A stretch of 64,000 nucleotides of DNA, from positions 36,824,755 through 36,888,754 of the forward strand of contig NC_053048.1 in assembly GCF_003473485.1 (NCBI RefSeq), in the 5' to 3' direction. Below are positions 1-64,000 of this stretch, piece by piece. The translations under genes and the position numbers were made by a program. Under the pieces are notes generated by a model. The model was not told the origin of the DNA. It made no database searches and saw only the letters and a program-made list of their open reading frames with translations. How positions within the stretch are numbered: position 1 is the stretch's first letter; each line of letters begins with the position of its first letter. The DNA is from Medicago truncatula. Its lineage: Eukaryota; Streptophyta; Magnoliopsida; Fabales; Fabaceae.

Positions 1-591
1 TTTATCATCTTCAAAACAATTTTCAAAAATTACATATTATCAAACGGATTTTCTCATCCCTAAAACAGTTTTGAAAAGTTACATCACCAAACACATTTTC
101 TCCTATTTTCTTTTTAAAAAGAGTTTTCTAAAATAGGTTTATAAAACAAATTTTAAAAACTAAAAACCAAAAGTGATTCAAACAGGCCCTTAATTCCATT
201 TTCTTCCCTTGAAAAGTCAGGTTGCTAGCTGCAAAGCGAAAAAAAATCAAGCTTCAAATTCAAATGAGTATATTTTTTGAGTTAAGAGTACCCATCTCAT
301 TTTCTGAGAACACAAATCAAATGAATGACCGATGTCTATAGTTAACAAGAACTCTCCTTATATTTTCGGATTTTACTTAGGTGACATTAGTACATTTTAA
401 ATGAGAAAATGATTGATAGATGATTAAAATAAATTATTTAGATGAGAGAAAATTATTGATTAACAGAGAGATAAAAACAATGTCACCAAGAGCTATGTAA
501 CTCAAATGCTACCCAATTCTTTCTTCTAAGAGAAATGATATTTTAACAACTATTTTTTGACAATTTTTGTGACAATTTTCTCTCTCATATT
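1..591. repeat. Right end of a TIR element, then gene-free AT-rich DNA
   Basis: Bases 1-190 end in a motif close to CAAACAGGCCC. This resembles the TIR end of the 'gcccgtttg' MITE families seen elsewhere in this window; its left part lies outside the window. From 191 to 591 I see only AT-rich sequence with short ORFs and no recognisable gene. Confidence 0.35.
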
Positions 592-870
592 TGATGGGGT
601 AAATCCGCAAGTGCACGGTTTACCAATGTAGTAATAAAAAGATATCGTTCCGACAGGGAGTTATGAATTCAATTAACTCTTAACAATGATTAGAAGAGAA
701 TCCAAAGTTAAAGTTGGGATTTTGTTTTAAGAAAATAACAATCTTATTTACTAAAGCTTGTCTGATCAAGCTATCTCATACCCTAATTTAACCCTAATAT
801 TTTCCCTCCATTGTACAAGTATTTAATTCTTCAAAGTGCTTATCCTAATCATCACTCTAATCTTAAATTC
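592..870. repeat. Left part of a degenerate LTR-like repeat
   Basis: The segment begins TGATGGGGTAAATCCGCAAG and reads like the conserved start of a plant LTR-type repeat. No coding region or second LTR is visible here. Similar non-coding sequence seems to resume after the Helitron terminus at 2656, so the block may have been split by that insertion. The right boundary is approximate, and the LTR assignment rests on style of sequence, not on a paired LTR or a target-site duplication. Confidence 0.3.
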
Positions 871-2656
871 AAATTTTCCCTCCCACAACTCTTGAAGTTT
901 GCCGATGCATTAGAAGAGTAATCTTATTATGGCATTTAATAGCTTGATATAATCCAAACATATACCTATTCCCAACATATACTACCACTCTAACGCCATA
1001 TCTATTCCCAACATATACCTTGATATATTCTATGCAGTTAATACCCACCCTATTTCCCATGAATATATACATTACACTACATGTTCACTATGTATATGTG
1101 AGTGATGTAAACAACTTCCTTTGCTGCTCTCCTTCAAACATCACATATGTTGAAGCTTGCTTCAATATTAGTTCAATCATCGACGATCAATCGATCATGG
1201 TGTTATCATTTTTGATGTTGTGTTTGTCTTTTATTTAATTTTGGTCGACTTGCATTGTGTATCGAACAAATATTGTGCAGCTTTCTTCAATTTTGTACAA
1301 TATGCATTTTTCTGTTGTCATTTTGTTTTTTGTTTGTAATTATATTATTGAAGTTGTATGCTTAGAAATTTAGTTCTTTTGTTTATAGACTTGACTGCTA
1401 GAGAACGAAGTTGGTCAAATCTTTTTTAAGGATGGCTGATATGCGTTAAAATATTTCTATAAAACTAGGACTGGTGCATGGGTCACTCTTCATTACATAT
1501 ACCTAATTTTTTTTCCTCTTCATATTTGAAGGGAGACATGAAGAATAAATCTATATCCTACTATAATAATCCTCTTTTGAGATTTAAATTACATTGTAGA
1601 ACTATTGAACCCCAAAACTTTGATATGCCTAGCTCTTCGAATGCTCCATTTGTGCTTACAAATATTCCCAAAAATATTAAATTTAAAGTATGTCAAAGCT
1701 TTAACATGCATCAGACATAACTTCTGGATTTTCGGTATGTACTAATAATAGTATATCTCCCCTTACTGCTTCTGTTTCGAGTGAATTGACTTTCATAGAT
1801 TACTTTTGGCACAAATGGAAGTGTTTACTTGATTTTGGTAACGAAGTTTGGATCAATATCTACAGAGCACTTGAATTATTTTTTGGGAAGTATTTGGTTT
1901 TTTTGTTTAAGAAATTTGTGTACGGGTTAATTATGGCAATGTAATTTTGGTTTATCTTCTTTATATTAAGGTCCCAATCATTTGCTGAGCTGTTTCTACT
2001 CATTGATCATTTTTCTTATAGTGTTGTGCTACTAAATCTATATAAGAGATATTGATTAAGTTTTTTTGCTTCTTATACCCTTATCCATTGGAAAACAAAT
2101 TTATTGTTTTTACACGAGGGAGTGTTGTGCATATTGATTTAGTGTTGTGCTACTCATTGATCATTGATCATTTTTTTGCTTCTATGAAATCTCTTCCGTG
2201 AGAATTTTACACGAGCGAGTGTTGTGCATATTTGCACCTTTATAATTTTTATTTTTACAATTTGAACTGCTTGCTATAACGAAAACATATGGTTCAGATT
2301 TCACACGAAACAAAATACTGCTGAAATTAAAATGTGGTATGGTAAACATTAGTGAACTTGCATCGAAAATTACCATGCTTTTCTTAAAAAAACACACATT
2401 GAGATGGCTGATAGGGTATCTTTCAAATCACACCTCAATATTGGTTTTATTGAGATGGCTGATAGGGTATCTTTCAAATCACACCTCAATATTGGTTTTG
2501 TTGTTTTGTCAAAGAAATATAGTATCTTTGGTGACTTCAATAAATTTTGTTTTTGTCTTCTAATTTTTCAGATTCCATTCTAATATATTTTGTTTTATTG
2601 TGTATCAAATTATTTCAGTTTATGAGACCCGTGTGGCGCATGGGTCGGCGTTCTAG
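871..2656 (+). mobile_element. Non-autonomous Helitron (3' end defined, 5' end uncertain)
   Basis: The right end carries a GC-rich hairpin at about 2626-2645 (ACCCGTG paired with CATGGGT), followed a few bases later by CTAG at 2653-2656 and then T. This is the expected 3' architecture of a Helitron (hairpin, CTRR, insertion between A and T). It matches the terminus at 8658 in design and partly in sequence. No long ORF is present. Inside are direct repeats, including two copies of an ACACGAG-GAGTGTTGTGCATATT motif near 2109 and 2205. I could not identify the 5' TC end, so the start is only where the LTR-like sequence fades. Confidence 0.5.
2401..2502. repeat. 51-bp tandem duplication
   Basis: A 51-bp unit starting GAGATGGCTGATAGGG is present twice in direct tandem (2401-2451 and 2452-2502) with almost no differences. 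It lies inside the non-autonomous Helitron. The near-identity suggests a recent slippage or unequal-exchange duplication. Confidence 0.85.
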
Positions 2657-3752
2657 TAATAATAAAAGCGCCTTGGGATTATTGGTTCGTCATGGTGACA
2701 AATCCTTCAGAAACCAAACCCTAAACCTAGAACCTTATGTTGGACCTATTTTCAAAAGACAAGTTTCTCTTTAGCCTATCACATCTCCTTTCGATCTCTG
2801 TGAGTGTGTTTCATTAGCAACCATGCCTATTTTCATGGTTGATTGCTATTGAAATCCTTGAAGCTCGAAACTTTATTGTCTCAAGGTTTGCTAGACTATT
2901 TTCATTTTTCGCAATCCTTGTCTAATTTCACTTGTTCCAATATCAAAATTTCATATTTTGATCCTTCGCTTGATATTTGTGATGAATCAATAACAACTAT
3001 TAAACTTCATCTTTCGATCCATCGATTAATACTTGTTATTGATTATAAAAACGGTGAAATAGATTAGAAAATAGATTTACATAAGATTAGGGTTCGAGGC
3101 TTGGCTTGATAGGGATTAGGTCATTAGACTCATTCAACAATCCCAAGACAAAGAAGTCAACTCACTCATGTTCATTGTAGACATAGAAGAGAAGAAGAAG
3201 AGCATAAAATAAAATAAAGATGAACTTTTATTCAAAGGAAAACAATTGTCACTATTAAATTCCAAGAACACAAGAGATAATTCAATATGTTTGCTAGCTA
3301 TTCTATTTATAGTCTGCAACTACTTAAGCACCAAGAAATACATCAATGGAATGTTCCACAAGAAACCATGGGCTTTAGGTCAGAAATATACTTAATAGGA
3401 AGCTTGACGAAGAAGCAAAAGTAGCAAAAGGGGGTCTGGGGTGCGCGCACGGCCGTGCCAACTCTTTGACTTGGCCATGAGTTTCAAAACTTTGATGGCG
3501 TGGCCACGCCGCTATTCGGCGCGGCCATGCATGATATTTTTGCACATAATCTTCATATTTTTGGCCCGAATCAACTCAAAATCTCCTTTCTTTTGCTCCA
3601 AGACTCAATCTTTAAAATATTTGTTTCTGAAATTAAATAACTTGCAATTGAAATAAAATAGTTCTAAAAAGGAAATAAAAACACATAAATTCTAAATAAT
3701 ACGGACTCAAATAATCTATTAAAAATAATAATTAATGTCTCCTCAATACTCA
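2657..3752. repeat. LTR-like repeat block abutting the Helitron helicase gene
   Basis: This non-coding block contains a GC-rich patch at about 3430-3535 with repeated GCGCGGCCA/TGGCCACG motifs, set in AT-rich DNA, and ends near CTCAATACTCA. It looks like the body and end of a retrotransposon LTR, and may continue the piece at 592-870. It lies directly upstream of the first recognisable Helitron Rep codons and so may have removed the 5' part of that gene. No gag or pol sequence is visible, and no clean TSD was found. Confidence 0.3.
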
Positions 3753-3835
3753 CATTATGTTTTTACTTTCTCTCTATTGCTTTGATTTTCATGTCAATAC
3801 ATCATTTTCTTTGTAAAATTTTAATTGTCTCAAAA

Positions 3836-6800
3836 GAGTTTAGCGACAGACCTAAGAAGAAGCCTATTAATCGAACATACGTTTCAATGAAAGAGTGGTT
3901 CGCATATAAGATCCAGCAGAGAGATATTCAACATTCACAATTGTTGTTTTCTAGACGTCTGTTGCAACAGTTTTGTTGTGACGGGTATAGTATGATAGAG
4001 TCATGGCGATTAAAGTGGTACAGAGATCATCAGAAAGAAGTCAGGGCTGACATGTACAAGGGGTTGAGAGAAGCAGTTCTTAGAGGAGAAACAGATCCGG
4101 CCAGTGCAGGAAAGCGAGTGGTGTTGCCTTCTTCATTTGTCGGAGGGGCACGATATATGATACAAAATTACCAGGATGCCATGGCAATATGTGGATGGGT
4201 GGGCTATCCTGATTTGTTTATAACTTTCACATGTAACCATAAGTGGGCGGAGTTAGTTGATTTTCTAAAGAAACATAATCTCAAGCCAGAGGATCGACCA
4301 GATTTAGTCAGTCGTATTTTCAAAATAAAGCTTGATCATCTAATAAAGGAGATTAAAAAGGGCAAAATTTTTGGGAAGGTTAAAGCAGGTAATTTTTTTT
4401 TAATGTGGTTTTGCGTTTTTGTAATACAAATATCATATATCTTCTATATTTTGAATGTAATCACAATTCAACATCCGAAAAAAGATGTTAACACAAAGAA
4501 AAAATCACATTTTTTTAATGGAACTCACAATGTTAATTGTTATTGCATTTTAAAATGTTCTATTTATTTATATGATTAATATATACCTGATCACATTTAT
4601 TTTTGTCCTTTTCAGTCATTTATACTATTGAGTTCCAAAAACGAGGTCTCCCGCACGCTCACATCTTGGTTTTTCTACGGCCAGAATTTCGCATTCTTCA
4701 TCCTAACAACATTGATAAGATTATATCGGCAGAGATCCCTGATAAAGACCAGGATCCTCAACTCTACAGCATTGTTACGTCTCTCATGATACATGGACCT
4801 TGCGGAAAGCAGAATAATAAATCGCCATGTATGCTGAATGGTAAGTGCACTAAATATTTCCCGAAAAAATTTGTTGACACAACGGTGATTGATTCAGACG
4901 GTTACCCTGTGTATAGAAGAAGGAACAATGGTGTATCATTAAAGAAAGGTGAATCTTTTGTTGATAACAGATATGTTGTGCCCTACAACCGTAAATTACT
5001 GTTAAAGTATAATGCACATATAAACGTTGAATGGTGTAATCAGTCCCGGTCTATAAAATATCTGTTCAAGTATGTTAACAAAGGACATGATCGGGTAACT
5101 GCAACATTTTACCAAGGCGGTAATGAATGTTACGACGAAATAAAGATGTACTACGATTGTAGGTACCTCTCGGCATGTGAAGCGGTGTGGCGGATTTTTT
5201 CCTTTGATATTAATTATAGGGAACCCTCGGTTGAGCGCTTAAATTTCCACTTAGAAGGCGAGGAACCAGTTGTTTTCGAAGATCATGAGGACTTGGAAAA
5301 TGTAGTAAAAAAACCACACATCCGTGACACTAAGTTTCGTGCATGGATGGAGGCAAACCAAAAGTATCCCGAGGCTAAGGATCTAACATATGGCGAGTTT
5401 CCATTAAAGTTTGTTTGGAAGCAAACAGAGCGTAGATGGACACCAAGGCAACGAGGGCTTTCTATTGGTCGAATTCATTTTGTTCCGCCCGGAAGCGGTG
5501 AGAAATTTTATCTAAGGACCCTGCTGAATTATGTAAAAGGTCCTGTTTCTTACGATGATATCAAAACAGTTGGAGGAGTTAAATACAACAGTTTCAAGGA
5601 GGCATGCTTTGCTTTGGGCCTGTTAGACGATGACAATGAATTCATAAATGCTATCAACCAAGTCTCTTTTTGGGGGACTGCCGAATATATGCGTCGTCTA
5701 TTTGTCATGTTGTTAGTATCAAACCAATTTTCTCGACCAGAAGTTGTTTGGGAGAAGACTTGGCTGCATTTGAGTGATGATATGTTGCATCGTCAAAGAT
5801 TGGCATTGCGTGTACCAGGTAAACAGATTTATTATTGGATTATTATTGTTTTTTCCCTTATTTTATGTTATGGACCAAGTGCTGTCAGTAGGGTGACATT
5901 ATGTTATAAGAAAACTCTATGACCACTTTCTATATTATCTATTACATGCAGATTTAGTATTGGACGACGATCAATTAAAAAGCTATACGCTTGCAGAGAT
6001 CGAGAGATTGTTGCAGAGTCACGGCAAGAAAATGAAGGATGATTACCCAACTATGCCTGTGACTGATGTGTCCCTTATCCATGAGTCACGTAATAGGTTG
6101 ATATATGACGAGATGAATTATAACCAGCATATTCTTGAAGAAGAGAACGAGCGGTTAATGTCCACAATGACATTTGAACAAAAACAGGTGTATGACAAAA
6201 TAATGGCGAGGGTTGATGCCAAACAGCCTGCAATTTTCTTCCTATACGGTTACGGCGGTACCGGAAAAACATTTATATGGAGAGCATTGTCATCTGCCAT
6301 TCGGTCAAGGAAAGAAATTGTATTGACAGTTGCGTCCAGCGGTATCGCAGCCCTACTTATACCTGGAGGAAGAACAGCACATTCTAGGTTTGGTATTCCT
6401 ATAATCGTTGATGAAATTTCAACTTGCGGCATACATCCTAAAAGCCCGTTGGCTGAGTTGATATGTAAGGCAAGCCTAATTATTTGGGATGAAGCGCCAA
6501 TGATGCATAAACACTGTTTTGAAGCACTTGACCGAAGTTTGAGGGATATTCTTCGTGTTCAAAATAATGGAAGGACGGATATCCCGTTCGGTGGCAAAGT
6601 TGTCGTGCTCGGTGGTGATTTCAGACAAGTTCTTCCAGTGATAGCGAAAGCCAATAGACAAGAGGTGTGTAACTCATCAATAAATTCTTCACATTTGTGG
6701 CGTTTTTGCGAGGTGTTAACATTGTCAACCAACATGCGCCTTTTACATGGTTCTTCCAATTCTGATATTCAAGAGAGGAAAGAGTTTAGTGAGTGGGTTT

Positions 6801-7615
6801 TGGGCATCGGAGATGGTACTATTGGAGAAGAGAACGACGAAAATATTCAGATACAAATTCCAGACGACCTACTTATACATAGTTCAGGAGATCATATTGC
6901 TGCCATTGTTGATCACATTTATCCATCGTTGCTAGATAACATGTATGATCATTCGTTTTTCCAAAATAGAGCTATACTAACTCCGAAAAATGTCACGGTT
7001 GAAGAAATAAATGAGTATGTAATGTCTCTTATACCTGGAGAAGAAAAAACCTATTTGAGTTGCGATAGTCCCCTTGGTAAAAATGCATCAGCTACCAGGC
7101 CGGATGACATACACACACCTGAGTTTTTGAACACAATTAATGCCTCAGGTATCCCTAACCACAAGATAAAATTGAAGGTTGGCGTTCCTGTCATGCTTCT
7201 ACGCAATTTAGACGCTACAGCTGGTTTATGCAACGGTACTCGATTAATAATAACGAAGATGGGCAGATATGTGCTTGAGGGCAAGGTCATAACAGGCAGC
7301 AACATTGGAGATATAGTTTATATACCGAGATTGTCGTTGAGTCCATCGGATACAAGAATTCCATTCAAGTTTCAGCGTCGACAGTTCCCTATATCGGTGT
7401 CATTTGCAATGACGATCAACAAAAGTCAAGGGCAATCATTGAAAGAAGTTGGAGTATACCTTCCTCAACCGGTTTTTTCCCACGGACAACTATATGTTGC
7501 GGTGTCAAGAGTTACATCAAGAAACGGATTGAAGATATTATGCACGGATGAAGATGGCAATTGTATGAGCACTACATCAAATGTGGTGTATAAGGAAGTC
7601 TTTCGCAATTTGTAA
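3836..7615 (+). CDS. Helitron Rep/PIF1-like helicase (5'-truncated)
   Basis: This encodes the rolling-circle transposase of a Helitron, which nicks and unwinds DNA during transposition. I read three exons, about 3836-4388, 4616-5818 and 5952-7615, with GT-AG introns of 227 and 133 bp. The joined frame is open for about 1,139 codons. Exon 1 is the Helitron_like_N region. Exon 2 carries the HUH motif GLPHAHIL (4645-4665) and the catalytic-tyrosine region [10 protein letters not shown] (5057-5086). Exon 3 is a PIF1 helicase with Walker A GYGGTGKT (6248-6271), Walker B IIWDEAP, motif GGDFRQVLP, and C-terminal motifs TINKSQGQS and VAVSRVTS. No start codon in good context was seen, and the residues expected upstream of [10 protein letters not shown] are missing where LTR-like DNA abuts. 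The core therefore looks intact, but the gene is probably 5'-truncated or lacks an unseen first exon. Confidence 0.9.
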
Positions 7616-8627
7616 TGATGAACCAGACGATAACTTTACACATGAACAGGTAGCTGCTGAACTAATAAGTAATAGGAATTAACATTCTTTTTTTTCTCAC
7701 ACTTGCAGCTGATATATTAAGTTGTCTGTGGTTTTGTCCAGGGCATTATTTCTCTTCTTTGCTTCCCATTTTACCACTTCTCTTATACACATATGTCAAG
7801 TTAATGTTGAGTTCAAGGTAAATACTGAAATTATATGATAAAGCATATAAATGATTATTTAGTTCTATTCATGTAGACAACATAACCACTAATCACATTT
7901 AAATCATTTGTCTGTATTGCAGGTGATAATTGATTGCATTTTTATAATAGCTTTGGAAGGTACTTTTTGGTGATAACTTAATGCTGGTTTTTTCATTCCA
8001 TTCCAATTGCAACACTGTTCACCCTATTTAACTTTTTGCTATCTTTTTCATGTTTTTTAAATTACAATTTCGTCGGCCGTTGCGTGGTCACAATTGTCCA
8101 CGATTTCGTGGATTTAGTGGCAAGTTTTAAGTTGCTTTTATGTGTACTGTTGAACTTACTATATATGTTGCAATTTTATATGGATTGCACTATTACTGCA
8201 TTATTTGATGATTCGGTCTTTGTAATTTCGTTGGTAAACAATTACTGATTTAACTGATGTCTATTATCTTCAATGCTAATTCACCTTGCTTTCTTATCAA
8301 TTATATTTTCTCCAAATCGTTTTATAATGGTATTCCAACTATATTGAATTAAATTGTGATTCTGAGTTCTTATGCTATATTGTCACATACACATCTTTAG
8401 GATTATTAATTGCCGCTGCAGGTTATTGAGGTTATTATATTTATTTATGGATCTTCCACAATGAGTTACATTATAAATAGCGTGGCGTAGTCAACCAAAT
8501 ATTACTGATATGTACTAACGTGTATTCATCAATTTAACCACACTAATTCAACTGCATTTTAGCAAAACCAAACAATCACCACATTGACAATTTTATATTG
8601 TTTCAAGTTATATTTTTAACTTTATCT

Positions 8628-8658
8628 GACCCGTGCGGCAGCACGGGTAGACGTCTAG
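8628..8658 (+). other. Helitron 3' terminator hairpin and CTAG end
   Basis: Eight-base inverted arms, ACCCGTGC and GCACGGGT, are separated by GGCA. Ten bases further on lies the terminal CTAG. In Helitrons this palindrome acts as the transposition terminator. The same design, with weaker arms, ends the upstream element at 2656. Confidence 0.8.
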
Positions 8659-10049
8659 TAAATAAATATTTAAATAACACAACTCTTCTCTAATGTATAC
8701 ATTCACCCTTGTTTTAATAATTGGTGAATACATTCATCCTTGCAGCCTACCATCAATCCATTCACCATCATAAAACACACACAACATGTCTACAACCAAC
8801 AAGGACACCTCTTTTATCCTTCCTCATGTAAATCTTTTGATCAATGCATACAATATTTGATGAAAATGTTTAACTACTTCTTTGCTCATTCTTTTCTCAT
8901 GTTATTACTTTCTATAATAATTTGCCCAAAAAAATTAAAATAAAGAGAAGCAATAGTTAGTTTTCATTTTGCAATATTTGATACAATCTTAGTCCTTCTT
9001 TTTCCTCTTGAGGATTTCATTTTCATTTTTTCATATATTCTTTTGATTTGATTTTAATCTATTTGATACAATCTTAATCCTACTCTTTTGCATAACTATG
9101 AAACTCTTTTTTTTATTGCTCTTATTTGTTTTTCTATCTATATCTATACATTAATTACAATGAGATTTTACAAATGTATCATTTTTAAAACAAAAAAAGT
9201 TAAAGGTGCCGTTGTTTTTCTATCTATATCTATACATTAATTACGATGAGATTTTACAAATGTGTCATTTTTAAAACAAAAAAAGCTAAAGGTGCCGAAT
9301 AAGTCAGGTCATCCCTATTATATTGACACCCTACAAGATCTACAATAACTTTTCCCTCCCTTTCTCTCATTATATTAACTAAATTACAAAAAAAATCATT
9401 TTTAGTTATAATCATATAGATAATCAGCCTCCACAACTTAATTATTATAATCTAACAAGTTCTACCATAACTTTTCTCTTCAAAGCTCTCATTTTGTTAG
9501 TTTAACCTTTTTGGTTTTATAATCCTATAAGTTATCCCATAAATAGAAAATCATTTGTCTTAATGTACTATTTAGTTGTGTGTGCAATTTTTTCATTAAA
9601 GTCATATGTTCAATAAAGTTATGATATACTTAAAGATTATTATAGTTTGTAATTTATTGTATGATACATATGGTATATTCTTATTTCCTCATAAGATATA
9701 AAATATTAAAATGTTACATATTTTTAATTACAAAATTTTCTAATACACGACAATAACGATTGAAATGAGTTGTACAAATTTCATGATTTACCTTCTACCA
9801 TTTAAAAAGTTTTGTTTTTATCCTATTTTCATTTCACTATTCCAACTCTCTTCTACTTCATTTATTTTTCATTTAAGTGTGCCACAAACATTAAATGTAA
9901 GTGGTTTATTTCACTTATTTGTTAATTTTATACCATTTTTATTTTCAATATTTAAATAATGTTAAAAAATTAAAACAATTAACTTATATTTTTGCTTAAA
10001 AAAACTTATATTATAAATATATTCGATAAAACTATGTGGAGAGGTAGAA
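8659..10049. other. Gene-free AT-rich interval
   Basis: I see no gene here, only low-complexity AT-rich sequence with short ORFs of no recognisable family. The one clear structure is the 86-bp tandem duplication at 9126-9297. Confidence 0.6.
9126..9297. repeat. 86-bp tandem duplication
   Basis: A unit starting TTGTTTTTCTATCTATATC is present twice (9126-9211 and 9212-9297) with only a few substitutions, for example ACAATGAG against ACGATGAG. It lies in non-coding DNA. Confidence 0.85.
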
Positions 10050-10233
10050 AGAGGTAGAAAGAAAGGAAGAGAGTGGCAAGAAGGACGAGAAAAGCTAGGG
10101 TTATGGCTGTGGAGTAGCCAAGGCCAAGGTTGGTGAAGAAACTATGTGGAGAGGACATGGAGGAGAAGAGAGAAGAAGAAGAAGAAAAAGAAGAGGAGAA
10201 AAATGGGAATTCTCCATTTGTGAGGGAGAGAAA
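10050..10233 (-). pseudogene. Truncated copy of a RING-H2 gene 5' end
   Basis: About 180 bp here are nearly the same as 17428-17605, the 5' untranslated region and first codons of the RING-H2 gene at 16987-17526. On the minus strand the copy has an ATG at 10158-10156 and codes for the same Ser-Ser-Pro-His-Ser start and hydrophobic segment (Ile to Thr at residue 17), then breaks up around residue 33. The RING domain is absent. The break is followed by a partial second copy of ACTATGTGGAGAGG at about 10031. It is a fragment without function unless transcribed as antisense or siRNA; the copying mechanism is not visible. Confidence 0.85.
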
Positions 10234-10946
10234 GAGAAACTATGTTGATCATGTCAATCGCTTTTGCTTCCTTTCCTTTTGTTGGTGAGAGTGATCTTGG
10301 AGGAAGGATGATGAACATATATGAAGTCAACACCATTGTTCCTAGATTCATCTACTCCCCTACTGCGCACCACGTCTCACACCTAATCCATATCTCACTG
10401 CTGGTGCCATTGCTCTTATCATGTTATTTTGAATATGAAACTAAATCTGTGTGAATATTAGCTACTGCAGTACATGGTAGTTAAAATATACTTTTGGTTA
10501 TTAGTTAAGTTTATTCAAATAATTTTGATAGATTTTCTTCCATATATTGGAGGTCTTTTTGATATATGAATAGAAAAGAGAAACCGAAATTTCTTCAAAA
10601 AGAAAGTGAAACAGAAAAATACAATTATTGATATAAATAATGAAATCAGTATAATTATTTTGTTGTGATAATTTTTGGAATTTTTTTTGGAACCAATGCC
10701 GCATAAACCAATAATGACTTGATATAAAAAAACTAAATATTAATCTCATATTTTCAAATATATATAAACTCAATCACAAATCACAACCAAAAAGATTCAA
10801 TCATATATCAAGAACAAATAATAAATAATAGTAAGTAATATAAAATCTAATCCTAAAATATACTCTTAAGATAGTATAATATAATAATAAATATATTCTA
10901 TAAGATTCTAATACATGATCTTAGAGTTTTTTTATTTTATTTTAAA
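10234..10946. other. Gene-free interval
   Basis: AT-rich sequence without a recognisable gene. Short ORFs on both strands resemble no family I know. Confidence 0.5.
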
Positions 10947-11198
10947 GGCTTAATTAAGTTTTTAGTCCTTATAAATATTCACAGTTTTGTTTTTAGTCCC
11001 TACAAAATAAAATCACACTTTTTAGTCTATGTGTCATTTTCCTTAAGCATTTTAGGGACTAAAAATGTTGATGGAAAATTTTATAGAGACTAAAATGATG
11101 ATGGAAAATTTTATAGGGACTAAAAAGTGTTATTTTATTTTATAGGAACTAAAAACAAAATTCTGAATATTTATAGGAACCATTTACTTAATTAACCA
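10947..11198. mobile_element. MITE with 'tttagtcc' TIRs, copy 1
   Basis: The element starts GGCTTAATTAAGTTTTTAGT and ends in its near-complement (ACTTAATTAACCA), with no coding capacity. It is flanked by TATTTTAAA (10938-10946) and TACTTTAAA (11199-11207), a plausible 9-bp TSD with one mismatch. This points to a Mutator-type MITE. A second copy lies at 24581-24837. Confidence 0.75.
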
Positions 11199-11237
11199 TA
11201 CTTTAAAAGAATGTGATCTTAGAAACATGGTAGTAGG

Positions 11238-11918
11238 TAGAGCTGTCAAAACAGGTCGGGTCGTATGGGCCGGCCCGTTTAACCCGAATAAATATAGGGC
11301 TTGGACCTAAAATATTGAGCCCAAATTTTAATAGGGCTTTTTAGCCCAGCCCTTTAAAGCCCGTTACCCGTTAGGGCTAACCCGAACGGGCTGCGGGTAG
11401 CCCGTTAGCCCGCATAACAAAAAAAATTCTATAAATTATATATATTTTTCAAATAATTCTTTACTTAGTTGATGATCAAAATAAAAAACAAAAGTGAAAA
11501 TTCAATGAATTAACACAAATATAAATGTAATATAAAATTATATTTATTCGTTTCGTTATTTATAATTTTAAAGATCGAATATATAAATATCTATAACCAT
11601 AACGTATCTAATTTATTTAAAATCATTTTCCTCGTTGTTTTAGTTTACGTTGTTTGTACGAAAAATGTTTACAATTTATTTTTGTGCTAGACATTATTTA
11701 AACATATTAAAAATTTATTTATAAAAAAATTATAGTAGTGTTTTATAGTACTTTTTTAAAATTAAAAAAAAATTTAATATGGGCCGGCCCGTTTGACCCG
11801 CGGCCCGTGTAGGGCCGAACTCGGGTAGTATATTTCAAGTCCGTTTTTCAACCGGGTTTTTTTGGCCTGACCCACTAAAGCCCGAAGCCTGTTAGGCTCG
11901 GCCGCCCGTACAGCTCTA
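11238..11918. mobile_element. Non-autonomous hAT-type element
   Basis: Termini TAGAGCTGTCAAA and its complement GTACAGCTCTA are flanked by a perfect 8-bp duplication GTAGTAGG (11230-11237 and 11919-11926), which is diagnostic of hAT elements. Both ends are rich in GGGCCGGCCCG and CCCGTTAGCCCG motifs inside otherwise AT-rich DNA. The AT-rich middle has no gene. The GC-rich subterminal repeats are probably transposase binding sites (inference). Confidence 0.85.
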
Positions 11919-11926
11919 GTAGTAGG

Positions 11927-13362
<1,436 letters not shown>

Positions 13363-13370
13363 CTCTTGAC

Positions 13371-14056
13371 AGGGGCGGATGTACATATGAGCTATGTGGG
13401 GCTAAATCCCCACATGACTTTTCCCTAATTTTTTTTTTCATTTTTAATAATAGATATAACACGATAGAACAAGTTAGTAAATGAGTAAACTATCTCTTTC
13501 AGAATGTGTTTTATGTTTGAGTTTTGCAAAGTCATTTGTAGTTTTTGATGTGAACAAATTATTGAGGATGACTGAGTATTATCCAAATAATTTTATAGAT
13601 GTGTTGGAAGTGGCGTTACACCATCAACTTAAGAATTATATTACAAATGTTCGATCTGAACGAAAATTTGCTAAGTTGAAAGGGCTTTCAAATCTTTGTG
13701 TAAAACTTTTGGAAACAAATAAATGCAACACATTTGCTATGGTTTGAAGTTGATTTGCTCTTGTCGGTAGCAACTGCAAGTGTTGAACGTGTTTTTTCAG
13801 ATATGAAAGTTGTGAAGAGTAACCTATGTAACAAAATGAGTGATCAATGGCTAAATGACCATCTTGTAACTTATATAGAAAGAGATGTTCTTTTAACAAT
13901 TAACAATGATGTCATTTTAACTTATTTTCAACAAATGGATAGGAGACGAGATTTTGATTGTAATGTATTGTATCAAACGATGTTGTTTCTTATTTTTAAT
14001 ATAATTTGCATTATCTTTTCTTTGAAAATTTAGCCTCGTATGTACTCTGCCCTTCG
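13371..14056 (+). mobile_element. Internally deleted hAT transposon
   Basis: The ends AGGGGCGGATGTACATA and the complement of TATGTACTCTGCCCTTCG form imperfect TIRs that extend inward to a shared GAGGCTAAAT-like motif. An exact 8-bp target duplication CTCTTGAC lies at 13363-13370 and 14057-14064. At 686 bp it is far shorter than an autonomous hAT element and holds only the tail of a transposase gene. Confidence 0.88.
13481..14032 (+). pseudogene. hAT transposase C-terminal remnant
   Basis: Two overlapping frames (13481-13747 and 13734-14033) together cover the C-terminal region of a plant hAT transposase of the zinc-finger MYM/TTF type. The second frame has the hAT dimerisation signature: ATASVERVFSDMKVVK, followed by N-x-M-S-D-Q-W-L-N-D-H-L. 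A frameshift near 13740 separates the two halves. The DNA-binding domain and most of the RNase H-like catalytic core are missing, so it cannot encode an active transposase. Confidence 0.8.
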
Positions 14057-14295
14057 CTCTTGACAAGTTAAAACGTAAGATTTCCGACGTGTTCAACCCA
14101 GAAGCAAGTTGAAGTATATTTTTCCTCGTATCTCACATAAAAGGTGGAAATTAATAATGTCAAATATTTTCTTTGAATGTGTGAACATGGCTCTTTTTGT
14201 ATTTTTAGTGCATAGATGTGTAGGTTTTAGATGAAAATTATTTTACGAGTTATATTGAACTCCACGTTCAAGGTTTTAAAAAAGGAGTTTGCGGT

Positions 14296-14435
14296 TCAGT
14301 TTTGAAAACCATAGAATGGTTCCATGTATGTTTACTAGCCTAGAAGTGTAGGTTCCAAAACTCTTTATGTTTGGAGCCATTCTATGGTTTTCAAAACTCT
14401 ATGGTTTTGAAAACCATAGAATGATGTAAGCTCTA
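14296..14435. repeat. Imperfect inverted repeat
   Basis: GTTTTGAAAACCATAGAATGG near 14303 is repeated in inverse orientation near 14377 and once more directly near 14405. Together they could form a short hairpin. There is no coding content. Confidence 0.6.
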
Positions 14436-14483
14436 GTCTATAAGCTCTAATGTTATAAGTTCAAGGAAATGCGAGGATCAAAG

Positions 14484-14690
14484 TGGATAACATGTATTGA
14501 CATAAGCTCCGTATAAGCCATCTGCTAAGCTCAAAATTATGGCTTATTAAAATATGGTATAAGCGGTTTATGAAATATATAAGCTATTTTTATTATTTAC
14601 CCAAACGTATCTGAAAGGGCTTATGTTAGTAGATAAACTCACATAAGCTTAAAATAAGTCAATCCAAACGGGGCCATAGTTTAAGTTCAT
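14484..14690. mobile_element. MITE-like element, 'aatccaaacggggcc' type
   Basis: The right end AAGTCAATCCAAACGGGGCC matches, in inverse, the left end of the element at 33893-34090. The interior has the typical repeated ATAAGCT/AGCTTAT words of this family. The left end is degenerate and no TSD was read. Confidence 0.45.
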
Positions 14691-15549
14691 TTAACTATAC
14701 ACTATTTGTTTGATTTTGCATCATTACACGACTCACACTACCAAAACTTTGTGCAAAGTAGGGGCAATGGAGTATGACCTAGTAGCGTTCCACACATACT
14801 TCTTGGAATCCTTAAAGAGTTATATGGGGGACACCAATACAAAAGTAAAAGACGATCTACCGGCTTGTGATGTAAAATCTCGTTAACTTTGATGCACCAT
14901 TGGAGCCTAAGCTTGTAGATGAAGATGGGGAAGGTTTGCCCCCATGATGTAAGAAAGAGGTTGGAAAGACCAGAACCTAATGGTGTATTTATCGTCAAGA
15001 CAGACACAAATCTGCCGAGGGACGTCACAGTTCTGCTGTGTAAGTGTCTACAGAGTAGTGCAACATGGGAAACAATCATCGGAGAAAGCCGAAGCCACTA
15101 AAAATTCAAAATCAAGTAGGTGTAGTTTAGCGAAGGATTTGGATTTGGTGGAGTTATTACATTATAGTTTTTAATTTCAATCGTCCGCTCTTAAATTAAC
15201 GCTTGAGACCATTTAAAATTAATTTCATTATTGTGTAATATGAACCATTCAATCTCATAATAACAGATGAGATCGTTTATCACATCGGCAGAAGAATCAA
15301 CTGATATTGAAAACAAGTGGTCTGCAAATCACAACAAACAAATGGGTCCATGAGTGGGGAAAAAGTAAAACAAAAAAGTTGTACCTTGTTCCCAAAGAAA
15401 CTGAGCCAAAGAGGAAAACAAATACAACCAAAATCCTATTAAACAGGATCAAGAGGAATAAGAATAATGGCTTCAACAAGAATCATACTTGTGTGGCTCA
15501 AATTACTATTGACTTCATAAATCAAGAGATAAAACATAGGACACAAAAG
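14691..15549. other. No intact gene; possible retroelement remnant
   Basis: Overlapping short ORFs at 14738-15079 (minus) and 14919-15174 (plus) have better codon texture than the surrounding DNA. The plus frame ends in a Ser-Ala-Thr-Trp-Glu run that faintly recalls the C-terminal chromodomain end of Ty3/gypsy polyproteins. That is too weak for a call. I see nothing else. Confidence 0.25.
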
Positions 15550-15721
15550 AGGCTTAGTCTCCGGTGGATGAGTTTATCATGTCTCTCACTATAAGTGAGT
15601 GAGTTTTTTTCCATGCGATATAATATTAAAGTAATGGACAACCAAGATCGTTGAACGGTAACTCATTGCTACAGTGCTTACGGTGAGAGAAATAATAAAC
15701 TTATCCACCGGAGACTATGCC
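15550..15721. mobile_element. Small TIR element
   Basis: GGCTTAGTCTCCGGTGGATG at the left is mirrored by the complement of CATCCACCGGAGACTAAGCC-like sequence at the right (CTTATCCACCGGAGACTATG). The arms also share an inner CTCTCACT motif. The middle is about 80 bp with no coding content. No TSD was recognised. Confidence 0.65.
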
Positions 15722-15907
15722 CATCATGAATTAATGTAGTGGGAAATCTAAGTCGTTTGATGAAAAATTTGTGTAGGTGACAACTAGGGTATCCATGGAA
15801 GAATGATGGGTAATTTACGCCAACTAATACACATTAGCCACATAAGCACATTTTTAAGTGGTATCCATGAACTATCTTGACCCCACCAACAAATTGATCA
15901 TTTTCAT

Positions 15908-16296
15908 GGCAAATTCTATGGTACACCCACTATATTTGAGTGTACTAGTACACTAACTCTTTAAATTCATAGTTAAATGAGTTTTTTTTTTTGAAAAAAA
16001 AAAGATATTATTTTTTTATCATTTATAATTATAGTCAACGAAATAATTTTTTACTTTTTAAAATTTTTATCACTCATAATTGAGAACATTCATTATTTTT
16101 TACGATAATATGTAAAAAAAGTTACTATGATTCTTATAAACAATTAAATGATATTTTTTCTTATGAAATGTTGTTCTATAAAATATAAATATTGACAAAT
16201 AGTTATTTACTACATAAAAAATGATCATTCATTTATAAAATTAAGAAGGAGGAGTACCGGCACACCTCATTTTGTGAGTGTACCGTAAAAGTTGCC
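15908..16296. mobile_element. Mutator-type MITE with 9-bp TSD
   Basis: The left end GGCAAATTCTATGGTACAC is mirrored by the right end GTGTACCGTAAAAGTTGCC. The element is flanked by an exact 9-bp duplication CATTTTCAT (15899-15907 and 16297-16305). A 9-bp TSD is the hallmark of Mutator-like insertion. It is 389 bp, AT-rich and non-coding. Confidence 0.9.
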
Positions 16297-16305
16297 CATT
16301 TTCAT

Positions 16306-16986
16306 TGGTTGGTGGGTAAATTACCCACCATTCTTTAAAGGTAATCTAGAAAAAACCATTTGTGTATGGTTTATAGTTTGAGTTACATTTTAAAACATAC
16401 ATACAAGTAAAATACTCTTCATCGTATGACTATAATTAACGATTTTCGTTAATCTATATTACGTGAATGCATAATTCTCCTTGCTATTGAGAATCCAAGT
16501 CACACATCTAGATTTCCAAATTTACATGACTGTGGCAAATAATTTATCCAAATAAACACAATAGAGTTAACCTTCAATGGTTTACTAGTAAACATAGGGC
16601 AATTGGGGTAGTAAGAATAATCTCACTCCCATGAACTACACTAATGTCGCTATAGTGGTGTTAGACAAAAAATTTGTACAACAAATAAACGAACAATTTC
16701 ATAAAGTAGAAAACAACATTTACTTGAATTGAATTGATCTTATATATGAAATACTAATCAACACATCCCTATGAAAAATTACATATAATTAAACACCTAA
16801 CACTAACAATTTTTTTCCTTCCCATTCTTGCATATATAAAACCAAATAGAAATATCATTCTTCCCCATATTAAACCTAATCATTAAAATATTACCCTAGT
16901 TTGATCTCTAACTAAAATAATTCTCAACAGACTATATTTATCTCGCAATCAAACTCCAAATTATCCTAATCGAGGAAAAAGAAAAT
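16306..16986. other. Intergenic, 3' flank of the RING-H2 gene
   Basis: AT-rich DNA without ORFs of interest. The part nearest 16986 is expected to be the 3' untranslated region of the minus-strand RING-H2 gene; no clear polyadenylation motif decides its end. Confidence 0.5.
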
Positions 16987-17526
16987 TCACCTCCTCCGTC
17001 TCCGATCAGCAGCATACTGCGAAAGCGGAACAACCTCTTGAAGCGGAGTAGAAAGCGGCGTCGGAAGCGGGGAGTTTCGACAAACGGGACAAGAGCCATT
17101 AAGCTTCAACCATGAATCAAGACAACATAGATGAAAGTAATGACGACATTCAGGCATCATCCTCAGCATCTCCGAATCCTTGTACTCACACAAACAAATG
17201 GAACACGTGGTGTTCTGTCCTAAAACAGTTGCGCTGTCTCTGCTGAACTGAAACCTCGGATACGAATTTATCATGTTGTCTTCTAGACCCACCACTGCGT
17301 TTTCTTCATCGTTTTCAGCTATGAATATGTCAGTTCGTACAATGACACCCTCTGTGTAGTTGAGAGTGTTAGTGTTGTTGTTGAGATTGTTGTTGGGATT
17401 GTTGTTTTTGCGGCAACAAAGGTAGAAAGAGAGGATGAGAGTGGCGAGGAGGACGAGAAAAGCTAGGGTTATGGCTATGGAGTAGCCAAGGCCAAGGTTG
17501 GTGAAGAAACTATGTGGAGAGGACAT
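16987..17526 (-). CDS. RING-H2 finger E3 ubiquitin ligase, ATL-like
   Basis: This is a single-exon, 179-residue membrane-anchored RING-H2 protein, predicted to act as an E3 ubiquitin ligase that receives ubiquitin from an E2 at a cell membrane. Residues 14-37 form one hydrophobic segment, followed by Cys-Cys-Arg-Lys and an Asn-rich linker (41-55). A Gly-Leu-Glu at 80-82 sits where ATL proteins have the GLD motif. The RING-H2 ligands are complete: C108, C111, C127, H129, H132, C135, C146 and C149. The Trp-Leu after C135 is the usual E2-contact area. The C-terminus ends in five arginines. Length and order fit the short ATL (ATL67-like) group; the specific orthologue is inference. A second family member lies at 23450-23938 on the same strand, and a 5' fragment of this gene is copied at 10050. 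Confidence 0.93.
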   Translation of the reverse strand: MSSPHSFFTNLGLGYSIAITLAFLVLLATLILSFYLCCRKNNNPNNNLNNNTNTLNYTEGVIVRTDIFIAENDEENAVVGLEDNMINSYPRFQFSRDSATVLGQNTTCSICLCEYKDSEMLRMMPECRHYFHLCCLDSWLKLNGSCPVCRNSPLPTPLSTPLQEVVPLSQYAADRRRRR

Positions 17527-18278
17527 GGAGGAGAAAGAGAAGAAGAAGAAGAAAAAGAGGAGGAGAAAAATGGGAATTCTCCATTTGTGAGGGAGAGAAA
17601 GAGAAAATGAGGGAGAAACTTAGGGGGGTTAGGATGGCATTTTTTTTTTTAGGGGTAAAGGGTGGGTGAGAGTTTCATCTGTAGCATTTAATACTGGATT
17701 TTTGTGGAGAGATTCAAGTTTCAAATCTCAATGAGGGAGTTAGTGTGCATTAAATTTTGTGGGAGAGAGAGAGAAAGAATGAGTTGGAATTTTGTTTTGT
17801 TTTCAACTTTCCCCATCTTGAGTTTGGTAGAGAATTTAGAGTCAATACAAGTAGTCAAGTTTTTGTTTTGTTATGTTCTTTTTGGTTCTGCATTAGTGTT
17901 ATGTGTTTTGTGGTTTTGTTTTGTTATATTCTTTTTGGTTCTGCATTAGTGTTATTTTTCTAGATAAACATTGGGGATAATAGTATGTGTGCATTGGAGG
18001 TGCTTAAGGTTGCAATTGGGGATACATCTTTTTATTAGAAAGGTTAACAAATGCCTCAATGACTCTCTTTAAAGATCTAAAATAATAAGTTAATGATTTT
18101 TGAACTTTGAAACTCACGTATTTAATGTATTAAAAATTAAAATGTTTTATTTTTTAGTGAATAATTTTCTAATCAAGAATCTCTATAGAGTATGCTTAAG
18201 ACATTTGTTAGCGCGATTTTTTTAACCAATGTTTTGTGATAATACCATTTCGTTTGTGCTCGTGACCATGGGTCATTA
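17527..18278. other. 5' flank of the RING-H2 gene with a 42-bp repeat
   Basis: A purine-rich (GAAGAAGA) tract at 17530-17570 lies just upstream of the ATG and is probably 5' untranslated leader. A 42-bp unit (TTTTGTTTTGTTATGTTC...) occurs at 17861-17902 and again at 17914-17955. I see no other gene here. Confidence 0.55.
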
Positions 18279-18981
18279 TAATGGTGTTCAAAACCGAACC
18301 AATCCAATAGAAAAACCGCAAACCGAATCAATTCAAACCGAAACCACAAAAAACTGCATCTGGTTCGGATGTAATCAGATTATTTTCTTGTTCAACCGCA
18401 TGGTTTGGTTTGCGGTTTTCAGTTTAGCAACCGAACCAAACCAAACCAAACCGCAACATAAGAAAAATGTTAATTAAATATATCTCACCTAGACCAATAC
18501 TCAAACTTTTATAAAATGGAATATTTTTTCTCTTGTTAGATTTCTTCTTTGTTTTTTATTTAAAAAACATATTTATGTGCTACTTAAAATTTTAGAGAAA
18601 GATAAAATCTTAGCCTTTTCCATTTCTTACAAAATAAGATTATGGTTTGTCTGGATTTTTAACTTGGTCTATATTTTTTTGGAAACATTGTGAAATGAAA
18701 ATGAAAATGAAATTGTAATATTTGATAAAATTTAAAACATTGCTGAAAATATATTGTGTTTTAGCTTTTTAAGTTGATTTTAATGTTGGAAACAAAAAAT
18801 TGTATCGTCTAAAAAAACCGCACCAACCGATCCAACCCAAACCGCATTGGTTTGATTTAGTTTCGTTTAGATTTTATTTTTAAAGTCAATCAAACCAAAC
18901 CGCATGCTTTTTTATCTTACGATTCGGATGACTTTTACCTTCAAAATCAAACCAAACCAAACCGCACCGGGAACACCCCTA
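18279..18981. mobile_element. Non-autonomous hAT-type element ('aaccgaacc' family)
   Basis: The ends TAATGGTGTTCAAAACCGAA and the complement of CGGGAACACCCCTA are imperfect TIRs. Both subterminal regions are packed with AACCAAACCAAACCGC words. The flanks GGTCATTA (18271-18278) and GATCGTTA (18982-18989) are a decayed 8-bp TSD. The related repeat near 36870, read on the other strand, has a single GGTCATTA followed by TGGGTCC. It is a pre-insertion ('empty') site that supports the insertion point. No coding capacity. Confidence 0.85.
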
Positions 18982-19281
18982 GATCGTTATGGGTCCAAAT
19001 CCATGACAGCTTGAGTAGGACATGTACATGTATAGATTTCACGAAATAAGCAATATTCCTTTTTTCTTAACTGTTTTTTCAGCAATAAAATAGTCCTTAG
19101 AATTTCATCGAACAGTAAACAAGGACATCGTTACTCATCAAACAATTTTCTGTTTTGAGGAATCCATAAATTCGGTTGAAATCTCTGCCCATGTGAAATG
19201 TTTAATGGAAGATAATTTTCATTGAAATGGTATCACACAAAATAGTTGTATAGTCAATAGTGTGTCCTTTCAGACCTTCTT
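18982..19281 (+). repeat. Dispersed ~300-bp repeat, inverted partner at 36575-36890
   Basis: This block, starting at TATGGGTCCAAATCCATGAC and ending at TGTCCTTTCAGACCTT, matches 36575-36890 on the opposite strand over its whole length with scattered substitutions. It is non-coding in both places. It may be part of an old retroelement. The hAT element at 18279-18981 inserted close to its end. Confidence 0.8.
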
Positions 19282-19554
19282 GCATTAATATAGAGCAATG
19301 AAAAAAAAATTAAAACTGTTCCTAAAAGGTCGGAACATGATTTAGAGTTTTATATCAAGTGCTTTTATGACATTTGTTAAGGATTTAAGAGAAAAAATAA
19401 TTTAGAAATTTTATGTAGAAAAAGTTCATTTTAAAGTTTTAATGTGTTGAATACATAATTTCTAAGAAAAAGTTTCAATGTGTTAAATACACAATTTCTA
19501 AGAAAAAAATTTATTCTTTAAACTTCTAAACAAGAAGCATCCCAATGGCACTTG
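19282..19554. other. Gene-free AT-rich DNA
   Basis: A short internal duplication around 19430-19505 (AATGTGTTGAATACATAATTTC and a close copy) is the only visible structure. Confidence 0.5.
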
Positions 19555-20090
19555 TTAGTATGTGTTTTGATGAGGTAATTGAGAAATTTTGAAGAATTTA
19601 GAATTCTAAGCAATTTAAATGATTCAATTAAATTACTTTTATTTCTCAATACTTTTGTTTGGATGGAGTAATAAAAAATTTCATTGTTATCATTTTTGGG
19701 AAACTTTTATAAATTTTAATTTTTTTGGGCCAAATTTTAAAATTGAAATTAGGAGTCAATTTGTAAATTTCAAAAAATTTGAGGGGTCAAATTATAATAT
19801 TTGAAAAACTTGAGGGGTCAATTTGTAATTTTTAGGAAATTTATTGGGGTCAGTTTGAAAATTTTGGTGAATTTGAGGACCAAAATGTAAATTGTAAAAA
19901 AAATCTAAAAAAGAAGAAATTTGAAATACTTAACTTTTAGGTGTCATTTGAAATTTTCTAAATTTAACTTAAACAAAATACTTCATAAATTTCCATCATT
20001 TTGAAAATTCTTCAAATTATCATCCAAACAATGGAATTCACCTGAAAGTATTTAAATTTCCTCAAAACATTCCCCCATCCAAACACACTC
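19555..20090. mobile_element. MITE-like element with 'gtgtttggatg' ends
   Basis: The left end GTATGTGTTTTGATGAGGTAAT is mirrored by the right end CCCCCATCCAAACACACTC. The interior carries repeated GGGGTCAATTTGTAA words and has no gene. A related right end occurs at about 34840-34872. No TSD was read with confidence. Confidence 0.5.
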
Positions 20091-20093
20091 TTA

Positions 20094-20484
20094 GGCTTTA
20101 TTTGCGAGTTTGTAGGAGAAGGGAGGGGAAGACTTGAGAAAAAAGGAAGGAGCAAGTGGAAGAAATAGAGGAAAATGGGAGGGGAGGGTTTGCAGAGGTT
20201 AACTTTTCTTCATAATACAAAACCCTCATCATTTGAGGAAACAAAAAAATTGTATTGAAAGAGGGTTTTGGGAGATTTTAGAGGGTTTATATGAATTCTT
20301 CAGATTTAATCTATGTTGTTATAATATTTTTAAAATAAAAAATGTAGTAATCTTAAACATTAATTTACCATTCTCTAAAAAACTACTCTTTTAAAAAAAT
20401 TGAAAGATTTCTCAATTTTTCCTCATATTTTCCACCCTTAAAGACTTCCCTTCCCCTCTCCCCTCTAAACTCCCAAATAAAGCC
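20094..20484. mobile_element. PIF/Harbinger (Tourist)-type MITE, copy 1
   Basis: It starts GGCTTTATTTGCGAGTTTG and ends in the complement (CTCCCAAATAAAGCC), with purine-rich GGGAGGGGAAG at the left and CTTCCCCTC at the right. It is flanked by TTA at 20091-20093 and TTA at 20485-20487, the 3-bp TSD typical of PIF/Harbinger. It is non-coding. The right-hand TTA is shared with the next copy. Confidence 0.85.
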
Positions 20485-20487
20485 TTA

Positions 20488-20869
20488 GGCTTTGTTTGTG
20501 AGTTTGGAGGGGAAGGGAGGGGAAGAGAGGGGAGAGTTTGGAGAAAAAAAAGGAAGGAATAAGTGGAAAAAATAGAGGACATTAGGAGGAAGGGTTTTTA
20601 GGGGCTTATTTTTCTTCAAAATAAAAAACCCTTCTCACTTGGAGGAACTAAAAAATTGTATCGGTGGTAGGTTTTGGAGGGTTTATGTGAATTCTTCAAA
20701 TTTAATATATGTTGTTATAATATTCTTATAATTAAAAATTTATTAATCAAAAGTATTAATTTACCACTCCTTAAAAAAAAAAAAAACTCTTTTAAAATAT
20801 GTGAAAATTTTCAAAATTTTCCCCTATATTTTTGTCCCCCAAAACCTTTTCAAACTCTCAAACAAAGCG
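20488..20869. mobile_element. PIF/Harbinger (Tourist)-type MITE, copy 2
   Basis: This is a second copy of the same family in the same orientation, starting GGCTTTGTTTGTGAGTTTGG and ending CAAACAAAGCG, then TTA (20870-20872). It abuts copy 1 with only one TTA between them. The interior aligns with copy 1 with many substitutions, so this is not a very recent duplication. Confidence 0.85.
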
Positions 20870-21114
20870 TTAGAGTATTACTGTTTTTTTTTTATATGAT
20901 AAATTTAAGGTAAAGAGATTATGTACAACGTTTAATACATGGTATAGTAGAAAAGATTTAGAACTCAAAAGAACACTCAGAAAGAAATTTCCATACAACT
21001 TCTGTCAAAAGTAACAGTGAAACTCAAACTGAAATCTTTAAATTCAATATTTGTATTTTAGTGTTTTTATATCTAGACCAAACATTTGAAATTTATTTGG
21101 AGTATTATTGTACT

Positions 21115-21200
21115 TGTCCTTGTAAGATTAACTCAGTCGATAGGGATAATATATAATATATGTAAGGTTCAGGGTTCAAATCCTGACCACCACAAATAAA
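21115..21200 (+). repeat. tRNA-derived SINE-like repeat
   Basis: The A-box region is GATTAACTCAGTCGATAGGG and the B-box region CAGGGTTCAAATCCTG, about 50 bp apart. It is followed by an A-rich tail (ACAAATAAAAAG). It is not a functional tRNA gene because stems and length do not fit. Confidence 0.6.
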
Positions 21201-21231
21201 AAGAGTATTAGTGTACTTAATAACTTGCCAC

Positions 21232-22224
21232 CAGGGCCGTTCCTAGCATTTTAGGGGCCTTAGGCATAGTTTGCAAAAAAGGCCCTTACATAATACTACT
21301 TCATAAACTTTTTTAGTTTCTTGTTATGATTTTAGTAGCGCTTCATTTTATTTTTTTTCTTCGCTTTCACTACAAGATAAAAGTTATTTTAGGCAACATC
21401 TTCAAATAAATTAAATACTTAGTAGAGACCAAAACTAAACAAAATATCATAGAATTAGAGAACAATTTCTCCTACGAAGTAGACTCAAATTTTTCTAATA
21501 GACCCAAATTATAAGCAAAAAAATCTCATTTTCTTTGTCCCAAAATATAAGCAAAAAAGACCAATTTTTATGTTATTTCAAAAAAATCATCTTTTCCAAA
21601 GTAAAATTAAATGCAAATTGCATTCAATTTATTCTCTTTTCTATTCTCTCCATAATCATTAACCAATAAGAATTGTTTTTACATCTTTTCAGAAAACTTA
21701 TTTCAAGAATAACACAAAATTATACCTCAAACTACTATGTTTTTGTTTTCTTAATAAGTGTGAATTTGTGTTTTTTGCCTATAAATTGGGACAGAGAGAG
21801 TATTTTGTTTAGTTGTGAAGATTCTCCCAATTTTCTGGATAATAAATATAACAATACTTTTAATATTAGTAAGACACATTATTATGAACAAAGGGCTCCA
21901 AAAAATATCACAAATTTCTTGGCGTATTATTCGGAACAGAGGGTCCAATTTTTTATTTTGGAGGGTGTAAATAGAAAGATTTGTTTTATATGGGGTTTAT
22001 ATAAAAAATTACATCAAAAGGCCCAAAACAAGAACAGACTTCAACCCAGTCTTTAATATCAATGTTTCGGGCCTGTCTGTTGCTATATTTTACTATATAA
22101 ACAGCTAAAAATCCAGTTCTTTCTATATACACCCGCGTTAATAAATAAAATTTTGGGCCCCCTACGGCCTACGGGCATGGTCCCTAGGCCGCCGCACTCC
22201 CGGCCTATGCCTAGGGCGGACCTT
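21232..22224. mobile_element. Non-autonomous hAT-type element with nested MITE
   Basis: The left end CAGGGCCGTTCCTAGC and the right end GCCTAGGGCGGACCTT are imperfect TIRs. An exact 8-bp duplication CTTGCCAC flanks the element (21224-21231 and 22225-22232). The last 80 bp are strongly GC-rich (GGGCCCCCTACGGCC). The interior has no transposase. Between about 21515 and 21801 it holds a fold-back element with ends GTCCCAAAATATAAGC and CTATAAATTGGGAC, so one element is nested in another. Confidence 0.85.
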
Positions 22225-22232
22225 CTTGCCAC

Positions 22233-23449
22233 CTTCCTGTTAATTTGGTCATTATTATTTTTCCTCTAAAATTTTTTGCTGTGTTTTGGGGTACAATTTT
22301 CTTTTGTTGGTTTAGACAATTAGTATAAAACTAAAACCTTTTTCATTTGTACATTTTTATAATAAATTTCCCTTTAAGTTTTTAGTATTAAAAACAAACA
22401 TATACATTAGATGAATATAATTCTTAATTTTTATTTTTGAAATGACAAATTTTAGTTTTTTTTTTTAATTTTTTTTTTTAATTTTAGTTCAACACATACA
22501 ATCCTATGTTCCTCTCCAAACTACCAAATAGGCATGACAATAAGGTGGGGTGGGGACAAGTTTTATCTTCTTCATCCCTATCTCCGACTCCCATATACTT
22601 ATCCGTTACTCTCCTCATATCCAATATGGATGAAAAATTAATTATCATCCTCATAGTGAATTATTATTCACTCACACGCTCCTAAATTCTACTTCAAACT
22701 CTAACACATGTTACTCCTAATGCAACTAAAAACCTCAAGTTTAGGAATTAACCTACATGCATTATTCAATGATAATAATAGAAGATCCTAGCTATTTTAA
22801 ATTATTCATTAAAGGGAAATGCGGGATGTTACATTTGTTATATATGTTTAGATCCTGACATTCAAATCTTATTTTGGAACTCTACTCTAAAATTGTTGTT
22901 GATGCATAAACAACATAGAGAAGATATATCTTAACTTGTTTGTAATAGACAAATGCAGCGACTTCCTTACTATTTCAAATTCTTTGATTATTTTTTTGAG
23001 GTGAAAAATAAACGTGGTTGCTCATACTACTGCGGCCACAAATTAGGCTTCATTATTTTTTGTGTGTGTTAACTATACAATCTTGTATTGCTGATATTAT
23101 TTATAATGAAATGGATTGGGTTTGCTTATGTTGAAAAAAATAATCTACAGGTAAAAATAACAATAAAAATAATACCAGTGAATTGAAATTAAAAGCTCTC
23201 ATTGGCTTGCCCAAAATTAACAACACAAAAAGCTTCAACTCATTTACTCAATATTCTATTTAAAGAGGCAATTTAGAAACCGTACAAATGATGCATGTTG
23301 TTCTCTCGTCTCGTACTAATTACCAACTAAAAACATTTACAATTCGTACGGTTTCTCAAATGGCACATAAAACCAAATTACAAAAAGAAACCAAGAAGAA
23401 GCTGCACCTCAAGAAAAAGAAAATTCCCACTTCAATTGTGATGATTAAT
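22233..23449. other. Gene-free interval, 3' flank of the second RING-H2 gene
   Basis: No gene is recognisable. Around 22530-22640 there is a GGTGGGGTGGGGACAAG motif followed by pyrimidine-rich sequence, resembling one end of a TIR element; its partner was not found. The stretch 23270-23449 is probably 3' untranslated sequence of the RING-H2 gene. Confidence 0.45.
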
Positions 23450-23938
23450 TTAGACAGATTCTAAGTTCGGTACATTTTTACTAGCTGGTAATAGCAAATT
23501 CCTACAAACTGGACACGAACCATTAACCTTCAACCATGTATCAACACAATCTCGATGAAAATAGTGGTGACATTGCGGCATCATCCTCAAAATCTCCGAT
23601 TCCTTATAATCCGAAATACATATCGAACAAACGGTGTCATAATCATGATTAATCGTGGCAATGTTGTTTTTGTTGAAGGTGAATGTGTGGTAAGAGTTGA
23701 TGATGCTACGAGGGAGCCCTTCCACGGTGTTTTTATCATCGACCACATGTTGTATAGATGCTGGGTTCAAATTAGGATTTTGAATGCGATGATCACCATG
23801 TGAGAAAAAATAAACGTAACAAACTCGAACGAGTAGGGCTATAAAGATTAACAAGAGAAACAACCTTGTAAATGTGTCTAATTCATGGATGGTGTTCATG
23901 CTTGGCGAAGATGTATCGGAGGCGGTTTGAGAGGACAT
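23450..23938 (-). CDS. RING-H2 finger protein, ATL-like (second copy)
   Basis: This is a single-exon, 162-residue membrane RING-H2 protein, a predicted E3 ubiquitin ligase. A Ser/Thr-rich N-terminus is followed by a hydrophobic segment at about 24-45. A Gly-Leu-Pro at 74-76 matches the position of the ATL GLD motif and precedes Ser-Ile-Ile-Asn-Ser-Tyr, also found in the gene at 16987. The RING-H2 ligands are C104, C107, C123, H125, H128, C131, C142 and C145, with the same spacing as the first gene. The two share RMMP-x-C-x-HYFH and VNGSCPVCRN-type blocks but differ in the N-terminus and lack sequence identity in the linker, so they are diverged paralogues. Same strand, 5.9 kb apart. No sign of breakage. 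Confidence 0.92.
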   Translation of the reverse strand: MSSQTASDTSSPSMNTIHELDTFTRLFLLLIFIALLVRVCYVYFFSHGDHRIQNPNLNPASIQHVVDDKNTVEGLPRSIINSYHTFTFNKNNIATINHDYDTVCSICISDYKESEILRMMPQCHHYFHRDCVDTWLKVNGSCPVCRNLLLPASKNVPNLESV

Positions 23939-24580
23939 GAGTGGTAGAAGGTGGAGGACAAAATTCCTTCAAAAAAAAAAAGGGTGGAGGACACAATTTG
24001 TGATATGATGTATAGAGCTAGCCAACTTGGCTGGAATATTAATTTGGAGTTTTATTTTTTTGGGTTTAGCTAGGGTGGAGAAATGAGGAAGGTTTAGTGT
24101 TATTGGTTGGCAACACATTGAACAAACTTGAATCTAATTGAAGTTGTATACAAACAGAATCTAAAAATTAACCAACAGAAATTTATTAGCTGTCGTACTA
24201 TGGGAAATGTTTGTTTAATTTCTCGTAGTTGTTTGTTCTATACTTGCAATTTTTACATTTTGTTTTCTTGGACATCATGCAATTTGTTATTTTTGAGAAG
24301 AGGTTTTTTTAGGTAATAAAAAGCTTGTTGCATTCTATATATGGGAGAATGTTAATCTTTTTTATTCGTTTATTTTTGAGAAATACAAGAAGGAGAAATC
24401 AAATTATATTCATATCTTATAATTAAGGTATTTTTTAATATAATATGTGTCCCTTCTTTCAATCAGTAATTGAATCGTGGTAAAATGCACATTTCAAGAT
24501 TTAAAGTGTGGTCCTTTTTTTTTTTTTTTTCCTTTAAAAAATAAAATAAAAAGTGTGGTCCAGCTGCTTTAAAAAAAAAA
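23939..24580. other. 5' flank of the second RING-H2 gene
   Basis: AT-rich DNA containing the presumed promoter (minus-strand gene, so upstream lies to the right). No clear TATA box could be singled out. No other gene is visible. Confidence 0.45.
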
Positions 24581-24837
24581 GGGTTAATTAAGTTTTTAGT
24601 CCCTATAAATATTCACAGTTTTGTTTTTAATCCCTACAAAATAAAATCACACTTTTTAGTCCTTGTAACATTTTCCTTAAGCATTTTAGAGACCAAAAAT
24701 GTTGATGGAAATTTTTGACAGGGACTAAAAATTCTAATGGAAAAATTTTATAGGGACTGAAAATGCTGATGAAAAATTTTATAGGGACTAAAAACAAAAT
24801 TCTGAATATTTATAAGGACTATTTACTTAATTAACCC
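24581..24837. mobile_element. MITE with 'tttagtcc' TIRs, copy 2
   Basis: This is the same family as 10947-11198: it starts GGGTTAATTAAGTTTTTAGT and ends TACTTAATTAACCC, with internal repeats of AGGGACTAAAAA. It is followed by TAAAAGAAAA and preceded by an A-run, compatible with a decayed 9-bp TSD. It lies 32 bp left of the Mutator-like element. Confidence 0.75.
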
Positions 24838-24869
24838 TAAAAGAAAATATGTCACTGCTTTAAAAGAAA

Positions 24870-25865
24870 GGCTTAATTGCACTTTTGGACCCCTAACTTT
24901 CCAAAAGTTGCGGTTACAGACCCTTAACTAAAATAAATACAAAACAAACCCTTATGTTTCCATTTTGTGGCAGTTTTGAACCCCCAGTGGATTGTTGACC
25001 TGGTCGTTGCTGACGTGGCACTCACATCCCATTAGTGAGGTGCCACGTGTATTTTTTTTTTTTTTACTTTTTAAAATTCATCCTGTTATTTTTAAATTGG
25101 ACAACATTAAAAAAATAAATAAAAAGGAAAATAGAAACAGCCGTGAAAAAGGAAACCAACTTGGTGCCACAGCCGTGAAAAAATAAAAAGGAAAATAGTG
25201 AGGTGCCACAGCCGTGAAACCTCCTCCCTGGATTCTCATCAGTCCAAGAAGTCACCAATGGTGAATCAACACCACAATAACAAACCAACTTGGTTCTGTG
25301 ATTCAATGTTGACCCACTAACCGATGAAGATGAATATTCAACCATTTTTTGTTTCCAGCAAAAACTGAGTGATTGGAGAAACAAGGACAGAACAAAAGAA
25401 ACAGAACGATTTCGAAATCGAATTGAGAAGAAAGAAAGGACAACGATTTGAGAAGAAGGAGGATTTTGAGGAGGAAATCGAATGTGAAGGATGAACAAGG
25501 ACGGCGATTGGAGAAGAAGGTGTTTTTAATCGATTTGCAGATTTGGGAAATTGGGGGTTTTTAAACCCTAATTTCTTTCCAACTAACAGCACGTGACTCT
25601 ACTTTCTATTTTCCTTTTTATTTTTTTTTATTTTGTCCAATTTAAAATAACAGGATGAATTTTAAAAAGTAAAAAAAATAAAAAAATACACATGGCACCT
25701 CACTAATGGGATGCTGCCACGTCAGCAACGACCAGGTCAACAATCCACTGGGGGTTCAAAACTGCCACAAAATGGAAACATAAGGGTTTGTTTTGTATTT
25801 ATTTTAGTTAAGGGTCTGTAACCGCAACTTTTGGAAAGTTAGGGGTCCAAAAGTGCAATTAAGCC
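24870..25865 (-). mobile_element. Young Mutator-like element carrying a GRF-type ORF
   Basis: The TIRs are about 250 bp each, running inward from GGCTTAATTGCACTTTTGGA at the left and its complement at the right, and are nearly identical. An exact 9-bp target duplication TAAAAGAAA flanks the element (24861-24869 and 25866-25874). Near-perfect arms and TSD imply recent insertion. There is no MuDR-type transposase. The 470-bp interior carries a GRF-zinc-finger coding fragment on the minus strand, so it has the structure of a gene-carrying (Pack-MULE-like) non-autonomous element. Confidence 0.92.
25064..25345 (-). pseudogene. GRF-type zinc-finger fragment inside the Mutator-like element
   Basis: The frame starts at an ATG at 25345-25343. 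After a Ser-rich leader it reads CYCG, about 13 residues later DENPGRRFHGCG, which is the first half of a plant GRF zinc finger (C-x-C-G ... NPGRRF-x-x-C). The second half (usually a fourth Cys and Phe-x-Trp-x-Asp) is lost. The frame instead runs into a duplicated HGCGT-type segment and then into the TIR. GRF fingers bind nucleic acid in other proteins; here the fragment is truncated and any function is unknown. Confidence 0.75.
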
Positions 25866-25932
25866 TAAAAGAAAATATGTCACAACAAAACACAATAATT
25901 TTTTATATTAGTAAAATATAAGTTTTTTTTTG

Positions 25933-26045
25933 TCTCTGTAAGCTTAATTCAGTTGGTAGAAATATTGCAATACATATAAACGGTCGGGTTCGAATCATAG
26001 ACATCCCCCTTATTCATCTTAAAAAATTGAATTTCTAACCACTAA
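25933..26045 (+). repeat. tRNA-derived SINE-like repeat
   Basis: The A-box region is AGCTTAATTCAGTTGGTAG and the B-box region CGGGTTCGAATCATAG, followed by a conserved 3' tail ending in CTAACCACTAAACTACTTAAC. Same family as 12838, 21115 and 49227. Confidence 0.65.
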
Positions 26046-26244
26046 ACTACTTAACAAAAAAATATAACATTTTTTTTAAAGTATTCAATATTGGTCATAT
26101 TTATTTTTTTGAAACGAATATTGTTCATATTATTATAGAATATTTATATTTTAATGCGATTTAACTAACTTTTAATTTTTTTACTAATACTAATTTTTTA
26201 ATGTAAATTTAAATAATTCCACTTGAAAAAAAACACTTGAAAGC

Positions 26245-27942
26245 TCATATAATTCCAGTTGGTGCCACTACAATAGGACTTCTAACAGTGTGTACTCCAC
26301 CATCTTCAATCCAAACAAGATCACCAAATGAAACATATTTCTTCTTGTACATGTCACACTTTATGATAATGTAGTAACTTTGTTTCTCATTTCTATAACT
26401 GAAAGTTAATATTTCAGGTAACACTCTCACCACACAACCTTTGGGTTGTGTCACTTTAGCACTATATGTAGCAGCACCATCACCAACATTGGTAACAGTC
26501 CTGTTAAATGTGTGAACCATTGATCTTGTTTTTTTGTTGTAGAAAGCTATAAATGAAGGGTAATTAAGATCCAAAGAAGTGTTTTCACAACCATGAGAAC
26601 TTGATCTTGTGATTGTTAAAATTTGCCTCTTTGTGAACTTCAAGCCACAAAGGAAATTAACATAGTCTTGTGGTGTACAATCATAAACTAAACCTGGATT
26701 CATTGCTCTATTAGGATCAATCTCACCAACCAATAATGTTTTCACCATTTCCCAAAACAAGGCTGCCAAAAGTTCTATCTGTGGTTCCTGCAGCTACAGT
26801 AAGGACCCAAGGGATACCATTGTGCAAGGTTCCATGCTTAGGTCCTGAGTTACCTGCAGAAGATGAAACAACAATCCCTTTCTCCATAGCTGTAAAAGAA
26901 GCTATTGCTATAGCATCTTCATAAAGTGGAATACCATCAATTCCAATAGAAATTGAAATCACGTCAACACCATCAATAATTGCTTGGTCCATTCCAGCTA
27001 AAACATCAGAAGCCATAACATCCTCTTCCCAAATGACTTTGTACATAGCAATCTTAGCTTTTGGTGCAATGCCTCTTGCTACTCCTTTAGCATAGCCAAA
27101 ATAAGAAGCTCCGTTGACATAGTTACCTGAAGTCCGAAGCAAACAACTCGATAGTAAGCTGAGAGTACTAACCAAGAAACTAACATAATTTGTTACTATT
27201 TGTCTATGTAAAAAACAATAAAAATAACACAGTTACCTGCAACAGTTGATGATGTATGAGTTCCATGTCCGATACTGTCTCTAGCTGAGTTCTTGCTGAT
27301 TCCAACATTTCGATAGTTACCTGCAATCACACCTTTATTGAAAGATCTTGCTCCAATCAGTTTGAAGTTGCACACGGAGGCATTGAATTTATGGCCAGTT
27401 TCACATGTTCCTTTCCATTTGTTTGGAATTTTCTTTGTCATGCCATCATCTTTAAAGCTTTGACTCTCAGGCCACACACCAGAATCTATAACACCAACAA
27501 TGATGTCATCTCCAAAATTTGAAGCATGCCATAGACCACTTGGAGAATCTAGGGAGAGAAATTCAAAGGTGTGAGTTGTGTCAATGGTTGCTGTTCTATC
27601 TTGATATGCTGAAACAAAGCCATCAATGTTCTTAATAATCTCTAACTCATTTGAAGATAACATTGCACAAAATCCATACATGGCATTATCATAGGTGTAC
27701 ACTAGTTTCTTCTGTGATTGCTTTGATGCTTCTTGTTGATCATGATCATCAAGTACTAGTGTTTTTGATTTTAAGGAATGAATGGTGGATTTGAACCAAT
27801 CATGATGATTTGTGAAGACTTGAGGAAAGAAGGATTTGTTCATATGGATTATATATGTGGAAGTCTCAGCATTGCTATGAAAGGTTAATAGAAGCCAAAG
27901 AGAAATTATGAGAAGAAGTGAAAACTCAAAGTTAGGCTCCAT
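26245..27942 (-). pseudogene. Subtilisin-like protease (SBT1 type) with internal deletion
   Basis: This was a secreted subtilase like its neighbours. Exon 1 is 27942-27237 and encodes the signal peptide, I9 inhibitor and the Asp and His parts of the catalytic triad (GVIDSGVWPES, GHGTHTSSTVAG). The GT-AG intron is 27236-27127. Exon 2 runs from 27126. At 26727/26728 the coding sequence jumps from the Asn-Ile-Ile-Gly-Trp region straight to Gly-Glu-Ile-Asp-Pro-Asn. Compared with the intact copy (29980-30707) 728 bp are missing. This shifts the frame (a TGA follows at once) and removes the PA domain and the catalytic Ser (GTSM). The fibronectin-III-like tail is still readable to 26245. The TATA box is altered too (see the regulatory entries). 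It cannot make an active protease. Confidence 0.93.
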
Positions 27943-29496
27943 TGATTATTTTTGCCAATAAACAAAGAAATGTTGTTTTGGCTCTTGATTCCTCTTATCA
28001 TGCGATTCTATAGGATTTTTAGAGAATATAAATGATGTTAACATTCATGAATTGTTTAGAAATTTGAGGATGATATTAATTCTAAGTGATTGAACAGATT
28101 TATTTTGCTTGAGAATTATTTCGTTCAAACTAATCTTTGGTCCTTTAAGCTTTTTATTTTTGCTCTACAACTTTGGTTATTTTAGGAAACCAAGATACAT
28201 TTAATGTTGCTTTTTCCTTTAATATCCTTTCAAAAAACCAAATCCATGTATTAAATGAATTTGACTTTTACTAAATGAATTAAAGGGTAGAAATGCATAA
28301 ACTTATCTAAATTTATTATTTTTACTGTGTGTCCAAACTTAATCTTCCTAGGCCGATTTCAAGTCCGGTAAAAGGAGAGGGTTGTATTAAGTCTCGACAG
28401 CTAACGTAAAACTTTGTCGAATCTTCATGATATGGATTTGTAGTATGTCCAAACCTAAAACACCAACGTTAAGATGTAATTTATGTTTGTTTCAAAATAT
28501 TTTATTTTCGGAATCACCCATCTGAATTATCTAACAAATATTGCCTAAAAAAATGGGACAAAGGCTAACTTTCAAAATGTTAATTTATGGCCTTTCAGGA
28601 AAAGCAAATGTCAATTTGTGAAAGTAGTAAACAACTCATAATCCTCAGATGAATAGAAACAACACATAAGTTAACTTTGAGAAGGTAATATGTACAAGTA
28701 AGAAATAGAAATTAAATATACTCACAAGTTGTAGAAAGATGTTTTCGAAAAAGAAATAATAAAAATCCGGATCCTCCATATCCGGCTTTATGGCGCACAT
28801 TCGATCAAGAGAGGAAAATAACTCTTCATGACCGGTTGCATCATAAGCCAGGTCGAAGAGAATCCAATTTGAAAAAGAGACAAATAATTCACCCACAGAA
28901 AAGAAGCTCCCATATAATATGGCAAAGACTATCGTGAAATCCCATTATGAACCAGCATCTCACGCTACAAAATAATTGACATCTAGTAACACTTGAAAAC
29001 TGTTACTAAATCAAGAAAAATGTTACTGATTATATTTAGTAACATTTGAACAATTGTTAGGAAAAGCCCATGTTACTAAAGAGCTTTAGTTACATTTTAT
29101 AGTATTATTTTTAACATTCAAAAAGTGTCTTTTTGAATGAAATCAGCCCAGTAACATTTGAATGAAAAGAGCTTTAGTTACTAAAGAGCCTTAATCCCAT
29201 ATCTAGTTTACTTAACTGATTAACTCAGAAATCAAAGTTTAGGAATGAAATTTATAAATTTCTAAATAAGCTTATGATGGTTCTCCAATGAGGTTATAAC
29301 TAGTAGTTAAAGAACAAAAAACATGAAGATGTAGAATTAGTTTGTGAAAATAAAAAACCAAGATAATGACAACCAAACACATCATAAGGTTGCATTTGAA
29401 TGAGTGTTTTTAAAGAGTGTAAGAAAAGTACACAATATTGCATATCATGTCATTGCAGAAGGTGCAGAAAAATGAGGGGAAAAAACACTTGAAAGC
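27943..29496. other. Intergenic: duplicated promoter, exon-like remnant and CACTA-like end
   Basis: About 27943-28260 matches the upstream region of the intact subtilase (31904-32230), so the gene duplication included the promoter. At 28640-28915 on the minus strand an exon-like ORF of about 80 codons (Asp-Leu-Ala-Tyr-Asp-Ala-Thr-Gly-His-Glu-Glu-Leu) ends at a GTGAGT donor-like site near 28725. I do not recognise the family. At 28961 the sequence CACGCTACAAAATAATTG resembles a CACTA transposon end, followed by inverted AGTAACA/TGTTACT words to 29210. No matching right end was found. Confidence 0.4.
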
Positions 29497-31903
29497 TCAT
29501 ATAATTCCCCTTGGTGCCACTACAATAGGACTTCTAACAGTGTGTGCTCCACCATATTCAATCCAAACAAGATCCCCAAATGAAACATTATCCTTCTTGT
29601 ACATGACACACTTTATGACAAGGGAGTAACTTTGTTTCTCATTTCTATATTTGAAAGTTAATATATCAGGTAACACTGTCATCACACAACCTTTTGGATG
29701 TGTCACATTAGCACTATATGTAGCAGCACCATCACCAACATTGGTAACAGTCCTGTTAAATGTGTGAACCATTGATCTTGTTTTTTTGTTGTAGAAAGCT
29801 ATAAATGAAGGGTAATTAAGATCCAAAGAAGGGTTTTCACAACCATAAGAACTTGATCTTGTGATCGTTAAAATTTGATTCTTTGTGAACTTCAAACCAC
29901 AAAGGAAATTAACATAGTCTTGTGGTGTAGCATCATAAATCAAACCTGGATTCATTGCTCTATTAGGATCAATCTCACCAGCACCGATAGCGAGAGGTGA
30001 AGCATATTGAGAAGGATAACCGTTATCCCTTATTAGATTTTTTGTATTATCCAAAGGATTAGCTGTGGTTATCAATGCAGATCTTATAGCAGCAGAACTC
30101 CATTGTGGATGTACAGCTTTGAGAAGAGCAGCAACACCAGAGGCATGAGGACAAGCCATGGATGTTCCTGACATGAAATTGTAGTCACTTGATAAGAACA
30201 CATCGGTACCAATTCTAGCTGTTGGTTTATAAGGAACAAAAGCAGCGAGAACTCTTGATCCAGGTGCCATTATGTCAGGCTTCAAAATCCAAGGAAAGCC
30301 ATGTGATGGACCTCTTGATGAGTAATGAGCTGCAATTGGTGCCGGTTTTATTCCAAGAAATGTTTGTTGAAACTTAATGCTTGCTGTTGGATTATTCTTA
30401 TTGCGTTTTGCGTACTTGATCACAGATTCTGCATCTTTTGTCTTGATAACAATACCTGGAGCGTAGATATGTCTTAAATCAATTAATTCAGGACTATCAG
30501 AGAGAAACACTGCCCCTAACATATTGGTTTGTGTAACAACATCGATTTGATCAAACACTGAGCTTGAGTTTGATATTGAGTCACAAATAATTATGACTTG
30601 CTTGTTAACTTGAGATAAACGCTTCACTGAATTGCATGAAGATAAAGTGTTATCGTAAACAAGAGGAAGATTTTCGACTATAGTTGAATTTGATGCAAAC
30701 AAAGTCCAACCAATAATGTTTTGACCATTCCCCAAAACAAGGCTGCCAAAAGTTCTATCTATGGTTCCTGCAGCTACAGTAAGAACCCAAGGGATACCAT
30801 TGTGCAAAGTTCCATGCTTAGGTCCTGAGTTACCTGCAGAAGACGAAACAACAATCCCTTTCTCCATAGCTGCAAAAGAAGCTATTGCTATAGCATCTTC
30901 ATAAAGTGGAACACCATCAAATCCCATAGAAATTGAAATCACATCAACACCATCAGCAATAGCTTGGTCCATTCCAGCTAAAACATCAGAAGCCAAAAGA
31001 CCCTCTTCCCAAATGACTTTGTACATAGCAAGCCTAGCTCTTGGTGCAATGCCTCTTGCTACTCCTTTAGCATAACCAAAATAAGAAGTTCCATTGACAT
31101 AGTTACCTGAAGTCCGAAGCAGACAGCTCGATTAGTAAGCTGAGAGTTACAGAAGGAGTACTAACATTTCTCTATAAAAAAAATAAAAAATAGTTACCTG
31201 CAACTGTTGATGATGTATGAGTTCCATGTCCGATACTGTCTCTAGCTGAGTTCATCCTGATTCTAACATTTGGATTTGAAGCAATCACACCTTTGTTGAA
31301 AGATCTAGCTCCAATCAGTTTGAAGTTGCACATGGAGGCATTGAATTTATGGCCAGTTTCACATGTTCCTTTCCATTTGTTCGGAATTTTCTTTGTCATG
31401 CCGTCATCTTTAAAGCTTTGACTCTCAGGCCATACACCAGAGTCAATAACACCAATAATGATATCGTCTCCGAAATTTGAAGCATGCCATAGACCACTTG
31501 GAGAATCTAGGGAGAGAAATTCAAAGGTGTGAGTTGTGTCCATGGTTGCTGTTCTGTCTTGATATGCTGCAACAAAGCCATCAGTGTTGTTAAGAGTCTC
31601 TAACTCATTTGAAGATAACAATGCACTAAATCCATACATGGCATTATCATAGGTGTATACTAGTTGCTTCTGTGATTGCATTGATGCTTCTTCTTGTTGA
31701 TCATGATCATCAAGCACTAATGTTTTTGATTTTAAGGAATGAATGGTAGATTTGAACCAATCATGATGATTTGTGAAGACTTGAGGAAAGAAGGATTTGT
31801 TCATATGGATTATATATGTGGAAGTCTCAGCATTGCTATGAAAGGTTAATAGAAGCCAAAGAGAAATTATGAGAAGAAGTGAAAACATAAAGTTAGGCTC
31901 CAT
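29497..31903 (-). CDS. Subtilisin-like serine protease, SBT1 (S8A) type, intact
   Basis: This is a secreted plant subtilase, expected to cleave proteins in the apoplast. Two exons, 31903-31198 and 31106-29497, with a phase-1 GT-AG intron of 91 bp, give 771 residues. Residues 1-25 are a signal peptide (hydrophobic, ending SNA). About 28-118 is the I9 propeptide. The S8 domain carries D154 (GVIDSGVWPE), H226 (GHGTHT), oxyanion N328 (SSAGNSGP) and S551 (MSGTSMACPH). A PA insertion lies between N328 and S551, and a fibronectin-III-like domain forms the C-terminus. The start fits the signal peptide and is conserved in all three copies. It is the nearest relative of the pseudogene at 26245-27942, in direct tandem about 4 kb apart. 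The family resembles SBT1.9/SDD1-like proteases; the precise subgroup and substrate are inference. Confidence 0.95.
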
Positions 31904-31963
31904 TGGTTATTTTTGCAACTAAACAAAGAAATGTTGTTTTGGCTATTGATTCCTCTTACATGT

Positions 31964-31975
31964 GATTATATAGGA
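31964..31975 (-). promoter_or_regulatory. TATA box of the minus-strand subtilase gene
   Basis: On the minus strand CCTATATAATCAC places TATATA at 31972-31967, 64 bp before the ATG at 31903. The same box is at the same distance in the plus-strand copy (37395). In the pseudogene the matching bases (about 28012-28005) read TATAGAATC, so its TATA has decayed. Confidence 0.65.
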
Positions 31976-33892
31976 TTTTTAGAGAATATCAATGATGTAG
32001 ACATTCATAAATTATTTGATGATATTACTTCTAAATGATTGAAGAAACTTTCTTGCTTAACAGTACTTCGTCCCTCTCTAATCTTTGGTCCTTTAAGCTT
32101 TTTATTTTTGTCCTAAGACTTTGGTTATGTTTTAGGAAACCAAGATACAATGATGTTTTTCTTTTGTATCCTTTCAAAAACCAAAATCATGTAATAAATG
32201 AATTAAGGGTAGAAATGTATAAACTTTTATCTAAATTAATTATTAATGTGTGTGTCCAATTTTATTATTATTTTTTTTTAAAAACTTGATATTCGACACA
32301 AAGACCGACTAATTCCAAAGGTTCAATTCCACTATTCACTTACAGGCACCCATTTAAAATAAGAAAAAGGGTATGTGTGTACTAGTTCACCGAAATTGAC
32401 ATCGGAAAATTAAACCTCAAATCTTGAGAGAAGCATACTTCAAATCCCATGGAATATCACCGTGCATATATACAAACCTAGATGGGTTGGACTATAATAA
32501 TTAAAGCGTAGTATACTAGTTTAACAAAAATTTAAAATTAGATTAATGAAAACTTAAAATTCTTAATTTTAGGTGGTATTTGAAATTTGCAGTTGGTATA
32601 ATGAAAATTTATAAATGATATTAATGCTGAAAATGAAGAAAACTTTGTGTGAGGAAAAATGTAGCATAGCATTTTAATCATTTTAATACTAACTATATTA
32701 TTATTGTGATATTTTTTGGAAGGTCCTTCAATTGTGATATTGTTGAATATAAGAAATTGTATCATTTTTATTTTATTTTATCAAAACACTAAAATAAAAA
32801 TAAAATGACAGAAGATGTCTGAACCAATACAACAGAGTCATAGAGAGGATAATCTATACAAAAAAATGACATCTATCCCTATAAAAGAAAGGTCCTAAAG
32901 GAAGGGGTGTCAAAGACCACCATTGTATAGAAAAGTTAACGACCGATGTATCATCTTAAATAACTACAAAATAAATAAGTAAAAGAATGGAGTCTCTATT
33001 TATGAAGTTAGTTGAAGGAAAACTATATCAAAAATGACAGTCCTACGAAGCTGAGGGGATTAACATCTACAATTGTGCAAAGAGATATCTAGTTGATCAT
33101 ATCAAATAAAGTTAAGGGATAAACTACATTACATTAATGTATTTGACTCCATATTTTTAAAGTTAATTTTCCTTAAAAAAAAAAAAAAAAGTTAATTTTG
33201 GTGTGCATCAATCGACAACCAAATAATAAAAAAAGAAAACTGTATCTCACCTTATTGTTTTTTTGTTGAATTGCTTGTACAAGTCAAAAGGTGTCGAACC
33301 CACCGGAACATCAAATAATTAATTATGTAACTTATGTTAGAGATGGACAAATCTCTGGACTCTTGAGGAGTCAATTGGCATCACATAATAATGAGTTTTT
33401 GGTTGATAGAATAGCCATAATAAGGATGTTATTATTTTTCTGTACCTAAGGATGGCGATATTTTAACATTCTTTGTGTAGCCCAAAGAGATTTAAACTAC
33501 AAAGAACTAATATTTTCTGTGCCTAAGGATGACATTATTTTAATATGTTAATTCAACATATTTCTTAATCCTAAATTCAAACTCCCTCTTATAACAAAAA
33601 AAAAAAAAAATCAAACTCCCTCTATCTTAAATTATAAGCAAAAATGGATCTAAGAAAGTTAATAAATCTGATTAGTTAGTTTTTATGTTAGGAAGAAGAA
33701 ATTCCTGAGTTAAGAGATGCTTAAATTGTGTTTGCTTCATTTTCTTTTGCAGTGTCATGGCCATCATTTTATTTTTCCTTTTTGCTTGTTCAATTTTTTT
33801 TTTATTCTTCCTTTTTTTATCCGACATTCTTGCAATCTGCTTCTTTGATGGAAATTATCTCTTAGTCTTTATTAAAAAAAAAAACTCTTATG
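31976..33892. other. Intergenic, no gene seen
   Basis: The first 260 bp belong to the duplicated subtilase promoter. The rest is AT-rich with A-runs (33170-33190, 33595-33611) and a partial MITE end at 33612-33690 (CCTCTATCTTAAATTATAAGC). No coding sequence is recognisable. Confidence 0.45.
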
Positions 33893-34090
33893 ACCCCGTT
33901 TGGATTGAGCTAATGAAAAAGAGCTTATGCAAATAAATAAGCTTTTATCTTAATTCATAAGATCTCACCAATGAAAAGTGTCCTTCATAAACTGTTTTTT
34001 TTTCATAAACTACATTAACAATCTTATAAATAATATATTAAGACACATTTATTTGTATAAGCTCTAAAATAAGCTAATCCAAACAGGGCC
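33893..34090. mobile_element. MITE, 'ccccgtttggatt' type
   Basis: The left end CCCCGTTTGGATTGAGCTAA is mirrored by the right end TAGCTAATCCAAACAGGGCC-like sequence. The interior is rich in AGCTTAT/ATAAGCT words. About 200 bp, non-coding. The TSD is not clear. Confidence 0.65.
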
Positions 34091-34916
34091 TAAGTCTCTT
34101 TAGAAAGTCCTAAAAAACAGTCTCTTTAGAATGTGATCCGCTGAGGGTTTTAATAAGTTAATGTAATTTTTTGAGTGAATTCAATTTCTTTTTATGTAAA
34201 TTTCATTGTTTCGAAATTTGGAGAATTTTAAAATAAAGGATTTTATGAAATATTTTGTTAAAATTAAATTTAGTCAATTTTAAATACCACTTTAAAATTA
34301 AGAATTTGAAAAAAAATCATTAATCTAATGTGAGTCTCAACTTGATTTTTAAAATTTTGAAAATTGGTTCTTATAAATTTTCAAAAACTGCAAATTAGTT
34401 TTAATAATTTTCAAAAGTTGCATATACCCTATAATTTTTCAAAATTTGTAAATTGGTTTGTAAAATTTAATTTTTTTAAACTGGTCGCTATTTTCATATC
34501 TTGAAAATGGTAGCTCAACATTTTGAAATTCCAAAAAAGAAGAATGTTAAACAATGCCTCGATGCATTGGTTAAACAAGCAAAACAAGTAATTTTAATAA
34601 AAGATGGTGTAACTATTACTAAATCAAAAGTTAAAACTTATATATTTTCAAGACTAATTTTCTATTTGTAGATTTCTTAATCATTGTCTTTGGGACACTC
34701 GTTAGCAAAGCCCTTAAAAAAAATAGCCCAACAAAATTTAAGAATGAATCATTTTCATACTTTATCTGAATAAAAGAATTTAGAAATGAAGCAAATATAA
34801 TTGAAGCATTTAAATTTTCTAAAATTCTAATTTTCATTGAATTCATAATTACCTCATCGAAACACACTCTTATAGTTGAATCAACCAATGGGCTCACATA
34901 TGCTATGGACCATAAT
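34091..34916. other. AT-rich interval with a degenerate MITE
   Basis: The segment from about 34180 to 34872 has TTTTCAAAAATTGCAAATTGGT-like repeats and ends with CCTCATCGAAACACACTCTTA, like the element at 19555-20090. It is probably a diverged member of that family. No gene is present. Confidence 0.4.
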
Positions 34917-35060
34917 CAGGGCCGACCCTAAGATTTTTGGTGTCCTGGGCGAAACAATAAATTATGCCCTTTTAATTATTAATTTTTTTTTTCTTGCAAA
35001 ATATTCATTTATAATCAAAGTTATCTAAAAATATTTTTTCAATAGAATTAATAAAAGCGA

Positions 35061-35110
<50 letters not shown>

Positions 35111-35199
35111 CTACTAAGTAAAAATAATAATTTTGGTGCCCCTAAAAAAATGGTGCCCTGGGCTGCCGCCCCTTAAGCCTGCCTTCAGTGCCACCCCTG
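34917..35199. mobile_element. hAT-type MITE with (AT)n tract
   Basis: The ends CAGGGCCGACCCTAAG and GCCACCCCTG are flanked by an exact 8-bp duplication ACCATAAT (34909-34916 and 35200-35207). It is 283 bp and non-coding. An uninterrupted AT dinucleotide run lies at about 35067-35103 inside the element and is likely length-variable. Confidence 0.88.
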
Positions 35200-35207
35200 A
35201 CCATAAT

Positions 35208-36574
35208 TTCTTGCACGACACACGTCCTCCCTTGATGGCAACAAATTCACGCCATTATCATTAGAAAATTGCTCTTCTCCCATACAACTCCCACGTGAAC
35301 CGATCAAAATACCCCCAACATGAGTTAAATCACGTTGAAATATAACCTATGTGAGTTAACTCACATCCAACGTGTGAATTAAATCACGTCCCGAACACCA
35401 ACGCGAGTTAACTCGTGTTGGTAACAAACCATGCAAAATATGTATTGTTTGTTTACTATCATTGTGCATCTGTTTGTTATATAGGTAGTTCACTATGTTA
35501 TTGAATTTTTTTTTTTAATAAATATTATATTAGTATTATAAAGAGACAATTAATTTAAGATAATAAAAATTAAGAAAGATGACACCTATCAACAAAGGGA
35601 ATACAAATCAAGTTTTGTTCTTCTAACCGAAAACATGGAAGATGCTAAGATTTCCGTTGATGCTCGGACCATATGGTACTATATCTTTCAATCGCGTTAT
35701 CGCTTCAAAATTTAGCAGGGATACGATTTGGTCTCCTTTTTTTTAGATCCACCTGCTTCTTCATAATGAAATTAATGGACCGTCATAATATTCCTCAAAG
35801 CTTAGAAGCCCTCGGGAAGGACTTAAACGCCCTTCGTAAGGGCCTAAAGGCCTTCCAGAAGGGTTATTGGGTTTAGACGCACCCTTCTAAAGGAAGCCGC
35901 CCTCTTGAACCTCCAGAAGCTTCTAGAAACCGCCTAAAATATTAAAATATCCCTATTGCTTGGAAGCCACGCAATAGTAATCCAAGCCCACATCAGATTA
36001 TAAATACCACTCTAGAGATCATTTTCAGGAATCCGATAATCAGTCTAAAACCCTAATATACGATTCTTAACCCTAGAATCTCTTATCGTACTTTTTGCAA
36101 GTACAATCACATTATAATTTTTAAAGCCTCAAGATAAATGGGTTTTGGTTTCTTTGTTGCAGCTAGGTACTACGTTGTTATCACAATCTCATTTATCTAT
36201 AAAACATGTCTGTTTTTATATATATATAAAAGTAGTCATTTAGTGCAAAAGCATAAGCTATGAAGAAATCAATTCCTTATATCACATTGTGTTATAACTA
36301 AATAATGAATTGTTTAAGTGTGTACTACATATAAACTTAATTATTAGTCCATGTTAAGTTAACTATGATATTAATCATGCTATTATATTGCCTAGCCAAG
36401 GGCCAAACAACCACAACTAGGGTTTAGGCTTCAAAATTTTGAAAACAAAATCCTAATTTTTTTTATCTATAAATATACAATATGACAAAATAATTATAGA
36501 ATTTTGCCTAGGTTAGTTCGTCAAGAACAAACCTCAAATCCTCCTGGCCTTTGATTTAAACTTTGAACTAGGAA
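35208..36574. other. Intergenic with an LTR-like segment
   Basis: At 35320-35420 imperfect GAGTTAACTCACGT/ACGTGAGTTAA repeats occur. From about 35640 to 36130 sequence style changes: direct repeats such as AAGGGCCTAAAGGCCTTCCAG, a TATAAATA at about 35998, then CCTAGAATCTC and a pyrimidine-rich stretch. This would fit the U3-R-U5 of a retrotransposon LTR. No partner LTR or coding region is visible, so this is only a suggestion. Confidence 0.35.
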
Positions 36575-36890
36575 AAGGTCTGAAAGGACACACTATACAA
36601 CTGTTTTGTGTGATACCATTTTCATGAAAATTATCTTCCATTAATCATTTCACATGGGAAGAGATTTCAACCGAATTTATGGATTCCTCAAAATAGAAAA
36701 TTGTTTGATGAGTAATGATGTCCTTGTTTACGGTTCGATGAAATTCTAAGGACTATTTTATTGCTGAAAAAATAGTTAAGGAAAAAAGGAATATTTCTTA
36801 TTTCGTGAAATGTATACATGTATCATGTATGTACTACTCAAGTTGTCATGGATTTGGACCCATAATGACCCTATGGGTAAAATAGTGATG
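36575..36890 (-). repeat. Dispersed ~300-bp repeat, partner of 18982-19281
   Basis: The minus strand of this block aligns with 18982-19281 along its length. Near 36870 it carries the uninterrupted sequence GGGTCATTATGGGTCC (read on the minus strand), where the other copy is split by a hAT element. Non-coding. Confidence 0.8.
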
Positions 36891-37394
36891 TAAATAATTA
36901 AGTGTTCTTGTATTTTAACACAAGATCTTGTCCTTGTTTCTGTGTTTTATGTTTTTGTTGATGATTATCAACTTCTAAAAGAGGGTATTTCTTCCTCCTT
37001 ACTTGCACGTGACTTTTTTCTGTTCACTTCTAAATTTTGATAGGTATTTCATTCCAATCAATATCAACACAAAGACACTCTATATTGTCCAAATAAAATT
37101 ATGTGGACAGTGAAATCATTTTTGACTTGTCTATCATGCACATACCAATTATACCATATGTATACATATCTGATTGGTCTAAGACACAGTGGTCTCACAT
37201 GTGATCTTTTACATTTTTTGTTTGAAAGGGAGTGATCTTTTACATTGTATAAAAAAAAAATAAAAAAAATTCTGAATATATGTTTCTTGTGCATGAAAAT
37301 TTATGTCCAATCATTTGGAAGCAATATCATTCTCAATCTTCTAAATAATTCATAAATGCCACATCATTGATACTCTCCACAGAATGAAATTTCC
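36891..37394. other. Upstream region of the plus-strand subtilase gene
   Basis: No gene is seen. The last ~100 bp are similar to the promoters of the two minus-strand subtilase copies; the similarity fades further upstream. Confidence 0.45.
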
Positions 37395-37400
37395 TATATA
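37395..37400 (+). promoter_or_regulatory. TATA box of the plus-strand subtilase gene
   Basis: CCTATATAGTCACATG lies 67 bp before the ATG, at the same distance and in the same context as in the minus-strand copy. Confidence 0.65.
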
Positions 37401-37466
37401 GTCACATGATAATAGAAATCAAGAGCAAAAAAACCATTTCTTTGTTTACATGCAAAAAAAAAATCA

Positions 37467-39914
37467 ATGGAGCCTAACAATGTGTTTTCACTTCTTCTCA
37501 TAATTTCTCTTTGGTTTCTATTAACCTTTCATAGCAATGCTGAGACTTCCACATATATAATCCATATGAACAAATCATTCTTTCCTCAAGTCTTCACAAC
37601 TCATCATGATTGGTTCAAATCCACCATTCATTCCTTAAAATCAAAAACATTAGTACCTGATGATTATGACCAAGCATCAAAGCAATCACAGAAGAAACTG
37701 GTGTACACCTATGATCATGCCATGTATGGCTTTAGTGCAGTGTTATCTTCAAATGAGTTAGAGATTCTTAAGAACATTGATGGCTTTGTTTCAGCATATC
37801 AAGATAGAACTGCTACCATTGACACAACTCATACCTTTGAATTTCTTTCACTAGATTCTCCAAGTGGACTATGGCATACTTCAGATTTTGGAGACGATGT
37901 CGTTGTTGGTGTTATTGATACTGGTTTGTGGCCTGAGAGTCAAAGCTTTAAAGATGATGGCATGACAAAGAAAATTCCAAACAAATGGAAAGGAACATGT
38001 GAAACTGGCCAAGAATTCAATACCTCAATGTGTAACTTCAAATTGATTGGAGCTAGATATTTCAACAAAGGTGTGATTGCTTCAAATCCAAATGTTACAA
38101 TCAGCATGAACTCAGCTAGAGACACTATAGGGCATGGAACTCACACATCATCAACTGTTGCAGGTAACTATTTTTTTTGTTGTTGGAGACAAATGTTAGT
38201 AAATTATGTTAGTTTCCGGTGTTTGAACTCTCGACTTCCTAGCTAGTACTCATTCGGTGTCTCTGAGCTTACCAATCGAACTGTCTGCTTTGAACTTGTA
38301 GGTAACTATGTTAATGGAGCTTCTTATTTTGGTTATGCCAAAGGAATAGCAAGAGGCATTGCACCAAAAGCTAGGATTGCTATGTACAAAGTCATTTGGG
38401 AAGAGGGTCGTTTCGCCTCTGATGTTTTAGCTGGCATGGACCAAGCTATTAACGACGGTGTTGATGTGATTTCAATTTCAATGGGATTTGATGATGTTCC
38501 ACTTTATGAAGATCCTATAGCAATAGCTTCATTTGCAGCTATGGAAAAAGGGATTGTTGTTTCATCTTCTGCAGGTAACGCAGGACCTGAATTCGGAACC
38601 TTGCACAATGGTATCCCATGGCTCCTTACTGCAGCTGCAGGAACAATAGATAGAACTTTTGGCACTCTTGTTTTGGGAAATGGTCAAAGCATTATTGGTT
38701 GGACTTTGTTTCCAGCAAATGCTATAGTTGAAAATGTTCTACTTGTTTACAATAACACTTTATCTTCATGCAACTCATTGAACTTGTTATCTCAACTTAA
38801 CAAAAAAGTGATTATTCTCTGTGATGACTCATTGTCAAACAGAAACAAAACCTCAGTGTTTAACCAAATCAATGTTGTTACAGAAGCCAATCTGTTAGGG
38901 GCAGTGTTTGTCTCTGATAGTCCTCAGTTAATCGATTTAGGACGTATCTACACTCCAAGTATTGTAATCAAGCCAAAAGATGCACAATCTGTGATCAATT
39001 ATGCAAAGAGCAATAACAATCCTACATCAAGCATCAAATTTCAACAAACATTTGTAGGAACAAAGCCGGCACCAGCTGCAGCATATTACTCATCAAGAGG
39101 TCCTTCACATAGCTATCCATGGATTTTGAAACCTGATATAATGGCACCTGGATCAAGAGTTCTTGCAGCTTATATTCCTAACAAACCAACAGCTAGAATT
39201 GGCACAAATGTGTTCTTATCAAGTGACTACAATTTCATGTCAGGAACATCCATGTCTTGTCCTCATGTTTCTGGTGTTGCTGCTCTTCTCAAAGCTGCAC
39301 ATCCACAATGGAGTGCTGCTGCTATAAGGTCTGCATTGATAACCACAGCTAATCCTTTAGACAATACACAAAACCCTATAAGGGATAATGGTTACCCTTC
39401 TCAACATGCTTCGCCTCTTGCTATCGGTGCCGGTGAGATTGATCCTAATAGAGCAATGAATCCAGGTTTGATTTATGATGCTACACCACAAGACTATGTT
39501 AATCTTCTCTGTGGTTTGAAATTCACAAAGAACCAAATTTTAACAATTACAAGATCAAATTCTTATGATTGTGAAAACCCTTCTTTGGATCTTAATTACC
39601 CTTCATTTATAGCTTTTTACAGCAACAAAACAAGATCAATGGTTCACAAATTTAAGAGGATTGTTACAAATGTTGGTGATGGTGCTGCTACATATAGAGC
39701 TAAAGTGACATATCCAAAAGGTAGTGTTGTGACAGTGTCACCTGATATATTAACTTTCAAATATAAAAATGAGAAACAAAGTTACAACATTATCATAAAG
39801 TATGTTATGTACAAGAAGGAAAATGTTTCATTTGGGGATCTTGTTTGGATTGAAGATGGTGGAGCACACATTGTTAGAAGTCCTATTGTAGTGGCACCAA
39901 CTGGAATCGTATGA
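37467..39914 (+). CDS. Subtilisin-like serine protease, SBT1 (S8A) type, intact
   Basis: This is a secreted subtilase predicted to act outside the cell. Exon 1 is 37467-38163 and exon 2 is 38302-39914, with a phase-1 GT-AG intron of 138 bp at the same place as in the other copies. The protein has 769 residues. It has a signal peptide ending SNA at 25, an I9 propeptide, D151 (GVIDTGLWPE), H223 (GHGTHT), oxyanion N325 (SSAGNAGP), a PA insertion, S549 (MSGTSMSCPH) and a fibronectin-III-like tail. It lies in opposite orientation to the other two copies, with 5.6 kb between the divergent start codons. It is more diverged than those two are from each other. Its intron and upstream flank are also different, so this duplication is older. 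Confidence 0.95.
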
Positions 39915-41674
39915 GTTATTCTAAATTTTTCTGGCCATAAAAAATCTGCAAACTTTGTGGGACCATATTCCTTGAAATAATTGCATGTAGTTTGGCATGA
40001 ACTTCCATTTTGAGTGTCCTAGCTAGTTATGTCATATATATAGGATTGAACATGTATGTGAAAGTGTACTAGTCAGTAGTATTCACAGGGATTTGGACTG
40101 TTTTTCAATTATGTGAATGATTTCTAAATAGGGGTATCAATTAATAAATTGCACACACTAAAAAACAAGATTGGACTTTGTTCACTAGAACTCAGTGATA
40201 GATCACGGGTCAGGAATTAGTTTTTCACTTCAATTTTTTTTTTATTTTTTTTTTAAGCAAATTGTTCTTCAATTAGTGGTTATATAATAAGTATTTTTTG
40301 TGCGAATATAAAGTGGACACATTATTTTGGTCACACAAAAAATGCACATTATATGATTATTTAAAAAATACATATTATTTAAATTTTTTTCTGTGTTTTT
40401 TCTTTTTTGTGTGTTAAAAAGATGTGGTCAAATCTTTATACTAAAAATTATTATTTTATAATTTGAAATTTGGTTTCATGTGAAGAGTAAGGAGATAGGA
40501 TTGGAACGTGACATGGTTTCAGACCTTAATTTACCCGTGAACATGAACATTGTTATTATTCAACAAAACCAGACTATTATTATTTAATTTAGGTTAAATA
40601 GGTCTTTTGATCCCTTCAGCTCCTTCACAATTTTTTTTAACTTTTCAATAAAAAAGGTCTTTTGATACTTTAAATTTGACAAAAATATCGGATTAATTTT
40701 TTAAGTTTTTTAAGTTTTGCAATTTTGTTTTGAAAAAAGTGATCCGAAATTTGATCCGATCCCATGAGATTTACAAAACAACATACACGAATATTTAGTT
40801 TTTTCGATTTTTGTGGATTGGCTTGTGGTTTTATTTGGATAGGTTTGAATTTAAACACCCTTTGATGATGCATGCAGCCTACATGTGATTGGGGTAAATA
40901 GAAAATTTGATTGGTCACAAATATTTAGACACACGTATTTAAAAAAAAAAAAGGTAATAAGAAAAATGAATCAAATAATATATGTTGAGTGTATTTTTAA
41001 ATGATATGCATAAATACTTGTAACACCCTGTGAGCTTAACTTAGCAAGGACATACATATTATATGTAGATGTTAGAATTTAAACTCCACACACCTCACTT
41101 ATTCTTATTAAAAATGTGAATTTTATTTATTTTTTTAAGAAAAAATGTGAATTTCTTGTCACTATAGAGTACTTAAAAAAAAATTAAATAAATACTTGTG
41201 ACACTTGCTCGAAAAAAAAAAATATTAAGATACTCCGATTATACGGATTCCTGTCTCATTTGATATTGAAGATTCATTCATATCTTCTTGCGAAAAGAAA
41301 CAAAAGATTCATTGATATCTTATTTGATAACGACATCATTCTTGTATTTCTATGACACAACACATATTTTGTTAAGTTTACTTGACAAATGACATTGACG
41401 GTACACAATGCGTACAGTACATTCTAGATAATTTAAATATGGATTTTAAAAAAATAAATTGAAAAGCTAAAATACGATAAAAAGAATCTATATTTACGAT
41501 GAATTATTAAGAAATGAAAAGCAAACGAACAATAAAATGTGCTTCTATCCTAATAAATAAATATATTCAACTTCTTTTTAATAACACATGTGTATTCAAC
41601 TGCATCTCATTACGATAAGTATTTGCATAAATACTTTTGAAAATATGTAATGACATAATACCATAAAAAAATAA
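39915..41674. other. Intergenic, no gene seen
   Basis: AT-rich sequence. A degenerate tRNA-like repeat (TGAGCTTAACTTAGCAAGG ... TTAGAATTTAAACTCC) lies at about 41030-41090. No coding sequence is recognisable. Confidence 0.45.
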
Positions 41675-41859
41675 TGGGTCAAGATCCTCTCCATTTATAA
41701 CCTTTTCCATTTGTTGCAATTTGGAGAGAGATAGACACATAGAAAATAATGATGGTGGGATCCACTTAGTGATAGGACCCACCACTTATTTTTTTTTGTC
41801 TATCTCTCTCCAAATTGCAACAAATGGAAAAAGTTATAAATGGAGAGGATCTTTACCCA
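41675..41859. mobile_element. Near-perfect fold-back MITE
   Basis: Arms of about 75 bp run inward from TGGGTCAAGATCCTCTCC at the left and GGAGAGGATCTTTACCCA at the right, with very few mismatches. They leave a loop of about 35 bp that itself contains GGTGGGATCC/GGACCCACC. A transcript would form a long hairpin. The flanks share AAATAA, but a clean TSD could not be fixed. Confidence 0.8.
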
Positions 41860-43260
41860 AAATAATTAGATGTTTGTGTAAGAAAACTAATTAAGTTTAA
41901 AACGGTTTTTTTTTTTTTTTGGTAATAGAAGAGATGACAAATCCATCATAACTAACACACACAAAGTGGAGGTACCGAGGTTCAAATCCCGATCATGACG
42001 TCCGGCCTAATAATTTCAGCATTTTTGCCTGAGTTAGGACTTATGGGACAATTTAAATACGGTTTTAGTTCATCTATTTTGTATCGTTCACAATTTCAAT
42101 CTTTTTTTCTTCTAAATCTAAAATTTTGATCCTTAATTTTTGAAGTTTTATAAAATTAGTCTATCCGTCAATTGATATCCAATATTTAACTGAGATGATC
42201 TGTGATATTGAAAAGATATACTCCATTGGTCACAAAATATAAACAAAAGGTTGTTAAAGAAAGTTGATATATTTATTATTTTTACTTTTATTTTTTATAA
42301 AAAAAAAAACTTGATGTATTTGAATCAAATATATTAATTTTATTTTGTTACCGACGAAGTTTGTGATGGTGGCCACATAGATTTGACGTGGTTACATGAT
42401 GGAATGTTGAGATGTCAATGATCACGTGGAGCTCTACGGACTCAATGGACCAATGCCATGACTTAGTAGGTTTAGAGTTTTGATCCTTGAAACGTTACAT
42501 GGAGAGCTCTCCTCAAGGAACACCTCTAAGCATATTCGCCATCATTTGATCCATCTTGAACTGTTCAAATCTTCTTCTGGGGACTTGATTCGGTGATATT
42601 GAGGGCGAGTCAATGTTATGGTCCACCTGCGCATGAGTTCTATCTATAGGGTATCCAAATCCAGTTAAGGATTGGGTTAAGACACAGTCTTGAACACTTA
42701 TGTCATTCACGTAGCAATTTTATATATTTACAAAGCCATCACAAAGTCATGTATAAATGCAAAGAATTTCTAGATAAACTTGATTTTCCTGCAGATAAAC
42801 TTAAAAGCTAGAATACAAACAAACACTTTTTAAATTGTCGTCCTGCATGTAGACGTAGTCAAACTATTAATATTTTCAAACATGACCATATTAAGGGAAT
42901 GTTTATTAGTAACAACATTGTTCTTTTGTATCACGAGTGGTATGTAGCATGCCTTATTCTTTGCATCTTCATAATCCATGGAAGGTAAAAAGTCATGTTC
43001 TCATTCAAATTCAAAGCTGGAAGACATTTAAATTTGTATTAATTTTTGATTGGGCCTCTTTGAGTTTGAAGTCACACTAGATCAGTAAGTAACAAACTTT
43101 TCATTATATTAAATATCATTATTATTTCAATATTATTAACCGTCCTGGTCATTAATATTTGAAAATAATGTGTCTAATTCAATCAACCACTTTGGCTGAA
43201 TATTCTGAATACCAAGTCAAGTAATAAAACAAAAGCCATGCCGCGTGATAAGAACTAAAC
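41860..43260. other. Intergenic, repeat-like sequences and unrecognised ORF
   Basis: A tRNA-like motif (TACCGAGGTTCAAATCCCGA) lies at about 41980-42000 within a repeat that ends near 42050. A partial 'cccataatataagc' MITE end lies at 42222-42260. On the minus strand at 42513-42710 a 65-codon ORF (Phe-Gly-Tyr-Pro-Ile-Asp-Arg; Met-Asp-Gln-Met-Met-Ala-Asn-Met) looks like a piece of coding sequence, perhaps from a transposon, but I do not recognise it. Confidence 0.35.
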
Positions 43261-43326
43261 CATCTCTTTAAACACTGAAAACAATTGAAGTGTAACTCAT
43301 TTCTTGTCTTCTCTAGAAACTTAATC

Positions 43327-45956
43327 ATGGAACTTTACAACTACATTCTTCACTTCACAGTTCTGTTCCTATGCATGTTTTCTCAGTTATTCAACTGCCA
43401 GCAAGTATACCTCAATAACACTGTCTTTGACTGCACTAACCCCTCTACTGTACCAAAAGGATACCTCTGCAATGGCCTTAAAAAATCATGTACTTCCTTT
43501 TTAGTTTTCAAGTCAAAACCTCTCTATGATAACCCTACAAAAATTGCCTACCTTCTTCGCTCTGAAGCATCAGCCATAGCCTCAATCAATAAGATCCCTT
43601 TAAATGAAAAGATTCCTTCAAATAAATCAATCATTGTCCCAGTCTTTTGTTCATGTGATGGAAATATCTACCAGCATAGTACATCTTACTCTGTAAAGCA
43701 GAATGATACTTACTATGAGTTGGTAAAAGAAACTTACCAAGGCCTTACAACCTGCCAGGCATTGATGGGTCAGAACTACTATGCTCCTGTCTCAATTCAA
43801 CTTGATGCTGAGCTCACAGTTCCAATACTATGTGCTTGTCCCACAGCAAACCTGACGGCAAAAGGGGTTACCTCCTTACTCGTTCACATGGTGAACTATG
43901 GTGAAACGGTTAAGTCGATAGGAGAAGCTTATGGTGTTGATGAACATAGTATGCGAGAGGCCAATGAGTTGTCAGGGCTGCAAAGTGCAAACAGCAGTGT
44001 GATCCTCTTTGCATCGACGCCTATACTAGTTCCTCTGAGACGCAAGAATTGTAAAGAGAACTCAGATAGATTCTATTGCAAATGTTCCGAGGCACTACAT
44101 GGAGATGAAAGCTCCAAGGGGATCTACTGTGACGAATCTCCTAGACGAAAAGTTCCTGCAAAATTGGTTGCTGCCTCAGGTATATTTGTCTACTCTAAAC
44201 CCTCTTCAAGAACAACTTTAAAAAAGTATAGGTTTTAGTGAAATAGTGGATTTTACATTTTAGCATAGCTAGTTAGGTTTGAAATTATGGGTTTTAGTTC
44301 AAAGAAGAAAAATAGGAAGAAATATAATTATAGTGAAATTTACTCAATACTAACTTGATACAAAGACTAAACTCTAACATCTATTTACAGAAATACATAG
44401 AATCAATCCTAGATAAATAGGAAAATCAGAAAATAAATAATCATAATAATGAGTAATATGTAAATTAATCCTAAGAGATAATCTAAAATACGCTAAGATT
44501 ATACACTGATCCTAAGAAATAATCTAACATGCTCTAATATAATATCAAATATATTATAAGCTGTGTTTTCTTATATTTCTAATTGTTAGTAAGGATACAG
44601 GTAGGTAGATAAGGCTAGAATGTTTAAAAGTAATGCCTTAGCTATGCAGACATCTTGCAAGGCTTTTAGTGGAATAAACATAGTACTTTTCTGTTTGCTA
44701 TTGAATATAAGGATGTTTCTTGCTAGTCACGGCAACCAACTGAATTTGAAAAAATAACTGTATTTGCAGGTATGGGAATTGGTACAGTCTTACTGTGTTT
44801 GTTTCTTTTGAGTTGCAAATTATATCAACACATAAAGAAAAGGAGAGCAAGTACTCATAAGGAAAAGTTATTCAGGCAAAACGGTGGTTACTTGTTACAA
44901 GAGAAGTTATCATCTTATGGAAATGGAGAAATGGCAAAGCTTTTTACGGCAGAAGAGCTGCAAAGAGCAACAGATAACTACAACCGGAGTAGATTTCTTG
45001 GTCAAGGTGGCTATGGCACGGTGTACAAAGGAATGTTACCAGATGGAACCATAGTTGCAGTTAAAAAGTCAAAAGAACTAGAAAGGAACCAGATAGAGAC
45101 TTTTGTCAATGAAGTGGTCATCTTGTCACAGATCAACCACAGGAATATTGTCAAACTCTTAGGCTGTTGTCTTGAAACAGAAACTCCATTACTAGTTTAT
45201 GAATTTATTCCCAACGGAACTCTTTCCCAACATATACATATGAAAGACCAAGAGTCCTCCCTTTCATGGGAAAACCGCCTAAGAATTGCATGTGAAGTTG
45301 CTGGAGCAGTGGCATATATGCATTTTTCGGCTTCTATTCCAATCTTCCACAGAGACATAAAACCCACAAACATACTACTAGACAGTAACTTTAGTGCCAA
45401 GGTATCTGATTTTGGGACATCAAGATCAATACCACTAGATAAGACTCACCTAACCACATTTGTAGGTGGAACTTACGGGTACATAGATCCTGAATATTTC
45501 CAGTCCAATCAATTCACTAATAAGAGTGATGTATACAGTTTCGGGGTCGTGCTTGTAGAGCTCATAACCAGTAGAAAGCCTATTTCATTCTATGATGAAG
45601 ATGACGGTCAGAATTTGATTGCACATTTCATTTCAGTGATGAAGGAGAACCAAGTTTCTCAAATTATAGATGCTAGACTGCAAAAGGAAGCAGGGAAAGA
45701 CACCATTCTTGCCATTTCAAGTCTTGCAAGGAGATGCTTGAGACTTAATCATAAGAAAAGACCAACAATGAAAGAAGTTTCAGCAGAATTAGAAACACTA
45801 AGAAAGGCACAAAGTTCTTTTGAAATCAACCATGATCATGATTCTTCATCAAGTGATGAAGAATCATTTGGGCACGGAATTAATGAATCAACAGACCAAG
45901 AGTCCAAAGAGGAAAGCAATTTATTTTCCTTACAAATAGAATCCGCGTCCTTCTGA
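43327..45956 (+). CDS. LysM ectodomain - WAK-type receptor kinase chimera, copy 1
   Basis: This is a predicted plasma-membrane receptor kinase. Exon 1 (43327-44179) encodes residues 1-285; exon 2 (44770-45956) completes a 679-residue protein; the intron is phase 1, GT-AG. The start at 43327 is chosen because a signal peptide (1-24) follows at once. The ectodomain has three LysM-like repeats separated by the C-x-C pairs of plant LysM receptors (C108/C110, C169/C171). A Cys-rich stretch follows (C242, C251, C253, C268) that recalls the last part of an EGF-like module. The transmembrane segment is about 287-303. The kinase (about 360-625) has GQGGYG, K383, HRD (D480), DFG (D498) and GTYGYIDPEY, all intact. 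It is of WAK/WAKL type (NGGYLLQEKLSSYGNGEMAKLF, GCCLETE). LysM domains in related receptors bind N-acetylglucosamine glycans; ligand and role here are inference. Confidence 0.93.
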
Positions 45957-46266
45957 ATCACCGGATTGATACTCCTTTTTTGCTACCCCCAACGTAATTA
46001 GTAGTCCTTGACTCTCAAATCCCAATAGTTATCCACACAGGTTAGGCCCTTTAGATCCACTCTAGGACTAATTCTCGAGTTGGCAGTAGGGCATCTAGTT
46101 TTTTACACGCAGGGTTGGGCTACCTTATACTTGATTCATTATGTTTTGTGCTTGATTTTCAGCATAGGAATGAAGATGTATCTATACTATAGATGGCTTA
46201 GGATAAATGACTTATATTATTTAGCTTGTTTAAATCAAAAATTGGACAAACAATTGTTAGTAATTA
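45957..46266. other. 3' flank of LysM-WAK copy 1
   Basis: Presumed 3' untranslated region and spacer; no gene seen. Confidence 0.45.
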
Positions 46267-46529
46267 CTCCGCTCTGTTTCATAATAATAGTCACTTCTGC
46301 ATTTTTTTATCCGTCTTAAAATAATTGTCACCTTAGGATACTAATGCAACATTTTATTATTTTTTCCACTCATATACCATTATTTATTGAATTTCACTCT
46401 ACTTGACTATAATTCATAAGGGTATTTAAGTAAATAATATTAATTTTACCATTAAAATCAACTAAACTAATTATTTTCTTAAGAATCATGTAAAATTCAA
46501 ATGTGACAACTAAATTGAGATGGAGGGAG
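46267..46529. mobile_element. Stowaway-type MITE
   Basis: The ends CTCCGCTCTGTTTCATAAT and AATTGAGATGGAGGGAG are imperfect TIRs. The element is flanked by TA dinucleotides (46265-46266 and 46530-46531). The 'ctccctccgt' end and TA duplication are typical of Stowaway/mariner-type MITEs. 263 bp, non-coding. Confidence 0.75.
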
Positions 46530-46531
46530 TA

Positions 46532-47810
46532 GTTGTTGTTAACTTGCTAGGTTAAACCCGAGCCCTTCAACTCCTTCAACCTTTAGCTCAAACGAATTGA
46601 GCTATCCAACCTCTTCAAGACTTATATCAGCTTAAAATTGACTGACAACATCTTATAGCAGAAAATTAACATGAGCATGCTGTGTTTTCACCTCATCATG
46701 TACACAATAACCAAATTGTGCATTAAATTTCTTTCTCAAATCAAATACTAATAATTTGCAACCCATGAAAATCGAGTTGAAATTCAATTTAAAACAGAGG
46801 AAGATTGCATCCATGGAAGCAAGCAGGGAGAGGAGACAACACGCGAATGCCATACGTGAACAGCAGTGCGTTTGTGGATGATGAAGCTACGCACATTTAT
46901 TTATTGAATGAATTGATTGAATTGTGTGACTTGTGATTGTGAGATAGGTGTTTTCGGGAAAAGGTATTTTGGGATGCAAATCTGAGTCAACTTAATTTAG
47001 GTATTTTGCGTTGACTTTAAATTCATTTCTTATTTTCCTATTTTCAAAAAATAAATTAAGTTTGATCTTTCTATTTTAAACATCTAAATTTCTTTTTCTT
47101 CTTCTCGATTTTCGTATTTCATCTCATTTCTTGGTCCTCCGTCGTATCTTTGAGTCATTTTTTAAATTGGATGACAAAAATTTCATTTTTAAAAGAAATT
47201 AAAGGGATAAAACAACACATTTAAGCATTTATTGTTCTAATATTTTTTTCTTTAATCTTAAATTTAAATTGTTTAATTCCGTTAGATCTTGCATTAGGGG
47301 ACCGCATGCTAAATGTTGAACAAGAAGACGATGATGATAAATATTATGAAGATTGCACATGAATTTCAAAGCGTGTATGACCACATTAAACTTTAGGTTC
47401 AATTTATTTCTACCGGTATTAGAGAACCTACTTTGGAATCCTTGAGGTGATTTGCACATTCATACAAATCTTATCGATCAAAGATAGTTTATAGAATAAA
47501 GTTTTCTCAACTAATCTTGTGTGTTACAGAAAAGAAGAAATGATTTAGTATTATTTTCGGCATAATGTTGACTCACAAGAATGTGATTTTGTATCTTTTT
47601 CGCGCTTCCAAAATGTTTCTATTTATAGAGAATTTTATGACCTTTGCTGAAGAGATATGACTCTATGAAAGAGTTTTTACAAAGACAAGATGCAATGGTT
47701 GACGCAATAGTGGAAGAAAGTGTTCATTTGCATGTACCAGTGTCATGGGTTCAAATTCAATCAAACACAACTTTTTGCGCGTTCACACTCTTTAACTAAA
47801 CATATTTAAC
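46532..47810. other. Intergenic, no gene seen
   Basis: AT-rich DNA with a tRNA-like patch on the minus strand at about 46556-46610 and short ORFs (for example 46653-46853 minus) of no known family. Confidence 0.4.
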
Positions 47811-49037
47811 GAGTGAATCATCAACTTCGTCCCTGAATTTTTACGGGTCGGCCAACTTCGTCCCTCAATTATGCGAAATATCAATTTAATCCCTGAATTT
47901 GTTAAATGTCAATCAAGTTAGTCCTTCAGTTCAAACGGAGCGTTAACGGGGCTGACGTGGCCGTTAACCTCTCACATGTCAGACGCCACGTAGGCAGGGA
48001 CTAATTTGGCCGATAATGACCTAAATTTTCAAGGACTAAGTTGATTGAATTTCAGGAAATTGCTCTTCTTCCCCAACGGCTCTCTTCCTTCTCCAACGAC
48101 TATTTCTTCCCCAAATATATAAAATTGGAACCCTAATTTTACAATGTGTAATCTACACTCCAAAATCTCCAAATTTTCTTCCAATAATTAAGGGTCACGT
48201 TCTTCCCCAATTTTTTTTAATTGAATCTGAAAACCAAAATCAAAAAATTGCAAACCCTAATTTTTTTTAATTGAATCTGAAAATCAAAATCTGCAAAATT
48301 CATTCAAGCAAAACTGTTGAAATTGAATCTAAAATGATGGGAGGTGGTCATATGGGCAAAAAGAACTATCAAAGTCAAGCTTCATCTTCATCCTCCATGT
48401 TTAATGGTGATGTGAGAGTGCTTGAATGTTGTGTGGGTTGATGAAGCTGAAGAACTAGGTTACTTTAAAAACAATGGAATTTGTGCTGCTCATGGAAGAA
48501 AGACAAGAATGATGGAGAAGGTTCAGTCCATGCTTAAGGCTAAGGAAAGTGGCAATGACGAGGTTTGGAGGGCAAGGTTGATGGAAAGTGAGCTTAGGGT
48601 GATTAAGTTTATGATAGTTATAATTTGCTTGTTTGAGTTTTGCAACATGCTAATGTATATTTCTAAGGTTGTGTAGAGTTGTAATGATTTTACCATGAAA
48701 AGAGGTTGAAGATGAATGAAATGTTGCATATCTGTTATAATTTTACCATCAGATTAGTCCCTGAATTATTTGTGTTACCATCAAATCGATCCCTGAATTA
48801 TTTTAAAAACCATAAAAAAGTCCCTAAATTATATTAACAGAAATCAAGTTGATCCTTGAGGCATAAATTTGCAGAACAACATAAAAAAGGCAGTAGAGAT
48901 ACCAATCAAAATAGTAATAAGTCATAACTAAATGATAAAAATATAAAAATTTGGGGACTATTTTGATATTTCGTTAAATTTGGGGACGAATTTGGCCGAC
49001 CCCTGAAAATTCAGGGACGAAATTGATGGTTCACTTC
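47811..49037 (+). mobile_element. Mutator-like element carrying a second GRF-type ORF
   Basis: The left end GAGTGAATCATCAACTTCGT is mirrored by the right end ACGAAATTGATGGTTCACTTC; the TIRs run for over 50 bp and more loosely for about 200 bp. The flanks ATATTTAAC (47802-47810) and TTATTTAAC (49038-49046) are a 9-bp TSD with one mismatch. The TIRs differ from those of the element at 24870, so this is another family. The interior has no transposase but carries a broken GRF-zinc-finger protein ORF on the plus strand. Confidence 0.85.
48334..48676 (+). pseudogene. GRF-type zinc-finger protein remnant inside the Mutator-like element
   Basis: An ATG at 48334 starts a Gly/Ser-rich leader (GGGHMGKKNYQSQASSSSS) that ends at a stop near 48439. 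In another frame from 48427 the sequence continues with WVDEAEE, the end of a plant GRF finger, followed by a charged linker and a C-terminal hydrophobic helix (FMIVIICLFEFCNML), as in many plant GRF-finger proteins. The core CxCG...NPGRRF is deleted at the frame break. The gene is therefore broken, by a different lesion from that in the element at 24870. Confidence 0.65.
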
Positions 49038-49226
49038 TTATTTAACCATTGGGTTACCGAATAAGATTATATTATTAAATTTATTTAACCATTGCAACTT
49101 TCTAAATATATATTTTGGAAATTCTCTCACAAATTCTAGTAAACTAATTTTGTTTAATTTAATTAATAGATTTTATTTTAATTGTACAGACTCTTTGATC
49201 TTTATATTATAGTTTATTTTATTTGT

Positions 49227-49300
49227 CTTCGTGAGTTTAACTCAATTGGTATGGATAATGTGTAAGGTTCGGGGTTCGAATCCCGGCCAAAAAAAAAATA
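49227..49300 (+). repeat. tRNA-derived SINE-like repeat with A tail
   Basis: The A-box region is GAGTTTAACTCAATTGGTA and the B-box region GGGGTTCGAATCCCGG, ending in a run of nine A residues. This is the best-preserved copy of the family in the window. Confidence 0.7.
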
Positions 49301-50040
49301 GTCTATCTTATTTGAAATCTATAAAGTATTGTCTTTTTTATTTATAGTGTTTTTAGTCTTATGTTTTGATTTTCATGAAACAGATGTTCGTTGTTTTTTA
49401 AAATACACACATGTCAATTCTAAAATTCAAAACGGATTATTAGAATGTAAAAATCATCTCTTTAAAGCTTCTTTTCAGCCTCATTTAATGTTGAATCGAA
49501 GAAACCCGTAATTGATACCAATAATTAATCTTTGACCCGTGAGATGCACGAGTCAATCAATAAACACCAATGAGATTATTAGAGATAAAATATCACAATA
49601 GAGTTCGTCTTAACTTGTTCTTCCATGGTAAATGCCAATCATGTCTTGATTAAAGATTATGGTTAACTTAATTGATTGTTCATCATGCTGGAAGTTTACG
49701 AGAATAACAATAGCAAAGTACCATCTTATATACATTAAGATGAAATTGATTTTCATATTATTTATCTTTAATGTGTATTTGTGTGAAAAATTGTTTCCTT
49801 TTTTTTTTTTTGCGGTCCGCTGACATTATACAGTTATGCACTCATGATGGACCACAATTGATACGCTAAAAAATGAGATACTGAGAAATAGCAAACATGA
49901 ATTGAGTAAGAAACTCAGTGGATGTCGCTCCTATTCTAAAAAAGATAAAAATGGCATCTACATATTCACATGGTTTACTCTAAAGTGAATATCAAATCCA
50001 AGATATAAGCTTAAAAACAAATTAAACAATACATACTTAG
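49301..50040. other. Gene-free interval with a Helitron-like hairpin
   Basis: At about 49532-49556 GACCCGTGAGATGCACGAGTC resembles the Helitron 3' hairpins at 2626 and 8628, but no CTRR end follows. Nothing else is recognisable. Confidence 0.35.
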
Positions 50041-51124
50041 GGGTGTATTGGAGTATTGGATTGAGATTTCAAAGAATTTTAAAAGACTTTTTTGTTTTAT
50101 AAAAGTCTTGTAGTATTCAATTAAGATTTTTAAGGAATGTAAAACATTCTTGTGGTATTCAATTAGGATTTTCAAGATTTTTTAATGAGTCCAATGAAAT
50201 CCAGTGGTATTCAATTGAGATTTTGCATAACTTAAAAATTGTCTGCTATTATTCAAAACTCTACGGATTTTAATGGATTGTTGTGAGTAATGGATTTTGT
50301 GAGATTGTTTAGTGTAAAATGTATCTATTAACAATCTCACACCTAACCTTGAGACTTTTTTGTCTCCCACACATAGCCTTGAGATTTTGTAATACTCTTC
50401 CAAATTCATTTTTTTATTTTTTTTTACGTTTCTTCCAAATTCTTTTCTGTTCTACTGTAACAATGGCAGATTATATATTATCGTCGAAATCATCATGCCT
50501 CTAACTTGCACTTTTCTTAACATAACTTTTACGTTCATTAAAAAAAAAGAACGTACTGTATAATCTTGTGGTTAATTTACCATCTACCTATATATCAAAT
50601 TATTATAAAAATCACAACTTTTTGTTCATTGGTATTATAATAATTTTTCTACTTGCATTTTTCTACCTGTAACATGCATTTTTCAATCAAATTATTATAA
50701 TCAATAAACTAACATAATTTTAGGTCTATTTATTTTGATATCATATGTCCAGAATTTTTAAGATCAATCAACCTGCTAGTAGTATATTATCTAATAGTCT
50801 TTTTTTTTAAGAAATATTACACTCATTGATTCAATGTTTTGTTTTCGGTTGATTTATAACTGTACTTTTGTTTTTGAGATTTTTTGGTCTGTACTGTATC
50901 TTTAAATTTATTGACCCTTTTAAAATCTTTAAAATCCATTAAAATCCTTTAAAATCTATATCATGAATCCATTAAAATCTTGGAAAGAATCTTGATTGTA
51001 AAAAGTCTTTGAAAAAAAGTTTTTTAAAATCCCACAAAATCAATACAATCCAACAAAGTCTTTTAAAATCTTCAAGATTTTTTCTATCAAAATAGTCTTT
51101 TAAAATCTCAATCCAATACACCCC
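50041..51124. mobile_element. 1.1-kb TIR element, 'gggtgtattggattgag' type
   Basis: The left end GGGGTGTATTGGAGTATTGG is mirrored by the right end CTCAATCCAATACACCCC, each followed inward by AAAATCTTTTAAAA-like words. Several internal copies of GGTATTCAATTGAGATTTT lie at 50110-50225. No transposase is present. The TSD could not be fixed. Confidence 0.7.
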
Positions 51125-53551
51125 CTTGATTAAAGCCAATCCAGCAAAAGTTACAAATACAAATTTGTATCCAAAATAGTTAACTCAGCCCTTACATTAT
51201 TCACACAAAATATGACAAATCATAAATGGAAAATTTCAACTACGAAAGGGTGAACAAAACATTAGATAGCCAAAATGATTTCACTAAAGACATTTTAGAA
51301 CTCTTACTTTGAATCTTCAATCTTGATGCATGACATTTTAGAACTCTTTGGAGTGGATGCATTTTAGATCTTTTTTCCACTAATTTTCTATCAGCAGGAA
51401 TCCAAGTGCTTCTGATACATAATTTTAGATCTTTTTTCCACTCAAAAGCTTACATTTGATACATAACTTAACTCAAAACTGCAAAACCACACATATTGCC
51501 TCTGCTCTTTATTCCTTTGAATCTGAAAAAGACATATACTAACTTCAAATGATGATGTGTACTCCCTGATTTAAAACAAAGGTTAACTGATTTTACTTGA
51601 CATAGTTTCAATTTGGAATTGGTAAAATGATCTAAAAGTAGTAGTTTTGCATTTCCCTTTTCCCTCAAAGTTTGTAAAGTTCAATGTATTCTTCATTTCC
51701 TTCTCTTTCACTCAACTATGGAAAGATTCTACCTCCATCCCAATAAATCACAAAACTCCATCTGAATAAATCTCGAACAAACGTTGTGGGTGCTCCAGTC
51801 ATTTTTGTTGCTGATACATCTGCAATTACTGATAGAGTTTGATTGTAGGGGAGAATGAGTTTTCCATAATATAACATGATGAAGTTGTAAGGGAGGAAGA
51901 TCAATTTCTTTTAAGGCATAAATAGTGCAAGAAAATTGTAAATGATAGAAAAACAAATTAAAATGATTGAAAGCAAAACACATTGAAAAATCAAAATGAA
52001 CTAAATTTGATATTTGTTTACTTGGAATATATCAGACAAAAATTGGAAACGAAAAAGTCTGAGCAGAAAATTCAAAAAACAAATTAAGTATGTGAACAAA
52101 AAACAGATATAAAAAACTCAAAATATTAGTGTAACTACACATACTTTGGTTGGTTGAAGAGTCCCTTCGGGATTGCACCACAGAACCCAAACCATCCCTA
52201 TGTGGACTCAACCTGATTTATCAAATCAGGAGGTGGGAGATGATTACCTGAAGCCGTATTAGCAGATTCCACAAAACCTTTAATTATCTAATCACAAATC
52301 CAATTTGGTTAGATGGATTTAACCAGTCTACTCTAGGTCTTATGTCTCAATAAATCTACACCAAAGCTTGCTCAAGTTCTTAAAAAGGGAAGTGGAACTC
52401 ATTGTAATTAAGTATATAATGTTAAAGAATGAAACCAAATTTACAAAACCTTTCCAAAGTTACCAAATTAGCAGATGTATCAATACAGAATAAAATTTTG
52501 CAAGAGAAACAAAAACACTTAATATTCATACCTATAAATCAGATGTTTAAATATATTACTGTAACTTTAGACCTTTTTTTGCTTACTTATAACCACTATA
52601 ATGGTTGAAGAAAATAAAAAATTATCTTAAAAAACCATTTTCATCCAAAGTCATGTAACATATAGCAACAAACAACTATTAGAACAAAATAAAGGCAAAA
52701 GAGCTGATTGGTTGACATGTTTGGTGAAACATGTCAATTGTAATTGATTGACTTTAAACATGATTTTTATATTTAAATTTATTGTTTAATTTTTTTTTTT
52801 ACGTGGAAACAATAACTCTAATTGAACTCATTTTGAACTAAAATTAATTTTACATGATCAATTCAAAATAAAATTGTCACCAAAAAATTAATCATTCACT
52901 TTAGTCTACTATGCAGCAGCCGTAGAGGATTTGAATGCATAACCCAAGCATCTTTGAAAAAATGAGTATAATCTTCTCTTAATAAATAAATAATAGCTAG
53001 ATAATGACATAAGTGACAACAAACTTAGAAATTCCGTTTAGAATACTTGCGTCACATCAAGATAAATTAGAAAAAAGATAAGCACGTTATTCTATCCCCC
53101 TAGTTACAGCTCATAAAGGAATCTTTAACTTCAAATGTGTTATGGAGGAAAGTCATTATTTCAAAGCTGACCAATAAGCTAGTGACAATTCAAGACAAAA
53201 TCTTGAGTGATATAGACTTGAGTTTGGAACAAATAATTGATTATTTATATCTTATGATTTGGTATGCTGAATATTCAGCCAAAAGGATATGGTTTGACCA
53301 AAACAATTCAACATTTGAATGACAAGGTGTTTAGTAACAAAAAAACTTTGCTACATAGTGTGTCACATTCTTGACTTGTAGAGGGATAAATATGACTTAG
53401 CTAACATGTTAAAGTTGTTGCAACTTTGACTAATACAAATCCTTATAATCGTCAATGAATCAAGGGTGATATAAACATGAGGGTAATAATATGAATGAAT
53501 ACCTTGGATCTTAAACTACACCTCAAAATTGAAGTGCAACTCATCAAACTC
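51125..53551. other. Intergenic upstream of LysM-WAK copy 2; unrecognised coding-like patches
   Basis: Two overlapping minus-strand ORFs at 51716-51983 and a short minus-strand patch at about 52150-52285 (Pro-Pro-Pro-Asp-Leu-Ile-Asn-Gln-Val) have coding-like texture, but frames are broken and I recognise no family. ATTTTAGATCTTTTTTCCACT occurs twice (51361 and 51423). On the plus strand 53137-53322 is a 61-codon ORF of unknown nature just upstream of the receptor gene. The promoter of that gene must lie in the last few hundred bases, with no decisive motif. Confidence 0.35.
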
Positions 53552-56039
53552 ATGAAGTTTCTTTATCTTTACATTCTCTTATGTATGTTACCTTACTCAA
53601 TCAACTGCCAACAGATATTACTTAACACCACTGTCACTGATTGCTCAGGCACCCCTTCAGCACCAAAAGGATACCTATGCAATAGTCCTCAAAACTCATG
53701 CAATTCATTCTTAACTTTCAGGTCAAAACCTTCTTATGACAACCCTACAAGTATTGCTTACCTTCTTGGCTCAGAAGCATCGACCATAGCCTCAATCAAC
53801 AACATCTCAAGAAATGAAAAACTTCCAACCAATAAAACAATCATTGTCCCTATCTTGTGCTCATGTTCTGGAAATATCTACCAACATAACACTCCTTACA
53901 CTGTCCAAAAAGGTGATACATACTTTCACTTGGTAAATGAAACTTACCAAAGCCTCACAACATGTCAAGCTTTGAAGGGTCAGAATTATTATGCTTCTGA
54001 AAACATTGCAATTGGTGCCGAGGTAACAGTTCCAGTACTTTGTGCTTGTCCTACAACAACACAGATGGCGAAAGGGATCACTTCCTTGCTGGTTTACATA
54101 GTGAACTATGGTGAAACTGTTAAGTCTATAGGAGAGGCTTATGGTGTTGATGAACAAAGCATATTAGAGGCAAATGAGTTGCAACCAAGTGAAAACAGAA
54201 GTGTGATTCTCTTTGCGTTGACACCGATATTACTTCCTCTTAGAGGCAAGAGCTGCAAAGAGGATCCTGATAGTTTCTACTGTACTTGTTCTCAGGGAAG
54301 GCTAGCAGATGGAAGTTGTAATGAATCCCATGGTCAAAAGTTTCCTGCCAAGTTGGTTGCTGCATTAGGTAATATTGGACTAAAATACCCTTATTTAATT
54401 TCTAGTATTTGTAATTAATTGTAACAGAAATGTCTAAGTTCTTTGTCACAACTAAGGGTATAGCTGAAAAATCACTCACTAGACATTGGATTTCTAAGGT
54501 ATCAATAGTTTTGAAACAAAAGGAAGTGATAGATTAGAAAACAAATTGAGTTGTGAATTAATGCTAGTTTTTTTTAATCCTTTTTTGGCCCCTAGAGAGA
54601 AATAGACTAAACATGTAATAGGACTAACATCCTCACCAGCCCCTTCCTCCTCTCAAGACTTTGGCGAACTTTCAGCCAAAAGATATTTAATTTAACGACC
54701 AAGAGTACTTACTCCCAGTCATTGCATCAAATCAACGACAGATTTCGCTGGTGAGGCAAGATGGACTGCAAGTAAAAATGGAGATGTTTGTTACTAGTTC
54801 CATGTCAGTAGTCCTTGCTTCTCCCTTCAATTTTGAAAATGTCTTTATGTATTTGCAGGTGTTGGTATTGGTGCAGGCTTTCTGGTATTGTTTCTGCTTA
54901 GTTACAGGTTATATCAATACATAAAGAAAAAGAGAGCGAGTATTCGTAAGGAAAAGTTATTCAGGCAAAACGGTGGTTACTTGTTACAAGAGAAGTTATC
55001 ATCATATGGAAATGGAGAAATGGCAAAGCTTTTTACAGCAGAGGAGCTCCAAAGAGCAACAGATGACTACAACCAAAGTAGGTTTCTTGGTCAAGGCGGC
55101 TATGGCACAGTGTACAAAGGAATGCTACCAGATGGAACCATAGTCGCAGTTAAAAAGTCAAAACACCTTGACAGAAACCAAATAGAAACGTTTGTCAACG
55201 AAGTAGTCATCTTATCTCAGATCAACCACAGGAACATTGTCAAACTTTTAGGTTGTTGTCTTGAGACAGAAACTCCATTACTTGTCTATGAATACATTCA
55301 CAGCGGAACTCTTTCCCAACATATCCATGGGAAAGACCGTGATTCATCCCTTTCATGGGAAAGTCGCCTTAGAATTGCATGTGAGGTTGCCGGAGCAGTG
55401 ACATATATGCATTTCTCAGCTTCTATTCCAATCTTCCATAGAGACATAAAACCAAGTAACATACTCCTAGACAATAACTATAGTGCCAAAGTGTCTGATT
55501 TTGGAACATCTAGATCAATCCCATTAGATAAGACTCATTTAACCACAGCAGTAGGAGGTACTTTTGGGTACATGGATCCTGAATATTTTCAGTCAAGTCA
55601 ATTTACAGATAAGAGTGATGTATATAGTTTCGGCGTGGTGCTTGTTGAGCTTATAACCGGTAGAAAGCCAATAACATTCAATGATGAAGATGAGGGTCAG
55701 AATATGACGGCACATTTCATTTCAGTGATGAAGGAAAACCAACTTCCTCAAATTTTAGATAACGCATTGGTTAATGAAGCAAGGAAAGATGACATTCTAG
55801 CTATTGCAAATCTTGCAATGAGATGTTTGAGACTTAATGGTAAGAAAAGACCAACAATGAAAGAGGTTTCAATGGAATTAGAAGCACTAAGAAAGGTACA
55901 GAGTTCCTTACATATCAAAGATGATCAAGAATCACCAAGTGATGAACAATCACTTAGGCATACAACTAATGATACATTTCATGAGTCTACAGTGGAAAGC
56001 TTTTCGCTATCCTCGCAAATGGAGTCCACATACTTCTAA
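53552..56039 (+). CDS. LysM ectodomain - WAK-type receptor kinase chimera, copy 2
   Basis: This is a predicted plasma-membrane receptor kinase and tandem paralogue of the gene at 43327. Exon 1 (53552-54368) and exon 2 (54859-56039) give 665 residues; the intron is phase 1 at the same codon as in copy 1. An in-frame ATG at 53495 would add 19 hydrophilic residues; 53552 is preferred because the signal peptide (1-19) follows directly. LysM-type C-x-C pairs are C103/C105 and C164/C166, and juxtamembrane cysteines are C235, C244, C246 and C256. The kinase is intact: GQGGYG, K371, HRD (D468), DFG (D486), GTFGYMDPEY. The exon 2 products are much more alike between the copies than the exon 1 products, which suggests faster change in the ectodomain (by-eye estimate). 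The active RD kinase sets it apart from LYR/NFP-type LysM receptors, whose kinases are inactive. Confidence 0.93.
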
Positions 56040-56189
56040 AATGCCAGATTGATACATATTATTGATTTATTATGCTTTCTTCTACATTTTCAACTTATGG
56101 ACTAAGGTATATCCTGGAGATGGCTGAGGATACACATGACAATTTTTTTAATTCCTTAATCAACAATCAACAACATCTGAACTCTGAAG

Positions 56190-56437
56190 AGATACCAAAC
56201 TTCGTTCTAATAAAATAATCGTTGTCCCTATCTGTTGTTCATATTCAGGAAATATCTACCAACATAACACCCCCTACACTGTCAAAAAAAGGTGATTCCT
56301 ATTATCACTTGGTAAATGGTACTTACCAAAGAAAGCCTCACGCCATGTCAGGCTACGAAGGGTCAGAATTACTATGCTTCTGTGAAAACATTTCAATTGA
56401 TGTTGAGCTCACATTTGATCAAGGAGACAGGTCAAGC
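56190..56437 (+). pseudogene. LysM ectodomain fragment (third copy, exon 1 part)
   Basis: This aligns with the middle of exon 1 of the gene just upstream, from the end of LysM1 through LysM2 (GNIYQHNTPYTVKK, then HLVNGTYQ, then GQNYYASV). At least two frameshifts break it, near 56288 and 56330. The second Cys of the C-x-C pair (CCSYSG for CSCSG) is lost. No signal peptide, third LysM or kinase follows. Confidence 0.88.
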
Positions 56438-57992
56438 TGAGGTTGGTTCCCTCCACTTTTCTTCATGCCATTGCACAGAACATTTTGAACAGCTTCTTTC
56501 GCAGAGGGTTGGGACTCCTTAAGTTCTTGGTCAGCAGTTGTGGAAGCAGGATAGAGATATCTAGAATCACCATTGATAGAGATTCCTGGGTAATTCTTAT
56601 CAAGATTCAAGATTGTGTATCAGAGAACTCTGGCTTGGAACTTTTGTTCCAGCCATTTGAGTGTCCGTTTTCACTATGTTATCCCCGTGAAGCAGTTTCT
56701 CACCCACATGTGTCAAACAATTAGAATGAATACATTCATATGTAATTATTTTCACTACCAACTAATATATGATTTTCGATTAGATTTATAACATGTAAAA
56801 ACCCAGTCTGTTGGTTTTGATGCAAATATACCAGGTTTCAGAAACTACACTTGTACATAGTGTCAGCATTTCTCTCCCGTCATAAAATCAAAAACTGCTA
56901 TGATTCACATGAGGTGTGAGCAAACCATTTGAAAATAAATAATTTGTTAAAACGGGAAACAAACATTGAAAATGTTGCCTTTATTTCACTTTCTTAGGAA
57001 TAATATTGCAAAACTTTAAAACAAATACATTTAAGGCTTTTATAGTGGTTTTACGAGACTGTTTTTGGTCATTGGCATTGAATAGTGACTTCCCCGATTA
57101 GAGTTATTGATTTTATTTATTCGGTATACTTTATGGGATGGGATATCCAAAATGCTTTTTTACCAAATCATGAATGACCTTAGAAAGTATTAGCACCCTA
57201 ATAAAGTTGCTGAAAGAAAAGAAAAAAAAAATGCAAGAGTTAGGAATTATTTAAACAAATCCAATTGCAACACCTTTGAACAGCCAAACAATATGCCGTT
57301 CTCTTCATATCTAGTAGTTTCACCTGGCGTTTTATTATTCATAATCCACAGTGAATATTATGTATTATGTACCAATGGTTATAGAGTTTCACCTTGTGTG
57401 TACTAATGCTCTCATGTGTGACTTCATACATGTTTCCTCCATTGTATTTTGCCTCAAAAGACCTAATTTTGAATCTAAAAAGCAATTAATTCCTTGCACG
57501 CTACAGCCGCCCTGTCTGTATTATGCATGAAGTGTGGAACACTAATGTCTTTCCAAAGTTTAGTCGTTCCTCGTTCCACCTCTCAGCAAGGTCCAATGGT
57601 ACCCTTAATGGTGAGACCACAGTCTTGGATCCCTAAGGGTAAGATCCCAACTCCTCTACAGACCTTATAGGGTGTGGCTCAAAATTTTCTTGAAGGCTCC
57701 TTCTTTCTTTTAAAGCTCTTGATTTTCTTACAATGTTGTCAAGCACTACCTTATGCCTAAGAAGCAATAGTTTCAGATTCGCTGAAGACTGACAGAATCC
57801 GTCATGGACAACATCTTGAGGTACAATGGTTGAATTAAGCAAAAATAATGTAGACAAACAACTAGTGGAATCAAAACCTCTAGTCTCAGGTTGCTTGGGT
57901 AGAGACAAACCTAAAGAAAGAGTAATCCTTGGCATGTGTCTTGGTTGACTAGTTTTAGTTTGTTGAACATCTATTCTTTTATCCAATACCAT
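56437..57992 (-). pseudogene. Unrecognised broken gene (two coding-like patches)
   Basis: On the minus strand a patch at 57992-57636 is open for 119 codons (Arg-Ile-Thr-Leu-Ser-Leu-Gly-Leu-Ser-Leu-Pro). After an in-frame TAG (57635-57633) it continues in the same frame for about 50 codons (SPLRVPLDLAERWNEERLNF) to a stop near 57515. A second patch at about 56720-56440 has VGEKLLHGDNIVKTDTQ, a frame break near 56610, then DSRYLYPASTTADQELKESQ. Both have good coding texture and the same orientation, so they may be exons of one decayed gene. I do not recognise the family. Confidence 0.45.
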
Positions 57993-58928
57993 GCAACAAA
58001 CTGACTAAGATTGAGAAATACTTGAGCAGACATCATCAATAGTCTTTCCTTCTTGAATCAGACAGAAAAACATATTAATTATAGACAGTGCTGTCATCTA
58101 GAAGATAAGTATTTTTTAGAATAATATTGATCAAAATTTTACATTTTAAGGTTCAATCAAATATTATAACACATGAATAACTAAACTAAACAACAAAAAA
58201 TATTTGACCAAAATTTTGTATTTTAAGGTTCACTCGATGTAGAATTGTAAGCTCGTAAACTACTAGTAAAATCAAGAGTTTATTGAACACACGCAAGTTA
58301 ACTTGTTTTTATGACCTAGAATTATAAACCCGTAAGATTTAAGAGTTAACTCGAGAGTTTTACAATCTTTGCATGTAGAAACTTAGTTTATTAGTTTAAG
58401 TTTGACAGAATATACCCCGTTTCAGACACAACTCCACTAGTACATGAAATGTTAGCGTTTCTCCTGACAAAAAATCAAAATCTACATGATTCATATGAGA
58501 TCTGTGATCAATTAATTAATTGATCATGGACAAGTAAATTTCAAACTTTGCCATGAATTCATTATCTTCTTAACTCTGTTTTGTACACAAGATTGTTTAA
58601 CTCTTATGTCCTACAAATCCATGGATAATAGACCATCAGCCCAGTAATGTCACAACAGAAGCTATCTATCTGATGTTGCACTGGCATGAGGGTCTCTATG
58701 CTCAAACTCCATGTTCCAAAATTTACACTTGCTCAAGAATGGGTAAATAAAGAAGATGAAACCCTTTTTCAAAGTTGATAATATGTATTGTAAAGAGGAA
58801 AGAACTAAAAGCATGCTTCAATGCACCTATTACCAGCCAACACATATCAGCAATGAGGAAAAAGATTTAAATGTTCTAAAATTAAAATGCAAATTTATCA
58901 TAAATTCCTGTTTAAAATGTATAAAATA
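57993..58928. other. Intergenic, 3' flank of the F-box gene
   Basis: AT-rich DNA with two imperfect copies of AAAATTTTACATTTTAAGGTTC (58133 and 58212). No gene is seen. Confidence 0.45.
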
Positions 58929-60081
58929 TCATAATTCATTGACCAATCTAACGCCAGTAGGGAGTGAAAGCAGAGACTCTGTATACACGACCATTTTGGA
59001 TCTACCTGAAAAACAGCAATGATATGAGAGATTCTCTAGCAGCTGGCCTTTGTAATTAAACTTCACCAATTCATCATGACCATCTGTTCCAACTATATCA
59101 CCACAATTTGTAAAATATACAAGGAAGAAGTCCGGATCAGGACGTATAGAAAAAACAAGAGTCTTAATCCAAGATGAATGCACTGCATATTCTTGCATTA
59201 CCCATATCTCCACTACATCCATGTCCACAATCCATGCACTAATAAGCCCATCAAGCACCAACAAATCATATTGTATAGAATAAGTAACACAAAAATCCTT
59301 TGGCAGAGCTATCTCTGATATTGTCGTTTCCTTTAAATCAAAGGCAATAATAACATTCATGTTGGTCTCATGATTATGAACCACCCAATGAATAGCCCCA
59401 TTCAAGAACAACCCAACTTTGTTGGAAGGACGATTAGTATTAATTACCATATAAGGTAAATGAAAACCAACCTCAACTTGTTTCCACTTATTAGTTCTCA
59501 ATGAGAAAATCTCCAAGGTAATCAAACCAGATACCCGATCATAGTCATTATAGCATTTATAGGACCCTAAAACTACCAAGTAATCATCAGTTGACGGTTC
59601 GTATGCAAAGCCATACAAAAACCTTAAAATATTGCGATTGAGAATATTAAGCTTGATTCCAATAGTCATAGGTGACCTAGGTATTTGTTTGTGGACTCCG
59701 GTGGATGGATTCCATAGATAGAAGCCTTTGTCAGAGTGCAAAAACACAAACCCCCTGCATGAACCTCCGATTTGTGGATGTTGTTGGTGATCCATAAAAT
59801 CAATTATGGGTGGAACATAAGCAGAATCACCGCTAAGAGATGCATCAAAATCAATGGATAAGGTTTCAGGGAAACAATCATTTCCTATGGACAAAAGGTT
59901 ATGTGTGGGTGAGGCGGCAAGATGAAAATGTAAAGTTGCAAAATTGGGATGAGAGATGAGAGATGAGAGACAGCCATGATTTGCAAACGCACCTGTAACG
60001 TAATACATACTTCACCGGCAACCTCAATAGGATTTCTGTTATCACTTTCGGAAGCAGATGCACGCTTCTTCTCTTAGTCAT
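58929..60081 (-). pseudogene. F-box/FBA-domain gene with a 7-bp-repeat frameshift
   Basis: F-box proteins of this kind recruit targets to SCF ubiquitin ligases. The ATG at 60081 opens an N-terminal F-box (LLPKVITEILLRLPVK, then RCVCKSWLSLIS). The rest of the protein, a C-terminal FBA_1 type domain (GSCRGFVFL, YLWNPSTG, FAYEPSTDDY and repeated strands), is readable to the TGA at 58931-58929, but in another frame. The shift lies in three tandem copies of GATGAGA (59948-59968, plus strand). Two copies would restore one frame of about 381 residues, the usual family length. Apart from that, no other lesion is seen in either half, so the allele may be recently broken, or variable in the population, or a sequencing error. 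No intron that would remove the repeat is evident. Confidence 0.88.
59948..59968. repeat. Three tandem 7-bp units inside the F-box gene
   Basis: GATGAGA is present three times in a row. Because 7 is not a multiple of 3, each gain or loss of a unit shifts the frame of the F-box gene. Confidence 0.9.
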
Positions 60082-60315
60082 CTTGATGAGGTTGATAAAA
60101 CCTTGGAGTCAAAAGAGTATCAAACAACTAGGGTTTATCTGAGATATGTGAATGAATGGTTTATCAAACAACTAGGGTTTGCCTCAAATATGTGAAGAAT
60201 TTTTCTGCTCACATCCACGTAATTGTATTTTTGGTTATATCCAAATTTACTATGAATTTTACAATAATACCAAAATTGTCCTTTTATATAAATTTCTTTA
60301 AAACCTAAAGATTTA
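60082..60315. other. 5' flank of the F-box gene
   Basis: This holds a 40-bp direct repeat containing ATCAAACAACTAGGGTTT (60119 and 60161), each followed by a GATATGTGAA/AATATGTGAA motif. No gene is seen. Confidence 0.55.
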
Positions 60316-61690
60316 GAGCCCGTTTGTTTAGCTTTTTTAAGGAAAAAAAAAACCACTTTTTTAAAAATAATAATCACTTTTAAAAGTATTGCATCCGTTT
60401 GTTACAGTTAAAAAAAAATCTAAAAACAGCTTCAAATAAGAAGTTCTTAAGGGCCCGTTTGTTACGAATTAAAATATTTTGCGTTTGTTTACCGTAATAA
60501 AAATCACTTTATTAAATAAATAACCTAGTTTGTTTGAATACAACTATATAAAAGGAATTTTTTGTTACAAAATTAGTTCAATCTTTTAAATTATATTTTC
60601 TCTCTCCTCTAAAAAAAAATCTATTTTATTTTAAGTTGCTCCTAACAACTTTTCATTTGAAGCTGTTTTTAAATTATTTTTAGATTTTGATTTTTTTTTT
60701 AAATCTATAACAAACGGATACAATACTCTTAAAAGTGATTATTTTTTTAAAATAATTATTTTTTTAAATAAATGATTTTTTTCTTAAAAAAGCTATAACA
60801 AATTTAAAAATAGTTATAGCTCTATGTACTATAACAGATTTTGAGCCCGTTGATTATGAAAGAAATTGAAACCTCTTTAAATAGTTGGTGGAATTGATCT
60901 TCTTAATTAGTCGGGTATATAGGATATCAAACTTTTTATTTAAAATATAAAAAAGGAAACAAGATGATTATTTAAAATAGTTATAGCTATTTATAGAGGT
61001 TTTAAAAATCTGTTATAAAGCTACAACAAACGAGCTCAAAATCTGTAAAATATCACTTAAAAGTGATTATTTTTTTAAAATAAGTGATTTTTGAGCCCGT
61101 TTGTTATAGATTTTTGAGAAGCTGTTAAGAGCAGCTTCTCAAAAAATAGATTTTTTTTAGAGGAGGGAGAAAATATGGATTAAAAGATTGAACTAATTTT
61201 GTAACAAAAAATTCTTTTTATATAGTTGTATCCAAACAAACTAAATTATTTGTTTTAACAAAGTGATTTTTATTATGGTAAACAAACACAAAATAGATTC
61301 TGATTTTTCATAAAATCTCTAAATTATTTTATGTCAAAATCACTTTTATTTTAATCTGTAACAAACAGAATCTATAATCTATTTTGCATTTGTTTAACGT
61401 AATAAAAATCATTTTTTTTAAAACAAATAATTTAGTTTGTTTGGATTCTACTATATAAAAGGAATTTTTTGTTACAAAGTTGGTTCAATCTTTTAAGGGT
61501 CCGTTTGTTACAGATTAAAATAAAAGTAATTTTGACATAAAATCATTTAGAAATTATTTTTTAGGGATTTTATGAAAAATCATAATCTATGTTTTCCTTA
61601 ATAAAAATCACTTTTTTTAAAATAATAATTTAGTTTGTTTGGATATAACTATAAAAAAGCAATTTTTTTGTTACAACCGTTTGTTATAGC
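60316..61690. mobile_element. Cluster of nested fold-back MITEs ('gcccgtttgttacag' type)
   Basis: A first fold-back unit (60316-60802) has arms GAGCCCGTTTGTTTAGCTTT and AAAAAGCTATAACAAA with a related unit (GGGCCCGTTTGTTACGAATT) inside. Between about 60960 and 61690 the same words recur in both orientations: GTTTGTTATAGATTTT, TCTGTAACAAACAG, GGTCCGTTTGTTACAGATT. All have the AAAATCACTTTT and TTAGTTTGTTTGGAT modules. There is no coding capacity. Exact insertion boundaries could not be untangled. Confidence 0.75.
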
Positions 61691-61744
61691 TTTTACAAAA
61701 TTTTGTAGTAAATTCAGTATCAAGTCTTCAAGCAAAAAATCAAA

Positions 61745-62150
61745 GTACAAGAATGGAAGGAAACAATACATTATTATGGAGGGTGGGGACAATGACAATG
61801 GAAGGAAACAAATTGCTAATATTAACATAAAAAATACATAAAATACTATAAGAGACAACATGATGATGAAATAAGATAAAGATTATGAAGTTCATGTCTA
61901 CTCCCAATTATGTTCATTCTACTTGCAGTTTCACTATTCTACCTATCATTTTCTCATGCTTCTTGATGGCGAACATTCATAATATACAAGATAAATATAT
62001 AGAAAATGTAAATGCGGAAATTTCACAATCACGCTTTACTTGTTTGTTATCACTATAGTCATCTTCTAATTAAGCTTGCTCAGTAGTCAGTGTCACCAGA
62101 GAATGAAAGCAAAGACTCTATACACGGTTATTTCAGATGGATATGTTTCA
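61745..62150 (-). pseudogene. F-box gene 3' flank and C-terminal remnant
   Basis: The block 61745-62117 matches 63655-64000, and about 62090-62150 matches the last codons of the F-box gene (58950-59010). It is therefore a decayed copy of an F-box gene end with its downstream flank. It stops at about 62160, where the kinase fragment begins. Confidence 0.7.
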
Positions 62151-62160
62151 AAATAATTCA

Positions 62161-62478
62161 TGCTGTTGATCTGAGATAAGATGAATACTTTGACAAAAGC
62201 TTCTATTTGGTTCCTGTCAAGCTGTTTCGACTTTTTAACTGCAATTATGGTTCCTTCCAGTGACATTATTACTTTATATACCGCGCCAACTCTGGTTGTA
62301 GCTATCTGTTGCTCTTTGCAGTTCCTCTGCTATAAAAAGTTTTGCCTTTTCTCCTTTTCCATAAGACGAGAATTTATACCGTAAAAAGTAAGTAGCCTCC
62401 ATTTTGGTTGAACAGCTTTGCCTTACGAATACTTTCTTTTTCTTTATGTATTGATATAACTTGCACCAATGCTAACAC
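62161..62478 (-). pseudogene. WAK-type kinase fragment of the LysM-WAK family (exon 2 part)
   Basis: On the minus strand the sequence starts with an intron end TTTGCAG and then GTGTTAGCATTGGTGCA, as at the exon 2 start of the receptor genes. It continues through the juxtamembrane region (QNGGYLL, AEELQRATD), a damaged glycine loop, EGTIIAVKKSKQLDRNQIEAF, and ends after a Leu-Ser-Gln-Ile-Asn block. Most of the transmembrane segment and the Gly-rich loop are deleted, and several frameshifts are present. It is closest to the gene at 53552 by eye. The catalytic loop is absent, so it is a dead fragment, and it is in the opposite orientation to the two genes. Confidence 0.88.
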
Positions 62479-63189
62479 CTGCAAATACACAAACACAAAT
62501 TTTCAAATTCATCATTTTGATTTTACCCTGGATAACACACCAATGGCTCCTTCATCATTCATCATTTTGTTTGCTTCATTTTTTTTTTTCGGACTTTTGG
62601 TTTTTCCAACTTCACATTTACAACTCCAACCTTTTCCTCATTAGTCATTAATTGTTACTATTGAAAAATAAAATTATACAAATGACATAAAAACTTACAA
62701 CTCCTCAAGTATTCTAGCAACTATAATCTTTGAATCTCAGCCATCTGCAATTCGCATTCAATCAATTGTAATATATGGTTCGTCAATCGATTTGCGAACA
62801 ATACTGGTTCTGTGTTTTTACGTTTATGATTTTCGAACAATTGTCAGTTGATTTAGTCTACACCACCCAAAAGTCTAACTATTTATTCAGGTTGTTTTCA
62901 TTTTTTAAATTATATAAATGTCAACTTCCTCTAAAAAAATGTCAATAAGTAGAACCCCAATTATGTGTCAGCCATGGTGGCTTCAATGAGGTAAGGGATG
63001 ATGCAAGTTAGGAGAGGCTATGAATACTAGGGGTGGTGCAATTACTAGGCTGTTTGAATTTTTTGATCTGTATCATTTTATATGTTATTGCTTTGTTAAT
63101 AATATTAGCAATTTTTTCCTTCTTGAAGTCGTGATAGATGATTTATTGCATTGCTAGCATGATATGAATTCAATTTGATTGGGATCATC
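62479..63189. other. Intergenic between pseudogene fragments
   Basis: Directly upstream of the kinase fragment no exon 1 (LysM) remnant could be found. AT-rich DNA with no recognisable gene. Confidence 0.45.
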
Positions 63190-63510
63190 ATCGCATTTGT
63201 AGGACCCCAAAACTACCAAGTAATCATATGTTAACGGGTTCGTAAGCAAAGGCATACAAAAACACGAGAATATTATGATTGGGATTATTATGATCGAATA
63301 CAATAGTTATAGAAGACCTAGGTATTTGCTGGTAGACTCCGGTGGATGGATTCCATAACTAGAAGCCTTTGTCAGACTGCAAAAAACACAAACCCCCTAC
63401 ACGAACCTCCGATTTGAGGACGATATTGGTGACGCATAAAATCAAGGCTCAGTGAAGCATAAGCAGAATGATCCTTAAGAGATGCATCAAAATCTATGGA
63501 TAGGATTCCC
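63190..63510 (-). pseudogene. F-box/FBA gene fragment (central part)
   Basis: This matches 59560-59870 of the F-box gene, covering the GSCRGF to FAYEPST region, but with many substitutions, small indels and frame breaks. The F-box itself and the C-terminal half are absent. Its original C-terminal end may be the remnant at 62090-62150, with the kinase fragment and other DNA now between them. Confidence 0.85.
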
Positions 63511-63654
63511 TAAGAACTAATTAGAATGCTTTTTTAAAAGAGAAACCAAATGGGTTAGAAGCATTTAAAAAAGCAACAAAATTCCTCACGTATCTACTAT
63601 GTTGATGAGTCAGAAATTGATGGAAAATCAGCCAAGCATTCAGCGATGAAACAA

Positions 63655-63968
63655 CACAATCATGGAAGTAAGCACAATAAGAGGGTAAGACAATGGAAGT
63701 AAAACAATTGCTAATAATAAGACAACAATAATACATAAATACCGCAAAAGATAAAACATAACGAAATAAAATAAAGATGCTGAAGTTCATGTACCAATTC
63801 TACTCTTAATAGTTATGTCTTGCATATCCTTCAATTTTAAATAAGATAAAACATATCACTTCTCATGCTTCATGATAGCAATCGTTCATAATACAAGATT
63901 AAGAAAATGGTGAATGTGGTAATTTCACAATCACATTCTTCCTCTGTTTGTTATCACTAGTCAACTTC
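63655..63968. repeat. Duplicate of the F-box 3' flank
   Basis: This matches 61745-62100 in the same order, including CTCATGCTTC, TTCATAATA-ACAAGAT and TTTCACAATCAC blocks. It is the downstream flank of another F-box copy that begins at the window edge. Confidence 0.75.
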
Positions 63969-64000
63969 TTAAGCTTGCTCGCCGCCACCAGGGAGTGAAA
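63969..64000 (-). CDS. C-terminal end of another F-box gene copy (partial, at window edge)
   Basis: The last bases, read on the minus strand, correspond to the Ser-Leu-Pro end of the F-box gene at 58929, with a TAA at 63971-63969. Only about ten codons are inside the window, so it cannot be said whether this copy is intact. Confidence 0.4.
   Translation of the reverse strand, partial: SLPGGGEQA

Follow-up and report, generated by a model that had tools for sequence, protein, structure and literature searches.

The window analysed here is a 64,000-nucleotide stretch of the Medicago truncatula genome (contig NC_053048.1, forward-strand positions 36,824,755 to 36,888,754), in which two LysM receptor kinase genes lie in tandem (Table 1). 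Each gene has two exons, as judged by GT-AG splice sites and the intron-free open reading frames of relatives, and the predicted products are 679 (gene 1) and 665 (gene 2) residues long. The start of gene 2 was set by alignment to gene 1, the first ATG in that frame being at 53495. The copies are 66.8% identical in the exon 1 part and 80.4% identical in the exon 2 part, and the corresponding dN/dS values of 0.27 and 0.24 imply purifying selection rather than frames that are open by chance. Synonymous divergence between the copies is 0.465 (0.369–0.594) for exon 2 versus 0.717 (0.549–0.977) for exon 1; gene conversion of the kinase exon was considered and, as these intervals overlap, is no more than possible.

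Table 1. Features of the LysM receptor kinase locus; positions are those of the window
Feature	Positions	Strand	Description
Gene 1 exon 1 (probably MtLYR6)	43327-44179	+	Hydrophobic leader, three LysMs, EGF-like stub ahead of the membrane
Gene 1 intron	44180-44769	+	GT-AG, phase 1
Gene 1 exon 2	44770-45956	+	Transmembrane segment and WAK-type RD kinase, motifs intact
Gene 2 exon 1 (probably MtLYR5)	53552-54368	+	Hydrophobic leader, three LysMs, EGF-like stub ahead of the membrane
Gene 2 intron	54369-54858	+	GT-AG, phase 1
Gene 2 exon 2	54859-56039	+	Transmembrane segment and WAK-type RD kinase, motifs intact
Third LysM exon, relic (LysM1-LysM2 part)	56188-56413	+	Broken by stops and frame changes
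Kinase exon, relic (transmembrane and N-lobe part)	62145-62498	-	Strand opposite to the two genes

A sequence-only reading of the locus had assigned to exon 1 a leader, three LysM units, and two CxC pairs. Pfam and alignment agree, the signal peptide being recognised by eye only: LysM1, LysM2, LysM3, and a protein kinase all score above the cut-off in both proteins, with neither a GUB_WAK nor an EGF family detected by Pfam at E ≤ 0.1 in either. The CxC pair between LysM1 and LysM2 is present in both genes, and the four cysteines of the two pairs are invariant among 45 aligned sequences. The predicted model of the gene 1 ectodomain consists of three beta-alpha-alpha-beta units (mean pLDDT 80.3; above 90 at most positions up to residue 190, mostly below 50 over the last 44). 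Its top Foldseek match is CHIP13 in complex with chitooctaose (E 7.3e-27), and the Lotus CHIP13 and MtLYR4 structures (9q83, 9q84, 9h39, 9h3a, 9gxf, 9gxz) share its fold at 40–42% identity, with TM-scores normalised by target of 0.87–0.91. Bit scores of the ectodomain against solved structures are 163 for 9gxz and 162 for CHIP13, versus 63 for NFP and 50 for CERK1; in similarity, it lies nearer to group II (LYR) than to group I (LYK) proteins. Of the 23 matches to the ectodomain across the genome, only the gene 1/gene 2 pair combines full length with at least 67% identity; the next-best match stands at 43%. Two of the genomic loci correspond to solved structures: L011 is identical to 9gxz (M. 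truncatula LYR4) over 212 aligned residues and L016 to the NFP structure 7au7 over 186. MtLYR4 differs from the genes described here in having one open frame and a kinase part only 36% identical to that of gene 1. In an AU test, a topology with the ectodomains on the LYK side of the LYRs was not rejected (p 0.713; 37 chosen rows, against 64 chosen rows in the main ectodomain tree), a value that does not fix the order of the deepest splits.

Exon 2 had been read as a transmembrane segment followed by a kinase with intact motifs, and in both genes this is what we find: GQGGYGTV, VAVKK, HRDIKP, DFGTSR, and DPEY are all present. The catalytic motifs are retained in 31 or 32 of the 32 LysM-III proteins examined, a set that takes in Orobanche, Liquidambar, and two further proteins. 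The proposal that the kinase is of WAK type is upheld by a median identity of 59% (50–66) to 44 WAK references, compared with 37% (34–40) to 25 LYRs and 33–37% to the six LYRs of the same genome, and by its position among the WAKs in the best kinase tree, where the LYRs are separate at 100/99. LYR (group II) kinases are aberrant and lack the Gly-rich loop (absent from 25/25 references), whereas both genes have it. Against solved kinases, CERK1 (179 bits) and LYK3 (175) score below FERONIA (214), BAK1, SymRK, and BRI1. The kinase tree, of 94 chosen rows, is built from families other than the LYK kinases, which were compared through solved structures only; it files the Ficus kinase P0148, for which no LysM family is listed, as a WAK, although this protein groups within the LysM-III clade and was treated as LysM-III in the AU tests of kinases. 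A topology with the LysM-III kinases on the LYR side of all WAKs was not rejected (p 0.0875). The expectation that phylogeny would place exon 2 outside LYK/LYR holds for LYR in the best tree, but the AU value is not decisive and separation from LYK is by score only. Both this p value and the 0.713 obtained for the ectodomains concern the place of the root more than nesting, and the trees by themselves do not decide the matter.

Splicing of exon 1 to exon 2 is supported by proteins of relatives, rather than by reads of genes 1 and 2: P0064 (contig of 1704 nt), P0034 (2660 nt), and P0136 (2188 nt) read through the position homologous to the exon join with no intron. These read-through frames, together with the WAK-type kinase that accompanies this ectodomain in one polypeptide in 77 of the 195 proteins retrieved with it, make it very improbable that the exons are separate genes, one for a soluble LysM protein and the other for a kinase, whose join is only apparent, even though introns of 590 and 490 bp part them and each exon is open in its own frame. 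P0034 combines a gene-2-like ectodomain with a gene-1-like kinase, and a natural exchange of exons was considered for it and rejected: its crossover lies between residues 330 and 370, in a stretch of 57 identical bases common to genes 1 and 2 from 44858, so that a chimeric assembly explains it more simply.

Gene 1 is most likely MtLYR6 and gene 2 MtLYR5, a match made by group, species, and chromosome rather than by published sequences; the identifiers of both place them on chromosome 7, to which the window also belongs, in the parts of PMC6207691 and PMC6625017 available to us. The same parts describe MtLYR5/MtLYR6, LjLYS20, and PpLYR5 as a chimeric group LYRIV (PMC6207691), which corresponds to LysM-III of PMC6625017, where the chimeric origin is likewise already described. 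We find no difference between genes 1 and 2 and this group, which has a LYR-type LysM triplet, a WAK-related kinase with conserved residues, and two exons. LYK (group I) genes, in contrast, have ten or more exons. In Rosaceae, LysM proteins with about two exons and a WAKL as best Arabidopsis match have been grouped as 'WAKL' (PMC7487666, in the part available); they resemble genes 1 and 2 in these respects, but are from other species, and the group takes its name from the kinase. The best explanation of the locus, held with high confidence, is a pair of LysM-III/LYRIV kinases that join a LYR-type ectodomain to a WAK-type kinase, with the origin and function proposed below. The earlier claim that LysM sensing had been joined to a wall kinase stands in its architecture and its two ancestries; as a new combination it is rejected, given the group and mixed origin set out in the available parts of PMC6207691 and PMC6625017. 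Any novelty would lie in the details of how this join originated and spread: intron phase and place, the EGF stub, the Proteaceae fusion, and the Orobanche copy were not found in the literature passages retrieved, and Arrighi 2006 and Lohmann 2010 may already contain the points on the intron or the EGF.

WAK/WAKL genes share with genes 1 and 2 the kinase, an intron ahead of the membrane segment with matching phase and place, and probably the end of an EGF module; their ectodomains are GUB_WAK plus EGF, instead of which genes 1 and 2 have LysMs, without GUB_WAK or a complete EGF domain. An AG acceptor of the kinase exon occurs in the same phase as in genes 1 and 2 and within 2.1 codons of a common place, a generous window, in 19/20 WAK-like loci of the genome, which are largely tandem clusters and not independent. 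For 27 other settings of place and phase the count was 0 to 14 of 20, and AG is also frequent at certain positions inside the exon (19/20 loci 37 bases ahead of the NGG motif, 14/20 loci 97 bases ahead of it). An EGF-like motif lies upstream within the examined flank in only 15/20 of these loci. The segment preceding the intron in the LysM-III genes resembles the end of the WAK EGF module: the motif is found in 60/64 LysM-III proteins (64 of 72, 8 having been dropped), 14/22 WAKs, and 0/25 LYRs. Aligned with hhalign, the stub matches WAK EGF ends with a probability of 89% (score 34.15 over 24 columns, the best of 97 usable column shuffles scoring 21.88) versus 0.4% for LYR; before the LysM3 end was trimmed, the segment also matched LYR at 91% through that end (10-protein set). 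Because the EGF-like stub precedes the intron, the intron itself was rejected as the fusion point, which on these sequence comparisons probably lies upstream of it. In the origin that we propose, a LYR-type LysM triplet would have been placed ahead of a WAK gene with a break inside the last EGF-like module of the WAK, so that the fused gene kept the partial EGF together with the kinase exon and the phase-1 intron preceding it.

In Proteaceae, which the retrieved search results on these receptors do not name, a LysM-WAK fusion is built differently, with a proline-rich linker, no EGF-like stub, and GUB_WAK in 3/4 models. In the best ectodomain tree a 100/99 branch leaves these proteins on the same side as the LYRs, and in the best kinase tree they stand beside Kingdonia WAKs (99/97). 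Their fusion is perhaps independent of LysM-III. A single LysM-WAK clade that includes Proteaceae was not rejected by AU tests (p 0.385 for ectodomains, 0.17 for kinases), yet both placements and the different construction run against one fusion behind all LysM-WAK proteins, which we regard as unlikely. The copy of the parasite Orobanche minor is nested in Rosales in both trees and is a candidate for horizontal transfer. In oak, P0224 pairs LysM with an S-receptor-type kinase; its place in the kinase tree is unsure (branch length 2.09) and its gene model may be a mis-join. A history of repeated LysM joins (in rosids and Saxifragales with the EGF break, separately in Proteaceae with a LYR-type linker and in part GUB_WAK, and perhaps in oak P0224), together with transfer from Rosales to O. 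minor, is suggested tentatively, its chances a little short of even. If true, the O. minor genome would hold a kind of glycan receptor not found in other asterids among the matches listed; taxon counts from the protein lists (64 listed, the best 120 of 7974, and the best 120 of 381) are not a census.

In the literature surveyed, as far as its text was available, we found no ligand, expression, or mutant data for MtLYR5 or MtLYR6, and no ligand or phenotype for the LysM-III group. The ectodomain would face the apoplast and may bind a GlcNAc-containing oligosaccharide in much the way of CHIP13/LYR4-type ectodomains, the nearest ones with solved structures, while the RD kinase would phosphorylate itself or partners and could give a catalytic output that is absent from LYR proteins. 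Such a protein might, as the sequence-only reading proposed, signal in the absence of a LYK co-receptor. It might instead be a modulator that binds glycan but is no receptor in its own right, its kinase feeding wall signalling or tuning LYK/LYR complexes. The chitin-receptor type of the closest ectodomains, the hetero-complexes in which LysM receptors are described as acting (PMC6207691, in the part available), and a kinase of a family other than LYR favour such a role, and the hetero-complexes also weigh against the main explanation. A modulator nevertheless seems doubtful to us, as the near-universal retention of catalytic motifs in LysM-III points to a kinase that is itself active.

The side results offer a concrete origin for the junction, in which the fusion took place ahead of a WAK intron and the intron was retained. 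They also hint that LysM joins arose repeatedly and single out one parasite as the candidate recipient of a transfer. LysM-III kinases are a natural domain swap, in which a LYR-type ectodomain is attached to an active-type kinase from another family, and this swap could show if LysM signalling depends on the attached kinase.

Gene 1 and gene 2 are arranged head to tail, each with a GT-AG intron that splits a codon after its first base, and Pfam assigns LysM1_NFP_LYK, LysM2_CERK1_LYK3_4_5, LysM3_LYK4_5 and a protein kinase, with motifs intact, to both. The sequence-only reading had proposed two tandem genes joining LysM units to a WAK-type kinase, which is borne out by the LysM families and intact kinase found in each, and it was right in giving ectodomain and kinase two ancestries; its further suggestion is that a LYK partner might be dispensable for signaling by such a protein. 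The pair belongs to an already known receptor group. PMC6207691, citing Arrighi 2006, assigns MtLYR5 (Medtr7g079350) and MtLYR6 (Medtr7g079320) to group LYRIV, whose kinase it describes as near that of WAKs; PMC6625017 names the same group LysM-III and describes two exons and conserved kinase residues, treats ectodomain and kinase in separate trees, places LysM-III in rosids only, and credits Arrighi and Lohmann with putting forward a chimeric origin. From locus order and the grouping of gene 1 with Lotus in the ectodomain tree (95/88), we infer that gene 1 is probably MtLYR6 and gene 2 MtLYR5. Elsewhere in the genome, locus L011 is identical to the solved ectodomain 9gxz (M. truncatula LYR4) over 212 aligned residues, L016 is identical to the NFP structure 7au7 over 186 residues, and a LysM fragment (L019, G000:C7:34881649-34881840; 64 aa aligned to the ectodomain of gene 1 at 60% identity) lies about 2 Mb from the pair on the same chromosome. 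What may be new is confined to the anatomy of the junction and to the side leads, some of which may already be in earlier papers.

Features of the window, with the gene pair and its broken neighbors listed first
Feature	Position	Strand	Remarks
Gene 1	exons 43327-44179, 44770-45956	+	679 aa
Gene 2	exons 53552-54368, 54859-56039	+	665 aa
Broken third LysM exon	56188-56413	+	near intact pair
Broken kinase exon	62145-62498	-	near intact pair
Three gene copies	26228-32204; 37304-39915	-; +	DNA identity 88-94%; frames by eye subtilisin-like proteases
Open frames	3782-7615	+	by eye akin to Helitron-type helicase element
Two similar small frames	16987-17526; 23450-23938	-; -	by eye RING-finger proteins with transmembrane segment
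Open frame	58929-60008	-	by eye akin to F-box associated protein
Partial copy of F-box-like frame	63185-63508		DNA identity 83%

The two genes are 66.8% identical in the exon 1 part and 80.4% in the exon 2 part, with dN/dS of 0.27 and 0.24, respectively. Gene 1 shares a starred set with the database proteins P0001 and P0002 in the ectodomain tree and the kinase tree alike, and gene 2 a separate one with P0029 and P0030. Since P0001 and P0030 both come from Lathyrus oleraceus, one in each copy's set, the tree placements indicate that the duplication predates the split from the L. oleraceus lineage. The broken LysM and kinase exons are signs of more duplication and decay in the cluster.

The gene 1 kinase has a median identity of 59% (50-66) to 44 WAK references, 37% (34-40) to 25 LYRs and 74% (69-98) to 32 other LysM-III proteins. 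In a kinase search of the genome, the next 20 matches behind the pair are 51-55% identical, and in 15 of these WAK-like loci the upstream flank, as far as examined, contains an EGF-like motif. The kinase tree separates the LYRs at 100/99 and unites the LysM-III kinases, from rosids as well as Liquidambar and Orobanche, in a single clade (100/99) within the WAKs, although a position for these kinases beside the WAKs, towards the LYRs, was not rejected in an AU topology test (p 0.0875), which counts against such nesting. Among solved kinases, in a list without any WAK, FERONIA scored 214 bits, CERK1 179 and LYK3 175.

Among solved ectodomains, that of MtLYR4 is closest (163 bits), followed by that of Lotus CHIP13 (162 bits), with NFP at 63 and CERK1 at 50. 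A structure model from 45 sequences contains three LysM units, and the top Foldseek match is CHIP13 with chitooctaose (E 7.3e-27, 42% identity), which has in common with the gene-pair ectodomain the LysM2 stretch around TYQ-LTTCQALM. This closeness to CHIP13 and MtLYR4 makes chitin-type binding plausible by analogy. When paralogues from the same genome are included in the tree, LysM-III forms one clade (100/99) and the LYKs another (100/100); for the deepest splits, an arrangement with the LysM-III ectodomains on the LYK side of the LYRs was not rejected (AU p 0.713).

Among the 260 matches listed, 195 proteins have this ectodomain, 77 with a WAK-type kinase, 111 with a LYR kinase and 7 with neither clearly. 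P0048 from Liquidambar, a genus of Saxifragales, lies inside the LysM-III clade of the kinase tree. It takes LysM-III one step past the rosids described in PMC6625017. A LysM-WAK protein of the parasitic asterid Orobanche minor (P0052), encoded on a 110 Mb contig, groups with two Trema proteins (Rosales) in the ectodomain tree (100/100) and with Ficus and Trema in the kinase tree (100/92). In AU tests chosen post hoc from the trees, holding P0052 outside LysM-III was rejected for ectodomain (p 3.4e-06) and kinase (p 0.0014), as was holding it outside Rosales for the ectodomain (p 0.028). Nested in Rosales in both domain trees, P0052 is a candidate for horizontal transfer; contamination is a less likely source because the contig is long. 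LysM-WAK models from Macadamia, Telopea and Protea (P0049, P0155, P0059 and P0061) have a LysM triplet, a proline-rich linker and then WAK parts; GUB_WAK is listed in three of the four, and the kinase is absent from two (both Protea, placed in the ectodomain tree only). These Proteaceae stand apart from the other LysM-WAK group in the best ectodomain and kinase trees, and one origin with LysM-III was not rejected (AU p 0.385 and 0.17, respectively). The Quercus lobata gene model P0224 combines a LYR-type LysM triplet with a kinase whose name refers to the G-type lectin S-receptor type; its ectodomain groups with Fagus P0207 (100/95), and its kinase is 34% identical to that of gene 1.

The kinase exons of the pair start 36.7 codons ahead of the NGG motif, and 19 of the 20 WAK-like loci have a same-phase AG within 2.1 codons of 34.7 (at 34.7 in 14, at 33.7 in three, and at 36.7, as in the pair, in L034 and L035, the nearest in sequence); L049 alone has none in this span. 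With place and phase set otherwise, in 27 combinations, such an AG was present at 0 to 14 of the 20 loci. Eight LYR-type loci (L011-L018) in the genome are each one open frame of 609-716 aa. The motif C-x-CxC-x-C precedes the intron in 60 of 64 LysM-III proteins (from 72, with 8 dropped and genes 1 and 2 included), 14 of 22 WAKs and none of 25 LYRs. In hhalign, the EGF-like stub ahead of the LysM-III intron matched WAK EGF ends with a probability of 89% (score 34.15 over 24 columns; best score in 97 shuffles of the WAK columns, 21.88) and LYRs at 0.4%, over one column only. Left untrimmed, the segment matched LYRs at 91%, by way of its LysM3 end, as expected for a LYR-type ectodomain. In two close relatives of the pair, rather than gene 1 or gene 2 themselves, the frame runs across the join at the predicted residues (P0064, 1704-nt contig; P0034, 2660-nt contig, probably an assembly chimera farther downstream), which fits spliced RNA or an intron-less copy. 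The simplest reading of these sequences is that a LysM triplet would have been fused to a WAK gene at a point within its last EGF module, and that the intron and kinase exon of that gene would have been carried along.
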